Source: a virus
Reading direction: 5' to 3' (one strand)
DNA: 46,740 bases
IMG/VR virus record: IMGVR_UViG_3300019776_000448
Location: 1 to 46,740 of that record
The notes beneath the pieces are model-generated. The model had not been told where the DNA came from and did no database searches. It saw nothing but the letters and a program-made list of their open reading frames with translations. The position numbers and the translations under genes were made by a program. Positions 1-46,740 of this stretch are shown piece after piece; position 1 is the stretch's first letter, and each line of letters starts with the position of its first letter.

Positions 1-236
1 AAGCTGGGTGGCTTGCGTCTTTTATCACTGCTATTACCCGTCCGGGCCTTACTTGGATTGCTTTTGGCGTGTATGTGGCTGTTAAAGCAGCCGGTCTGAT
101 AATTGCATTCCAAACCAATGCGAACTGGGCTGAAGTCCTAACTAAGTCCTATGACGAAGATGATTTCGCCATGCTTAACATGATGCTCACTTTTTGGTTC
201 GTCGGTCGCAGCATTGAGAAGTACAACAAGTCATGA
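1..236 (+). CDS. Holin, C-terminal part (5' end outside window)
   Basis: The open frame enters from the left edge (first full codon at base 3) and stops at 234-236. The visible 77 residues contain a hydrophobic stretch of about 30 residues near the start (WLASFITAITRPG then IAFGVYVAVKAAGLIIAF), a short polar loop (NWAEVLTKSYDEDD), and a final hydrophobic helix with FWFVGRSIEK before a basic tail. This layout and the FWFVGRS ending resemble the three-helix holins of the GTA_holin_3TM type. The endolysin begins inside its stop codon (ATGA overlap), which is the usual holin-lysin arrangement. Such proteins make the inner-membrane hole that releases the endolysin. The start codon and first helix lie outside the window. 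Confidence 0.7.
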   Translation, partial: AGWLASFITAITRPGLTWIAFGVYVAVKAAGLIIAFQTNANWAEVLTKSYDEDDFAMLNMMLTFWFVGRSIEKYNKS

Positions 237-700
237 ACGAGGCCAAGAAGCTTTGTAAGGATGTTCTCATCAAGCCGTTTGAGGGGCTAGCAAAGCGTTT
301 GCCTGATGGGCGCGTGACAGCTTATCCTGACCCAGGAACCCGTGGGCATCCATGGACTATTGGTTGGGGTGCAACAGGTCCTGATATCAACCCCGGCACC
401 ATCTGGACGATGGAGCAGTGCGAAGAGGCGCTAGATCATCATGTGGAGTATTTTGTGCAGGGTATCACTAAGCTCTCGCCTAAGATCCAGACTGCTTTAC
501 CGAGACGCATTGCTGCCGTGACGAGTTGGGTGTATAATTGTGGTCTGGGGAATTATCGGGTTTCCACGTTCAAAAAGCGCGTTGATGCGGGAGATTGGGA
601 TGGTGCGGCAGACCAATGTATGCTCTGGAATAAAGCTGCCGGTCGCGTTCTCCCTGGACTTACCCGCCGCCGCGCAGCCGAAGCCGCACTCATGAGGTAA
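233..700 (+). CDS. Endolysin, T4-type lysozyme (GH24)
   Basis: 155 residues, the normal size of a phage muramidase. It would cut the glycan strands of peptidoglycan during lysis. The family signature is visible: FEG with the catalytic Glu at residue 17, a Tyr-Pro-Asp with Asp33, and WTIGWG with Thr42, which match the Glu-Asp-Thr triad of T4-like lysozymes. The middle carries the usual helix containing SWVYNCGLGNYRVSTF, and the C-terminus has the GLTRRRAAEAAL motif typical of the family. No signal peptide or SAR helix is seen at the N-terminus, so it should depend on the holin just upstream, whose stop codon overlaps its ATG. Confidence 0.93.
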   Translation: MNEAKKLCKDVLIKPFEGLAKRLPDGRVTAYPDPGTRGHPWTIGWGATGPDINPGTIWTMEQCEEALDHHVEYFVQGITKLSPKIQTALPRRIAAVTSWVYNCGLGNYRVSTFKKRVDAGDWDGAADQCMLWNKAAGRVLPGLTRRRAAEAALMR

Positions 701-704
701 AATC

Positions 705-1334
705 ATGGCAGTAACGATGACTTACACGAGCCTCGCTGCGGACGTTCAGTCCTACCTAGAACGTACAGATGCGGCTACTATCGATAAAATCCCGACGTTT
801 ATAATGTTAGCTGAGCAGATCCTGGCAGCGGAGATAAAATTCCTCGGGAACCTTACAGTAGATACTTCAACCCTCACCGCGAGCGATCCAGTGGTGGCTA
901 AACCCGCGAGGTGGCGTAAAACGGTTTCGATAAATGTGACTGTTGCGGGTGAACGTCGACCGGTGCTTGAACGTCGCTACGAATACATACGCAATTATTG
1001 GCCTGACCCGACCGAGACCGACGTGCCGCTCTATTACGCGGACTACGACTACACACACTGGTTCTTAGGACCCACCCCAGCAGCAGCCTACGCCTTCGAG
1101 GTGCTTTACTACGAGCGCCCGGTACCGCTTGATTCCACAAATCAAACCAATTGGTTTACCGAATACGCACCCCAGGCTATGCTCTACGGGTCGCTCCTGC
1201 AGGCGATGCCGTTCCTGAAAAACGATCCTCGAATTCCGACATGGCAGTCGATGTACGATAAATACGTCGCTGAACTCAAGACCGAAGACAAGCTCCGCAT
1301 CGCCGATCGCCAAGCCGTAGCCGTGGATACATGA
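705..1334 (+). CDS. Head-tail adaptor, SU10 type
   Basis: 209 residues. The N-terminal pattern (MTYTSLAADVQSYLER followed by a helix ending in LAEQILAAEIKF), the central strand-rich part with ADYDYTHWFLGPTPAAAY and the C-terminal helical part with YGSLLQAMPFLKNDPRI match adaptor proteins of SU10-like short-tailed phages. These sit under the portal and connect it to the tail. The gene starts 4 bases after the endolysin stop and its stop is followed after 1 base by the next structural gene. The assignment rests on recalled family pattern rather than on catalytic residues. Confidence 0.75.
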   Translation: MAVTMTYTSLAADVQSYLERTDAATIDKIPTFIMLAEQILAAEIKFLGNLTVDTSTLTASDPVVAKPARWRKTVSINVTVAGERRPVLERRYEYIRNYWPDPTETDVPLYYADYDYTHWFLGPTPAAAYAFEVLYYERPVPLDSTNQTNWFTEYAPQAMLYGSLLQAMPFLKNDPRIPTWQSMYDKYVAELKTEDKLRIADRQAVAVDT

Positions 1335-1335
1335 T

Positions 1336-2532
1336 ATGCCTACTTACGTCTCCCCCTTCACCGGCGACATCGTCCAGCCTACTGATGTAAGCTACCGATC
1401 ATTTACACTTTCAGCGAATACAACGCTCGAATGGCCCCTGGCCAACAGCAATGTCGGAACGTACGCCTCGCGTATTATGGAGGTGCTACCGACGACTGCG
1501 GGGCTCACGCTGCGAATGCCTGCAGCCAATGCCACTTCGAACGGCACGGACTCGCTGATACGTAACCTAGGTGCTAGTTCTTTTACAGTCGCCGATAACG
1601 CTGGGAATACGATAGTTTCCGTCGCTGCCGGAGAGGCGCAGTACGTCTACGTCACCACGAATTCCACGGCTGCAGGCACTTGGGGCGTGATCGCATTTGG
1701 GATCGGATCTTCGGGCGCTGACGCGGCGGCACTGGCGGGTAAAGGGCTCCTGGCAATTACGACAACGCTGAATCAAAGCCACCCGGTGCTCGTGGTCTCC
1801 TCAGGGGGCGTGTTCGCAGCCGCAGATCGAGCACAGACACGACTCTGGTCTGGTGGTGCCGGGATCTACACGCTGCCTGCTGCGGCAACGTTGGGTGATA
1901 ATTGGTTCACGTTGTTTAAAAACAACGGAACTGGTGCCTTTACGATTTCTACCACAGGCGCTGAACTAATAGACGGAGCTTCAGGTAAAGTATTTAATCC
2001 AGGCGAATCAGCATTCGTAATTTGTACCGGAACTGCATACATTACGGTAGGTTACGGCACGAATAATTCGTTCGCCTTTACTTCTTTGGTGAAGTCAGTG
2101 GCTCCTGGTGGCGTAACCACGCTGAATTCCAGTGAATCTACTAACTCGATACAGACATTCACTGGCGCTTTAACTAGCAACGCTACCGTAATATATCCGC
2201 CAGTCGTGAACTTTTACGTGGTGAATAACCAGACTACAGGCTCTTTTACCCTCACTCTATCTACAGGATCCGGCGCCACCACTACTGTAAACCAGGGTAC
2301 CCGAGCATCTGTTATTTGCGATGGAATTAATTTTTATGCCGCGACTTCAACATCCGTTACTGCAGCTTCTATAACTCTATTAGATGGGACAGTAGCTAAT
2401 CCGTCTTTGTCTTTCACGTCCGAGACTGGGACAGGGATTTGGAGGCCAAATCCCGGGGAATTGGCAATGGCGGTAACAGGTGTGAATAAATTTTTACTTA
2501 CATCTGAGGGTGTTGCTGGGGGTGCATTCTAA
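1336..2532 (+). CDS. Tail/virion structural protein with fibre-like C-terminus
   Basis: 398 residues, rich in Thr, Ser, Ala and Gly with strand-forming repeats (FTVADNAGNTIVSVAAGE, FTISTTGAELIDGASGK), and no catalytic motif. Two repeated beta modules near residues 20-120 and 160-240 each end in a Gly-rich turn. The last 60 residues (LDGTVANPSLSFTSETGTGI, then WRPNPGELAMAVTGV) match a short domain widespread in phage tail fibres and appendages. It lies between the adaptor and the large beta protein and overlaps the next start by one base. A peripheral tail or fibre role is inferred; a decoration protein is also possible. Confidence 0.6.
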   Translation: MPTYVSPFTGDIVQPTDVSYRSFTLSANTTLEWPLANSNVGTYASRIMEVLPTTAGLTLRMPAANATSNGTDSLIRNLGASSFTVADNAGNTIVSVAAGEAQYVYVTTNSTAAGTWGVIAFGIGSSGADAAALAGKGLLAITTTLNQSHPVLVVSSGGVFAAADRAQTRLWSGGAGIYTLPAAATLGDNWFTLFKNNGTGAFTISTTGAELIDGASGKVFNPGESAFVICTGTAYITVGYGTNNSFAFTSLVKSVAPGGVTTLNSSESTNSIQTFTGALTSNATVIYPPVVNFYVVNNQTTGSFTLTLSTGSGATTTVNQGTRASVICDGINFYAATSTSVTAASITLLDGTVANPSLSFTSETGTGIWRPNPGELAMAVTGVNKFLLTSEGVAGGAF

Positions 2533-4535
2533 TGACATCCAAGGTTTTCGCTCTTGACACCAAGCCCGGGATCCAAAGGGACGGAACGGTATTCGATAAA
2601 CTTTACTACACCGATGGTCGTTGGGTCAGGTTTCAACGTGGGCGGCCTCGGAAAATCGGTGGTTATTCTAGAATCACCAATTCAATCAGAGGGTTAGTTC
2701 GTGGAATGTTCGTAAACCCTCAGGGGCTACTTAATAACGTATTCACGGGTTACTCCAGTGGACTTCAAAAAACCCCGGTCAATAACAATGGTATAGGTTC
2801 GGGAGTGTTTGACATGACACTCGCGGATTTCACAGCAAGCGCGAATAATTTGTGGCAATTCGACTCTTTCACGGATACGCTAGGCTCAGGACTTACTTAC
2901 CTTCTAGCACATCCCGGGCAGAATCTCGCTGATTTTAATAATTCAGTAAACACTCCTGTTCTAGCTGGTGATATCACTGGATCAACGCTCGGGAAGATAG
3001 GTACTTTCACCGACTCGGTCACTCTCACCACCGGCTCTAACACAGGTACTATAGCAGCTGCGAACCCGTTGATAGGCGCTGGCCAAACCGTAGGGCCGAC
3101 CGCTAATTTCGCTGCGGGTACTACGGTCGTTAGCGTCGTAAGCACCACGGTGACATTCTCGACCAATGCCTTAACCACCGGCGCAGCGACGCTGACCTTC
3201 GACAATAACGTCAGCGTCTCGGGTGGCGTGGTGGTCCTGCATCCCTATGTGTTCGTTTATGGTAACAATGGTTTAATACGCAATTGCTCGAGTGGTAATT
3301 TTCAAGATTGGGTCACTGCTGATGCGAACGAGGTGAACGTCGCTACCGGTAAGATCGTTCAAGGATTACCGGTCCGAGGAGGTTCGAATTCGCCTTCTGG
3401 ACTTTTTTGGTCGTTGGACTCTTTGGTTCGTGTAAGTTACGCTCCGACTTCGATCACTGCAGGTGCGACGACGATCACTCAGTATTGGCGCTACGACATA
3501 ATTTCGACACAGTCATCGATTATGTCTTCGCAATGCGTCATCGAGTATGACGGGGTTTACTATTGGTGCGGCGTTGATCGATTCCTATTGTATAACGGAG
3601 TCGTAAAGGAAATTCCGAATCCGTTTAATCAGAATTATTTTTTCGATAATTTAAATTACGAATACCGCGAGAAGGTGTGGGTAACCAAGGTACCGCGCTT
3701 CGGAGAAGTCTGGTGGTTTTTCCCTAATGGACCGGCTGCTACCGAATGCAATGATGCAGTTATTTACAATATCCGCGAAAATTGTTGGTACGATGTGGGA
3801 ACCGCGATTGGTGCACGGCGATCGGCGGGGTACTTCTCGCAAGTGTTCGCGAGACCGATCGAGACCAGCGCTGAAATATCGTCGGCCAATGGTATCGAGA
3901 GTCTAACGATTACTAACGCGGGATCTGGATACACGAATGGTTCCTATAACAATGTAGCGCTTACGGGTGGAACTGGAACGGGTGCGACTGCGAATATCAT
4001 AGTTTCCGGTGGCGTGGTCACATCAGCGATCATTTTTACCCCAGGTCAAGGCTACACTGTCGGTAATACCATATCGGCTTCAATTCCGGGAGGAGCCGGA
4101 TTGGTATTAACCGTTAATTCGATCGGAAATTTCGTAAGTATGTGGCAGCACGAATTCGGAACTGACGCTATCGATGGGTCGACGATTTTAGCGATCGAAT
4201 CCTACTTCGAGACCAACGATCTAGGCTGGGTTTCGGGTGGGCCCTCAGAACCGACAGCCACCGGCCAAAATAATTGGTTACACTTGGAGCGAGTAGAACC
4301 CGATTTTATCCTCTCTGGCGAGATGGACATGTACGTTAAAGGCCGGTCTTACGCGCAGGGGACTGACGATATTACGGGACCGTACACTTTTGATTCTTCG
4401 ACCACTAAAATCGACTTGCGTGAGCAGCGTCGAGAGTTACGGCTGCAGTTCGTGTCGAACGTCGCCGGTGGTAATTACCAACTCGGGAAACTGTTACTGA
4501 GTGCGGATCTCGGTGATGTTCGGGGTTATTCATAA
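2532..4535 (+). CDS. Putative tail hub/nozzle protein
   Basis: 667 residues. The N-terminus (FALDTKPGIQRDGTVFDKLY, then DGRWVRFQRGRPRKIGGY) is a conserved opening in structural proteins of short-tailed phages, and the body looks like a beta-propeller (repeated aromatic-glycine strands such as YWCGVDRFLLYNG and VWWFFPNGP). Two Gly/Thr-rich beta insertions are visible: near residues 165-225 and near 455-530 (NAGSGYTNGSYNNVALTGG). P22 gp10-like stabilisation proteins and tail nozzles have a comparable propeller plan, but I cannot prove homology by eye. It follows the fibre-like gene with a one-base overlap and shares its stop with the next start. Confidence 0.55.
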   Translation: MTSKVFALDTKPGIQRDGTVFDKLYYTDGRWVRFQRGRPRKIGGYSRITNSIRGLVRGMFVNPQGLLNNVFTGYSSGLQKTPVNNNGIGSGVFDMTLADFTASANNLWQFDSFTDTLGSGLTYLLAHPGQNLADFNNSVNTPVLAGDITGSTLGKIGTFTDSVTLTTGSNTGTIAAANPLIGAGQTVGPTANFAAGTTVVSVVSTTVTFSTNALTTGAATLTFDNNVSVSGGVVVLHPYVFVYGNNGLIRNCSSGNFQDWVTADANEVNVATGKIVQGLPVRGGSNSPSGLFWSLDSLVRVSYAPTSITAGATTITQYWRYDIISTQSSIMSSQCVIEYDGVYYWCGVDRFLLYNGVVKEIPNPFNQNYFFDNLNYEYREKVWVTKVPRFGEVWWFFPNGPAATECNDAVIYNIRENCWYDVGTAIGARRSAGYFSQVFARPIETSAEISSANGIESLTITNAGSGYTNGSYNNVALTGGTGTGATANIIVSGGVVTSAIIFTPGQGYTVGNTISASIPGGAGLVLTVNSIGNFVSMWQHEFGTDAIDGSTILAIESYFETNDLGWVSGGPSEPTATGQNNWLHLERVEPDFILSGEMDMYVKGRSYAQGTDDITGPYTFDSSTTKIDLREQRRELRLQFVSNVAGGNYQLGKLLLSADLGDVRGYS

Positions 4536-4777
4536 TGGCACTAGTCTACGATCCTCGCTATCATACCTGGAATTCTTGGGCTTCGCTCATGGTCGAGGCT
4601 TATGGTGCACAGCAGCTCGAGATTCCAGGGAGTGAAGACGATTGGAAATCTTGGGCCGCAGGATTCGCAGGAATCGATTTGTTCGTCAAAGACGCAGTGC
4701 CTAGCCCCTATATTTTCGATAACTGGGATGATTGGGCAACTGAATTGGTAAACGTCGTAAGCACATCGGTGAAATAA
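4535..4777 (+). CDS. Small conserved structural-module protein
   Basis: 80 residues, unusually rich in Trp and acidic residues (YHTWNSWASLMVEAYG, EDDWKSWAAGF, DNWDDWATELVN). The ATG overlaps the upstream stop by one base (TAATG). There is no signal peptide, membrane segment or known motif. Similar small Trp-rich proteins accompany tail genes in phages of this gene order; a minor tail component or assembly factor is a guess from position only. Confidence 0.7.
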   Translation: MALVYDPRYHTWNSWASLMVEAYGAQQLEIPGSEDDWKSWAAGFAGIDLFVKDAVPSPYIFDNWDDWATELVNVVSTSVK

Positions 4778-4778
4778 T

Positions 4779-7700
4779 ATGGCCTTCACACCTGAACAAT
4801 ACGCATCGGCGGGGCAGTGGATCGCGGCGAACCTCGATGATCCGAATCTGATCGCGAGTACTGCGAGCAGCCTAGGTCTGACGGCTAACGACCTTTTAAC
4901 CGCAGCCCAAACCGTTTATCCACATTTAAGTATAAACGACGTTACTGGATATTTTCGGGAAGCAGGCACCAGTTATCAACCGCCGGTTTACACTCCAGAG
5001 CCCGGACCTGTATCTCTAACTACATCGAGTGGGGGTGAAGGTGGGGGCGCTCTTGCGTCTGCAACACTAGTTACTGCAAATAACAACGCGACCGCTCCGG
5101 GCGGCATTGGCCTGGATACGATGGGCCAATCTGGTATCCCTCAATCGACTGGTGCCCTTTCAGTCGTTACGGACCCATCAGCAGGTGCGGATACGACCCT
5201 TGGCGGGGTGAACACGACCGCGCCCACTGGAGCGCTTGCTTTATCGGCAAATGCGAGCAAAGATACTTCGGTTCTTTCGGATAAATCACAAGCCAATTGG
5301 CTCGAAGAAGACGAGACCTCTGCTGGTGGTGACCCTAGAACTGTATATGTAAATCCGTCCACTGGCGAGCGGGTAAGTTCCGATTTCTACTTTAAATATG
5401 CGAACACACCCGAGGCTATAGCCTACCGAATGGCTGATGCACCACGCCAATGGTACTTGCAAAACAGCGGACTCGACGCTTACAACGCAACCGCAGTTTG
5501 GGATATAGCGTCCGGTTACAAAGACCCGGGCGAAAACAAAGATTATTCGGCAGGGCTTAGTAAATACTTGGCTGATCAACTCACCGCGCGTGGGATCACC
5601 GATGTGTACGGTGGCGTAAATCAAGAAATAATTAAAGGTTCCCCCGGAGAAGATATCCCAACGGACGCAGGTTCATATAACGTCGGAGCCACGCCTGATG
5701 AAACCAAGTATTACAACAAAGCAACCGGCAAAGAAATCGACCCGGTGTTGTTCGACGATAAAGCCGGAACTCGATTCTTAATAACAGATAAAGGAGTAGT
5801 GAAAGAGTTCGACGCGTCTAAGCGAGTTGGAGTTCAACTCGGTGCCTATCTTGATCCGAATTCTTCTGGTGGCGCTTGGACCACGCAATCGGGTAAGAGC
5901 AGCGGACCTGGATTCGGACCGGAAGGCATGATGAACCAGATCGCGCAGCGACTGGTAAGTGCTACGGGAATCACAGATATAAATCAGCTCGGATTCAGAG
6001 AAGTCGATGCTCCGGTTACGCTTGCGGTTGGCGATCCTTATGGAGATGGGCAACTTTATAGACTAAGCGGAACTGGAGAGGATTCTCACTGGGTGCCTTT
6101 AACAGCGGCTGAGACGGGACAGGTGCGTAAGGTAAATGATGGGGAGGGCGGGGTTCGTTTAGAAATAGATTCAACTGAAAAACGGTCAGAAACATACAAC
6201 AAAGAAACTGGTCAAAAAATCCGCGACGGAAATACGATTGACCTGGGCGGTTGGGGTGAGGGTCCGGGCATGACCTACGCCTACGTCACGGACAAGGACG
6301 GTAAACCGTACATTACGACTTACGGCGAAGATACTACTGACCCATTCATTAAAATGGTTGCGAAAGCAGGGCCGATTTTGAACGTAGTGAACGTTCTTAC
6401 CGGCGGCGCATTAACCCCGATTGTGACTATCGCCAATACGATCAACGCAGCTACTGCAGCTTACAACGGTAATTTTTTACCCATCGTTTCACAAGGTTTA
6501 GGTTTCGGCGCGGATATGGGGTTCATCGATCCGAGCGTAGCGAATACGATCCAGACCGGGATTAAGGTTTACGATGCTGTCGACAAAGGTAACGTATTAG
6601 GTGCCTTATCTACCGTCGCTGGTAGCAGTCTCGGCGCAGACGTAGGTAAGATCGACCTCGGCGGATTCACAGTTTCCGACGTCATGGCGGGTGCGAACGC
6701 CCTTGACCAATTAAACAAAGGTAACTGGGGCTCTGCTGTCACTCTGGCCGGTAAACTGATGGACAGTCCGGATATACAGACCGCAGGTAATGCTATCCGC
6801 TTGATCCAAGCAGTAGACAAAGGCGATTGGAATGCTGCGGCGGGTGCAGGAAAAACATTGTACGGTGATGTAACACGATTAATCAATGACTCCGAAGTCG
6901 CTACGCTCCTCAAAAACAGCTCCGGGATCGGCGCGATTGACGCTGACGCTGGTGGTGCATTAACTGCAGCTACTAAAACCTTGCAGGACGTGAGTGGTTT
7001 ATCGACTGTCGTCGGCGCTACGGGTAATGATGTAGGATTCTCCGCTTTTAGCACCGCGAAACAAGCAGGACTCGACGACAAGACTGCATTCGATGTGTCT
7101 AAAGTCGTAGTAGGAACTCCAGGCGATGCGAACAAGGCGGTAATCTCGCGCGACACAACTTACGATCCCGATCTCGTGGATGCTACTGCGGGACAGGATC
7201 TAGCCACCAAGATCTCCAATGCCAACGAGGCGGTGCGGATGGGTGCTGGAGAATCCGTGGGTACGAGCGAAATTAAAGCGGGAGCGGGTGAGTTCGCAGG
7301 GGCGGGTGCCTCCCAGGCGGTGACCGAGAAGATTTCCAATGCCCCGACATTTAGCGACGCCTACGCTGCGGCCAGAGAAGCATTCGGTCCGAATTCGACT
7401 TTTAACTACCAGGGTAAACTCTACAGCACTGCGACCTTCCAAGAGAATCCGAGATTGGGACTCGTAGATGTCGCGGGGAGTGGTCGAGGGCAAGCGACAG
7501 GAAAGACTGCCGAACAGGAAGCCGCGCTTCTAAATACTCAGCAAGCGTTAGCACGAGATGCATCACAACAGGCAGTGGCGTCCACTGGGTTCTTCCAGAA
7601 TCTGTCGAATGCACTCTCGAATCAGATGAAGCTCAGTAGTGACGCCGCGACCGCTTACCTGCAGAACAACCCGAATTCCCCGATCACCGCGTCAGTGAGC

Positions 7701-10193
7701 ACCGCACTCGAAGCCGCAGGGGAACTGCAGAAGAATGTGATTGGCGGCACGGCGCTTATGCTTGATCAAAAGCCTACGGCGGACGCCTTCATTAAAGGCG
7801 GAAACGAACTCATCAAGATGGGTCAGTCGATCGGCACGGGTCCGCAGGATACAAAGAACTGGAACGACACTCTACAGTTAATAGACAAAGCGCAAGGCTT
7901 CGAGAAGCTAGGAGTGATCGCTGGCCGGATCTTAGATGGTACGAGCGGACTCGGTAGACAAACGGCGATCGAACTTCGCCAAGAGCTACCCTCCCTTTTC
8001 CTCGGAGGCGGTACGGCACGTGGCGTGCTCGTGGCCAGTGGGCTCGTTGACACCAAAGACACCGCAGGTGGTGCAGCAATCGATGCATACGACGATGCGG
8101 TAAGAACCGGTAAAAATCATAACGACGCACTTGCCGATGCTCGCAAAGCAGGGTTCGCCGCCGGAGCTACTGAAGCGGCAGTACAGTTAACGATCGGTAA
8201 GCTCGGCGATCTCGCCCTCGGCAAGCTCGACAATGTGATCTCTAAAGGCGTCGGGAGGGTAGGCGCTGAAGGAGTTACCGAAGGTGGGCAAGAGGGCTTC
8301 GCCTCAGCAGCGGTGGATGTGGCTCTCGACCGCGATATCGATGTGAACAAGGCACTCACGCAAGCAGTAGCAGGTACTGCTGTAGGGAAAAGCACGACAG
8401 CTACGACGTCACCGATCTCCGGGGTCCAGGACGCTACCGAATTGCGCGAAGCCGCAGTGGATTCCCAGGGTGTGAGCAATGCGGTGAATAACTTGCAAAG
8501 CCTGTACGGGAGCGACAAAGCATCGACAATTGTGCAATCACTCACTTCCGCTACAGATCTTAACGCGGCGGGACAATCAATCGCGAAGGACCTCTCCGGC
8601 CTCATGGGCGATGACGCGGCGGTGAAGACCGCGAACACGCTAGTGTCGAACTTCGCCGTGAACAATGCAGCGGACACGATGGCTACCCAAGGCCTGAATG
8701 TGAATAACCTTTCCACCGTAGTAGGCAACACCGACTCGGGTGGTACGATCACCCTTGGCGATGCGCTCGGAGCCGCAATCACTGGGAACGGAGTCAAAGT
8801 AAATACCAGCACCGTGGTGGGTACGAAAGCCGACGGCTCAAACCTCACGCTCGGTGAACTTTCAGGCGTGGTTAAAGGCGGTGGCACTTCGGTGACCACT
8901 GCGACCGGACCTGCGGTTACAGCGGGGATTGATACTAAATCCGGAGTGACGACTGATACTAAGTCCGGAGTAACGGCTGCTACTGGACCTGCAGTTACAG
9001 CGGGGACCGATACTAAGTCTGGAGTAACGGCTGATACCGGATCTGCAGTTACAGCGGGAACTGACACTAAGTCCGGGGTAACGACTGCTACTGATACTAA
9101 ATCCGGAGTAACAACTGCTACTGATACTAAATCCGGAGTAACGACTGATACTAAATCCGGAGTAACGACTGCTACTGATACTAAGTCCGGAGTCACGACT
9201 GCTACTGGTACCAAAGTCGGTGTTGATTCTACGGCCGGAATAGACTCTTCGGTGTTGGTGGATCCGACTACGGGGGTCAAAGTCGACACGAAAGTCGACC
9301 CCACCGTAGATGTCGTCACCCAAGTGATCACCGATCCAAATGCAACTTCCACGGTAACGGTAGACACGACGACGAAAGTAACTACTAACGTTACCGTAAA
9401 CAACAGCACCGGAAGTTCGACTGAAATAGTCCTTAATGAGACCACGGGTGAAGTCGTAATCACCACTAAAGGTGATGATGGGTCGATTCTCGAGACTGAG
9501 ACTACTACGGTACAGCAATTAACTCCTGAGCAAAAAGAAAAGCTCTCGGTTAAAGACCCGAAGACACTGGTTAAAAAACCGGCGTCAGGTGGAATGCTGC
9601 GTGGTGCTGGACCCCAGGCGACGTCCAAGATCGACATGCCCGAAAGCGTCTGGCTCGGAGGCAGATTTAGGACTGATTTGCCGTCTATAATGGCCATGTT
9701 CCCCTTTCTATTCCCGAATGCCGAACAACAAGAGGCACAATCCGTATCTGCTCTGCGACGTGCATCGGGAGTCGAGCCACAAGTACCCAAGAAGGATGAT
9801 ATGGACTATTATGCATACGGTAAAGAGCCTTCGATCGATAGCGTTCTTGAGCCATTCTTAAATGGGGGATCTGTCCAAAAGCATGCTCAAGGTGGTATAA
9901 TAATGCCTTCAGCGCTGCAGGCTGCAGCTGGCGGTACACCACATAAGGGATCGCACTATGTACAAGGAGCAGGTGGTGGTCAGGACGACCTAATTCCTGC
10001 ACGGCTCGCGGACGGTGAGTACGTTTTCGACGCAGAAATCGTGGCGGCGCTGGGCGACGGGTCGAACAAAGAAGGGGCGCGAAGATTAGATGCGATGCGC
10101 GAGGCGATCAGGAAGCATAAGCGGTCGGGGTCGATTAAAAAGATCCCACCCCCTGCGAAAAGCCCTTTAGCTTATTTTAGAGGATCGAAATAA
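4779..10193 (+). CDS. Giant virion protein, ejection or tape-measure-like
   Basis: 1804 residues, the largest gene. The N-terminus is a helical block (FTPEQYASAGQWIAANLDDP). Residues about 160-560 hold repeated motifs of the type KYYNKATGKEIDP. A middle Ala/Gly-rich region (about 520-1250) has hydrophobic stretches. Residues about 1385-1478 form a Thr/Lys repeat tract. The C-terminus has GGSVQKHAQGGIIMPSALQA followed by DDLIPARLADGEYVFDAEIV and ALGDGSNKEGARRLDAMREA, a well-recurring tail end of large virion proteins in short-tailed phages. Size, repeats and position before three more putative internal proteins suggest a protein ejected with DNA or lining the tail. No lysozyme or transglycosylase motif was recognised. 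Confidence 0.6.
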   Translation: MAFTPEQYASAGQWIAANLDDPNLIASTASSLGLTANDLLTAAQTVYPHLSINDVTGYFREAGTSYQPPVYTPEPGPVSLTTSSGGEGGGALASATLVTANNNATAPGGIGLDTMGQSGIPQSTGALSVVTDPSAGADTTLGGVNTTAPTGALALSANASKDTSVLSDKSQANWLEEDETSAGGDPRTVYVNPSTGERVSSDFYFKYANTPEAIAYRMADAPRQWYLQNSGLDAYNATAVWDIASGYKDPGENKDYSAGLSKYLADQLTARGITDVYGGVNQEIIKGSPGEDIPTDAGSYNVGATPDETKYYNKATGKEIDPVLFDDKAGTRFLITDKGVVKEFDASKRVGVQLGAYLDPNSSGGAWTTQSGKSSGPGFGPEGMMNQIAQRLVSATGITDINQLGFREVDAPVTLAVGDPYGDGQLYRLSGTGEDSHWVPLTAAETGQVRKVNDGEGGVRLEIDSTEKRSETYNKETGQKIRDGNTIDLGGWGEGPGMTYAYVTDKDGKPYITTYGEDTTDPFIKMVAKAGPILNVVNVLTGGALTPIVTIANTINAATAAYNGNFLPIVSQGLGFGADMGFIDPSVANTIQTGIKVYDAVDKGNVLGALSTVAGSSLGADVGKIDLGGFTVSDVMAGANALDQLNKGNWGSAVTLAGKLMDSPDIQTAGNAIRLIQAVDKGDWNAAAGAGKTLYGDVTRLINDSEVATLLKNSSGIGAIDADAGGALTAATKTLQDVSGLSTVVGATGNDVGFSAFSTAKQAGLDDKTAFDVSKVVVGTPGDANKAVISRDTTYDPDLVDATAGQDLATKISNANEAVRMGAGESVGTSEIKAGAGEFAGAGASQAVTEKISNAPTFSDAYAAAREAFGPNSTFNYQGKLYSTATFQENPRLGLVDVAGSGRGQATGKTAEQEAALLNTQQALARDASQQAVASTGFFQNLSNALSNQMKLSSDAATAYLQNNPNSPITASVSTALEAAGELQKNVIGGTALMLDQKPTADAFIKGGNELIKMGQSIGTGPQDTKNWNDTLQLIDKAQGFEKLGVIAGRILDGTSGLGRQTAIELRQELPSLFLGGGTARGVLVASGLVDTKDTAGGAAIDAYDDAVRTGKNHNDALADARKAGFAAGATEAAVQLTIGKLGDLALGKLDNVISKGVGRVGAEGVTEGGQEGFASAAVDVALDRDIDVNKALTQAVAGTAVGKSTTATTSPISGVQDATELREAAVDSQGVSNAVNNLQSLYGSDKASTIVQSLTSATDLNAAGQSIAKDLSGLMGDDAAVKTANTLVSNFAVNNAADTMATQGLNVNNLSTVVGNTDSGGTITLGDALGAAITGNGVKVNTSTVVGTKADGSNLTLGELSGVVKGGGTSVTTATGPAVTAGIDTKSGVTTDTKSGVTAATGPAVTAGTDTKSGVTADTGSAVTAGTDTKSGVTTATDTKSGVTTATDTKSGVTTDTKSGVTTATDTKSGVTTATGTKVGVDSTAGIDSSVLVDPTTGVKVDTKVDPTVDVVTQVITDPNATSTVTVDTTTKVTTNVTVNNSTGSSTEIVLNETTGEVVITTKGDDGSILETETTTVQQLTPEQKEKLSVKDPKTLVKKPASGGMLRGAGPQATSKIDMPESVWLGGRFRTDLPSIMAMFPFLFPNAEQQEAQSVSALRRASGVEPQVPKKDDMDYYAYGKEPSIDSVLEPFLNGGSVQKHAQGGIIMPSALQAAAGGTPHKGSHYVQGAGGGQDDLIPARLADGEYVFDAEIVAALGDGSNKEGARRLDAMREAIRKHKRSGSIKKIPPPAKSPLAYFRGSK
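8931..9215 (+). repeat. In-frame tandem repeat tract (DTKSGVT units)
   Basis: Inside the 1804-residue virion gene, the unit gatactaa(a/g)tccggagt recurs with small changes. In protein terms there are eight copies of DTKSGVT, separated by TTAT or by a longer spacer of the form TGPAVTAG that occurs three times. The tract stays in frame throughout. Such arrays can change copy number by slippage and normally make flexible, extended linkers. The edges are approximate because units degrade at both ends. Confidence 0.85.
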
Positions 10194-11251
10194 TGAGTCT
10201 TACACAAGGGTCGGCATTACCCGATGTAACCACCAAAAAGACTATTGACACAACTGGTCCGACGTGGTACACGAATTACCTCGAGAATCTCGCTAAGACC
10301 GGGACCAGCGCACTCGGAACGCTTTCCGAAGACGGTAAGACCTTCACGCCGAAAACCGGCACGGAGCTTGTGGCCGGGTTCGATCCGCTTCAAACCGCCG
10401 CGCTTGCTCGATCGAATGAACTCGAGGGGTACAGTGACTACTTTTCCGACGCCGCTGATCTGGCCGAGAAGGCTGGGCAGGGAATCACCCCGGAACTCAT
10501 CTCTCAATACCTGAACCCATTTATCTCGGGATACACCCCCAAGGATGGCGGCGCAAGAATACCCGGGGTTGTAGATGAGATGGAGCGACTCTCGCAGCAA
10601 AATATGCAGCGGAATCTGACCCCAGCGTTGAAAGCCTTCTTCGGTGGCTCAGGAGGAACCGGGTCGCAACGGATGCTCGGTGCGCTAGGCCAGATGGGCG
10701 CAGATGTTCAAGCGAATCTAACTGGTGCGCAGACACGAGCCATGGCGGACGCTTATAACGAAGCGGTGAAAACCGCTGGGACTCAGGCCGGTCTCTACCG
10801 TACCGCAGCGGAGACCACGAAAGGTCTCGGACAGGCGGATTTGGACGCGGCGATTAAATCGATTACCGGTCAGTTCGACCTGGGCGCGAAGAATCAAGCC
10901 TTAGAGCAGTCGAAGCTTCTTGCACCGATCGCCACGGCAAAAGCTGCAGGCGACATCTTTGCGAACCTGAAGGTACCGTCCACGGTTACTGAAGACTTTA
11001 AAGGCCCAATGCCCGGTGCATACGCCTCCTCACCCCTCTCGCAGATCGCCGGTCTCGGGTCGCTCTTCGCCGCTGGTGCGGGTGGGACTTCGGCAGTCCA
11101 GGGGATTACTGATGCCTTCAGAACGTTGTTCGGTACGAGCTCATCAGGCGATACATCGGGCGGGTTGTTAGGCGGCATAGACTGGTCGAATTATACAGCA
11201 CCAGACGGCTCGACAGGGGCTGAGTCGATCGGCGAAAAAGAACCGGGGTAA
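10193..11251 (+). CDS. Putative internal virion/DNA ejection protein
   Basis: 352 residues, Ala/Gly-rich and mostly helical. A recognisable segment around residues 105-165 (QYLNPFISGYTPKDGG, then LTPALKAFFGGSGGTGSQRM) matches a pattern common in internal virion proteins of short-tailed phages, in which an NPF/NPY motif precedes a Gly-rich GGTGS turn. A Gly/Ala-rich hydrophobic patch lies near residues 285-305. It starts on the last base of the giant gene and is followed after 3 bases by another putative internal protein. The function is inferred from context. Confidence 0.5.
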   Translation: MSLTQGSALPDVTTKKTIDTTGPTWYTNYLENLAKTGTSALGTLSEDGKTFTPKTGTELVAGFDPLQTAALARSNELEGYSDYFSDAADLAEKAGQGITPELISQYLNPFISGYTPKDGGARIPGVVDEMERLSQQNMQRNLTPALKAFFGGSGGTGSQRMLGALGQMGADVQANLTGAQTRAMADAYNEAVKTAGTQAGLYRTAAETTKGLGQADLDAAIKSITGQFDLGAKNQALEQSKLLAPIATAKAAGDIFANLKVPSTVTEDFKGPMPGAYASSPLSQIAGLGSLFAAGAGGTSAVQGITDAFRTLFGTSSSGDTSGGLLGGIDWSNYTAPDGSTGAESIGEKEPG

Positions 11252-11254
11252 AAG

Positions 11255-12877
11255 ATGACTACCACTTCTGAAGATTCAGGCTCGGAGGGCTACAGCCCAC
11301 TCCTGGCGCAAATGCTCAAGGTCGACCCAAACAAGCTCGGAGAGGTATCCTTGTCCGCGCTCGGAAGACAAGCAATGGGATCGGAGACCGAAGCTTACAA
11401 GGCAGCAATGGCCGAAGTCACAGCGGCGCGGGAGGCGATGAAAGCAGCACTTGAGAATCGCAAGGGGCGAGTGGATCCCACGATGCTCGCACTTGCACAG
11501 GGATTCTTAGCACCTACACGCACCGGCTCTTTCGGTGAATCGCTCGGCACCGCAGTAGGGTCTTATCAACAAGCTCAAGCAAAAGAGGAATCACGTGCTG
11601 CCGAACTCGCGAAAATGCGCCTGGATCTTGCAAACAGTGCAGTCAGAGAAGAGAAGGAGGCTGCAGCACTGGGCCTCAACGTCGCATCAAAGCTTACTCC
11701 CAAGCTTACCGCTTTCCAACAGCAAGTCCAGTCCGAAGGCATCGACCCGAGATCCCCGAAAGGCATCCAGCGAATCCTAGAGCTCCAGGCCATAGATAAG
11801 GCCACGCCCGAAATGCGAGAGTTCGCGGCATCTCAAGGCATATCGTTAACCGACCCTACGTTCGCCTCAAGATTCAAGGTAGCTCAGGCGAATAAACCTT
11901 TAACCGACGTCGGAGCGAGGCTTGGCGTGGACCTTGCGACGCCCGAGGGTCGACAATCGGCGCAAGCTGAGCTACAACGTGAGGCTTTCCGCAAAGAGAA
12001 TCCTGAGGTGGCGAAAGCGCTGGCTTCCTTTGGTGGGGATCCGCTCAAGATCGGTGATCGTCAACGCGCGGAGCAAATCGTCACACGCACTCGGAACCTC
12101 GAAGAATCCTCAAAATCGCAAAGCATCACGACAGCGAAGCTCCAGGCCGACCGATTACGTCAAGAGATTGAGGAGAATCGCCGAACAGGAAATGCCCCCG
12201 CAGTCGCCGAGACCGCGAGAGCAGCCGGGGTGCCGTTGGATACAAGAGATCGGTACGCAGGGCTAACGCCCAAGGAGAGAGCCGAGAAGCAAACGAAAGA
12301 CCGAGAGGCTGCAGACAAATATGTATCCGAGAAGATTAATCCCTTCCTTGCCGGACTGGACGACGACGTTAATAACCTGCGCCGCGCACTGGAGCTGAAC
12401 AAGCAGATAAACACCGGGATGGTGAAGGGAATGGGGTACGGAATCGGCGAGACCGCGAAATATCTCTCCGGTGACCGTGCGAAATTTAACGAGTTCGACT
12501 CACTGGCCGCGCTGTCTGCTAAGCAGAACAAGATTCCTGGCGATTCTAACGTGTCCAACGTCGACGTGCAGATGATGCGCCTCGGGACGTTCTCCTCGGA
12601 CAAGGAGCCGAGCAGCAATGACACGATCATCCAATACCAGCTGGCTCAAAGACTTCGCGACCGCGATTACCAAAATTATATGTCCAATTACGCGGCGGTT
12701 AATGGTGCTATTACTCCTCATGCTACTGCTGAGTGGCGAAGATATCTGGATGCTAATCCTATCATTGCTCGAGACAAAAACGGTAAACTGATCATGAACC
12801 CGAATTGGGTGCCTCACACTACGTATTTCGCCGCTCCGCGAGTGAAGGTAGACGCTAACGGTAAGGAGAAACAGTAA
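11255..12877 (+). CDS. Putative internal virion protein, coiled-coil rich
   Basis: 540 residues, dominated by charged helices (EAYKAAMAEVTAAREAMKAA, QAQAKEESRAAELAKMRLDL, KERAEKQTKDREAADKYVSE). A conserved-looking block around residues 60-110 contains VDPTMLALAQGFLAPTRTGS followed by FGESLGTAVGSYQQAQA, a motif seen in ejection-type proteins. No enzyme motif is evident. The last 70 residues use more T-ending codons than the rest. It overlaps the next start by one base. A core or ejection protein role is inferred from position. Confidence 0.55.
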   Translation: MTTTSEDSGSEGYSPLLAQMLKVDPNKLGEVSLSALGRQAMGSETEAYKAAMAEVTAAREAMKAALENRKGRVDPTMLALAQGFLAPTRTGSFGESLGTAVGSYQQAQAKEESRAAELAKMRLDLANSAVREEKEAAALGLNVASKLTPKLTAFQQQVQSEGIDPRSPKGIQRILELQAIDKATPEMREFAASQGISLTDPTFASRFKVAQANKPLTDVGARLGVDLATPEGRQSAQAELQREAFRKENPEVAKALASFGGDPLKIGDRQRAEQIVTRTRNLEESSKSQSITTAKLQADRLRQEIEENRRTGNAPAVAETARAAGVPLDTRDRYAGLTPKERAEKQTKDREAADKYVSEKINPFLAGLDDDVNNLRRALELNKQINTGMVKGMGYGIGETAKYLSGDRAKFNEFDSLAALSAKQNKIPGDSNVSNVDVQMMRLGTFSSDKEPSSNDTIIQYQLAQRLRDRDYQNYMSNYAAVNGAITPHATAEWRRYLDANPIIARDKNGKLIMNPNWVPHTTYFAAPRVKVDANGKEKQ

Positions 12878-14895
12878 TGGCTAAAGAGCGGTTGATCAAT
12901 GGCGTCATCTACGAATTCCCGGACAACGCGTCGGACGAGACCATCGAGCGATTTGTGGCTCGGAAGACTGGGACCGCTCAAGGCTGGACCCCCAAGACCC
13001 CGGTCAAGCGCGAAGAACCGAATCTCTCCGGCATGCCTGCTGCATTCGCACAGGGCCTCACGATGGGGTTCGCGGACGAAGCTATGGCTGGTGCTCGGTC
13101 GCTCGGTGGCGGTAACTACTCGGATCTCGTCAAAGCCGAACGCGAATCACTCCGCAAATACCAGGAGGAGCACCCGATAAAGAGCACAATCGCCGAGGTC
13201 GCCGGTGCTGCCGTTCCTGCAGTTCTCACGGGCGGGGCGTCCCTAGCTCCACAGGTCCCAGCAAGATTCGCTCCGAAGGTAGCACAGTTCCTTTTCGGCT
13301 CCTCCCCCTCAATCCCTCGAGCAATGGGGTACGGTGCGGGGCAGGGTGCGATCACCGCTGCCGGGACCACCGAGAAGCCACTCAGTGAACTTCCTGCCGA
13401 AATGACCAGGGGTGCTGCCCAGGGGTCACTCTTCGCGGGTGGGCTCGGGGTGCTTGGCAAGTACGTAGTGATGCCCTCCTTCCGAGCGTTAAAAGCGCAA
13501 ATGGGATTCGGCGACGATAATAAAGCGGCAGACATCGTCATCGCCCGAGCACTGCAGCAGGACGGCAAAACTCCGGAGCAGGCACTCGCAACACTTCAAG
13601 CGGTACAACGTGGCGAAATGACCCTGGCCGATATTGGAGAAGCTACCGCGAACCTGCTTCGACGTGCCTCCCAGGCACCGGGACAGGCGAGAGACATAAC
13701 CAAGAGCGCCCTCGTGCAGCGCGAGGTGGGACGAGTCCCCCGAGTGTCCGACGACCTCCGCACTTTGATGTCGGGTAGCAAAGATTTCTACACCGACGTC
13801 CAGAACCTGCTCGATTCCAGGCGAACCTCGGCCAACGCGCTTTACCAAGATGCATGGTCGAATGCCCCCACCTTCACCCCGCAGAATTCGCGGGATCTGG
13901 CGAGGCTCTCAAATCTACCCTCGTTCAAAGAGGCGATGAAAGTCGGCCAACGCCGGATGGAAGACCAAGGGATTGACATTTCGAAGCCCCAGAACGTGCT
14001 CCGTGGGCTACACGAGACGAAGCTCGCATTGGATGACCTGATTGACGCGCAAACGGACTCGATCACCCGTAAGGTGTCGCACCAAGGCGTGACCTTAATG
14101 GATATGCGGAATCGCCTCGTTCGCGAAATGGAGAAGCTTTCGCCTCAGTATCAACAAGCACGACTTCAATACGCCGGGGATTCTGAGATGCTCGACGCCA
14201 TGGAGAAGGGTAAACGCGTGTATCAATCGCCCGAAATGATTATGCGGCGCGAGATCGCGGATTTCTCCAAGAACCCCTCGGTTTACGACGCTTACCGTGC
14301 TGGGATCGCGCAATCGATGCTCGAGAGACTTCGCGCAGGGGGTGGTGCAGCGGATCCGTTACGGACGGTGTTTCCGAAGGATAGCGAGGCCAAAATTCGG
14401 CAAGCGTTCAGGGACGACCAAGCCTTCGACGAATTCAAGAGTCGACTTCTCGAGGAATCGAAGATGCTTGGAACCGAAAAAGCCGGGTTCCGACGGACTG
14501 CGGTCGATACTGACCTTGACTCTCAGGGGGCCTCCGGGGTGGGTGCTGCTCGTGCGCTCCTGTCGGGTAGCCCGGTCCAGGCAACGCTCGAAGCCCTCCG
14601 CGCAACGTTCCCCCGGGTTACTGGGATGCCGGAACAGACGGCACAATCCGTGGCGGGTAAACTCACCACTCCGACCACGGGACTGGACCCGGTGATCGAG
14701 GGCATCATGCGAAGCCTGCAAGCGGAAGAGGCGGCGCTAAAATCACAATCCACCCTGGCCAATATCGGTGGAGCACTCGCCGGAAGCCAAGCGGCGACAA
14801 GGAAGCCCACTCCTCAATACCCGGAGGACACCCAGGGACGCGAAGATGGGTCTCCGGCTGGCTCCGTGGGGTCACCGTTGAGCTTGCAGAGGTAG
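12877..14895 (+). CDS. Putative ejection protein with hydrophobic N-terminal third
   Basis: 672 residues. The N-terminal 45 residues look like a small globular module (INGVIYEFPDNASDETIERF) that also opens other phage ejection proteins. It is followed by AFAQGLTMGFADEAMAGARS and several Ala/Gly-rich potentially membrane-active stretches between residues 100 and 220 (AEVAGAAVPAVLTGGASLA, GAAQGSLFAGGLGVLGKYVV). The remainder is helical and charged, and the last 60 residues are Pro/Ser-rich. It is the last gene of the late block in this part of the genome and is followed by a terminator-like hairpin. A role in crossing the host envelope during DNA entry is inferred. Confidence 0.55.
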   Translation: MAKERLINGVIYEFPDNASDETIERFVARKTGTAQGWTPKTPVKREEPNLSGMPAAFAQGLTMGFADEAMAGARSLGGGNYSDLVKAERESLRKYQEEHPIKSTIAEVAGAAVPAVLTGGASLAPQVPARFAPKVAQFLFGSSPSIPRAMGYGAGQGAITAAGTTEKPLSELPAEMTRGAAQGSLFAGGLGVLGKYVVMPSFRALKAQMGFGDDNKAADIVIARALQQDGKTPEQALATLQAVQRGEMTLADIGEATANLLRRASQAPGQARDITKSALVQREVGRVPRVSDDLRTLMSGSKDFYTDVQNLLDSRRTSANALYQDAWSNAPTFTPQNSRDLARLSNLPSFKEAMKVGQRRMEDQGIDISKPQNVLRGLHETKLALDDLIDAQTDSITRKVSHQGVTLMDMRNRLVREMEKLSPQYQQARLQYAGDSEMLDAMEKGKRVYQSPEMIMRREIADFSKNPSVYDAYRAGIAQSMLERLRAGGGAADPLRTVFPKDSEAKIRQAFRDDQAFDEFKSRLLEESKMLGTEKAGFRRTAVDTDLDSQGASGVGAARALLSGSPVQATLEALRATFPRVTGMPEQTAQSVAGKLTTPTTGLDPVIEGIMRSLQAEEAALKSQSTLANIGGALAGSQAATRKPTPQYPEDTQGREDGSPAGSVGSPLSLQR

Positions 14896-14928
14896 TAAGC
14901 TACGTTAATAGCCACCGGGGGTTCGAAC

Positions 14929-14948
14929 GCCTCCGAGAGGCTCTCTTT
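14929..14948 (+). terminator. Weak rho-independent terminator of the late block
   Basis: GCCTC (14929-14933), loop CGA, GAGGC (14937-14941) form a perfect five-pair stem, followed by TCTCTTT. It lies 34 bases after the stop of the last late gene. The U-tract is imperfect, so termination may be partial. The following bases up to 15025 show no gene. Confidence 0.5.
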
Positions 14949-15025
14949 GCGATCCTTATTTCGCGCACCCGCATGAACCCTACCCCGGCGATGACCTATG
15001 CGGCCCGTGGAGCAGGGTTGCCGTC

Positions 15026-15292
15026 TGGAACCCCTCGAGACCGTTCCATTGTTCCATTATGGTGGAACAGAGATGGAACAGCCCACTGGCTCCGAGGCCC
15101 CGTCGGACGGGCGTTCTGAGGCAGTGGTATTCCTGTTCCACCGTTCCATCCGGTATATATACATATTCAGGTTCGAAAACACGAATGGTATACGTATATA
15201 TGCATGGAACAATGGAACAATTGCCGAGAGGCCTTACGTGACGGGGGTTCTGGCCGTTCCATCTGTGTTCCATTATGATGGAACGGTGGAAC
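15026..15292. repeat. Left array of GTTCCAT/ATGGAAC words, inverted copy of 37438-37689
   Basis: In the non-coding stretch 14896-15396 there are twelve copies of GTTCCA(T) or its complement at 15043, 15051, 15063, 15073, 15135, 15143, 15204, 15212, 15256, 15267, 15278 and 15287, plus an outlying TGGAAC at 15026. They are arranged as two forward, two reverse, two forward, two reverse, two forward, two reverse. 15267-15284 is a near-perfect 18-base palindrome. The central gap holds AT-rich TATATACATATTC and TATACGTATATATGCAT. Read on the minus strand the whole region aligns with the right array with the same order and nearly the same spacing. Short frames across it are low-quality and I do not call a gene. 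Confidence 0.9.
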
Positions 15293-15314
15293 AAGGGTGG
15301 AGCAATGCTAAGAC

Positions 15315-15343
15315 TTGCGCTCCGGGGAGAGATGTATTATAAT
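15315..15343 (+). promoter_or_regulatory. Sigma70-type promoter for the primase-helicase operon
   Basis: TTGCGC at 15315-15320, 17-base spacer, TATAAT at 15338-15343. It is the only promoter-like sequence between the left array and the primase gene, and starts 23 bases after the last array word. The -35 is weaker than in the other early promoters. The transcript would carry the leader with ATAGAGGA at 15382-15389. Confidence 0.65.
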
Positions 15344-15352
15344 TATACCAGC

Positions 15353-15364
15353 CCACCGAGGTGG
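15353..15364. promoter_or_regulatory. Operator-like inverted repeat just after the early promoter
   Basis: CCACC (15353-15357), GA, GGTGG (15360-15364) is a five-base inverted repeat at roughly +4 to +15 of the transcript predicted from the promoter at 15315-15343. A site here could block RNA polymerase or act as a small RNA hairpin. No matching site was found at the other promoters. Confidence 0.35.
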
Positions 15365-15396
15365 TGTCAATAGTAATAGATAGAGGAACGTAAAGG

Positions 15397-16950
15397 ATGG
15401 AAGGGTTAGTGAACGACTTCGCCGATTTATTCTCGGGGAACCTGCGCTCTTACGGGCGATGGGATCCGATCTCCGGGAACATGTCGACGGTAAAAGGAGA
15501 GGTCTCAAACGACCAGTACCTGGAACACCTGGAGGGTGGAATCGGGTTAGGGATCGTTCCGGTGACGGACGGTGGCACCTGCAAGTTCGGGGCAATTGAT
15601 GTGGACAAGCACGAGTCGCCGGAAGATATCGATTTCGAGGCGTTGCAAGCCAAGATCAACGAGTACCGGCTCCCGCTGGTGATGTGCCGGACCAAACGCG
15701 GGGGTGCACACCTGTACCTTTTTGGCGAGGAATATCTCCCGGCCAAGCAGGTGCGACGGGTGCTCGGGTCGTGGCGGGATGTGCTGGGGATTAAGCACAA
15801 GACCGAGATCTTCCCGAAGCAGGACTCGCTTGTAACTTCGAGTGGCGAGAAGGCGCTGGGGAACTGGATTAACCTTTGTTACTTCGACGCCGAGCAGACG
15901 CTCAGGTACGGATTTGACGATGACTGCAACAAGCTCTCGTTCGATCTCTTCCTACAATATGCACAAAGCAAGCGCGTCACCGTCGAGCAACTCGCCGAGC
16001 TTACCCTTCGCGAGCACCTGGAGGCACCGCCCTGTATCCAGAAGATGATTCACTCCGGCGTCGAGTCTGGTGCTCGGAATGAGGCGCTGTACAATGTCAC
16101 CGTGTACCTGAAGAGGGCGAGACCCGATAACTTTTTCGATGATGCGATAGCGCTTAATGGTACGATGTTCGATAAACCGCTCGGGAACGCGGAAGCGAAA
16201 AAGGTTATTCGTTCCGCCTCGCGGCGCGACTACCTGTATCGGTGTGCCGAGGAGCCCTGCAAGTCGCTTTGTGATCGGAAGGTGTGTGTAACCCGCGAGT
16301 TCGGGATCTCGATGGACGAGAAAAAAGAACTCGACGCTCACGACGCGCTACCCCAGTTCTCGGAGCTGATTGAGTACCTGTCGGACCCGCCCCGGTGGGG
16401 AATACACGTCAACGGACAGTTGATCTCGAACATCCCGACCGTGGTGCTGAGGGACCCGAGCCTGATGGGTACACTCATTTTCGAGCGACTTAAGATCAAC
16501 ATCCCGAAGATCACCCTTGATAATTGGCGCTCCCGGGTGCTGGATCCGCTTGTGCCGAATATCCGGACGATCGAGGTGCCGAAGGAGGCGTCGGCGTCGG
16601 GGATCGTGCAAGCGAAGTTCGCCGAGTTCGTGCAGAAGGCCGATCTGTCCAAGGACGGGAAGGACACTAATGACCGTAAAGCGTTGCTGCGCAACATCCC
16701 GATCGTACAGGTCATCGACGGGACGCGTTGCGTGGTGTTCCGGGGGACCGCCTTCTCCGAGTATTTGAAGCGCAATAAAGCCGAAGTCCAAACCGGCATG
16801 GATCTGTGGACCACGCTGCGGCGCGATTGCAACGCTTCACACGACAAAATCCGCGTACCGGGTGGCAAGACCCTGAACGTCTGGTACGCTCCAATCACCG
16901 AGGAATATGAGGTCAAGGTCGATGAGCCTGAATTTACCACCGAATTCTAA
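15397..16950 (+). CDS. AEP-type DNA primase (TOTE family)
   Basis: 517 residues. It is an archaeo-eukaryotic-primase-fold enzyme that would lay down primers for replication. Motif I is IDVD with Asp68 and Asp70, motif II is GGAHLYLF with His105, and motif III is EIFPKQ with Glu137; these are the metal- and nucleotide-binding residues of the family. A four-Cys cluster around residues 283-297 (CAEEPC, LCDRKVC) is the zinc knuckle usual in TOTE-type primases. The C-terminal 200 residues are helical and resemble a primase accessory region. ATAGAGGA and AAAGG precede the ATG. The downstream SNF2 helicase gene overlaps its 3' end, a coupling also seen in TOTE systems. Confidence 0.85.
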   Translation: MEGLVNDFADLFSGNLRSYGRWDPISGNMSTVKGEVSNDQYLEHLEGGIGLGIVPVTDGGTCKFGAIDVDKHESPEDIDFEALQAKINEYRLPLVMCRTKRGGAHLYLFGEEYLPAKQVRRVLGSWRDVLGIKHKTEIFPKQDSLVTSSGEKALGNWINLCYFDAEQTLRYGFDDDCNKLSFDLFLQYAQSKRVTVEQLAELTLREHLEAPPCIQKMIHSGVESGARNEALYNVTVYLKRARPDNFFDDAIALNGTMFDKPLGNAEAKKVIRSASRRDYLYRCAEEPCKSLCDRKVCVTREFGISMDEKKELDAHDALPQFSELIEYLSDPPRWGIHVNGQLISNIPTVVLRDPSLMGTLIFERLKINIPKITLDNWRSRVLDPLVPNIRTIEVPKEASASGIVQAKFAEFVQKADLSKDGKDTNDRKALLRNIPIVQVIDGTRCVVFRGTAFSEYLKRNKAEVQTGMDLWTTLRRDCNASHDKIRVPGGKTLNVWYAPITEEYEVKVDEPEFTTEF

Positions 16951-18661
16951 AGAAACGAGTATTGATTATGATCCCAAGACCGGACGATTCATCGTCTCTT
17001 CCCCGCCTTGGCTTTTGGAAAAAGTGCGACAGATTCCTAATCGTCGCTGGGATTCTCGTCGAAGAGTCTGGACTGCTCCTGCGCTGCGAGCTAATGCTGA
17101 GTATATACTCGGTGCTTTTCAAAGTCGCTGTTTTACAGATCGAGCTTCTGCTGCAGCTAATGCTGCTCTTGAGAAATCCCGACCTGTTCAAGGCTCGAAT
17201 TTCCCGACTGGTTACGTTTTCCGAACTAGTCCTCGACCATACCAAAGACAGGCTCTGGATCGCGCATACGACAAGAATGTCTTTGCATACTATATGGACA
17301 TGGGTACAGGGAAAACGAAAGTCTCTCTAGATCTTCTGGGCGCATTGTACTTGGACCGGAAAGTAGACCGCCTCCTCGTCGTCGCTAAGTTCTCGACCCG
17401 CAAGAACTGGGAGCGTGAGGTCGGTATTCACCTGCCCTTCGAGGCGGACATTATGGTGCTCGATACCACGAAGCCCAAAGTGTTCGAAAAGTGGAACACG
17501 ACGGGTGATCGGTTCAAGATCCTTATCGTCGGCACCGAATCGCTCGCCGCAGGGTCCGCCGTGAACTACGCGGATGCATTCCTGATGGTCTCGACTCGGG
17601 CCGCGATGGTGGTGGATGAGGCACACATGATCAAGAACCATTCGGCGGTGAGGAGTAAGGCTTGCGTCTCGCTCGGCCGCAAAGCCGAGTACCGGTTTAT
17701 CATGACCGGCACCCCGGTGGCGAACGGTCCGATGGACGTGTTCATGCAGTTCGAGTTCCTGGACCCGAATATTATCGGGATAGGGGATTTCTATTCCTTC
17801 CGTAATCGCTACGCGGTGATGGGCGGCTACGAGGGGAAGGAGATCGTCGGGTACCAAAATCTGGATGAACTAATCGAACTGATCTCCCCTTTTATCTTCC
17901 AGGTGCGGAAGTCCGAGGTCCTCACCGAGTTGCCTCCGAAAGTGTTCGCCGTGCGCGAAGTGCAGATGACTGATGAGCAAAAAAGATTATATAGACAGAT
18001 TTCTAAAGAAGACAAAGCAGTATCTGGAGATCGAGGCGTCACCGTCAAGTCCGTGCTCGAGCGGATGCTCAGACTACAGGAGATCTGTGGCGGGATCATT
18101 GCGTACGAGCGGAATCCTGACCTTTATAACCCGGACAAGTACGAGCATTGTCGTATCCCGGGTAAGAATCCGAAGGTCGAAGAGCTGAAGGCGATCATGG
18201 AGGAGACCGACGGCGCGGTGATCATTTGGTGTCGATTCCTGGAGGAGATCGCGATGGTTAGCGAGGCCTTACGCGAGACTTACGGTCGGCGATCCGTAGT
18301 CGAGATTCACGGCGGTATCGGGGAGCAGCAGCGGGACGATAACGTCCAGGCATTTCAGCGCGGCGAAGCGCGGTTCCTAGTCGGCAATGCGGCAACGGGT
18401 GGTGTGGGGCTGAATATGACTCGGGCCGAGACCGTGGTGTATTTCTCGAATTCGTTCTCCTTTACTGATCGTGATCAGTCCGAGGATCGTGCGCATCGGA
18501 TCGGGCAGACGAAGTCGGTGACTTATATTGATCTGGTGTGCGAAGGGTCGGTGGACGAGGTCGTGCTCGATGCATTGCGGAGCAAGAAGGACGTCTCTGA
18601 ATACGTGCGCCGAAGCATTAATGATGCAAACGAAGATATCTTACGTCGATTACTCTCCTAG
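16922..18661 (+). CDS. SNF2-family helicase with HARP-like N-terminal domain
   Basis: 579 residues from ATG 16922 (AAGG four bases upstream); an in-frame ATG at 16907 would add five residues. Residues about 10-85 (YDPKTGRFIVSSPPWLLEKV, NRRWDSRRRVWTAP) resemble the HARP domain that binds forked DNA. Then come the superfamily 2 motifs: MDMGTGKT (about 126-133), VVDEAHMIKN, IMTGTPVANG, VGNAATGGVGLNMTRAETVV and QSEDRAHRIGQTKSV. It is the replication-module helicase candidate, translated with the primase. Bases 16965-17330 use many T-ending codons, unlike the rest, as if the N-terminal domain had a separate history. Confidence 0.88.
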   Translation: MSLNLPPNSKETSIDYDPKTGRFIVSSPPWLLEKVRQIPNRRWDSRRRVWTAPALRANAEYILGAFQSRCFTDRASAAANAALEKSRPVQGSNFPTGYVFRTSPRPYQRQALDRAYDKNVFAYYMDMGTGKTKVSLDLLGALYLDRKVDRLLVVAKFSTRKNWEREVGIHLPFEADIMVLDTTKPKVFEKWNTTGDRFKILIVGTESLAAGSAVNYADAFLMVSTRAAMVVDEAHMIKNHSAVRSKACVSLGRKAEYRFIMTGTPVANGPMDVFMQFEFLDPNIIGIGDFYSFRNRYAVMGGYEGKEIVGYQNLDELIELISPFIFQVRKSEVLTELPPKVFAVREVQMTDEQKRLYRQISKEDKAVSGDRGVTVKSVLERMLRLQEICGGIIAYERNPDLYNPDKYEHCRIPGKNPKVEELKAIMEETDGAVIIWCRFLEEIAMVSEALRETYGRRSVVEIHGGIGEQQRDDNVQAFQRGEARFLVGNAATGGVGLNMTRAETVVYFSNSFSFTDRDQSEDRAHRIGQTKSVTYIDLVCEGSVDEVVLDALRSKKDVSEYVRRSINDANEDILRRLLS

Positions 18662-18675
18662 TGGTATAATAGGAG
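18641..18675 (+). promoter_or_regulatory. Promoter with an inverted repeat around the -10
   Basis: TTACGT at 18641-18646, 18-base spacer, TATAAT at 18665-18670 with the extended TGG just before it. CTCCTA (18655-18660) and TAGGAG (18670-18675) form a six-base inverted repeat centred on the -10, which looks like a repressor site or a start-site hairpin. The leader ATAGAGGA (18684-18691) precedes the next gene. The promoter overlaps the end of the SNF2 gene. Confidence 0.6.
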
Positions 18676-18699
18676 TCTGCTACATAGAGGAATAGAGCG

Positions 18700-19047
18700 A
18701 TGTCATCCCGAGTATTCGTGACCCAAGAGGTCACCACTGCGAACTACACCGACCTCGATCGGTGGGGGGAGCCCACATTTTTAACCGCGTCTGAGGTCTC
18801 GAATGTACGAACTTCGGTCCATAACCGTAAACTGGTACACGTCATTCGGTCGAAGCTCGAGACCTTTGACCCGAAGCGTGACTTTATCGCACCGTCTGGA
18901 TCCCCAATTGTCACGGGGATTGTATTCGCTGTATTGGCAGCTCAGGGCGTCCGAAAGTTCCCAGTACTCAAGTGGAATAACCGAGACCGGGTATACACTC
19001 TGGTCCTTGTAGAAATCGATACGACGGAGGTGGAAGATGTCATCTGA
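18700..19047 (+). CDS. Conserved phage protein of unknown function
   Basis: 115 residues, no signal peptide or membrane helix. The central part has a charged helix then DPKRDFIAPSGSPIVTGIVF, followed by a strand segment KFPVLKWNNRDRVYTLVLVE. The pattern (a helix, DPxRD, GSPI, then WxxxxxxY) recurs in small replication-region proteins of tailed phages, but I do not know a function. It begins after a promoter and an ATAGAGGA leader, and overlaps the next gene by 11 bases. Confidence 0.75.
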   Translation: MSSRVFVTQEVTTANYTDLDRWGEPTFLTASEVSNVRTSVHNRKLVHVIRSKLETFDPKRDFIAPSGSPIVTGIVFAVLAAQGVRKFPVLKWNNRDRVYTLVLVEIDTTEVEDVI

Positions 19048-19480
19048 AGACGCACTCAACGAAGAATTCCGGATCTACGACGGGTTGAAGCTCACCGAGC
19101 TGATAATCCGCATGCACGAGATCCAGAGCAAGAAGGACCGGCTTGAAGCCCAGACGAAGGACCTTAACAAGCATTTCGACTTTTTGCGAATCACCAAGAT
19201 CCCCGGGCAGATGGAAGAGGAGGGGATCGACCGAATCAACGTCACCGGGGTGGGGCGAGTGTCGCTCACCGCAGATATGCACGTGTCGGTCAAGGCGGAC
19301 AAGAAGGGTGATTTTTACCAGTGGCTGCGCGACAACGGTCGGTCGGACCTGATCGCCGAGACCGTGAATCCGTCGACGTTGAAAGCCACGGTGAAGAATA
19401 TGGTCAAGAGCGGTGAGGCGTATCCGGATGAACTCCTGAACGTCTCCCCTTTCACACGTGCCTCGATTACGAAGGCATGA
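19037..19480 (+). CDS. Conserved phage replication-region protein, coiled-coil N-terminus
   Basis: 147 residues. Residues 15-55 form a likely coiled coil (LIIRMHEIQSKKDRLEAQTK), followed by a strand-rich region with VGRVSLTADMHVSVKADKKG and WLRDNGRSDLIAETVNPSTL, and an ending LLNVSPFTRASITKA. This C-terminal part is familiar from small conserved genes next to single-strand-binding proteins in phages; no enzyme motif is visible. GGAGG at 19026-19030 sits 6 bases before the ATG. It probably works with the following gene. Confidence 0.75.
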   Translation: MSSEDALNEEFRIYDGLKLTELIIRMHEIQSKKDRLEAQTKDLNKHFDFLRITKIPGQMEEEGIDRINVTGVGRVSLTADMHVSVKADKKGDFYQWLRDNGRSDLIAETVNPSTLKATVKNMVKSGEAYPDELLNVSPFTRASITKA

Positions 19481-19529
19481 AAACGAATTCGGCGCGAGCC
19501 GGGTACTGGCGGGAGGTCCCGTCTGTTAA

Positions 19530-19549
19530 TTGTAATGGAGTAATTACAA
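19530..19549 (+). promoter_or_regulatory. Hairpin presenting the ribosome-binding site in its loop
   Basis: TTGTAAT (19530-19536), loop GGAGTA, ATTACAA (19543-19549) is a perfect seven-pair stem ending directly at the ATG of the next gene; the loop is the Shine-Dalgarno GGAG. A protein that binds this hairpin could switch translation of the gene off. A second small inverted repeat, CGGGA-GG-TCCCG, lies just upstream (19510-19521). Confidence 0.55.
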
Positions 19550-20299
19550 ATGGCGAAAGCTAAAGAGTTAGTCACTACCGCGAAGAGCGATTTCGATATT
19601 GTCACTACGGATGCTCCCGAGTGGCTCCCGACCGGCACGACGCGGGGAACGGAGAACATCACGACGGACGATATGATTATTCCTCGAATCGAGGTGATCC
19701 AGGCGTTATCCCCGGCGCGGAACAAGAAGGACTCCTCCTACATCGAGGGGGCCGAAGAGGGGATGCTGTTCAATAACGTGACCCGCGAGCTTTATGGCGA
19801 GTCGGTCACCGTGATTCCGGTGTTCTACACCAAGCAGTACCTGATCTGGAAGGATCGCAAGCTCGGTGGTGGCGGCAGCAATGGCTTCCGGGGTGCATTT
19901 AACACCCGCGAAGACGCATTAGCCGAGATCTCCAAGCTCGGTGAGGATGGGCTCGAAGCGATAGATACCGCGCAGCACTTCGTGCTCGTGCATCACCTGG
20001 GGCAGGTCACCGAGGCTGTGCTTTCGATGAGCAAATCGAAGATGAAGGTCAGCAAGCGTTGGAATTCGTTGGTGCGCATGACCAACATGGATTCGTTCGC
20101 CCGTGCGTACACGTTGTCTTCGGTCGAGGAGACCAACGCGCGGAACGAGTCCTATTACAATTTCAATATCGCTCCGTTGGGATTCGTGAACAAATCGCTT
20201 TATGATCGTGCGCTCCAGCTCTTCACCACGATCAAGTCCGGTGGCGTCAAGGTCAGCAATGATTATGACGCGGCTGACGTCGGTGAAACCGAGTACTGA
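19550..20299 (+). CDS. Conserved phage replication-module protein, possible ssDNA-binding
   Basis: 249 residues. A disordered first 50 residues lead to DDMIIPRIEVIQALSPARNK, a signature opening of a phage family found in replication and recombination modules, then a strand-rich core (GESVTVIPVFYTKQYLIWKD) and a C-terminal part with VRMTNMDSFARAYTLSSVEE and an acidic tail (NDYDAADVGETEY). The fold, acidic tail and neighbours fit a nucleic-acid-binding protein, but no catalytic residue is seen and the function is not established. The start codon follows the hairpin with GGAG in the loop; the stop overlaps the next start. Confidence 0.6.
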   Translation: MAKAKELVTTAKSDFDIVTTDAPEWLPTGTTRGTENITTDDMIIPRIEVIQALSPARNKKDSSYIEGAEEGMLFNNVTRELYGESVTVIPVFYTKQYLIWKDRKLGGGGSNGFRGAFNTREDALAEISKLGEDGLEAIDTAQHFVLVHHLGQVTEAVLSMSKSKMKVSKRWNSLVRMTNMDSFARAYTLSSVEETNARNESYYNFNIAPLGFVNKSLYDRALQLFTTIKSGGVKVSNDYDAADVGETEY

Positions 20300-21720
20300 T
20301 GCACGTCCGGGCCATCTACGGTCCTCCTGGCACCGGTAAGACCACGGAGTTGCTGCGGTTAGTGCAGCACACGCGCGAGACCGGTGTCCAGGCCGAGCGG
20401 ATAGCGTTTCTATCGTTCACTCGTGCGGCGGCGAGCGAAGCGTTATCCAGGCTTGGTCTGAAGCGGTCCGATAACGTATCGACGATTCACGCGATGGCGT
20501 TTCGCTCCCTAGGGTTAAAGCAAGCCCAGGTGGTGGACCATATCAAGCTGCGTGAGTTTTCTAAAGTCACCGGCATTCCGATCGTCGGCAAGTCCCCCGA
20601 GGACGATGAAGAGCGCACCGACGGGGATGCTTACTTGGATCTTCTTAACTATGCACGGAACACCTTCAGTCACCCTTCCGAAATCTACGAGATTTCGGAT
20701 CGTCCGGGCACTCGTGCGGAATATGAGATGTTCGTCTCCGCGTACGCGAACTGGAAGAAGACCTACGGTTATTACGACTTCACCGATATGCTCGAGCGAG
20801 CCAGCTCGGGAGCTGTTCGACAAGGGATTGAAGTCCTCTTTGTCGACGAGGCACAAGACCTTTCACCTCTGCAGTGGCGTGTTATTGAGCGGCTCGCAAA
20901 ACGCGCACATCAAGTCTTTGTCGCGGGGGATGATGACCAAGCAATATATGCTTGGTCGGGCGCTGATCCACACGGTATGGCAAAATTCTGCTCGAAGCAC
21001 AAGGGTGATAGCGTTGTGCTCTCGTTCTCGCATCGACTTCCTGTTACAGTGCACCAAAAATCCCAGTCCCTCATTCGTCGAGTCCTTTTCCGCGTGGATA
21101 AGGAGTTCGATTCTTGTGGACGCCCAGGCACAGTACGGAACCATGGGTCAATGGCGTCGGTTGATGTTGAACACGGCGAGGATACGCTGGTTTTGGCACG
21201 GACGCATTCAATCCTGCGCGAAGCTGAAAACGCGCTCATCGATCGCCGCATCCCCTATGTTCGCGAATCGGGCCGTCCGGGAATGTACCAGAATCGGTAT
21301 GCCGTTGGCCTTCGATCCTACAACAAGATTCGTGACGGAAAACGTCTATCAGACTCTGATCGATCGGCTCTCTTTGCAGTGGGATCAAGGGAGACAAAGG
21401 CAGCGCTCGAAAGAAACGATTACATGGCAGTCGTGGCATCCCCCTTCTACATCGCGATCGAAATGCCACACCGCGTTATCGATTACTACCAGGAGGTCGA
21501 CATCGATGTGGAGCCAACTATACGACTCTCCACTATTCACGCAGCTAAGGGCCATGAGGCGAATCGCGTCATCGTACTTACGGATATGACGAATCGCGTG
21601 GCGGATAATGCGCACACTAAGCCCGACGATGAGATCCGGGTATGGTACGTGGCGTTGACGCGCAGCAAAGACGTATTAGATATTGTGGAGGGCTACAATG
21701 GCTATAACCTAGATAATTGA
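20299..21720 (+). CDS. UvrD/Rep-like superfamily 1 helicase
   Basis: 473 residues. The helicase motifs are present in order: Walker A GPPGTGKT (8-15), motif Ia IAFLSFTRAAASEAL, motif II VLFVDEAQDLS, motif III VFVAGDDDQAIYAWSGAD, motif IV LSFSHRLP, motif V IRLSTIHAAKGHEANRVIVL and motif VI WYVALTRSKDVLDI. This is the full SF1A set, in a short protein lacking the large insert domains of bacterial UvrD. It would translocate on single strands in replication or recombination. It overlaps the previous gene by one base; the promoter for the next unit overlaps its stop codon. Confidence 0.9.
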   Translation: MHVRAIYGPPGTGKTTELLRLVQHTRETGVQAERIAFLSFTRAAASEALSRLGLKRSDNVSTIHAMAFRSLGLKQAQVVDHIKLREFSKVTGIPIVGKSPEDDEERTDGDAYLDLLNYARNTFSHPSEIYEISDRPGTRAEYEMFVSAYANWKKTYGYYDFTDMLERASSGAVRQGIEVLFVDEAQDLSPLQWRVIERLAKRAHQVFVAGDDDQAIYAWSGADPHGMAKFCSKHKGDSVVLSFSHRLPVTVHQKSQSLIRRVLFRVDKEFDSCGRPGTVRNHGSMASVDVEHGEDTLVLARTHSILREAENALIDRRIPYVRESGRPGMYQNRYAVGLRSYNKIRDGKRLSDSDRSALFAVGSRETKAALERNDYMAVVASPFYIAIEMPHRVIDYYQEVDIDVEPTIRLSTIHAAKGHEANRVIVLTDMTNRVADNAHTKPDDEIRVWYVALTRSKDVLDIVEGYNGYNLDN

Positions 21721-21745
21721 CAGATAATCCCACGAGTGATATAAT
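21717..21745 (+). promoter_or_regulatory. Consensus promoter for the Z-genome gene cluster
   Basis: Perfect TTGACA (21717-21722), 17-base spacer, perfect TATAAT (21740-21745), with the extended TG two bases upstream of the -10. The -35 lies across the stop codon of the UvrD-like gene. The leader contains ATAGAGGA (21761-21768) before the ATG at 21773. It would drive the SSB-like gene, the polymerase, purZ, mazZ and datZ, which are all tightly spaced. Confidence 0.85.
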
Positions 21746-21772
21746 AGACCCTTCACCACCATAGAGGACTTA

Positions 21773-22048
21773 ATGAAACAGTACGACAACACCAATTCCG
21801 GTCTACTGATGCGGAATGAAAATCGGACCACAGACTCGCACCCTGAGTTCACTGGATCGCTCAACGTTGAAGGTCGCGACTTTTGGATATCGGCCTGGGT
21901 TAACACCGGCAGACCCGGGTCCAAGATCGAGGGGAAGCGCTACTTCTCGATTAAGGTCACGCCGAAGGACGCCCCGAACCGTGCGAACACGGGTCGCAAG
22001 AACGCGGCGACGGATTTCGACGATATAGACGACGATATCCCATTCTGA
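21773..22048 (+). CDS. Small SSB-like protein with DDDIPF tail
   Basis: 91 residues. The body is one compact strand-rich unit (GLLMRNENRTT, HPEFTGSLNVEGRDFWISAW, KIEGKRYFSIKVTPKD) that fits a minimal OB-like fold, followed by a short linker and an acidic end DIDDDIPF. That ending is the protein-interaction tip of bacterial single-stranded DNA-binding proteins. It is first in the operon with the DNA polymerase. I infer that it coats single strands and recruits host or phage replication proteins by the tip. At half the size of bacterial SSB it is not a simple homologue. Confidence 0.7.
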   Translation: MKQYDNTNSGLLMRNENRTTDSHPEFTGSLNVEGRDFWISAWVNTGRPGSKIEGKRYFSIKVTPKDAPNRANTGRKNAATDFDDIDDDIPF

Positions 22049-23886
22049 TGAACATCCCACGCATTGACGGCCAAATCCCCTACTTGGTGGTGGACACCGA
22101 AACCACCGGCCTGAAGTGGTGGGAGGATGAGGTATTCGGAGTCTCGATCGCACTTCCCGACGGCACCGCCGGGTACTGGGATGTACGGGCGACGCCGAAG
22201 ATCCTGAATTGGTTAAGCGATCTTATCGCCGAGGATCGGGTCGGGGTGTGGGTCGGGCATAATTTCAAGTTCGACCTACACTTCCTGCGTGAAGCTCGGG
22301 TGGGTATCCCGACCGACCGGATCGATTGCACGATGATTCGGGCGGCGCTAATCAACGAGCATGAACCGACCTACGGGCTGGATTTCTTGGCGCGGAAGTA
22401 TGTCGGGGCGCAGAAGGACACGGAGATCTACGATGAACTGGCGAAGATATTTGGGGGTCGTGCTACACGCAACGCGCAGATGCCGAACATTTCACGCGCT
22501 CCTCAAGAGATCGTGGCGCGGTATGCAATCCAGGATGCGGTAGTTACGCGAAAGCTCTACCTGTGGCAGCGCGACGAGATCGAGAAGCAGAACCTGCATC
22601 GAGTCCACAGGCTCGAGCGCGAACTGATGCCCGTCATTATCGATATGGAGACCGAGGGAGTGCGGGTCGACGTCGATATGGCCGAGAGAGCCTCCCGACA
22701 CCTCACGAAGCGCATCGACGATATGCAGCGGGACTTGAATACGGAGGCCGGGTTCGAGATCAACCCGAACCCTTCCGGATCGATCGCACAGCTATTCAAG
22801 CCGACCCTAGGGGAGGATAATGAGTGGTACCTGATCGACGGAACTCGGGCAGGGAAGACTGATGGCGGGAAGGCATCAATCGATGCCGATTGCTTGCGTC
22901 GTATGAAGCATCCGGCGGCGAAGATGATCCTCGATCTCCGCAAAATGCTCAAGACCCGCGACACTTTCATTCAGGGCCATATTCTCGGACACCAGCAGGA
23001 CGGGGTGATACACTGCAACTACAACCAGACCAAGAACGATGCGGAGGCCGGGACCGGCACCGGACGGCTCTCGATCACGAATCCGGCGCTGCAGCAGATT
23101 CCGTCGCGGGACGTAGCGATCAAATCGCTCGTGCGCCCGATCTTCAAGGCGGATCACGGCGCGAAATGGCTGGGGCTCGATTGGTCGCAGTTCGAATTTC
23201 GGGTGGCGAATCACTACGGGCAGGTGCCATCGATCCTGGAAGCTTACCGGGCGAATCCGAATCTGGACTTCCACCAGTTGGTGTCCGACATGACCGGCAT
23301 CCCCCGGAACGCGCAGTACGCCGGGGGTCCCTCCTCGAAGGCGATCAATCTCGGGCTTGCTTTCAATATGGGCTCCGGGCGGCTGGCCCAAGAATGCGGA
23401 CTTCCCTACACCGAGGAGACGGGACCGAATGGGAACGCGTACCTGAAGGCGGGACCCGAGGCGATGGAGCTTTTCGAGCGGTACCATGCCGCGAACCCCG
23501 GGATGCGGAACATGGCGAGCAAGGCGAGTTCGATCGCCAAAGAACGCGGGTTCGTGCATTCGATCATGGGGCGGCATATCCGATTCCCGGGTGGGCAATT
23601 CGTGCACAAGGCGTCGGGGCTGATTTACCAAGCGACGTCGGCCGACTGCATGAAGATGAAGCTCATTGAGCTGCACCGTTACTTAACCGGCCACGGGGTG
23701 GGGCGGCTGCTGCTGTCCGTGCACGACGAGGTCGGGATCTCGCTCGATAAGGATTCGTTAAATCACGCCGAGAAGATCGCGCAGATTTACACTACATTTG
23801 ATGGTATCGATTGCCCGATCAAGCTCCGGGTACCGATTACCTGTGATTGGGGCTTGGGTGAAGATTGGTACGAGGCAAAAGGATGA
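22048..23886 (+). CDS. dpoZ: Family A DNA polymerase with 3'-5' exonuclease (DpoZ class)
   Basis: 612 residues. The exonuclease domain has VVDTETTG (Asp16, Glu18), HNFKFDLHFL and YAIQDAVVTRKLY. The polymerase domain has GTGTGRLSITNPALQQIPSR, motif A LDWSQFEFRVANHY (Asp378), motif B SSKAINLGLAFNMG (Lys431) and motif C LSVHDEVGI (Asp560). There is no 5' nuclease domain. In motif B the position equal to E. coli 762 is Leu435 and that equal to Tyr766 is Phe439. It overlaps the SSB-like gene by one base and purZ by four. In Z-genome phages this linked polymerase copies DNA with dZTP; the DpoZ name here rests on that linkage and on size. Confidence 0.88.
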   Translation: MNIPRIDGQIPYLVVDTETTGLKWWEDEVFGVSIALPDGTAGYWDVRATPKILNWLSDLIAEDRVGVWVGHNFKFDLHFLREARVGIPTDRIDCTMIRAALINEHEPTYGLDFLARKYVGAQKDTEIYDELAKIFGGRATRNAQMPNISRAPQEIVARYAIQDAVVTRKLYLWQRDEIEKQNLHRVHRLERELMPVIIDMETEGVRVDVDMAERASRHLTKRIDDMQRDLNTEAGFEINPNPSGSIAQLFKPTLGEDNEWYLIDGTRAGKTDGGKASIDADCLRRMKHPAAKMILDLRKMLKTRDTFIQGHILGHQQDGVIHCNYNQTKNDAEAGTGTGRLSITNPALQQIPSRDVAIKSLVRPIFKADHGAKWLGLDWSQFEFRVANHYGQVPSILEAYRANPNLDFHQLVSDMTGIPRNAQYAGGPSSKAINLGLAFNMGSGRLAQECGLPYTEETGPNGNAYLKAGPEAMELFERYHAANPGMRNMASKASSIAKERGFVHSIMGRHIRFPGGQFVHKASGLIYQATSADCMKMKLIELHRYLTGHGVGRLLLSVHDEVGISLDKDSLNHAEKIAQIYTTFDGIDCPIKLRVPITCDWGLGEDWYEAKG

Positions 23887-24998
23887 AGAAAATCGATTTG
23901 GTCATTGACCTTCAATTCGGTAGCACAGGCAAGGGGCTGATCGTCGGCACCCTTGCCACCTACGAGGGATACGACACGGTGATTACCGCATGGGCACCTA
24001 ATGCGGGGCATACGTTCATTGATGCTCGAGGGCGAAAGTTCGTACATACGCATCTGGCCAACGGCATCGTGGCCCCCTACCTTCGTAGGGTACTGCTGGG
24101 TCCAGGCTCGGTCATCAATCCGGCGCAGCTTCTGGCCGAGATCGAGCAGTGCAAGGATATAATCGAAGAGAAGCGAATCAAGATCATGATTCACCCGCAT
24201 GCAGCGGTGGTGACTGATGAGCACTTGGAAGAGGAAGCGCAAAGCATGACGGCGATCGGCTCGACCAAGAAGGGCGTGGGTGCGGCGATGATCTCCCGAA
24301 TCCGTCGGCAGCCGAACAAACCGGCCGTCGCGAAGGACTTCCTGGAACTCGTGAATCTGGTGTGCACCACCGAGCAGTACACGCGAGCGATCCACGATTC
24401 GACTCATATCCTAATCGAGGGTGCGCAGGGTGTGGGGCTCTCCATGTACCACGGTTTCTACCCCTACACCACCTCGCGGGACGTCAGCACCTTCCAAATC
24501 CTGGCCGATTGCGGGATCCCGGCGGCGATCTTCAATCAGGCCTCCTGTCGTGTGGTCGGCACCGCGCGGACCTACCCGATCCGGGTGGCTAATCGATTCG
24601 ATTCGGACGGGCGGCAGGTGGGCTTCAGTGGGCCGGGACACCTGGACCAGACCGAGATTTCGTTCGAGCAGATTGGCCAGCCGACCGAGCTCACCACGGT
24701 GACCAAGCTCCCCAGGCGCATTTTCACATTCAGTCGGCAGCAGATCCTCGAGGCGATTGACCTTTCGGGTGCGAGCGAGGTGTTCTTAAACTTCGTGAAT
24801 TATGTGCAGGACGAGCAGTACCTGCTATCGATCGTGAACGCGATCGAGGAGACCGGGGCTCGGATCAAATGGCTGGGTTTAGGCCCAGATATCCACTCGG
24901 TGGTGATGCTGTCCGAGGGTGATAATTACACGGCGCGGCGTAAAGAGATCGTATCCAAGTGGCAGCGTTATCAGTTTCGTAATAAAGTAGGAGCTTAA
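23883..24998 (+). CDS. purZ: PurZ, N6-succino-2-amino-dAMP synthase
   Basis: 371 residues from ATG 23883, which overlaps the polymerase stop and has GAGG eight bases upstream; an in-frame ATG at 23865 would add six residues and is less likely. It is related to adenylosuccinate synthetase PurA. The phosphate loop reads QFGSTGKG: the catalytic Asp of PurA (in GDEGKGK) is replaced by Ser14, the known mark of PurZ. Other family blocks are APNAGHTF, TAIGSTKKGVGAAM, LIEGAQGVGLSMYHG and YPIRVANRFDSDG. PurZ joins aspartate to dGMP using (d)ATP, the first committed step to dZTP. The product is converted by host PurB and kinases. Confidence 0.92.
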   Translation: MKKIDLVIDLQFGSTGKGLIVGTLATYEGYDTVITAWAPNAGHTFIDARGRKFVHTHLANGIVAPYLRRVLLGPGSVINPAQLLAEIEQCKDIIEEKRIKIMIHPHAAVVTDEHLEEEAQSMTAIGSTKKGVGAAMISRIRRQPNKPAVAKDFLELVNLVCTTEQYTRAIHDSTHILIEGAQGVGLSMYHGFYPYTTSRDVSTFQILADCGIPAAIFNQASCRVVGTARTYPIRVANRFDSDGRQVGFSGPGHLDQTEISFEQIGQPTELTTVTKLPRRIFTFSRQQILEAIDLSGASEVFLNFVNYVQDEQYLLSIVNAIEETGARIKWLGLGPDIHSVVMLSEGDNYTARRKEIVSKWQRYQFRNKVGA

Positions 24999-25001
24999 AA
25001 G

Positions 25002-25520
25002 ATGGCGAATGAATTCATAATGAACTCGTTGCTTCACACCAACGAGCAAAATCCCCTCCCTTGGTCCATCCACCCAGATACCGATTTAGTGGTAGTGGAT
25101 GCGAACGGGGCGGCGGTCGCGAACTTCGAGGTCAAGCACCAGTATAACGGGGTGCTTGCGAATTGCGAAAAGAACGCGGACTTGGCCGTACGGTCCGTTA
25201 ATGCTTTCGCCAAGCGCGGGGGAGCAGATATTCGGCGGCTGCAGCAGGTGGTCACCACTTGGGCGGACGAGGTGTTCCCGAATAGGAGAACACCCGACAT
25301 TTTGCTTAAGCTCTACGAGGAGGTGGGCGAATATGCCCGGGATCCGAAGGCGGCGGCAGAGTTCGCGGATATAATGATTCTGCTGCTCGATCTGGCGGCG
25401 ATTAATGGCATCGATATTCAAAAGGCGGTGACCGAAAAAATGGCGATTAATGTAGGACGTTCCTGGACCGTGGACTCTCAAACCCGTATTATGAGGCATA
25501 CACATGATGAAAAACCGTAA
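25002..25520 (+). CDS. mazZ: MazZ-like (d)GTP pyrophosphohydrolase with N-terminal extension
   Basis: 172 residues. Residues about 95-140 carry the MazG-type metal site: EEVGE (Glu106, Glu107, Glu110) and EFADIM (Glu120, Asp123), followed by LLLDLAAINGIDIQKAV. In Z-genome phages MazZ hydrolyses dGTP to dGMP, feeding PurZ. The first 70 residues are a separate module (NPLPWSIHPDTDLVVVDANG, then ADLAVRSVNAFAKR) that occurs in unrelated phage proteins, so this is a fusion or has gained an extra domain. AGGAG lies 8 bases before the ATG; the gene follows purZ by 3 bases and overlaps the next. Confidence 0.85.
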   Translation: MANEFIMNSLLHTNEQNPLPWSIHPDTDLVVVDANGAAVANFEVKHQYNGVLANCEKNADLAVRSVNAFAKRGGADIRRLQQVVTTWADEVFPNRRTPDILLKLYEEVGEYARDPKAAAEFADIMILLLDLAAINGIDIQKAVTEKMAINVGRSWTVDSQTRIMRHTHDEKP

Positions 25521-25719
25521 TGAAGTATTCGAGATCTGGTACACGCGTCGGTTTGGCGAGTTACTAGGCGAACAGGACTCGCACACCAGGGAATTCGTGC
25601 GAGAGATATGGAATCAGGCGCTCAGTCGTGCCGTGGATCACTTCGAGTTCGAGAATTTCGAACCGCTCGAAAGTGGACAGATCATCGACCGGCTTGAGCG
25701 TCTTAAAGCGATAAGGTAA
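25504..25719 (+). CDS. Small unknown protein between mazZ and datZ
   Basis: 71 residues, helical and charged (EVFEIWYTRRFGELLGEQDS, HTREFVREIWNQAL, IIDRLERLKAI). There is no cysteine, signal or membrane segment. It overlaps mazZ by 17 bases, has GAGG 7 bases before its ATG, and ends 5 bases before datZ, so it is surely co-translated with the Z pathway. No known Z-pathway enzyme is this small; a regulatory or stabilising role is only a guess. Confidence 0.7.
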   Translation: MMKNRNEVFEIWYTRRFGELLGEQDSHTREFVREIWNQALSRAVDHFEFENFEPLESGQIIDRLERLKAIR

Positions 25720-25724
25720 CCAGG

Positions 25725-26273
25725 ATGGGTCTTTCTCTAGCTGAACAGCTCCGTGCTTCGCACGTCAAGCGGTGGCAGATCGTCAACGTCTCGCGCACTC
25801 AGAATCTCGCGGAGCATCATTTCAACGTCACCCTCATCGTCGGCCAACTCGCTCGGCACTGCAGGGACAAGCAGCTGCTCGACCCTCAGTACGCGTTGAG
25901 GCTCATGCACTGGTCGCTCTCGCACGATATGGTCGAGGTTCGCACCGGGGACACCCCGACGCCCTACAAGCGGGTGTTGAAGCAGGTGGGTGGGCTGGAC
26001 ATTATCGACAAGTCCGAGGAGGTAGTGGACCCGGGGTACATCGCCGACAAGCGTCGGATCGCTGGGACGCCCATCGAAATGTACGTGGAGATCGCGGACT
26101 TGATCGAGGCGATTTGGTTCTTGAGTGACCACGGGATCGGGCAGAGTGCAGTCGCTGTCCGGGCTGGGCTTGAAGCGTCGCTCGACCGATGTGTACAGAA
26201 GTGGCATGGGGTTTTCGAGGAATTAGATATTGATTTCGCGGTGCGCCGCGTGAGCGAGGAGATCGGGATATGA
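25725..26273 (+). CDS. datZ: DatZ, dATP triphosphohydrolase (HD domain)
   Basis: 182 residues. The HD-domain metal ligands are visible: His31 in AEHHFNV, His67-Asp68 in SLSHDMVEV, and Asp125 in EIADLIEA. Next to them are RWQIVNVSRTQNLAEH at the start and RTGDTPTPYK in the middle, the pattern of DatZ and its relatives of the YfbR type. DatZ removes the triphosphate from dATP and so prevents adenine from entering phage DNA. Trp17 and Ile19 lie where DatZ is reported to hold the adenine base (from memory). Its clustering with purZ and mazZ makes this better supported than a general 5'-nucleotidase. Confidence 0.9.
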   Translation: MGLSLAEQLRASHVKRWQIVNVSRTQNLAEHHFNVTLIVGQLARHCRDKQLLDPQYALRLMHWSLSHDMVEVRTGDTPTPYKRVLKQVGGLDIIDKSEEVVDPGYIADKRRIAGTPIEMYVEIADLIEAIWFLSDHGIGQSAVAVRAGLEASLDRCVQKWHGVFEELDIDFAVRRVSEEIGI

Positions 26274-26470
26274 AATGCGTAAAATGTGGCGGTATCACCC
26301 AGGTCACGACCGTGTACCAAAACGCGGATGGTGGAACGCGTCGTCGCAGGGAGTGCACGGCCTGTCAATTCCGATTCACCACGCGCGAGTACCCGTCGAT
26401 CACGGATCCGAAGCTCAAGGAGTACTACTTGGAGACGGATGTTGACACAGATACCCCGCCCGTGGTATAA
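26270..26470 (+). CDS. NrdR-like stand-alone zinc ribbon
   Basis: 66 residues, start overlapping the datZ stop (ATGA). Cys3, Cys6, Cys29 and Cys32 form a zinc ribbon, and RRRRECTACQFRFTTRE is very close to the DNA-binding zinc ribbon of NrdR, the bacterial repressor of ribonucleotide reductase genes. The ATP-cone that senses dATP in NrdR is missing; instead there is an acidic tail. It may bind NrdR boxes in the host or phage. The promoter of the next gene lies over its 3' end. Confidence 0.75.
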   Translation: MKCVKCGGITQVTTVYQNADGGTRRRRECTACQFRFTTREYPSITDPKLKEYYLETDVDTDTPPVV

Positions 26471-26471
26471 T
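26442..26471 (+). promoter_or_regulatory. Promoter for the deacetylase-like gene
   Basis: TTGACA (26442-26447), 18-base spacer, TATAAT (26466-26471) with TGG before it. The -35 lies in the zinc-ribbon gene and the -10 across its end. The leader ATAGAGGA (26488-26495) precedes the ATG at 26501. Confidence 0.8.
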
Positions 26472-26500
26472 TAGGGTCTTAACACACATAGAGGAACTTA

Positions 26501-27331
26501 ATGACCCCGATTTTCTACAATCTCCGCCAGTCCTGCGACTTCGACTTCCCGTCTTATCGCAAGATTCCGATGTTCGTGCGACAGGCCGCGCGACCGCTGC
26601 TCACCGATTTTGAACCGTTGAAGAACGTCGAGTTAATCACCGCGCATTCAATTAAGTACGTGGTAAACGTCTTCTCGGGCAAGACCCCCAATGGATTCGG
26701 AAATACCGATCCGGTGCTTAACGAGACACTCAGGTACACGAACGCGAACTTCCTGGCCGCGACTCGGCACGTGAGCGAGAAGAAAGCGGAGGTCGCATGC
26801 TCAGCCACCCAAGGATTCCACCACGCGGGGTTCGACTCTGGAGGCGGATATTGCACGTTCAACGGGTTGATGATCGCGGCACTCAGTAGCGGAGCGATCA
26901 AACCGGCGCTCATCTTCGACGGTGATGGTCACTACGGGGATGGGACGGACGACATCATCGGGGCGTTGGCCGCGCACGACCGAGTTCGACACGTGACGAA
27001 TCTGGATATGGAGTCGTTTGTCTCGCGCTACAAGCCAAACGCTCATGAGTGGGAGGTGTGGGCCTCTGGCTTGATTTCGTCGTCGAAGCCTAGTATAATA
27101 ATGTACCAAGCCGGTGCTGACGCGTGGATCGAGGACCCTTATGGTGCTGGGTACCTCACGCTCGAGGGTCTGCGGAATCGCGACCTCGGGATCTTTCGCG
27201 CAGCCAGGAAGTCCAAGATCCCTCTCGTGTGGAATCTCGCCGGTGGATACTGCAAAGATGTTCAGCGCACGGTAGACGTGCATATTCAGACACTTAGAGC
27301 CAGCGACGAGGTGTATTATGGCGGGACCTAG
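26501..27331 (+). CDS. Histone-deacetylase-fold hydrolase
   Basis: 276 residues. The active-site elements of the HDAC/acetylpolyamine amidohydrolase family are all present in order: FHHAG with the His107-His108 pair, GGGYCTFNGLMIAA, the zinc-site segment FDGDGHYGDGT (Asp142, His144), QAGADAWIEDP with Asp207, and LAGGYC with Tyr250 as the likely transition-state Tyr. It is shorter than bacterial family members (about 300-370), mostly at the N-terminus. It should remove an acyl group from an amine, but the substrate is unknown: acetyl-lysine in host proteins, a polyamine, or a modified nucleobase. It has its own promoter, just after the Z cluster, and its end overlaps the next gene. Confidence 0.82.
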   Translation: MTPIFYNLRQSCDFDFPSYRKIPMFVRQAARPLLTDFEPLKNVELITAHSIKYVVNVFSGKTPNGFGNTDPVLNETLRYTNANFLAATRHVSEKKAEVACSATQGFHHAGFDSGGGYCTFNGLMIAALSSGAIKPALIFDGDGHYGDGTDDIIGALAAHDRVRHVTNLDMESFVSRYKPNAHEWEVWASGLISSSKPSIIMYQAGADAWIEDPYGAGYLTLEGLRNRDLGIFRAARKSKIPLVWNLAGGYCKDVQRTVDVHIQTLRASDEVYYGGT

Positions 27332-29360
27332 CAAAGCACTCACATTCTTGGACCTTATGGGCCAAGTCGGAGCGGGAACCCGCGCGATCGCGAATCTCCC
27401 GGGGGCGAAGCGCATTCCGGAGTCGTTCGCCAAAGCGCAAAGAGGAATGACTCCAGTCGAGATCATCGAGCAGTACAATAAGGCGCAGATGTTCGGGAAA
27501 GATCCGACCACAGGTGAGGTTAGGCTACTGCAGCAGACTCCGAGGCTTCCGGACCCCTTCGATTCGTTATCGGTCAGTGATCGGGCGCGGATGGTGCAGG
27601 GAAAACTCCCACTCGAGCGCGGGGTAAAACAGAGGGTTTATAAACCTTCGAGTCCTTACACGACGTTGTCGGAATTCAGCTTGTATCCGGACCGAGATAT
27701 AGTTTTTGGTGGCTCTTTATCTACTCCCGAGGAGCTTTACCACCGGATGTACAATCGTGCCGAGGATGCACAAGCCCGAAGACCTGTACCGGACGAGGTC
27801 GGTGTGTATGATATTGGTGCACTTGACGCTGGCGAGGGGATGGGCGCTATGCAGTACGCGGCGCTTTATGACCAGCTCCGTGCCGCAGGTGCTTTTTCGG
27901 GTCCCACCGCACTAACCGATGTTAATGAACTGCGTAGACTTGGGAACGTGATGTCCTACGGTTTGCGACATGGTGATTACGAGAATATCGCACCGGTGAT
28001 CAGTAGGATGAACCGATCACCTCAATTATTTGACCGTGCGGAGGTTGCAGATTGGATGGCTCGTCCGATGATGGAGGTCCTGCAGCAGGGACGGGGTGAC
28101 CCACTTTTCGAGCAGGCAGTAGCGCTTCGGCCTCAGCACATGACGCAAATGACACCGGACCAAATTACCGGCACGTTGGGTTTTAAAGAATCACAACTCG
28201 CTCGAATCGCCGGACCGGTACGCGAACCAGTGATGCTCGAGCCTGGGGATCCAGGACTGCTTCGTCATTTGGCAGTCCCCGCACTCACCAACCGAAGCGC
28301 CTACGGCATCCAGAAGGGCATAGGCCCCAACACCCTGGGCCGTGCGGCAACGGTGGAGCAGTTGATCGAGAAGATCCTCGCGGGTCGCACCGGAGAGGAA
28401 GCAGCGGAGGAGATTCTGAACCAGTCCAAGCGTCGTGGGATGAATCTGGAGGAAGGGTTCAAAGGCAGGTACAAAGATGGTGGTTCGGTCGCTTCTTTCT
28501 CCGGTGGTGGTGGGGTGAAAAAGACCGTAGCTGAAATGGCTGCAGAACTCGCCACCAAAGGTACCAAGACTCCAGATATGTCTAGACGTAAATTCATGTC
28601 TCTCGGTAATGTGTTGAACTCGCCGACCTCGACGCCTAATCTACCTGTGACCGCCACCGAAGCAGCGAAGATGTCGCAGGACCCAGCGTTATCGGCTATC
28701 GAGAAAATAGCGGAGGCTCCCGTCTCCAGACGGCAGGTACTCCAGGGCGCTTTGGCGCAGGGTGCACAACGAATGCTACCTACCGCAGCAATGCAGCCCG
28801 TCAAAGAGATAGCATCCGAAGTGGTTAAAACTGTGACGAAACCCAGTGTCTTTTCACCTTCTACCATTCAAGGCGTAATCGCTCAAGGGATCAAGCAGGG
28901 GTTAAGTGACGATCAGATTGTCAAGGTGGTCACTGAACAATTCGGAGATGCGATTAATCCCGAAGAGCTAGTGGATATGAAAATTTATCCCATGAGGGAC
29001 CCCATCGGATCAGTCGCCGATCCGGGTCTATTGAGTGACGGGGCCTGGGGTCCGCTGGAGTACTTCAGATCGTTTATAGACAATTTCGGTGAAGAGGGTA
29101 ACTTGAAACAAGTGATGCGGGATATCAAATCCGCGAATCCGGAATTGTACGAGACGCTCAAGGCTGTAGCGAGGGAGACGGAAGATGAAATGGCAGATAG
29201 GGTGCCTACTTTAACTTATAGGAGTAGGTTAAATGAAGCGCAGGCCCGAGCGGCTAGAATCGGACAGCCTTTCGATTTTGAAAAATTCAAAAAGCGGTAC
29301 GGCTATGATGACCTAGATATAGAAGACTTTGACGCGGAGGATCTTGATTATGACGATTGA
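27318..29360 (+). CDS. Large unknown protein with two twin-arginine-like motifs; paralog of 39915-41222
   Basis: 680 residues. The N-terminal 380 residues are helical and unrecognised. A linker RYKDGGSVASFSGGGG joins a C-terminal region that is clearly related to the late protein at 39915-41222: KTVAEMAAELATKGTKTPDM, then SRRKFM (422-427), SRRQVLQGALAQGAQR (from 470), AMQPVKEI and a final helical part with an acidic end. SRRxFM and SRRQxL resemble twin-arginine export signals, but they are internal. The protein looks virion-associated, yet sits in the early region and overlaps both neighbours. Function unknown. Confidence 0.7.
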   Translation: MAGPSKALTFLDLMGQVGAGTRAIANLPGAKRIPESFAKAQRGMTPVEIIEQYNKAQMFGKDPTTGEVRLLQQTPRLPDPFDSLSVSDRARMVQGKLPLERGVKQRVYKPSSPYTTLSEFSLYPDRDIVFGGSLSTPEELYHRMYNRAEDAQARRPVPDEVGVYDIGALDAGEGMGAMQYAALYDQLRAAGAFSGPTALTDVNELRRLGNVMSYGLRHGDYENIAPVISRMNRSPQLFDRAEVADWMARPMMEVLQQGRGDPLFEQAVALRPQHMTQMTPDQITGTLGFKESQLARIAGPVREPVMLEPGDPGLLRHLAVPALTNRSAYGIQKGIGPNTLGRAATVEQLIEKILAGRTGEEAAEEILNQSKRRGMNLEEGFKGRYKDGGSVASFSGGGGVKKTVAEMAAELATKGTKTPDMSRRKFMSLGNVLNSPTSTPNLPVTATEAAKMSQDPALSAIEKIAEAPVSRRQVLQGALAQGAQRMLPTAAMQPVKEIASEVVKTVTKPSVFSPSTIQGVIAQGIKQGLSDDQIVKVVTEQFGDAINPEELVDMKIYPMRDPIGSVADPGLLSDGAWGPLEYFRSFIDNFGEEGNLKQVMRDIKSANPELYETLKAVARETEDEMADRVPTLTYRSRLNEAQARAARIGQPFDFEKFKKRYGYDDLDIEDFDAEDLDYDD

Positions 29361-29613
29361 TTTGAATGCAATACTCGAGGAGCGAGGCTCCGAATACGGC
29401 GATTTCACCGCACAGGCGCAAATCTCCCAGGCGTTACAGGACATAACTAGGGCCGGGCGCAGCTACACCACGATGGACTCTTACCAGAGGGAGGCGCTCG
29501 CAATGATTTTACACAAAATCTCTAGGATCGTTAATGGAAACACTAGGAACGTTGACTCGTGGGCGGATATCGCCGGATATGCCACACTCGTTGCAAACCG
29601 GCTACAGAAGTGA
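29350..29613 (+). CDS. DUF6378-type phage protein
   Basis: 87 residues from ATG 29350, chosen because GGAGG at 29336-29340 lies 9 bases upstream; an in-frame ATG at 29329 has no such site. The whole protein follows a known small phage family: ILEERGSEYGDFTAQAQISQ, QREALAMILHKISRIVNG and DSWADIAGYATLVANRL. These are helical proteins of unknown function common in replication regions. It overlaps the stop of the preceding gene by 11 bases. Confidence 0.85.
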   Translation: MTIDLNAILEERGSEYGDFTAQAQISQALQDITRAGRSYTTMDSYQREALAMILHKISRIVNGNTRNVDSWADIAGYATLVANRLQK

Positions 29614-29620
29614 AGGGGGA

Positions 29621-29649
29621 TTGACAGATTATAGCACCCGTGTTATAAT
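29621..29649 (+). promoter_or_regulatory. Consensus promoter of the small-gene operon at 29685
   Basis: Perfect TTGACA (29621-29626), 17-base spacer, perfect TATAAT (29644-29649) with TG-T extension. The leader runs to ATAGAGGA (29672-29679) and the ATG at 29685. It lies in the 71-base gap after the DUF6378 gene. Confidence 0.87.
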
Positions 29650-29684
29650 AGAGTCTCCAGTAAACAAACCGATAGAGGACGAAA

Positions 29685-29969
29685 ATGGCAAAGAAGACAC
29701 CAGTAATCACCGAACAAATGGTCGACGAGTTGGCGCGGGTCCGCCAGCAGCTTGCCGAGCTTGCGGCGCGGGAGAAAGCGCTGAAGGAGAGCTTTCGCGA
29801 GGCGGGTGCAGCCGTCTACAGGGGCCAGCAGTTCCAGGTCGAAATTACGTTCTCATCCCAGAGTCGGTTAGACTCGCAAGCGGTGAAGGATGCCCTTGGG
29901 CCGAAGTGGATTGCCGAGCACCAGAAAGCGGTGGAACAGATGAATATCCGCTCGATGGTCCTGGTGTGA
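29685..29969 (+). CDS. Small conserved phage protein, coiled-coil
   Basis: 94 residues. Residues 8-40 form a coiled coil (QMVDELARVRQQLAELAARE) and the rest a small domain with YRGQQFQVEITFSSQSRLDS followed by QAVKDALGPKWIAEHQKAVE. This second part recurs in small phage proteins of unknown function. First gene after a consensus promoter; stop and next start overlap (TGATG). Confidence 0.8.
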   Translation: MAKKTPVITEQMVDELARVRQQLAELAAREKALKESFREAGAAVYRGQQFQVEITFSSQSRLDSQAVKDALGPKWIAEHQKAVEQMNIRSMVLV

Positions 29970-30205
29970 TGAAGCCCCGATACGTGACGACGCGTAAAGG
30001 GGTCCGGATCGGGTACACGTATGTGCCCCGTCCGGTTTACGATCAAAGCGGTGACATGGACCGGCTGCAAACCGCGTTGCTGCACCGCCGTACGGACGCC
30101 TGGGCGGGAGCGAAGGATCTCCTGGCCTACGCGATCGGAATGGCGGCACTTCTTTCACTTTTTTGGGCCAAGGACCTTTACCAATGGGTAGGCAGTCTAA
30201 CTTAG
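29969..30205 (+). CDS. Small single-pass membrane protein
   Basis: 78 residues, starting on the last base of the upstream stop. A basic, soluble first 50 residues are followed by one hydrophobic helix (LLAYAIGMAALLSLFWAKDL) near the C-terminus, so it is likely an inner-membrane protein with its N-terminus in the cytoplasm. Candidate roles include superinfection exclusion or lysis control, but no family is recognised. A longer frame exists upstream from 29534, but it runs through the promoter and another gene. Confidence 0.65.
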   Translation: MKPRYVTTRKGVRIGYTYVPRPVYDQSGDMDRLQTALLHRRTDAWAGAKDLLAYAIGMAALLSLFWAKDLYQWVGSLT

Positions 30206-30534
30206 CCGAGCAGCTGCAACACGCGCTCGATTACTTTCGCCGAACTGGACCCAGTACATCGGGCGACATGCAGAACGAGATCGGGATCACTAGACGCGAA
30301 GCGGAGCGTATTGTGCGGATGCTCAAGAACCACAACGAGATCGTGGAATTTGCGTTTTTTCACAATCGCCCCTGGTACGTTCTTAAAAATGATGTCGAGC
30401 GACACCGGGACTGGCTCGATCGGAAGCGCAACGGGATAGGAGATCTCGGGATCTCGGTCAGCGCGAGGGACCGAATGCACAAGGATTCGATGAAGCTGAT
30501 CGACCAATCGATACGCTCATGGTGGAAGGGGTGA
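30184..30534 (+). CDS. Putative winged-helix DNA-binding protein
   Basis: 116 residues from ATG 30184, with AAGGA 9 bases upstream; ATG 30163 would add seven residues inside the preceding gene. Residues 7-70 (NLAEQLQHALDYFRRTGPST, MQNEIGITRREAERIVRMLK, VEFAFFHNRPWYVL) fit a winged helix with recognition helix ITRREAERIVRML and a strand wing. The rest is basic and helical. It is one of two possible DNA-binding regulators visible in the window and a candidate to bind promoter elements or the TGGAAC arrays. Confidence 0.65.
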   Translation: MGRQSNLAEQLQHALDYFRRTGPSTSGDMQNEIGITRREAERIVRMLKNHNEIVEFAFFHNRPWYVLKNDVERHRDWLDRKRNGIGDLGISVSARDRMHKDSMKLIDQSIRSWWKG

Positions 30535-30537
30535 CCG

Positions 30538-30732
30538 ATGCTTTGCCCTTACTGCCACGACGACCGCACCGGTCACGCCGGTTCGACCCGAGTCGCGGAC
30601 TCTCGGCACTATTGGGACGCAAACGCGAGGCGGTATTTCACCGAGCGACGCCGAGTGTGTAAAGTGTGCGACACCGTATTTCACACCGTTGAGCGATCGC
30701 CGACGGTTCAACCCAAGGAGAAAGATCAATGA
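30538..30732 (+). CDS. Second NrdR-like zinc ribbon
   Basis: 64 residues. CPYC (Cys3, Cys6) and VCKVC (Cys41, Cys44) form a zinc ribbon; TRVADSRHYW and RRYFTERRRVCKVCDTVFHT match the NrdR zinc-ribbon pattern, which has DSR and RRRECxxCxxRFTT at these places. As with the gene at 26270-26470, the nucleotide-sensing ATP-cone is absent and a short charged tail follows. It starts 3 bases after the winged-helix gene. Confidence 0.75.
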   Translation: MLCPYCHDDRTGHAGSTRVADSRHYWDANARRYFTERRRVCKVCDTVFHTVERSPTVQPKEKDQ

Positions 30733-31001
30733 GTGAGAACAAGAATGCGAAAACACCAGCAGATGACGGTCAGCCGGTGGCGTGGGCCAATTCATACGAC
30801 CTGCGAAACTTTGACATGAAAGTACGGACAGGTCCTGACCTGCACCACACAGTGCCCCTCTACACCGCACCACAAAAGCAGTGGGTTGGGCTGACCGACC
30901 GCGACATCGACGAGTGTTATTTCGCCGCGCGACGACCGGACTTCGACATCTGGGCTTTCGCTGAGGAGATCGAAGAAAGACTCAAGGAGAAGAACACATG
31001 A
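30729..31001 (+). CDS. Small conserved phage protein (DUF551-like neighbourhood)
   Basis: 90 residues. GQPVAWANSYDLRNFDMKVR and HHTVPLYTAPQKQWVGLTD are a sequence style very common in accessory phage proteins. The C-terminal 35 residues (VGLTDRDIDECYF to FAEEIEERLKEKN) form a short helix module repeated in the next gene. ATG overlaps the preceding stop. Function unknown. Confidence 0.8.
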   Translation: MSENKNAKTPADDGQPVAWANSYDLRNFDMKVRTGPDLHHTVPLYTAPQKQWVGLTDRDIDECYFAARRPDFDIWAFAEEIEERLKEKNT

Positions 31002-31264
31002 CCTACGAGACGACACCTAAACAAGATCAAGCGATTCGGGAGTGGTTACAAGCGTCCATAGTCCCTTTAATTGAGCAGGTGTTGGTGAAAAAACTCGGAC
31101 AAGCCATGTCGTTCGCGGCTCAGGAATTGGGGAAGCCTGAACTTGAATGGCGGGGACTGACGGATGCGGAGATACACGATATGAACGGGTACGAGGAAGA
31201 TCCGAAAATGTACCGATTTGCCCGAGCCATCGAAAAGAAGCTCAAGGAACGCAACCATGGATAA
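30998..31264 (+). CDS. Small helical phage protein sharing the GLTD module
   Basis: 88 residues, helical, with a C-terminal module (RGLTDAEIHDMNGYEEDPKM, FARAIEKKLKERN) that is plainly related to the end of the preceding gene. The N-terminal half is different. It overlaps both neighbours by 4 to 8 bases. Function unknown. Confidence 0.75.
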   Translation: MTYETTPKQDQAIREWLQASIVPLIEQVLVKKLGQAMSFAAQELGKPELEWRGLTDAEIHDMNGYEEDPKMYRFARAIEKKLKERNHG

Positions 31265-31490
31265 AAGCATTTGGACTCGTAGGCACGAGATCGACAAAGC
31301 ACGGCACGACAAGATGAAGGAGCTTATGGACGAGTACGATCGAACCGTGTATTATCCGGCGAGAAAGCAATTGGTCGAAGACTGCGAGAAAGAGGGTCAC
31401 ACCCGGGGGAAGTTTCACGACAACGGTCTCGGCTGGACGTGGTGGTGGTGCGGTAAATGCGGGACATCATTCGACAAAGAAAGAATATGA
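31257..31490 (+). CDS. Small Cys-containing phage protein
   Basis: 77 residues from ATG 31257, which overlaps the preceding stop and has AAGGA at 31244-31248; a longer frame from 31218 lies mostly inside the previous gene. The first half is a basic helix (RRHEIDKARHDKMKELMDEY); the second half has DCEKEGH and WWWCGKCGTSFD, which could bind zinc through Cys/His residues. Function unknown. It is the last gene before another promoter. Confidence 0.7.
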   Translation: MDKSIWTRRHEIDKARHDKMKELMDEYDRTVYYPARKQLVEDCEKEGHTRGKFHDNGLGWTWWWCGKCGTSFDKERI

Positions 31491-31492
31491 CT

Positions 31493-31508
31493 ACCGTTCG
31501 TCGGACGA
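31493..31508. promoter_or_regulatory. 16-base element upstream of the DUF932 promoter
   Basis: accgttcgtcggacga, containing the inverted repeat TCGTC-G-GACGA, ends 36 bases before the TATAAT at 31545. The identical 16 bases recur at 35818-35833, ending 37 bases before the TATAAT at 35871. The shared position just upstream of two promoters suggests an activator or repressor site. Confidence 0.55.
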
Positions 31509-31521
31509 GGAGCCAGATCTA

Positions 31522-31550
31522 TTGACGAGTTGTCCCACTGGTGTTATAAT
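31522..31550 (+). promoter_or_regulatory. Promoter of the DUF932 gene
   Basis: TTGACG (31522-31527), 17-base spacer, TATAAT (31545-31550) with the TG extension (TGTTATAAT). The initially transcribed bases AGAGGTTC are shared with the promoters at 34392 and 35840. The leader has ATAGAGGA (31569-31576) and the ATG is at 31585. Confidence 0.83.
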
Positions 31551-31584
31551 AGAGGTTCATCAATCACAATAGAGGACATCTTAA

Positions 31585-32559
31585 ATGGCACACGAACTCG
31601 ATTTTTCAAACGGTCGCGCAAACATGGCTTACGTCGGTCGCACCCCCTGGCACGGACTCGGACAGGAACTGGACGCGAATGCGACGCTCGACACCTGGAT
31701 TGAGCAAGCGGGATTTAACTGGGAAGTCAAGAAGGGCGCGATCCAGTACGAGGTGCGCGACGAGGAGAATCACCCCGTCTGCGTGAACACGGTCCCCAAC
31801 CGTTGGGCGCTTTACCGTTCGGACACCGGCAAACCGCTTTCAGTCATGTCCTCGAATTACAACATCACCCAGCCGCGCGACGTGATGGAGTTCTTCCGGA
31901 ACCTGATCGATATCGGCGGGTTCAAGATGGAGACCGCCGGGATGCTCCGTGGTGGTGCCACCTACTGGGCGCTCGCTCGGATCGACGACTCGTTCGATGT
32001 CGGTGGTGGCGACACGATCCGCCCTTACGTCCAGGTCGCGACCTCGTGCGACGGGACGCTGGCGAATGTTGCGCAGTTCACCTCGGTGCGGACCGTATGC
32101 CAGAACACGTTGAACGACGCGCTCCGCGAAAGTCAAGGCCAAGTCCGCATTCCACATTCGACGAAGTTCAACGCAGAACGCGTCAAGGCCGACCTTGGGC
32201 TGATCGGCGGGACCTGGGAGCGGTTCAAGAAAGACGCGGTCGAGCTTTCGAAACGCACGGTTTCTAAGGCCGAGGCGACCAAGTATTTTCTCGATGTGCT
32301 CTACCCCGACCAGGAAGAGGTCGACCTCGACGCGCATCGCCCGATGCTCGAACTCGTGACTTCGATCTACCTGAACGGCATTGGCCAGAACACCCGCACC
32401 GCGCAGGGTACAGCCTGGGGGCTGGTGAACGCGATCACCCGGTTCACGGACCACGAGCGCAAAGCTACAAGCACAGATACTCGGCTGCAGTCCGCTTGGT
32501 TCGGTGCCGGTGCCCGGATGAAACGCAATGCATTGACTGCGGCGCTCGCTCTGGTATAA
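31585..32559 (+). CDS. DUF932 phage/plasmid-like protein
   Basis: 324 residues, a typical length. The family pattern is clear from the start: YVGRTPWHGLGQEL, then VPNRWALYRSDTGKPLSVMS, YNITQPRDVMEFFRNLIDIG, TYWALARID, and ATSCDGTLANVAQFTSVRTV with CQNTLNDAL. DUF932 proteins are widespread on phages and plasmids, often highly expressed, and their biochemical role is unknown. It has its own promoter with the upstream palindromic element, and its last codons carry the promoter at 32533-32560. Confidence 0.9.
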   Translation: MAHELDFSNGRANMAYVGRTPWHGLGQELDANATLDTWIEQAGFNWEVKKGAIQYEVRDEENHPVCVNTVPNRWALYRSDTGKPLSVMSSNYNITQPRDVMEFFRNLIDIGGFKMETAGMLRGGATYWALARIDDSFDVGGGDTIRPYVQVATSCDGTLANVAQFTSVRTVCQNTLNDALRESQGQVRIPHSTKFNAERVKADLGLIGGTWERFKKDAVELSKRTVSKAEATKYFLDVLYPDQEEVDLDAHRPMLELVTSIYLNGIGQNTRTAQGTAWGLVNAITRFTDHERKATSTDTRLQSAWFGAGARMKRNALTAALALV

Positions 32560-32560
32560 T
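32533..32560 (+). promoter_or_regulatory. Promoter at the end of the DUF932 gene
   Basis: TTGACT (32533-32538), 16-base spacer, TATAAT (32555-32560) with TGG before it. The stop codon of DUF932 lies inside the -10. Transcription would start near 32567, directly before a hairpin, and meet a terminator about 65 bases later. Confidence 0.75.
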
Positions 32561-32566
32561 GTCGAG

Positions 32567-32651
32567 TGCGGACCTCTCCTCGGTCCGCTTCTCCTGTTGT
32601 AAGGGTTAACGACGTTTCGGGGGGATCCGCGCAGGGTTTCCCCGCTTTTTT
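32567..32651 (+). ncRNA. Candidate small RNA or attenuated leader
   Basis: Between the promoter at 32533-32560 and a terminator there is no gene. The RNA would begin with a perfect seven-pair hairpin, GCGGACC (32568-32574) and GGTCCGC (32582-32588), with loop TCTCCTC, then about 40 single-stranded bases, then the terminator hairpin with six Ts. The loop and flank (ACCTCTCCTC) are complementary to the AGAGG of the phage leaders, so pairing with other phage messages is imaginable. Alternatively it is a leader whose read-through feeds the gene at 32679. Confidence 0.5.
32629..32651 (+). terminator. Rho-independent terminator
   Basis: GCG (32629-32631), a CA bulge, GGG, loop TTT, CCC, CGC (32643-32645), then six Ts (32646-32651). 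This is the best terminator-shaped sequence in the window. It ends the short transcript from 32533-32560, or attenuates the next gene whose own leader ATAGAGGT starts 9 bases later. Confidence 0.7.
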
Positions 32652-32678
32652 AAGACACTAATAGAGGTCTCTACACCA

Positions 32679-33071
32679 ATGGTCACCAGAAAAGGTAAGC
32701 TTACCACCCCGCCCATCGACGATCACGAAGCGTTGACGTTCCACAAGCTTGACGTAAGAAAAGCGTTTGAGCAAGTCGGGCTCCCGCTCCCGCTTGAGGA
32801 CACCCCGGAACCCGCGAAACCGGCCCCACCCGTTAAAAAGGTCTACACCCGGGATGAGGCCATCCACACGATCGCCTCCTTCGAGTCCGAGGGGCTGACC
32901 GCGTCGCAGGTGTACGAAATGCTCGTGGGGTCCACGATGCCGTTGCCTTTCAAGACGAACGCGGTATTGGCCAAAATCCTCGCCGAGTGGCTCGGGGTGG
33001 ACGAAGTCCAAGTGCACTCGACCAACGACTGCGTGAAACGCTGGTTCGTCTCCGCCGAATCCCGGGTGTGA
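32679..33071 (+). CDS. Unknown early protein with Pro-rich linker
   Basis: 130 residues. A basic first part and a Pro-rich linker (LEDTPEPAKPAPPVKKVY) lead to a C-terminal helical domain (TRDEAIHTIASFESEGLTAS, QVYEMLVGSTMPLPFKTNAV, ILAEWLGVDEVQVHSTND) that could be a helix-turn-helix-like fold but carries no clear signature. ATAGAGGT precedes the start at a long spacing. It lies right after the terminator, so expression may depend on read-through. Function unknown. Confidence 0.7.
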   Translation: MVTRKGKLTTPPIDDHEALTFHKLDVRKAFEQVGLPLPLEDTPEPAKPAPPVKKVYTRDEAIHTIASFESEGLTASQVYEMLVGSTMPLPFKTNAVLAKILAEWLGVDEVQVHSTNDCVKRWFVSAESRV

Positions 33072-33286
33072 AGAGCTACATCGCCGGTGAAGCCACGTGG
33101 CGGTCACCGCAGGAACACCCGCCCCCGATGGGCGTGCGGATGCTGCTTCTGAACCCGAGTGGCGTGTGCGTGATCGGGACCTGGGCTGACTGGGCGTTGG
33201 CCTGGGCTCCGTTACCGAAAATCCCTCCTGAAATGAAAAGCATTATCATTCACGGGAAGCAAGAAATCATGAAAGCGAAAGAGTAG
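33068..33286 (+). CDS. DUF551-like small protein, GTG start
   Basis: 72 residues. The GTG at 33068 overlaps the preceding stop (GTGA), a better fit than an ATG at 32987 that lies inside the preceding gene. ATWRSPQEHPPPMGVRMLLL and GVCVIGTWADWALAWAPLPK match the small phage family that ends in WAPLP. Function unknown. Confidence 0.75.
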   Translation: MKSYIAGEATWRSPQEHPPPMGVRMLLLNPSGVCVIGTWADWALAWAPLPKIPPEMKSIIIHGKQEIMKAKE

Positions 33287-33288
33287 AA

Positions 33289-33570
33289 ATGAGCACTAGG
33301 AAATTCGGCACTTATGCTACACGCGAAGAATTCTTGGAGAACGAGGTGAGAACTCTGAGCTTTCACATCCAAAGCATGATCGACATGATGAAGGTGATGA
33401 GCATGAATCGTCAAGACTTGCTTAAAGAATTGGAGCGCATGAAGCTAGAACTCAAAACCGCCGTGGCAGCTGAGCGAGAGGCGTGTGCGAAGTTGTGTGA
33501 TCACTGGCCTTATGGTCGTGATGATGTGTGGTCATTAGGGCAAGCAATCCGAGCAAGGGGTGAAGGATGA
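33289..33570 (+). CDS. Small coiled-coil phage protein with EREACAK motif
   Basis: 93 residues. A long helix (residues 10-70) ends in AAEREACAKLCDHW, a motif of many small phage proteins, and a short tail GQAIRARGEG. The tail and the ACAKLCD part are repeated in the gene at 33815-34168, and the DNA of both stretches is nearly identical. Function unknown. Confidence 0.8.
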   Translation: MSTRKFGTYATREEFLENEVRTLSFHIQSMIDMMKVMSMNRQDLLKELERMKLELKTAVAAEREACAKLCDHWPYGRDDVWSLGQAIRARGEG

Positions 33571-33818
33571 ATAGTGGAGATGTCTTACGCATGGCTAAGG
33601 AAGCGCACATAGAAGCACTCTCCCACGGGAAAGGTATGCACGTCTGGCACGGCGATGCCTTCATAAGCGATGTGCAGGACTTTTGCATTCGCTTCGCCAC
33701 CCTTGTCGCTGCTGAGAAAGAGAAGCAGATCATTGACATCCTTGGGCGACTGCAAGAGCGAAACGAGTCGCACAACTACTACAAGTATGCGATCAACGTC
33801 ATTAAAGGTGAGATATGA
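33567..33818 (+). CDS. Small phage protein, paralog of the next gene
   Basis: 83 residues. MNSGDVLRMAKEAHIEALSH and QDFCIRFATLVAAEKEKQII share their plan with the start of the next gene (MNQEEIIKLAREAGG, LERFAALAVAAEREK). It overlaps both neighbours by four bases (ATGA). Function unknown. Confidence 0.8.
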   Translation: MNSGDVLRMAKEAHIEALSHGKGMHVWHGDAFISDVQDFCIRFATLVAAEKEKQIIDILGRLQERNESHNYYKYAINVIKGEI

Positions 33819-34168
33819 ACCAAGAAGAAATTATCAAACTGGCGAGGGAGGCTGGTGGCTTCGACATTACAAGCCACGGCTGGACATCATGGGTCGGCAC
33901 TCAGTCCACTGAGTTCCTTGAACGATTCGCCGCTCTTGCCGTTGCTGCCGAGCGTGAGAAAGTGGCTGCATGGATGACGCGACAAGGCTGCGCTACAGGA
34001 CACGGCGATAGCATTGAAGACCTTCTGAAAGAGTTGGAGTGGCAGATCAGGGAGTCTGAGCGTAATGCGTGTGCGAAGGTGTGTGATGTGCTTGCCGTAC
34101 ATCCTGAATATGCGTCAGACATTACAAAGCTGGCCGCGCAAGCAATCCGAGCAAGGGGTAAACAATGA
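33815..34168 (+). CDS. Small phage protein, composite of the two preceding genes
   Basis: 117 residues. Its first half matches the gene at 33567 and its second half (RNACAKVCDVL to QAIRARGKQ) matches the end of the gene at 33289. The 22 bases gcaagcaatccgagcaaggggt (split here: gcaagcaatcc, gagcaaggggt) occur at both 33540-33561 and 34138-34159. It appears to have arisen by tandem duplication and fusion. Function unknown. Confidence 0.8.
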   Translation: MNQEEIIKLAREAGGFDITSHGWTSWVGTQSTEFLERFAALAVAAEREKVAAWMTRQGCATGHGDSIEDLLKELEWQIRESERNACAKVCDVLAVHPEYASDITKLAAQAIRARGKQ

Positions 34169-34395
34169 CACCTTCGGAGGAGCTACACCTTGCGGCCTCA
34201 GGATACGCCAACGGACGCAGGGACGCCTACCTGGACCTAGTGAAAAAAGGGTCGGTCGAGAAGCTGAGCGGAGATATGCTCGTCAGAATCTGGTTGGCGC
34301 ATTACGAGGGTTACCGGGACGCGCTGCAGGCGAGGGGGCCTGTACCGTTCATCCGATCCGACGAGCGGCAGGTTCGAAACCCGTTTCCGGCTTGA
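34165..34395 (+). CDS. Small unknown phage protein
   Basis: 76 residues, helical (ELHLAASGYANGRRDAYLDL, WLAHYEGYRDALQARGPVPF). The start overlaps the previous stop, and its stop overlaps the -35 of the next promoter. No known family. Confidence 0.7.
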   Translation: MTPSEELHLAASGYANGRRDAYLDLVKKGSVEKLSGDMLVRIWLAHYEGYRDALQARGPVPFIRSDERQVRNPFPA

Positions 34396-34420
34396 CAAAG
34401 TATCGCACCGGTGTTATAAT
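34392..34420 (+). promoter_or_regulatory. Consensus promoter
   Basis: Perfect TTGACA (34392-34397), 17-base spacer, perfect TATAAT (34415-34420) with TG extension. AGAGGTTCG(T/G)TAGTAGCAA follows the -10 as in the promoter at 35840. The leader ends with ATAGAGGA (34457-34464) and ATG 34472. Confidence 0.88.
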
Positions 34421-34471
34421 AGAGGTTCGTTAGTAGCAAACATTCCACCCAAACCGATAGAGGAAAACGCA

Positions 34472-35053
34472 ATGAACCAAGCCACCATCACCACCGCCCG
34501 TGTAATCCCCACCGACGACCTCGTCAAGATCCTCGCCGTAAAAGGCGGCTGGACCACGGTGGCCGATGTCGGCAGCGGTCGCGAGTACAAAGTCCGCAAT
34601 TCCGCCTTGCATTCGATCGTAGAGACCCTTGCCAAAGCCCTGGATTTGCCCGAGGACGTTTCCACGCCCCAGACCGTAGTGCGCAGCTACAATGCTGATG
34701 GTACAGGCCCGGTCGCGAAGTTGAAAGCCGAGAAAGCGGCAGCAGCAGCTGCGGCTCGCCAAAAGCTCCCCCTCGACCAGCGCAAGAACGGCGTGGTGGA
34801 TTCGCTCTACCTGCAGTTCTACCAGAATTACAGCAAGACCGTGAACGGCCAAGTCGTCCGCTCGATGGACAAGGGCGATTTCGTGGCGGTCGAGCTTCGC
34901 AAATGCGAGACGCTCGAGCAAGTGTACACTTTCGTCGCGACCCAGATGGGACTTTCCCGTGCCGATTTGGTCTCCCGGTTCGCTCACCTCAACGTCGGCA
35001 TGCAGCGCATGAACCTCGGCAACATGCTGCGCCGCTACCTCAAAGGAGCATGA
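34472..35053 (+). CDS. Unknown protein expressed from a strong promoter
   Basis: 193 residues. Residues 1-75 are mixed strand and helix (PTDDLVKILAVKGGWTTVAD), then an Ala/Lys helix (KAEKAAAAAAARQKLP), then a C-terminal helical part with SLYLQFYQNYSKTVNGQVVR and FAHLNVGMQRMNLGNMLRRY. No metal site, cysteine or membrane segment. The consensus promoter suggests high early expression. Function unknown. Confidence 0.75.
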   Translation: MNQATITTARVIPTDDLVKILAVKGGWTTVADVGSGREYKVRNSALHSIVETLAKALDLPEDVSTPQTVVRSYNADGTGPVAKLKAEKAAAAAAARQKLPLDQRKNGVVDSLYLQFYQNYSKTVNGQVVRSMDKGDFVAVELRKCETLEQVYTFVATQMGLSRADLVSRFAHLNVGMQRMNLGNMLRRYLKGA

Positions 35054-35265
35054 TGACCACCAAACCCGCAAACGTCCGGATCCGCCTCGCGAAGGGGCGG
35101 TTTGCCGGTGAAATGCTGCACCAGGGTCGAGTCTACCAATTCGACTGCTCGATTTCGGGTTCGGACATCGACGCCGAATTCAGGACCGTCGGCGAAGAGC
35201 CCTTCGACCGCTGGGAAGCTTTCCAAGCGCTCGAGGCCTGGATCGAGGAGAATCTCTGTGGTTAA
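35053..35265 (+). CDS. Small unknown protein
   Basis: 70 residues starting at the second of two adjacent ATGs (35050, 35053), five bases after AAGGAG. RIRLAKGRFAGEMLHQGRVY and PFDRWEAFQALEAWIEENLC suggest a small strand-then-helix fold. It overlaps the stop of the previous gene. Function unknown. Confidence 0.65.
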   Translation: MTTKPANVRIRLAKGRFAGEMLHQGRVYQFDCSISGSDIDAEFRTVGEEPFDRWEAFQALEAWIEENLCG

Positions 35266-35818
35266 ATGGCCCTTCCCCTTTGGCGATCGACCCGATGGCA
35301 CCCACCGCGCGATCGGTGAACCCGCTGCACCACCCACTCAAGCCCTTGTGGAGGACTCAATGAGCTTTGAACTCGCTATCGATGAACACGCCCCCCGGGG
35401 AGTCGGGGATCCCTTCTACATCCCGTGGTGGGCGAAGATTCGCCAACTGGACGGCGATGCGAAAACGTACCGCGCCTGGGACGGCACCGAAATCCGGGGC
35501 GGGAAGATCGTCTCGCGTGGTGCCTCCTTCCGGGGGTTCGAGGCGGTGATGCGCACGAAGCCCAGGGTCGCTCCGGTAGAGATAACCCCGCCGAGCCCTC
35601 CGGAGGTACTTCCGTTGCATTCGAAGCCCCGGGTTAAGGCTAATATACCGGACTGGGCCTCCGATGCGCTCCGTGAGGCCGGGAAGTGCCCCGACGCCCG
35701 TTCGAGGCTCTGCGCCCAGTACGGCATCGATTACGCGGCGCTCGTCGAGGGGGCACCAAATGCCGGAGTGGCTACGATGCGGATCGTGAACGCGCTCCGC
35801 CGTTCGTCGAAAGGCTGA
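35258..35818 (+). CDS. Unknown protein with C-terminal helical domain
   Basis: 186 residues from GTG 35258 (GAGGAG 8 bases upstream, overlap with the previous stop). An ATG at 35360 with GGAGG five bases upstream would give a 152-residue form; both may be used. The middle has DPFYIPWWAKIRQLDGDAKT and the end a helical domain CPDARSRLCAQYGIDYAALV, which resembles a small helix-turn-helix-like unit. Function unknown. The 3' end carries the 16-base element and is followed by a promoter. Confidence 0.6.
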   Translation: MVKWPFPFGDRPDGTHRAIGEPAAPPTQALVEDSMSFELAIDEHAPRGVGDPFYIPWWAKIRQLDGDAKTYRAWDGTEIRGGKIVSRGASFRGFEAVMRTKPRVAPVEITPPSPPEVLPLHSKPRVKANIPDWASDALREAGKCPDARSRLCAQYGIDYAALVEGAPNAGVATMRIVNALRRSSKG

Positions 35819-35833
35819 CCGTTCGTCGGACGA
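35818..35833. promoter_or_regulatory. Second copy of the 16-base upstream element
   Basis: Identical to 31493-31508 and at the same place relative to the -10 (37 bases to TATAAT against 36). It starts on the last base of the preceding stop codon. Confidence 0.55.
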
Positions 35834-35839
35834 CTGGGG

Positions 35840-35876
35840 TTGACAGATAGACAAGGTGTTTCACCGGTGTTATAAT
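35840..35876 (+). promoter_or_regulatory. Promoter with two overlapping -35 candidates
   Basis: TATAAT at 35871-35876 with TG extension. A perfect TTGACA (35840-35845) is 25 bases upstream, too far; TAGACA (35848-35853) is at the standard 17. The two lie in what looks like an eight-base partial duplication (ttgacaga, tagacaag). The leader ends with ATAGAGGA (35909-35916). Confidence 0.7.
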
Positions 35877-35921
35877 AGAGGTTCGGTAGTAGCAAGACAT
35901 TAACCAATAGAGGACAGCGAA

Positions 35922-36212
35922 ATGAACATCATCAAATCAGTCACCGCCCGGATCGAAGAAGCGCGTCAAGGCACCAAGACCGCCCCCTGCAAGAACTACG
36001 CGACCGAGGCTGCAGCCGAGAAAGCCACCGCCGAAGCAGCACTGCGCGTCGGACGTGAATTCGACCGCGAAGGCCGTACCGCCCGTTACATGGTCCTGTT
36101 CATCGCCTCCTGGGGTCGGTGGGTAGGCGTGATCGACCAGAGCGAGGTGATGATGCGCCGGACTTCCACCGGCGGATTCCTCGGCGTCGCCCCCGGTTTC
36201 TACCGTTACTAA
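35922..36212 (+). CDS. Small unknown early protein
   Basis: 96 residues: a helical, charged first half (ARIEEARQGTKTAPCKNYAT, AAEKATAEAALRVGREFDRE) and a strand-rich second half (ARYMVLFIASWGRWVGVIDQ). It follows a promoter and ATAGAGGA. A GC hairpin follows the stop. Function unknown. Confidence 0.7.
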   Translation: MNIIKSVTARIEEARQGTKTAPCKNYATEAAAEKATAEAALRVGREFDREGRTARYMVLFIASWGRWVGVIDQSEVMMRRTSTGGFLGVAPGFYRY

Positions 36213-36220
36213 TAGCTTAA

Positions 36221-36234
36221 GGGGCTCCGGCCCC
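36221..36234 (+). terminator. GC tetraloop hairpin after a small gene
   Basis: GGGGC, loop TCCG, GCCCC. No U-tract follows, so it is more likely an mRNA-stabilising or pause hairpin than a full terminator. The next gene has its own ATAGAGGA but no promoter, consistent with read-through. Confidence 0.45.
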
Positions 36235-36271
36235 ACACCACCACCCCAACTACTAATAGAGGACTACAGAC

Positions 36272-36658
36272 ATGCAAGCATTCACACCCAGCAACACCGC
36301 CTTTAACGTGGTATCCTACGTCGTCGTGGTCGGCATCGATCCCGAGTTCGCGGACTACAGCAACCCGCGTGGCGAGCAGTACGGATTCGCGGCCTACGTT
36401 CGCGGCTGCAACGAGCGTGGCGACACCCGGGAATTGCACGTGGCCACCGATCGGGACGAGGGGATCGCCTTGGCGAAGGCCTGCAAAATGGCCGACGCGC
36501 TCAACGTCCGCGCGAAAAGCCTGGGTAAGCTCCCGGTCGGGTTCGACTCTTGGGCCACCGGTCGCCCCGTGTACGGGTCGGACGCCTACATTGAGTACGG
36601 ACAGGCCGACGATTTGGCGCTCGAAGCGCGAGAACTGGCCGAGGAAGGCTGGCGTTAA
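36272..36658 (+). CDS. Unknown early protein
   Basis: 128 residues. The first part is strand-rich (FNVVSYVVVVGIDPEFADYS, YGFAAYVRGCNERGDTRELH), then a helix (GIALAKACKMADALNVRAKS), and an acidic end (ADDLALEAREL). ATAGAGGA lies 12 bases before the ATG. Known families were not recognised. Confidence 0.7.
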   Translation: MQAFTPSNTAFNVVSYVVVVGIDPEFADYSNPRGEQYGFAAYVRGCNERGDTRELHVATDRDEGIALAKACKMADALNVRAKSLGKLPVGFDSWATGRPVYGSDAYIEYGQADDLALEARELAEEGWR

Positions 36659-36666
36659 TTCACCCC

Positions 36667-36680
36667 GGGGCTTCGGCTCC
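36667..36680 (+). terminator. UUCG-loop hairpin after a small gene
   Basis: GGGGC, loop TTCG, GCTCC with one G-T pair. The extra-stable cUUCGg loop and lack of a U-tract suggest a 3'-end or processing structure. It repeats the arrangement at 36221-36234. Confidence 0.4.
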
Positions 36681-36700
36681 ACAAATTCACGAGGTGCGAA

Positions 36701-36886
36701 ATGGCGAAACGATTAAGTGCGATGGACCAAGTTTGGGTCACCCAGGAAATGAAAGCCAAGGCGGAGCGCTACCCCACTTGCGGGTACCGCAAAATTGCCG
36801 CAATGCTCAGGCTCGACGGGTGGGCAGTCACCGAAACGCAGGTGAAACGCCTCTGGCGATTGGCCGGGTTGAGGGCTCAATTGTGA
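36701..36886 (+). CDS. Small HTH protein resembling the IS3 OrfB HTH_21 domain
   Basis: 61 residues. GYRKIAAMLRLDGWAVTETQ and VKRLWRLAGLRAQL closely follow the HTH_21 domain that opens IS3-family transposases (GYRRIAxxLRxxGxxVNxKRVxRLMRxxGL), but there is no DDE catalytic domain and no IS end nearby, so it is a stand-alone DNA-binding protein. GAGG lies 6 bases before the ATG. It is close to the right TGGAAC array and a candidate binder. Confidence 0.7.
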   Translation: MAKRLSAMDQVWVTQEMKAKAERYPTCGYRKIAAMLRLDGWAVTETQVKRLWRLAGLRAQL

Positions 36887-37344
36887 GTGCGGAAAAGAAC
36901 CTCTGGGGCTGGCTCGACCTGCGCCTCGGGGGCCACTGGTTCGCGCAACGAGTCGAGAACGAGGTCGGCCGTGACACCCCGGACGTGTGGTTCGCGCTGT
37001 GCAAGCTCCGCGCGGTCTCGGGCTGGATCGAACTCAAGGTCCTCACCGACCTACCCAAGCGCCCCGGCACCCCTCTCCGGCTCCCGAAGTGGACCTCCGG
37101 GCAGCGCAACTGGGCGGTGTCCGCACACAGGCACGGCGCTCGCTGCTTCCTGGGGTTGCAGGTCCTCGAACGCCAGGAATTCTTTTTGATCCCCGGGTAC
37201 GAGGCGGCACTATTGGTCGAAATGCAGGTGCCGTACGAAGAGACGCTGCACAAACTCCGCGTCCGAGGGCTGTGCGTGGGCCAAAAGACTTCACGTGAAA
37301 CACAAACGCAAAGACTAGTTGACACGCTGCACCAGCCGTGGTAA
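36883..37344 (+). CDS. Putative PD-(D/E)XK nuclease, GTG start
   Basis: 153 residues from GTG 36883, which overlaps the preceding stop (GTGA); the longer frame from 36694 covers another gene. The residues fit a PD-(D/E)XK core: Glu25/Glu27 in QRVENEVG, Asp34 in DTPDVWF, and Glu50-Leu-Lys52 in GWIELKV, followed by WTSGQRNWAVSAHRHGARCF with the helper Gln. VRR-NUC-like and resolvase-like phage nucleases share this pattern. It may act on replication intermediates. The final codons carry the promoter at 37319-37347. Confidence 0.65.
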   Translation: MSAEKNLWGWLDLRLGGHWFAQRVENEVGRDTPDVWFALCKLRAVSGWIELKVLTDLPKRPGTPLRLPKWTSGQRNWAVSAHRHGARCFLGLQVLERQEFFLIPGYEAALLVEMQVPYEETLHKLRVRGLCVGQKTSRETQTQRLVDTLHQPW

Positions 37345-37347
37345 GAT
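37319..37347 (+). promoter_or_regulatory. Promoter reading into the right non-coding region
   Basis: TTGACA (37319-37324), 17-base spacer, TAAGAT (37342-37347) with TGG before it. It lies in the end of the nuclease gene. No gene starts for more than 500 bases, so its first product is a structured RNA running into the right array. Confidence 0.65.
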
Positions 37348-37353
37348 TCGTAG

Positions 37354-37424
37354 ATCTGCCCTTTCCGGGCGGTGTGTGGCACCCTCGCCACACTGGCCGA
37401 GATAAGTCTCGTGCCGTCTTGGCA
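37354..37424 (+). ncRNA. Candidate structured RNA with four hairpins
   Basis: Directly after the promoter come four perfect stems in a row: GCCC/GGGC (37358-37370), GTGTGGC/GCCACAC (37374-37393), CGAGA/TCTCG (37398-37411) and TGCC/GGCA (37412-37424). Stems 3 and 4 can also compete (GGC before stem 3 with GCC of stem 4). No tRNA features such as a 3' CCA, T-loop or acceptor pairing were found and no terminator T-run follows. An untranslated regulatory RNA or packaging-related RNA is possible; a short frame over it (37372-37563) runs into the array and is not convincing. Confidence 0.45.
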
Positions 37425-37437
37425 GCAGCCGAGAAGT

Positions 37438-37689
37438 GTTCCATTGTTCCATCATGATGGAACACAGATGGAACGGTCAGAAGCCCCGTACGACGGACCA
37501 GAGAGCCAAGTGTTCCATTGTTCCATGCATATATACGTATATATTTTTGGTTCGAAAACCTGAATATGGGGGGATATGAGATGGAACGGTGGAACAGAAG
37601 AGGGTACTTGAAGAGAAGCCCCGAGGGACGGGGCCTTTGGACCAGTGGGGTTGTTCCATTGCTGTTCCATTATGGTGGAACGATGGAAC
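37438..37689. repeat. Right array of GTTCCAT/ATGGAAC words, inverted copy of the left array
   Basis: Twelve words at 37438, 37446, 37457, 37468, 37512, 37520, 37581, 37590, 37653, 37664, 37676 and 37683, in the order two forward, two reverse, repeated three times. 37446-37463 is a perfect 18-base palindrome (GTTCCATCATGATGGAAC). The reverse complement of the left array aligns along the whole length, including GTTCCATTGTTCCATGCATA then TATACGTATA, and CCTGAATATG. A GC hairpin lies between words (37618-37634). Neither array is coding by any convincing frame. Confidence 0.9.
37618..37638 (+). terminator. GC hairpin with short T-run inside the right array
   Basis: GCCCCG (37618-37623), loop AGGGA, CGGGGC (37629-37634), then CTTT. 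It could stop transcripts from the promoter at 37319-37347. The left array has a similar GC inverted repeat at the equivalent place (CCCGTC/GACGGG at 15099-15111). Confidence 0.45.
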
Positions 37690-37799
37690 GGATATGACCA
37701 CACCCGTACTACACCTGCAGACTTCCAGACGACAAGGTATCGTCATCCACCACATAGGGCCACACCTCGGTATCGTACGCAAATGCATGAAGGAGAATT

Positions 37800-37850
37800 T
37801 TGACAAGTCTGGTGGAACAGTTGTGGAACACGTTGCGTCTGTGGTACACT
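37800..37850 (+). promoter_or_regulatory. Possible late promoter overlapped by TGGAACA words
   Basis: TTGTGG (37821-37826), 18-base spacer, TACACT (37845-37850) with TGG before it. Two further array words, TGGAACA at 37813 and 37824, cover the -35. A perfect TTGACA at 37800-37805 has no matching -10. Transcription would start at about 37857, at the ATG of the terminase gene, which lacks a Shine-Dalgarno site. The stretch 37690-37857 is otherwise empty of genes. Confidence 0.4.
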
Positions 37851-37857
37851 TCGCGTC

Positions 37858-38553
37858 ATGGCTGGAGTAAAAATCGAACCTTTGCCGGTGGTGGACGTCG
37901 ACGCGGTGGGTGAAGAAACACTGCGCGAGTACGAGCGCCGCGCGGGGATCACGTACGCGATGCTTTACGACATGGTGAAGCAGGACCGTGTTCGTTTTAA
38001 GGAGCGCGGGGTCGAAGAAGACGCCGAGTCATTGATCTTTTGCGTTCCAGGTGTGGAAGGTGTCGGACGTTTACGCAGATTTGAGCGCACCAAGGCCTAC
38101 CGCATGCTGCAAATCCTGGCCGAGTTTCGGGACGGGCCCGAGAACGCGAAGTTCTCCTTAAGACACGCGTACACGTCGGCCGAGGTCAGTCGTGGTGCGA
38201 TGTCCACGTGGAGGGCAGAGCATCCGACCTTCGATCGTCTGATGGAGGACATCCAACTCGAAATGGTCGACACCATGAAAGCCGAGGCCTACCGTCGCTC
38301 GGTGGTCGGACACGACGAGCCGTTGGTACACCAGGGTGTGAAGACGGGTGAAACGATCAAAAAGTATTCCGATTCCCTGCTGCAGTTCACCCTGATGGGA
38401 TACGACGCGAAATTCCGAGCCAAAGACGTAAACGTCGCGGTGTCGGGCTCACTTAACCAGAATGTCAATATTGAGGGACTCCGTGATCGACTTGCCCAGC
38501 GATTACAGGCGGTCGCCAAGTCGAAGGTACAAGGCGAAGAAAGCCCCGATTGA
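37858..38553 (+). CDS. Terminase small subunit
   Basis: 231 residues. The middle and end follow the phage small-terminase pattern: a helix-turn-helix-like KFSLRHAYTSAEVSRGAMST and WRAEHPTFDRLMEDIQLEMV, then VDTMKAEAYRRSVVGHDEPL and DSLLQFTLMGYDAKFRAKDV. The N-terminal 80 residues are extra. It would recognise the packaging site and feed DNA to the large subunit, whose gene follows and overlaps by 92 bases. No Shine-Dalgarno sequence is seen before the ATG, so a leaderless message is possible; the next in-frame ATG would remove conserved parts. Confidence 0.8.
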   Translation: MAGVKIEPLPVVDVDAVGEETLREYERRAGITYAMLYDMVKQDRVRFKERGVEEDAESLIFCVPGVEGVGRLRRFERTKAYRMLQILAEFRDGPENAKFSLRHAYTSAEVSRGAMSTWRAEHPTFDRLMEDIQLEMVDTMKAEAYRRSVVGHDEPLVHQGVKTGETIKKYSDSLLQFTLMGYDAKFRAKDVNVAVSGSLNQNVNIEGLRDRLAQRLQAVAKSKVQGEESPD

Positions 38554-39925
38554 CCCGCACAATTTCTCGGATTTTGTGTCCGAGATGAGCGATCAGGAGG
38601 TGGTGGAGCTTTACTACGACTGGCCGACCTGGGCTCGACCCAACCAGATGGTCCCACCCGGTGAGGATTGGACGATCTGGCTCATTCTTGCCGGTCGTGG
38701 GTGGGGCAAGACTCGGTGTGGTGGTGAATTCGTCCGGTTCCACGTGGAACAAAAGCTCGCTTCACGCATCGCGCTGATCGCCGAAGACGCGGGGGACGCA
38801 CGGGACGTAATGATCGAGGGCGAATCCGGGCTGCTGGCCATATCGCACCCATCCAACCGCCCGAATTGGGTGCCGTCTAAGCGCCGACTCGAGTGGCCGA
38901 ACGGGGCGATCGCGACCATTTACTCGGACAACGATCCTGAGACGCTTCGCGGTCCACAGCACGACCTGTTCTGGGTCGACGAACTCGCGAAGTTTCGCAA
39001 CGCCAAAGAAATGTGGTCGAACCTGATGTTCGGCCTACGCCTCGGCCAACGTCCACGCGGTGTCGTCACCACGACGCCCAAGCCGATTCCGATCGTGCGG
39101 GAGCTTCTCGAAAACCCGCGCGTATTCGTCACTTCAGGGACCACGCATGAGAATTTCGGAAACCTCGCCCCTACCTTTCGTGATGAAATCATCGCCCAGT
39201 ACGAGGGAACTCGACTCGGACGCCAGGAGCTTTACGCCGAGGTCATCGATCCGGAAGATTACGGAATCGTCAAGCGCGAGTGGTTCAAGCTTTGGGACTC
39301 CGATCGGCCATTCCCCGATTTCATGTATATTGTGCAGTCCTACGATTGTGCTTACACCGAAAAGACTATCAATGATCCGACCGCATGTTCTGTCTGGGGA
39401 GTGTTCAGGCCGAGCGAAGATTCACCTATATGCGTGATGCTTATCGACTGCTGGGAGGAGTTCCTTGCCTACCCCGACCTGCGCCCCCGGGTGGTGAACG
39501 AGTACAAAGAGTCCGTGTACGGCGAACCCGGTAAAAAGACCGATTTGGTGCTGGTCGAGGAGAAAGCCTCAGGCATTTCGATCCTCCAGGACCTGCGCTA
39601 CGCCGGGGTGCCTTGCCGTGGCTACAATCCGGGCAGAGCGGACAAAGTGCAACGGCTGCACATCGTGGCGAACATCATCGCTTGTGGCCGAGTCTACATC
39701 CCCGAATCGGTCGTGCACCGGGGGCAGCCGCGTGACTGGGCGGAGAAGCTCGTCTCCCAGATCTGCTCTTTCCCTGAGGCCGAGCGCGACGACTTGACCG
39801 ACACTACCACGCAAGTGCTCCGGCTGTTGAAGGACATGGATTTCTTGCGCATCGACCCGGCCGAAGTCGCGCCGGATTACTACGACGACGAGCGTCCACG
39901 CAGGGTGAACCCTTATGCCCAATGA
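38462..39925 (+). CDS. Terminase large subunit
   Basis: 487 residues. The ATPase has Walker A LAGRGWGKT (76-84), Walker B FWVDE near residue 172 and a coupling TTTPKPIP segment; the C-terminal nuclease has YDCAYTEK, VLVEEKASG and a final acidic region. It is the packaging motor that cuts and pumps DNA into the prohead. The long overlap with the small subunit makes the start uncertain; ATG 38585 would give a shorter form beginning at MSDQEVVELYY, but neither start has a clear ribosome site. Confidence 0.93.
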   Translation: MSILRDSVIDLPSDYRRSPSRRYKAKKAPIDPHNFSDFVSEMSDQEVVELYYDWPTWARPNQMVPPGEDWTIWLILAGRGWGKTRCGGEFVRFHVEQKLASRIALIAEDAGDARDVMIEGESGLLAISHPSNRPNWVPSKRRLEWPNGAIATIYSDNDPETLRGPQHDLFWVDELAKFRNAKEMWSNLMFGLRLGQRPRGVVTTTPKPIPIVRELLENPRVFVTSGTTHENFGNLAPTFRDEIIAQYEGTRLGRQELYAEVIDPEDYGIVKREWFKLWDSDRPFPDFMYIVQSYDCAYTEKTINDPTACSVWGVFRPSEDSPICVMLIDCWEEFLAYPDLRPRVVNEYKESVYGEPGKKTDLVLVEEKASGISILQDLRYAGVPCRGYNPGRADKVQRLHIVANIIACGRVYIPESVVHRGQPRDWAEKLVSQICSFPEAERDDLTDTTTQVLRLLKDMDFLRIDPAEVAPDYYDDERPRRVNPYAQ

Positions 39926-41222
39926 TTTACTTAAAACGGTTGGCGAGTATCTCAACCCCGAGGACCTGCTCACCCTGGCCGGACCGTTGGCCGGGTTCAA
40001 GCCCACGGCCGGGATTACCGCCGCGTTGTACGCACCGAGCTTGAACGAAAACGAGGCCGAGGAGTTGGACAAGCTCCGCGCGATGCGCCCTCCCGCCGCT
40101 GCTCCACGTGAAACAGCACAAACCCCGGAAATGCGCGATTTCGTGAATCGGCTCCGGTACGAGCAGTTCGTGGGGGAATTGCGAAAGCAGTACGGACAAC
40201 ACGCCGATCTCATGCTGCAAGGGATCATCAAGCAGGGGTTGCAGGACGAAGAGCGACAGGCCCGAATGACCGGTCCACGTGCTAAGCCCCCCGCCCCTCC
40301 CGCTGCACGGCACGAGGCGACCGTACCCGAAGGGCGGTTCCGCAGGTACGCCGAGGGCGGCATGATCGAGCATATGACGCCGGATTTCTCCGATGGTGGT
40401 CGGATGATCTATACCGACTCGCTCGATTCCTACGCCGGGGGTGGTGGCGTCAAGGGGAAGACCGTACAGCAGATGGCGGACGAGTTGCTCACCAAAGGCC
40501 TGAAGACCCCGGACCTGTCCAGGCGTGGCTTTATGCGACTGCCCGATCTCGGTGGCCCCAAGGAGTCGAAGCTCCCGGTACCCGCTAAAGACATGGAGCG
40601 TTACCAGACCGAAAAGACCACGGTCGACCCCCTGTCGGGTTCGGTGGAGAAAGTGGTCGAAAAGGTCGCACAAACGCCGATGTCCAGGCGTCAGATGTTG
40701 CAGGGCGCACTCGCCCAAGCTGCGCAAAGGCTTCTGCCCTCCGTGGCTATGCAGCCCGTGAAGGATGTAGCACAATCGGTAGCACAGGAGGTCGCGCAGA
40801 CTGTAGCTCCGAAGGCTTCGCCCACAATGGGTGGTCTGGTCGCTGAGGCTCTCAAAATGGGTCTGGATGAAAATCAAGCCGTAGAATTCGTGCATTCGAT
40901 GTTACCGGGATCGACAAAGAAGATGGTCGCGGATCATCTCGATTACATGTACCCGGTGATGAAAGACCCGTTTGATGTGCTGAGTCACGAGGTGGAATAC
41001 GCTTTGGAGTCTGCCGACGACGTGGATCTCGCGTTTGATGCCGGTAAGCCCGTGCTGGGTTCACCTGTTAAAATTCTGGGCGACATGATCTCACCCAGCG
41101 TAAGCCACAAGGGAATGAATCTTCGGCCGACATTGCGCGGAATACGTCAGGCGAACCCGGAAAAGTACGACGAGATTATGCAAGCGGCGAGAGACGCGGC
41201 TGAATATTTATACGAGCCCTAA
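39915..41222 (+). CDS. Late paralog with two twin-arginine-like motifs
   Basis: 435 residues between terminase and portal. The first 150 residues are helical and unrecognised; RYAEGGMIEH and SYAGGGGVKG introduce a region shared with the early protein at 27318-29360: TVQQMADELLTKGLKTPDL, SRRGFM (202-207), SRRQMLQGALAQAAQR (from 257), AMQPVKDV and a helical end with a VMKDP motif. The Ser-Arg-Arg motifs resemble Tat signals but are internal. Position suggests a virion or assembly protein; function unknown. It overlaps the terminase end by 11 bases. Confidence 0.75.
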   Translation: MPNDLLKTVGEYLNPEDLLTLAGPLAGFKPTAGITAALYAPSLNENEAEELDKLRAMRPPAAAPRETAQTPEMRDFVNRLRYEQFVGELRKQYGQHADLMLQGIIKQGLQDEERQARMTGPRAKPPAPPAARHEATVPEGRFRRYAEGGMIEHMTPDFSDGGRMIYTDSLDSYAGGGGVKGKTVQQMADELLTKGLKTPDLSRRGFMRLPDLGGPKESKLPVPAKDMERYQTEKTTVDPLSGSVEKVVEKVAQTPMSRRQMLQGALAQAAQRLLPSVAMQPVKDVAQSVAQEVAQTVAPKASPTMGGLVAEALKMGLDENQAVEFVHSMLPGSTKKMVADHLDYMYPVMKDPFDVLSHEVEYALESADDVDLAFDAGKPVLGSPVKILGDMISPSVSHKGMNLRPTLRGIRQANPEKYDEIMQAARDAAEYLYEP

Positions 41223-41247
41223 TTCACGTTAAGAATGAAAGCATCCT

Positions 41248-43788
41248 ATGGCCACTAGCACTTTCCCTCAACAGCAGCAGCCAGCGATGACTCCGGGACC
41301 GGAGGACACCGAAGGCCTGATTGTCAACTTGGACGACGAATTCGCGGAGATCGAAGAGCAGCCCGACGGCTCGGCGATCGTCCGGATGCGGGAATTCGCG
41401 GGACCTCAGGAAGACCCGGATTTCTACGAGAATCTAGCGGAGTCGGTACCTTCGTGGGAACTGTCGAAGCTCGCGCTTAAAATGATCGACCTGATCAAGG
41501 CGGATAAAGAAGCGCGGAAGGAACGCGACAAGCAGTACGAAGAGGGGATTCGGCGAACGGGGTTAGGAAAAGACGCCCCGGGCGGTGCGAATTTCGAGGG
41601 TGCGTCCAAAGTGGTGCACCCGGTGATGGCCGAAGCCTGCGTGGACTTTGAATCCAGGGCGATCAAAGAGCTTTTTCCGCCGGATGGTCCCGTACGGACG
41701 AATGTAGTGGGGGACGTCACCGAGGAGCAAAAGAACCGGGCCGAGCGCAAGCGCGATTTCATGAACTGGCAGCTTACGAACCAGATCGTCGAATTCCGCG
41801 ACGAGCAAGAGCAAATGCTCACGCAGCTGCCGCTCGGCGGCTCCCAGTTCCTGAAGCTGTGGTACGACCCACAGAAGAAACGCCCCTGTGCCGAATTCGT
41901 CCCGATTGACAACCTGATCATCCCCTACGCGGCGGGGAGCTTCTACACCGCAAACCGCTGTGCCGAGATGCAGGACATCACCGAACAGATGTTCAATGAG
42001 CGGATCGAGGCGGGGCTTTACCGCGACATTTCGGTCACGAGGGTGGCAGAGGAGCCGGAGCTTACCGAACCCGAAAAGGCGAACCAAAAGGTCGAGGGCA
42101 AGACCTGGACCGACGACGAGGACGGGCTTCGGCGTGTATACCACGTGATGGTGAACATGTCCTGCGAGTGGGACTCGTTTTGCGAAGGCGAAATCGCCCC
42201 TTACATCTTGATGATCGATGAGCAGACGACCGATGTGGTCGGCTGGTACCGGAATTGGGAGGAGGGGGACGACACTCGGACGAAGCTCGACTGGATCATT
42301 GAGTTCAAATTCATCCCCTGGCGTGGGGCGCTGGCAATCGGGTTCCCACATTTGATCGGCGGTATGTCGGCCGCACTCACCGGGTCGCTTCGGGCGCTGC
42401 TCGATACGGCGCACATCAATAACGCGGCGACGATGCTCAAGCTCAAAGGCGCGAAGATTTCGGGTCAAAGCCAAAACGTCGACGTGACCCAGATCACCGA
42501 GATCGAGGGCGCACCGGGGGTGGACGACATTCGGAAGATCGCGATGCCGATGCCTTTCAACCCTCCATCCGAGGTGCTGTTCAAGCTGATGGGGTGGTTG
42601 ACCGATGCCGCGAAAGGCGTGGTGACTACGAGCGAAGAAAAGATCGCTGATATTGCCTCCACCGCTCCAGTTGGCACCACCCAGGCGCTAATCGAGCAAG
42701 GCGCGGCGGTGTTCAGCGCGATTCACGCCCGATTGCACGAGTCCCAAAAGCGGGTGCTGATGGTGCTGCAGCGCATCAACCGCTGGTACCTCGATGAAAT
42801 GGTGATGCACGACGTCCCGGCGGAACTCGAGGTGAAACGCGAGGACTTCAATCGGAATTCGGACGTGATCCCGGTGTCGGATCCGCACATCTTTTCCGAA
42901 ACGCAACGCATGGCGCAGAACCAAGCGGTGCTGGCGCTGATGGACAAGAACCCGGACATTTTCGATCGACGCGCGGTGATCCACCGGGTGTTAAAGCAAA
43001 TGAAGGTGCCGAACATCACCGAAATCATGCCTGCCGTGGCCGAGCCGATGGAGATTAACGCGGCAGAAGAGAATGGAGCGATGGCGATCGGACGAGCAGC
43101 GTTCGCGTACCCGCACCAGAACCACTTGGCACATATTCAAGCGCATTTGGATTTCGCGAAAAACCCAATGCTGGGCGCTAACCCGTTGATCGCTCCGGTC
43201 TTTTTGCCGATGATGGTCGAACACATCAAGCAGCACGTGATCCTTTGGTACCTGGGTCACATGAATGGATATGTCGAGAAAGCACTGGGCAAGAAGCCCA
43301 CCGATTATGATGTCGCCGGGATTACGGGCGAGGTGGACAAGCTTTACGCGTTAGCCTCACAGCACGTGATGATGGACAGTAAAGAGGCCTTCGCGAAAGT
43401 CGCGCCAGTAATCCAGCAGATTCAGCAGGTGTTGCAGCAATTGAAACCTAAGCCCCCAATGGACGGTGGGGACCAAGTGATTCTCGAAACCTCAATGGCC
43501 GAAACTAAGCGTCGCGCCGAGGAGGATAAAGCGCGACTGATGCTCGATGCCGAGACCGAGAAGGGTCGCCTCGCGCTTGACGCCGAGAAGCTCCGTCTGG
43601 ATGCGCTGGCCAAGAATCGTCAGCAGCAAATCGACATCGCGCTCAACGCCAGTGATAACCTGACCGAGGAGCGAATCAAGTCCGCAGAACTTACGCACGA
43701 TGCGCAAAGGCTGCAAACCGAGCAGCTCGAAACTGCTCTCACCGCGCAGGAAAGCGCACAACGTGCACTAGGAGGCACAAATGGCTAA
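41248..43788 (+). CDS. Portal protein
   Basis: 846 residues, as expected for a large P22/SU10-type portal. Recognisable parts are DLIKADKEARKERDKQYEEG, GASKVVHPVMAEACVDFESR, KELFPPDGPVRTNVVG, EFVPIDNLIIPYAAGSFYTA, DWIIEFKFIPWRGALAIGFP and GSLRALLDTAHINNAATMLK. The last 130 residues are a long charged coiled coil (AETKRRAEEDKARLMLDAET), which could form the barrel inside the head. The N-terminus has PDGSAIVRM, also found in the scaffold protein. It forms the dodecameric DNA channel. It starts 25 bases after the previous stop. Confidence 0.93.
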   Translation: MATSTFPQQQQPAMTPGPEDTEGLIVNLDDEFAEIEEQPDGSAIVRMREFAGPQEDPDFYENLAESVPSWELSKLALKMIDLIKADKEARKERDKQYEEGIRRTGLGKDAPGGANFEGASKVVHPVMAEACVDFESRAIKELFPPDGPVRTNVVGDVTEEQKNRAERKRDFMNWQLTNQIVEFRDEQEQMLTQLPLGGSQFLKLWYDPQKKRPCAEFVPIDNLIIPYAAGSFYTANRCAEMQDITEQMFNERIEAGLYRDISVTRVAEEPELTEPEKANQKVEGKTWTDDEDGLRRVYHVMVNMSCEWDSFCEGEIAPYILMIDEQTTDVVGWYRNWEEGDDTRTKLDWIIEFKFIPWRGALAIGFPHLIGGMSAALTGSLRALLDTAHINNAATMLKLKGAKISGQSQNVDVTQITEIEGAPGVDDIRKIAMPMPFNPPSEVLFKLMGWLTDAAKGVVTTSEEKIADIASTAPVGTTQALIEQGAAVFSAIHARLHESQKRVLMVLQRINRWYLDEMVMHDVPAELEVKREDFNRNSDVIPVSDPHIFSETQRMAQNQAVLALMDKNPDIFDRRAVIHRVLKQMKVPNITEIMPAVAEPMEINAAEENGAMAIGRAAFAYPHQNHLAHIQAHLDFAKNPMLGANPLIAPVFLPMMVEHIKQHVILWYLGHMNGYVEKALGKKPTDYDVAGITGEVDKLYALASQHVMMDSKEAFAKVAPVIQQIQQVLQQLKPKPPMDGGDQVILETSMAETKRRAEEDKARLMLDAETEKGRLALDAEKLRLDALAKNRQQQIDIALNASDNLTEERIKSAELTHDAQRLQTEQLETALTAQESAQRALGGTNG

Positions 43789-43951
43789 TACTTCGTACGA
43801 AATCAACGCATCAAAAACGAATCTGCCGTACCATAAGCGGATCGCGATGGGCGAAAAGCTCGACGGTTCGTCCCTGCAATCGAAGGGTAGCGCCGAGCCC
43901 CCCGCCAAGAAGTCTACGGGCGGTGCGCTGTCTTCAATGAAAAAGAAGTAA
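43781..43951 (+). CDS. Small conserved head-module protein (56 residues)
   Basis: ATG 43781 overlaps the portal stop region (43786-43788), with a perfect AGGAGG at 43770-43775. The protein, beginning MANTSYEINASKTNLPYHKR, then IAMGEKLDGSS and ending KKSTGGALSSMKKK, is basic, probably disordered and of a type seen between portal and scaffold in related phages. The strong ribosome site, tight spacing and protein-like sequence support it as a real gene. Function unknown. Confidence 0.8.
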   Translation: MANTSYEINASKTNLPYHKRIAMGEKLDGSSLQSKGSAEPPAKKSTGGALSSMKKK

Positions 43952-43954
43952 AGC

Positions 43955-44140
43955 ATGCGTTACGTCTCGGACTTCGTCGAGGCTCTGAAGTACGAGCAGC
44001 AACGCTTGCGCGATGCAATGGCCGCAGGATCTCCTGCGACTTTTGAGGCCTACCAACGCCTAGTTGGCCAAAATCAAGGGCTTGAAAAAGCTTTGGATAT
44101 CTTAAATAATCTTTTAATGGAAGAGGATTCCGATGACTGA
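43955..44140 (+). CDS. Small helical head-module protein
   Basis: 61 residues, one long helix hairpin (FVEALKYEQQRLRDAMAAGS, YQRLVGQNQGLEKALDILNN) with an acidic end. This type of small protein recurs upstream of scaffolds in short-tailed phages and may be a head-assembly helper. Starts 3 bases after the preceding stop; overlaps the next gene by 8 bases. Confidence 0.75.
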   Translation: MRYVSDFVEALKYEQQRLRDAMAAGSPATFEAYQRLVGQNQGLEKALDILNNLLMEEDSDD

Positions 44141-44564
44141 TTTACCGGAGGCTTCGAATGAAGCCGCTTTGCGGGAAGCATTTCCTGCTGTTGATCCCGG
44201 TGCTGTACCCGTAGGTGGTCGTATTTTGGTCCAGTGGCGTCAAACCCGCAAGACCGTGACCTCTGCTGGGCTGCTTATCGTGGAAGAAACGAAAGAGACC
44301 GAGAAATGGAACAATCAAGTCGCGAAGGTGATAGCGATTGGACCGCTGGCATTTCGAAAACGCGACACCCTCGAACCCTGGCCGGAAGGCAACTGGGTAG
44401 AAGTAGGTGACTTCGTCCGAATGCCTAAGTGGGGTGGTGACCGATGGGAAGTCGTGTATGGCGACCCGAAACTCGGTGAAACCGCGCTGTTCTCGATATT
44501 CAACGACCACGAAGTGATCTCAAAAGTCACGGGTGACCCATTGAAAGTGAGGGCCTTCCTATGA
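44133..44564 (+). CDS. Phage GroES-like co-chaperonin
   Basis: 143 residues. VPVGGRILVQWRQTRKTVTS, AGLLIVEETKETEKWNNQVA, KVIAIGPLAFRKRDTLEPWP, VEVGDFVRMPKWGG and ALFSIFNDHEVISKVTG give the full Cpn10 plan; the mobile loop lies in the KTVTSAGLLIV region. It is longer than bacterial GroES (about 97) by an N-terminal extension and insertions around residues 75-90. It would cap host GroEL to fold a phage capsid protein, as T4 gp31 does. It overlaps the scaffold gene by four bases, which fits that role. Confidence 0.85.
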   Translation: MTDLPEASNEAALREAFPAVDPGAVPVGGRILVQWRQTRKTVTSAGLLIVEETKETEKWNNQVAKVIAIGPLAFRKRDTLEPWPEGNWVEVGDFVRMPKWGGDRWEVVYGDPKLGETALFSIFNDHEVISKVTGDPLKVRAFL

Positions 44565-45544
44565 ACTCGACTGAAAAAGCAGAAATGCAAGTGTCCGTGG
44601 AACCGGACGGCTCGGCGATAGTCGAGATGGTCGCACCTGAAGAGGTGAATGTAGACCAAAAGCTCGAAGAAATCGGCGAACAAAACGGGTTCGTCAGAGC
44701 CGGGGGTGATTCTGAAGACGATGATCCGGAAAGGGAAGCGATTCGGGCGGCAAGGCGCGAGGAGCGGCATCTGAAGAAACGGCTTACCAAGGCCAAGATC
44801 GAAGAGTCGGGTCACGTTATAAACTCATTACGCCGCGAAAACGAGCGGATGGCAGAGCGGTTGGCTGTTTTAGAGAAGCGGACTGCGGGATCCGATCTCG
44901 CCCGGTTGGACAAGGCGATTGAGGATTCGCACGTTCGAATGACCTACGCTAAGATGAAAATCAAAGAGGCGACCGAGCAAGCGGACGGTACCGGCCTCGC
45001 TGAGGCCCAAGAGGCGTGGTACGATGCAAGAAGGCAAACCGAAGCTCTCGAAGCACTTAAACGAAAAGCCGTTCAAACCGGTCCTACTTCGAACGTCCCT
45101 CAGGCTCCGGACCCTTTACTTAAACGGCATGCTTCGGACTGGATGGCTAGGAATGATTGGTACGATCCCAACGGTCGCGACATGGACTCGCAGATCACTA
45201 CCAAGATCGATGAAGCGCTGACGAAAGAAGGGTGGGATCCAAAGACCCCTGATTATTGGGATGAATTGGATAATAGATTGACAAAATACCTGCCTCACAG
45301 GTACAATTCGTCCAGTGTTGATCGTTCAACGTCAAATCGGAGACCTCGGTCTGTGGTAACTAGCTCTGGTAGAGAGTCCGCCTACGGCAATCGCAATGAC
45401 AGTAGCGCAGGATTTCACTTGTCACCAGAACGTGTCGCGGCTATCAAAGAAGCGGGAAGGTGGGATAATCTCGCCGAGCGCAAGAAAATGATCGCTAAGT
45501 ACATGGAATATGACCGCATGCATGATTCGAGGAGAAGCAGATGA
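44561..45544 (+). CDS. Scaffolding protein
   Basis: 327 residues, highly charged and helical with coiled coil (EEIGEQNGFVRAGGDSEDDD, NSLRRENERMAERLAVLEKR) and a basic C-terminus (ERKKMIAKYMEYDRMHDSRR), the usual build of head scaffolds. HASDWMARNDWYDPNGRDMD followed by KEGWDPKTPDYWDELDNRL is a known SU10-like scaffold block. Its N-terminus has PDGSAIVEM, shared with the portal. Position just upstream of head proteins supports the role. Stop overlaps the next start by four bases. Confidence 0.8.
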   Translation: MNSTEKAEMQVSVEPDGSAIVEMVAPEEVNVDQKLEEIGEQNGFVRAGGDSEDDDPEREAIRAARREERHLKKRLTKAKIEESGHVINSLRRENERMAERLAVLEKRTAGSDLARLDKAIEDSHVRMTYAKMKIKEATEQADGTGLAEAQEAWYDARRQTEALEALKRKAVQTGPTSNVPQAPDPLLKRHASDWMARNDWYDPNGRDMDSQITTKIDEALTKEGWDPKTPDYWDELDNRLTKYLPHRYNSSSVDRSTSNRRPRSVVTSSGRESAYGNRNDSSAGFHLSPERVAAIKEAGRWDNLAERKKMIAKYMEYDRMHDSRRSR

Positions 45545-46077
45545 GAGACGAACGACTCAAAAAGAATCTTTCGGCAGGTGGCCGTGAGTCCCGCGCAACG
45601 CAGGACGATAGACAGTCAGCTGACGAGAGTTTGGCAAGCAGCCGCGAACGTCGTAGGATGTTCAGAGATGAGTGGATGCAAGAATCCCTCCCCAAACCGC
45701 CCGGAATTCCGGGGTTTCATCTTTGTTGGCTTTCCTCCACTAATGGCTACGATCCTATCCACAAGCGATTGCGGATGGGTTACACGCCGGTAAAACCCGA
45801 GGAAGTTCCTGGCTTTGAGAATTACCGAGTAAAAGCAGGGGAACACGAAGGCTTTATCGCTTGTAACGAAATGCTACTGTACAAGATCCCGGAAGAGATT
45901 TACCAAGGGATCATGGAAGAATTTCACCACTATGCTCCTCAGGACGAAGCGGACAAAATCCGCGTACAGGCCGAGCAGCAGTTAGGTCGAGATTCGCGCG
46001 GTAGATCTCTCGGCAGTCTCGAAGGTGAGGGCATTGCTTCCATGGATGAAGTACGTCCCGTTCCAGTATTCAACTGA
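45541..46077 (+). CDS. Conserved head-module protein
   Basis: 178 residues. A charged disordered first 45 residues precede LPKPPGIPGFHLCWLSSTNG, YDPIHKRLRMGYTPVKPEEV and CNEMLLYKIPEEIYQGIMEE, a block found beside capsid genes in related phages. A virion-minor or assembly role is likely; no enzyme motif. It overlaps the scaffold stop by four bases. Confidence 0.75.
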   Translation: MRDERLKKNLSAGGRESRATQDDRQSADESLASSRERRRMFRDEWMQESLPKPPGIPGFHLCWLSSTNGYDPIHKRLRMGYTPVKPEEVPGFENYRVKAGEHEGFIACNEMLLYKIPEEIYQGIMEEFHHYAPQDEADKIRVQAEQQLGRDSRGRSLGSLEGEGIASMDEVRPVPVFN

Positions 46078-46102
46078 CGGATACTTTATTTAGGAGATAT
46101 CG

Positions 46103-46702
46103 ATGTCTGCAACATCTGCTCCGTTTGGCTTGCGTCCAGCATTTCACCCGTCGGGTCTGGACAGAGCTGCCGCGCTTGCCAACGGTATTCAGGCCGTTTC
46201 CACTTCCGGAAACGTTTCATTAGGTTATGCCACCACCATTCTCAAGGGTCAGCCCGTGAAAATGGACACTGGTGGTTACATTGTGGTCGCCGCTGCTGGT
46301 GACGCCTTCTTGGGCGCATTCGCCGGTGTCGAGTGGACTGATTCTACCGGTCGTCGACGGGTTTCGAATTACTGGCCAGCCAGTGAATCGTTCCAGGTGG
46401 GCTCGGTAGTCGCCTATTATTATCAGGACCCCAACATCGTGTACGAGATTCAGTCTGATGGCACCCTCGCCCAGACCTCGATCGGTGATGAGGCTAACCT
46501 GAGCAATACTACGGCCGGTTCCAACACCACGGGTCTCTCGCAGTGCACACTGTCCAACACGCTCGCCGGTTCTGGTAATAACGCGCAAATGCGTATTATC
46601 GACATCGCGCCGTACCCGGACAATGCCTGGGGTGACGCTTTTGTCATCGTACGTGCTCAGATTTCGAAGAGCCAGTACGTTGCCGCTTCTAACGCTATCT
46701 AA
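46103..46702 (+). CDS. Probable head decoration or minor capsid protein
   Basis: 199 residues, strand-rich and low in charge (FGLRPAFHPSGLDRAAALAN, GNVSLGYATTILKGQPVKMD, AAAGDAFLGAFAGVEWTDST, ISKSQYVAASNAI). The opening ATSAPFGLRPAFHPSG is a common start for phage head proteins located directly before the major capsid gene. AGGAG lies before the ATG (46092-46096). Function inferred from position and pattern. Confidence 0.7.
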   Translation: MSATSAPFGLRPAFHPSGLDRAAALANGIQAVSTSGNVSLGYATTILKGQPVKMDTGGYIVVAAAGDAFLGAFAGVEWTDSTGRRRVSNYWPASESFQVGSVVAYYYQDPNIVYEIQSDGTLAQTSIGDEANLSNTTAGSNTTGLSQCTLSNTLAGSGNNAQMRIIDIAPYPDNAWGDAFVIVRAQISKSQYVAASNAI

Positions 46703-46715
46703 GGAGGGCTAAGAA

Positions 46716-46740
46716 ATGGCAGCCCCGATGCGCAGTACCG
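46716..46740 (+). CDS. Start of the next gene, probably the major capsid protein (truncated by window)
   Basis: ATG 46716 lies eight bases after AAGGAGG (46701-46707), a very strong ribosome site, and opens MAAPMRST before the window ends. Position after scaffold and decoration-like genes, and the strong initiation signal, point to the major capsid protein. Too little is visible for proof. Confidence 0.5.

Follow-up and report, generated by a model that had tools for sequence, protein, structure and literature searches.

Two non-coding gaps in the window, by which we mean the whole 46,740 bp stretch of phage DNA analysed here, are each occupied by a dense array of short inverted words. Array L (15043-15292) lies between the last structural gene, which ends at 14895, and a primase gene that starts at 15397, while array R (37438-37689) lies between a gene ending at 37344 and terS, which starts at 37858. 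Both arrays contain 12 core hexamers (GTTCCA or TGGAAC) and share the word order >><<>><<>><<. The arrays, the accessory boxes and promoters that complete elements L and R, and the relevant flanking genes are as follows.

15022..15030, + strand: outer box CGTCTGGAA of element L, found in the window only here and, inverted, at 37723; it recurs in relatives
15043..15079: first word block of array L (>><<), the inner pair forming an 18-bp dyad GTTCCAT-N4-RTGGAAC
15094..15111, + strand: GC-rich hairpin-like spacer GAGGCCCCGTCGGACGGG of array L
15135..15218: middle block of array L, with two forward words, a 56-bp AT-rich centre and two reverse words
15170-15180: GGTTCGAAAAC, within the centre of array L
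15256..15292: third word block of array L (>><<)
15342..15370, - strand: perfect sigma-70 promoter TTGACA-17-TATAAT (12/12 consensus match), directed leftward into array L; its spacer contains the near-palindrome CCACCTCGGTGG
15397..16950, + strand: archaeo-eukaryotic primase (AEP + PriCT_1) of 517 aa, the proposed origin-binding protein (PHROG primase, E=1e-121; Pfam AEP-TOTE)
16582..16920, + strand: primase C-terminal winged helix, residues ~396-508, the proposed word-binding domain (AlphaFold2, fold comparison, covariation)
16870-16872: codon of primase residue 492
16907..18661, + strand: SNF2-type SF2 helicase, adjoining the primase
37319..37347, + strand: sigma-70-like promoter TTGACA-17-TAAGAT (10/12 consensus match) at the inner end of element R, directed toward array R
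37438..37474: first word block of array R (>><<), with dyad GTTCCATCATGATGGAAC
37480..37496: GC-rich spacer GAAGCCCCGTACGACGG of array R
37512..37595: middle block of array R with a 56-bp centre; dyad GGTTCGAAAACC at 37549-37560
37615..37634, + strand: GC-rich hairpin GAAGCCCCGAGGGACGGGGC in the second spacer of array R
37653..37689: third word block of array R (>><<)
37723..37731, - strand: outer box of element R, beyond its outer end, reading TTCCAGACG on the + strand and CGTCTGGAA on the - strand
37813..37829, - strand: two further TGGAAC words, 11 bp apart, in the gap between array R and terS, with the same spacing in near relatives
37858..38553, + strand: terS, encoding the terminase small subunit, downstream of array R and opening the late block (PHROG terS, E=4e-21)

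The arrangement described by the initial annotation, twelve GTTCCA-type words in three rounds of two forward and two reverse, is borne out at L, and the same order is found at R. The count of twelve holds for the core hexamers but not for strict heptamers (GTTCCAT or ATGGAAC), which number 9 in L and 10 in R, the remaining words ending in C and not T. These heptamers are 19 of the 20 present in the window, compared with ~0.07 expected in the arrays by chance; the word mix of the window stands at 13 GTTCCA for L and 14 for R. The left region had been taken to begin at 15026. This position corresponds to an additional TGGAAC inside the separate box CGTCTGGAA, and the array itself begins 17 bp further on. 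The second and third words, and likewise the tenth and eleventh, make up GTTCCAT-N4-ATGGAAC dyads, and the near symmetry attributed to each array was confirmed. The left region had also been read as the reverse complement of 37438-37689. As regards orientation this is correct, with a local alignment score of 193 for the inverted comparison against 117 for the direct one and no more than 25 for shuffles, but the inverted copies are inexact, being ~70% alike over the arrays with stretches of 53 nt at 91% and 91 nt at 79% complementarity. An AT-rich centre was likewise ascribed to each array, and applies to the clade of the window (66% AT) but not to most relatives (35-56% AT, with genome means of 41-48%). 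With most relatives lacking an AT-rich centre, there is no clear sign of classical duplex melting; this counts against a replication origin, as does the GC skew, which shows no sign change at the arrays. Rfam and tRNA scans gave no matches.

An alignment of 33 elements (L, together with R reversed) from 17 genomes reveals that each element is a composite, made up of the outer box CGTCTGGAA, GC-rich hairpin-like spacers and a central dyad in addition to the words. A second spacer box, TTCGAATGGGAGAGGG, is present in most relatives. Several clades have TGTCGCA-N4-TGCGACA as the central dyad, and their genomes contain this exact dyad at the arrays only. SH-Ab 15497 and PMBT28 have a related dyad, TGTCGCC..CGACA, as a mark of their arrays, and the centre in the clade of the window is GGTTCGAAAAC. 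Judged by consensus matches only, the L-type promoter scores 11-12/12 in 10 of 17 genomes, the window counted, and a promoter-like match occurs at the inner end of R in 9 of 16. No gene was found on the strand of the leftward L promoter. Within the early region, four promoters (29612-29668, 31513-31569, 34383-34439 and 35839-35895) share TTGACA...CACYGGTG-TTATAATAGAGGTTC, with a small palindrome beside the -10 box in each, as if one repressor controls all four.

A pattern scan recovered 26 further array stretches, their spacing mostly identical to the base pair. Conservation of the arrays in close relatives had been set beforehand as the test on which the proposal of a functional element could fail, and the arrays passed it. 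Among 51 loci with a related primase, an array lies within 700 bp upstream at 46 of the 46 with 66-99% primase identity. Near-complete genomes have exactly two arrays each; some of them have terminal repeats of ~123-127 bases, suggesting circular assembly. The second array is located upstream of terS homologues in the family of the window, and the paired, inverted placement at the borders of the early region is conserved across this family. Two arrays each are also present in the cultured phages with a homologous replication module: SH-Ab 15497 (word GGTTGC), JeffCo (GTTACC/GTTTGC) and PMBT28, PSA28, VLCpiS6a and Kokobel2 (all GTTCCA). Of these, SH-Ab 15497, JeffCo, PMBT28 and Kokobel2 are 2-aminoadenine (Z) phages. 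A genome with a primase of 36% identity (G038, loci L306 and L307) has two GCTACA arrays, inverted with respect to each other (174 vs 38). No array was found upstream of the primase at L079, L080 and L082 (41-45% identical), and many distant primases (30-46% identity) are without an obvious array by the wide-scan method used; hence the arrangement is not universal in the primase family. No host of the phage family emerged from a search of bacterial genomes, and we found no description of these arrays in the open-licence literature. Elsewhere in the window, the 1804-aa gene at 4779-10193 contains an in-frame tandem repeat (8898-9253), the middle of which is highly variable among relatives, and 44133-44564 in the structural block gives a weak match to GroES-like co-chaperonins, MW202545 having a chaperonin annotated at the same place.

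The mutual orientation of the arrays bears on the proposal that they are recombination sites, which would bridge both boundaries and invert the early segment. Mutually inverted arrays, seen in the window's family (16 of 16 genomes) and also in SH-Ab 15497, JeffCo and the genome with the 36% identical primase, are in keeping with such a role, as is the fact that L and R evolve in concert. However, the arrays are direct repeats in PMBT28, PSA28, VLCpiS6a and Kokobel2, and the early region is flipped against the late genes in 0 of 16 related genomes, the window included. DNA inversion is disfavoured on both counts; in addition, no invertase or recombinase was detected among the proteins scanned, which took in part of the small ORFs. 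We consider it extremely unlikely that the early segment inverts at these sites. Bridging of the two arrays is possible.

The word itself varies among relatives (GTTCCA, GTTACA, GTATCC, GGTTGC, GCTACA), and within each genome it has changed jointly in both arrays. This extends to genomes with mixed words: L and R contain 6+5 and 5+7 GTTCCA+GTTACA in G021, and 3+8 and 2+9 in G015, while the numbers of GTTCCA+GTATCC are 3+9 and 3+10 in G026, and 3+9 and 2+10 in G027. Beyond the words, the likeness of L and R is greater within a genome than across clades in most comparison rows. Joint change of L and R requires a common binding protein, exchange between the copies, or both.

We compared the words with protein sequence using 47 primases with typed arrays. 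Primase residue 492 is T wherever GTTCCA occurs without GTACCA, P wherever GTACCA is also present, V in all GTTACA loci, and P accompanied by a one-residue insertion in the GTATCC loci. The GTTACA, GTTCCA-only and GTTCCA+GTACCA classes, which were partly defined after the alignment had been inspected, are separated by this residue without exception, and it is unique in this respect among 2,458 columns tested (primase, SNF2 helicase, three small early proteins that are gp32/33/34-like, and one tail gene). One tail-gene column is specific to the GTTACA class alone and not to all three. In a tree built without the primase C-terminus, V492 was gained three separate times, always with GTTACA; the covariation comprises these three independent V gains and three T/P contrasts, with a sign test on either set alone not significant. 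One extra locus, L244, which is close to known loci, fits the rule (P492 with GTACCA). No new primase with a complete C-terminus came from three DNA pattern scans aimed at finding more GTTACA, GTATCC and GTTCCA arrays. A gene-by-gene nearest-neighbour comparison did not cleanly single out a gene whose tree follows the word, and in an earlier column scan of all orthologues, terS included, in few genomes, no column could be singled out as tracking the word.

Position and covariation both bear on the reading of R as a packaging (pac) site, with L as its duplicate. R is found just upstream of terS in the window's family, a usual place for packaging sites. Against this, L is equally conserved ~22 kb away, the second array of PMBT28 and its relatives is not beside terS but 2.4 kb off, and the word tracks the primase and not terS, for which the smaller scan gave no such column. 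A packaging role thus appears very unlikely.

By fold match, the N-terminus of the primase is a CAPP-type prim-pol (Z 22), and AlphaFold2 models place residue 492 in the wing of the predicted C-terminal winged helix. The nearest folds to the C-terminal half are modest matches (Z about 5-6), among them the initiator proteins SaPI Rep, SCCmec Cch and yeast ORC as well as PadR regulators; at Z ~6, likeness between winged helices can stem from a commonly occurring arrangement. Profile scans detected neither a helicase domain nor an AAA+ domain in the primase. The early proteins scanned, which took in part of the small ORFs, match AEP primase, SNF2 helicase, UvrD helicase and PolA, and no DnaB or loader was found among them. 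Residues ~45-80 of the SNF2 helicase, VRQIPNRRWDSRRRVWTAP in its N-terminus, recall the HARP domain of fork-reversing SMARCAL1 helicases.

On the basis of these sequence comparisons, we propose two replication origins with the arrays as their iteron blocks, the words being bound by the C-terminal winged helix of the primase (probability about 0.6). The elements display one feature of iteron-type origins, short repeats in intergenic DNA beside replication genes, and are likely to be replication origins because the words appear to be recognised by a primase. The interpretation in the initial annotation is supported in part: the arrays are conserved and paired at the early-region borders and resemble repeated sites for one protein, as at an origin, with its enhancer-like operator retained as a rival. 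L would be the origin before the primase and early block, and R that before the terminase and late block. Binding of the words by the winged helix would probably involve dimers sitting on the GTTCCAT-N4-ATGGAAC dyads and flanking half-sites; GTTCCATNNNNATGGAAC is the proposed target DNA of this domain, with residue 492 perhaps contacting word positions 3-4. We infer that word binding loads the primase onto the hairpin-capable central dyad (TGTCGCA-N4-TGCGACA or GGTT-N4-AACC, depending on the clade), and that the inner-end promoters may provide an activating or priming transcript. With two sites, replication could have both an early and a late start, or forks could stall at the second site, as proposed for SPP1.

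Alternatively, a phage transcription regulator could use the arrays as operators or enhancers to switch between the early and late blocks. Each array stands before the first gene of a block, L at the primase operon and R at terS, promoter-like sites are nearby, the gap between R and terS contains two extra words, and inverted word pairs at one helical turn resemble dimer operators. Nevertheless, the elements are mutually inverted while all genes are co-directional, so that element polarity is independent of transcription. In addition, ~2.4 kb separates the second array from terS in the four cultured phages that comprise PMBT28 and its kin, the strongest L promoter points away from the primase, and the word-tracking residue is located in the primase as opposed to a regulator. 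We judge such a regulatory role to be unlikely.

It is also conceivable that the elements are true origins with words bound by another early protein, in which case the behaviour of primase residue 492 would be a coincidence. Candidate binders are the SNF2 helicase, the gp32/33/34-like proteins and the HTH-like protein at 34472-35053, the genes of which are found both in genomes with arrays and in cultured relatives. In G021 the helicase is unlike those of its neighbours and similar to that of G031, a genome with the same mixed word. However, no column of the helicase or of the gp32/33/34-like proteins separates the word classes as primase residue 492 does, and the 34472-35053 protein, which is outside the 47-locus test, has only insignificant matches to DNA-binding folds; its profiles retrieved no significant solved structural relative. 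Taken jointly with the coincidence it entails, binding by one of these proteins seems decidedly improbable. The early proteins encoded at 34472-35053 and 35102-35818 end in similar HTH-like motifs (LNPGMQRMNLGNMLRR, APNAGVATMRIVNALRR).

The proposed primase-bound origins can be compared with several known systems. The RSF1010 primase RepB' starts at hairpin-like ssiA and ssiB, two inverted copies that are adjacent in one oriV and separate from the iterons. The RepB' structures 3h20 and 3h25 are among the primase fold matches, and the two systems have in common the primase superfamily and hairpin-like sites in two inverted copies; here, in contrast, each element joins iterons with a central dyad, and the elements are ~22 kb apart. 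In satellite P4, ori and crr are cis sites at a distance from each other that carry identical short repeats, and a primase recognises them via its C-terminal winged helix. Separated repeat sites and a primase with a (here predicted) C-terminal winged helix are thus shared with P4, but the arrays described here are larger and mutually inverted, and belong to a phage and not a satellite. The P4 alpha protein, in the account of Ziegelin 1993 given by PMC8628076, joins primase, helicase and origin recognition, whereas the helicases are separate proteins in the present case. SaPI Rep recognises iterons through its C-terminal domain, and both SaPI Rep and SCCmec Cch/Cch2 combine 5-6 nt iterons with an initiator C-terminal domain (PMC7581432); the primase C-terminus finds its best fold matches in them (Z 6.2-6.4), with only parts of it matching SaPI Rep/Cch (Z ~6). 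Rep and Cch are helicases, each with a single origin next to its gene, unlike the primase-borne domain and two candidate origins found here.

A further parallel is with SPP1, a lytic siphophage with two distant, similar origins (oriL and oriR, ~13 kb apart), one near early replication genes and the other among late genes, whose repeats are bound by one phage protein; a switch to concatemers has been proposed to occur when forks meet this protein at the second origin (PMC6316719, PMC3485210). Two similar elements, with a putative origin role, are present in every near-complete genome of the set studied here. SPP1 differs in having direct repeats and an AT-rich unwinding element, as opposed to inverted word pairs and a centre that is often not AT-rich, and in using gp38, a loader and a DnaB-type helicase, where the proposed binder here is an AEP primase beside SNF2- and UvrD-type helicases. 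In their proposed action the elements are akin to the SPP1, P4 and SaPI systems but belong to none of them, as a defining feature of each is missing.

PurZ, MazZ-like and DatZ-like enzymes and a PolA-type polymerase are encoded in a row at 22048-26273 of the window. A PurZ profile match was obtained in 26 of 30 related records, with a profile that also matches the ordinary adenylosuccinate synthetases used as controls. Gene content suggests that a modified base, 2-aminoadenine (Z), replaces adenine in the DNA of this phage. The early region also encodes a histone-deacetylase-like protein (26501-27331, E=1e-21). Z:T pairs alter the meaning of "AT-rich". Origins normally need easily melted AT-rich DNA, and Z:T pairing should hinder this (PMC8342488). 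The lack of a conserved AT-rich centre, together with a hairpin-capable dyad, is consistent with a melting problem in Z-DNA. A tentative and somewhat speculative scenario is that phages with three-bond Z:T pairs replicate from two paired composite origins, with a primase-recognised hairpin dyad replacing AT-rich melting; one origin would start early replication, and the other would block or restart forks to give concatemers.

The joint word change in two sites 20 kb apart constitutes a natural record of protein-DNA coevolution. With regard to how replication starts in 2-aminoadenine DNA, candidate origins can now be named in SH-Ab 15497, JeffCo, PMBT28 and Kokobel2, as can a candidate initiator and the single residue thought to set its sequence choice. 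With candidate origins, initiator and specificity residue named, origin use in Z-DNA becomes directly testable.
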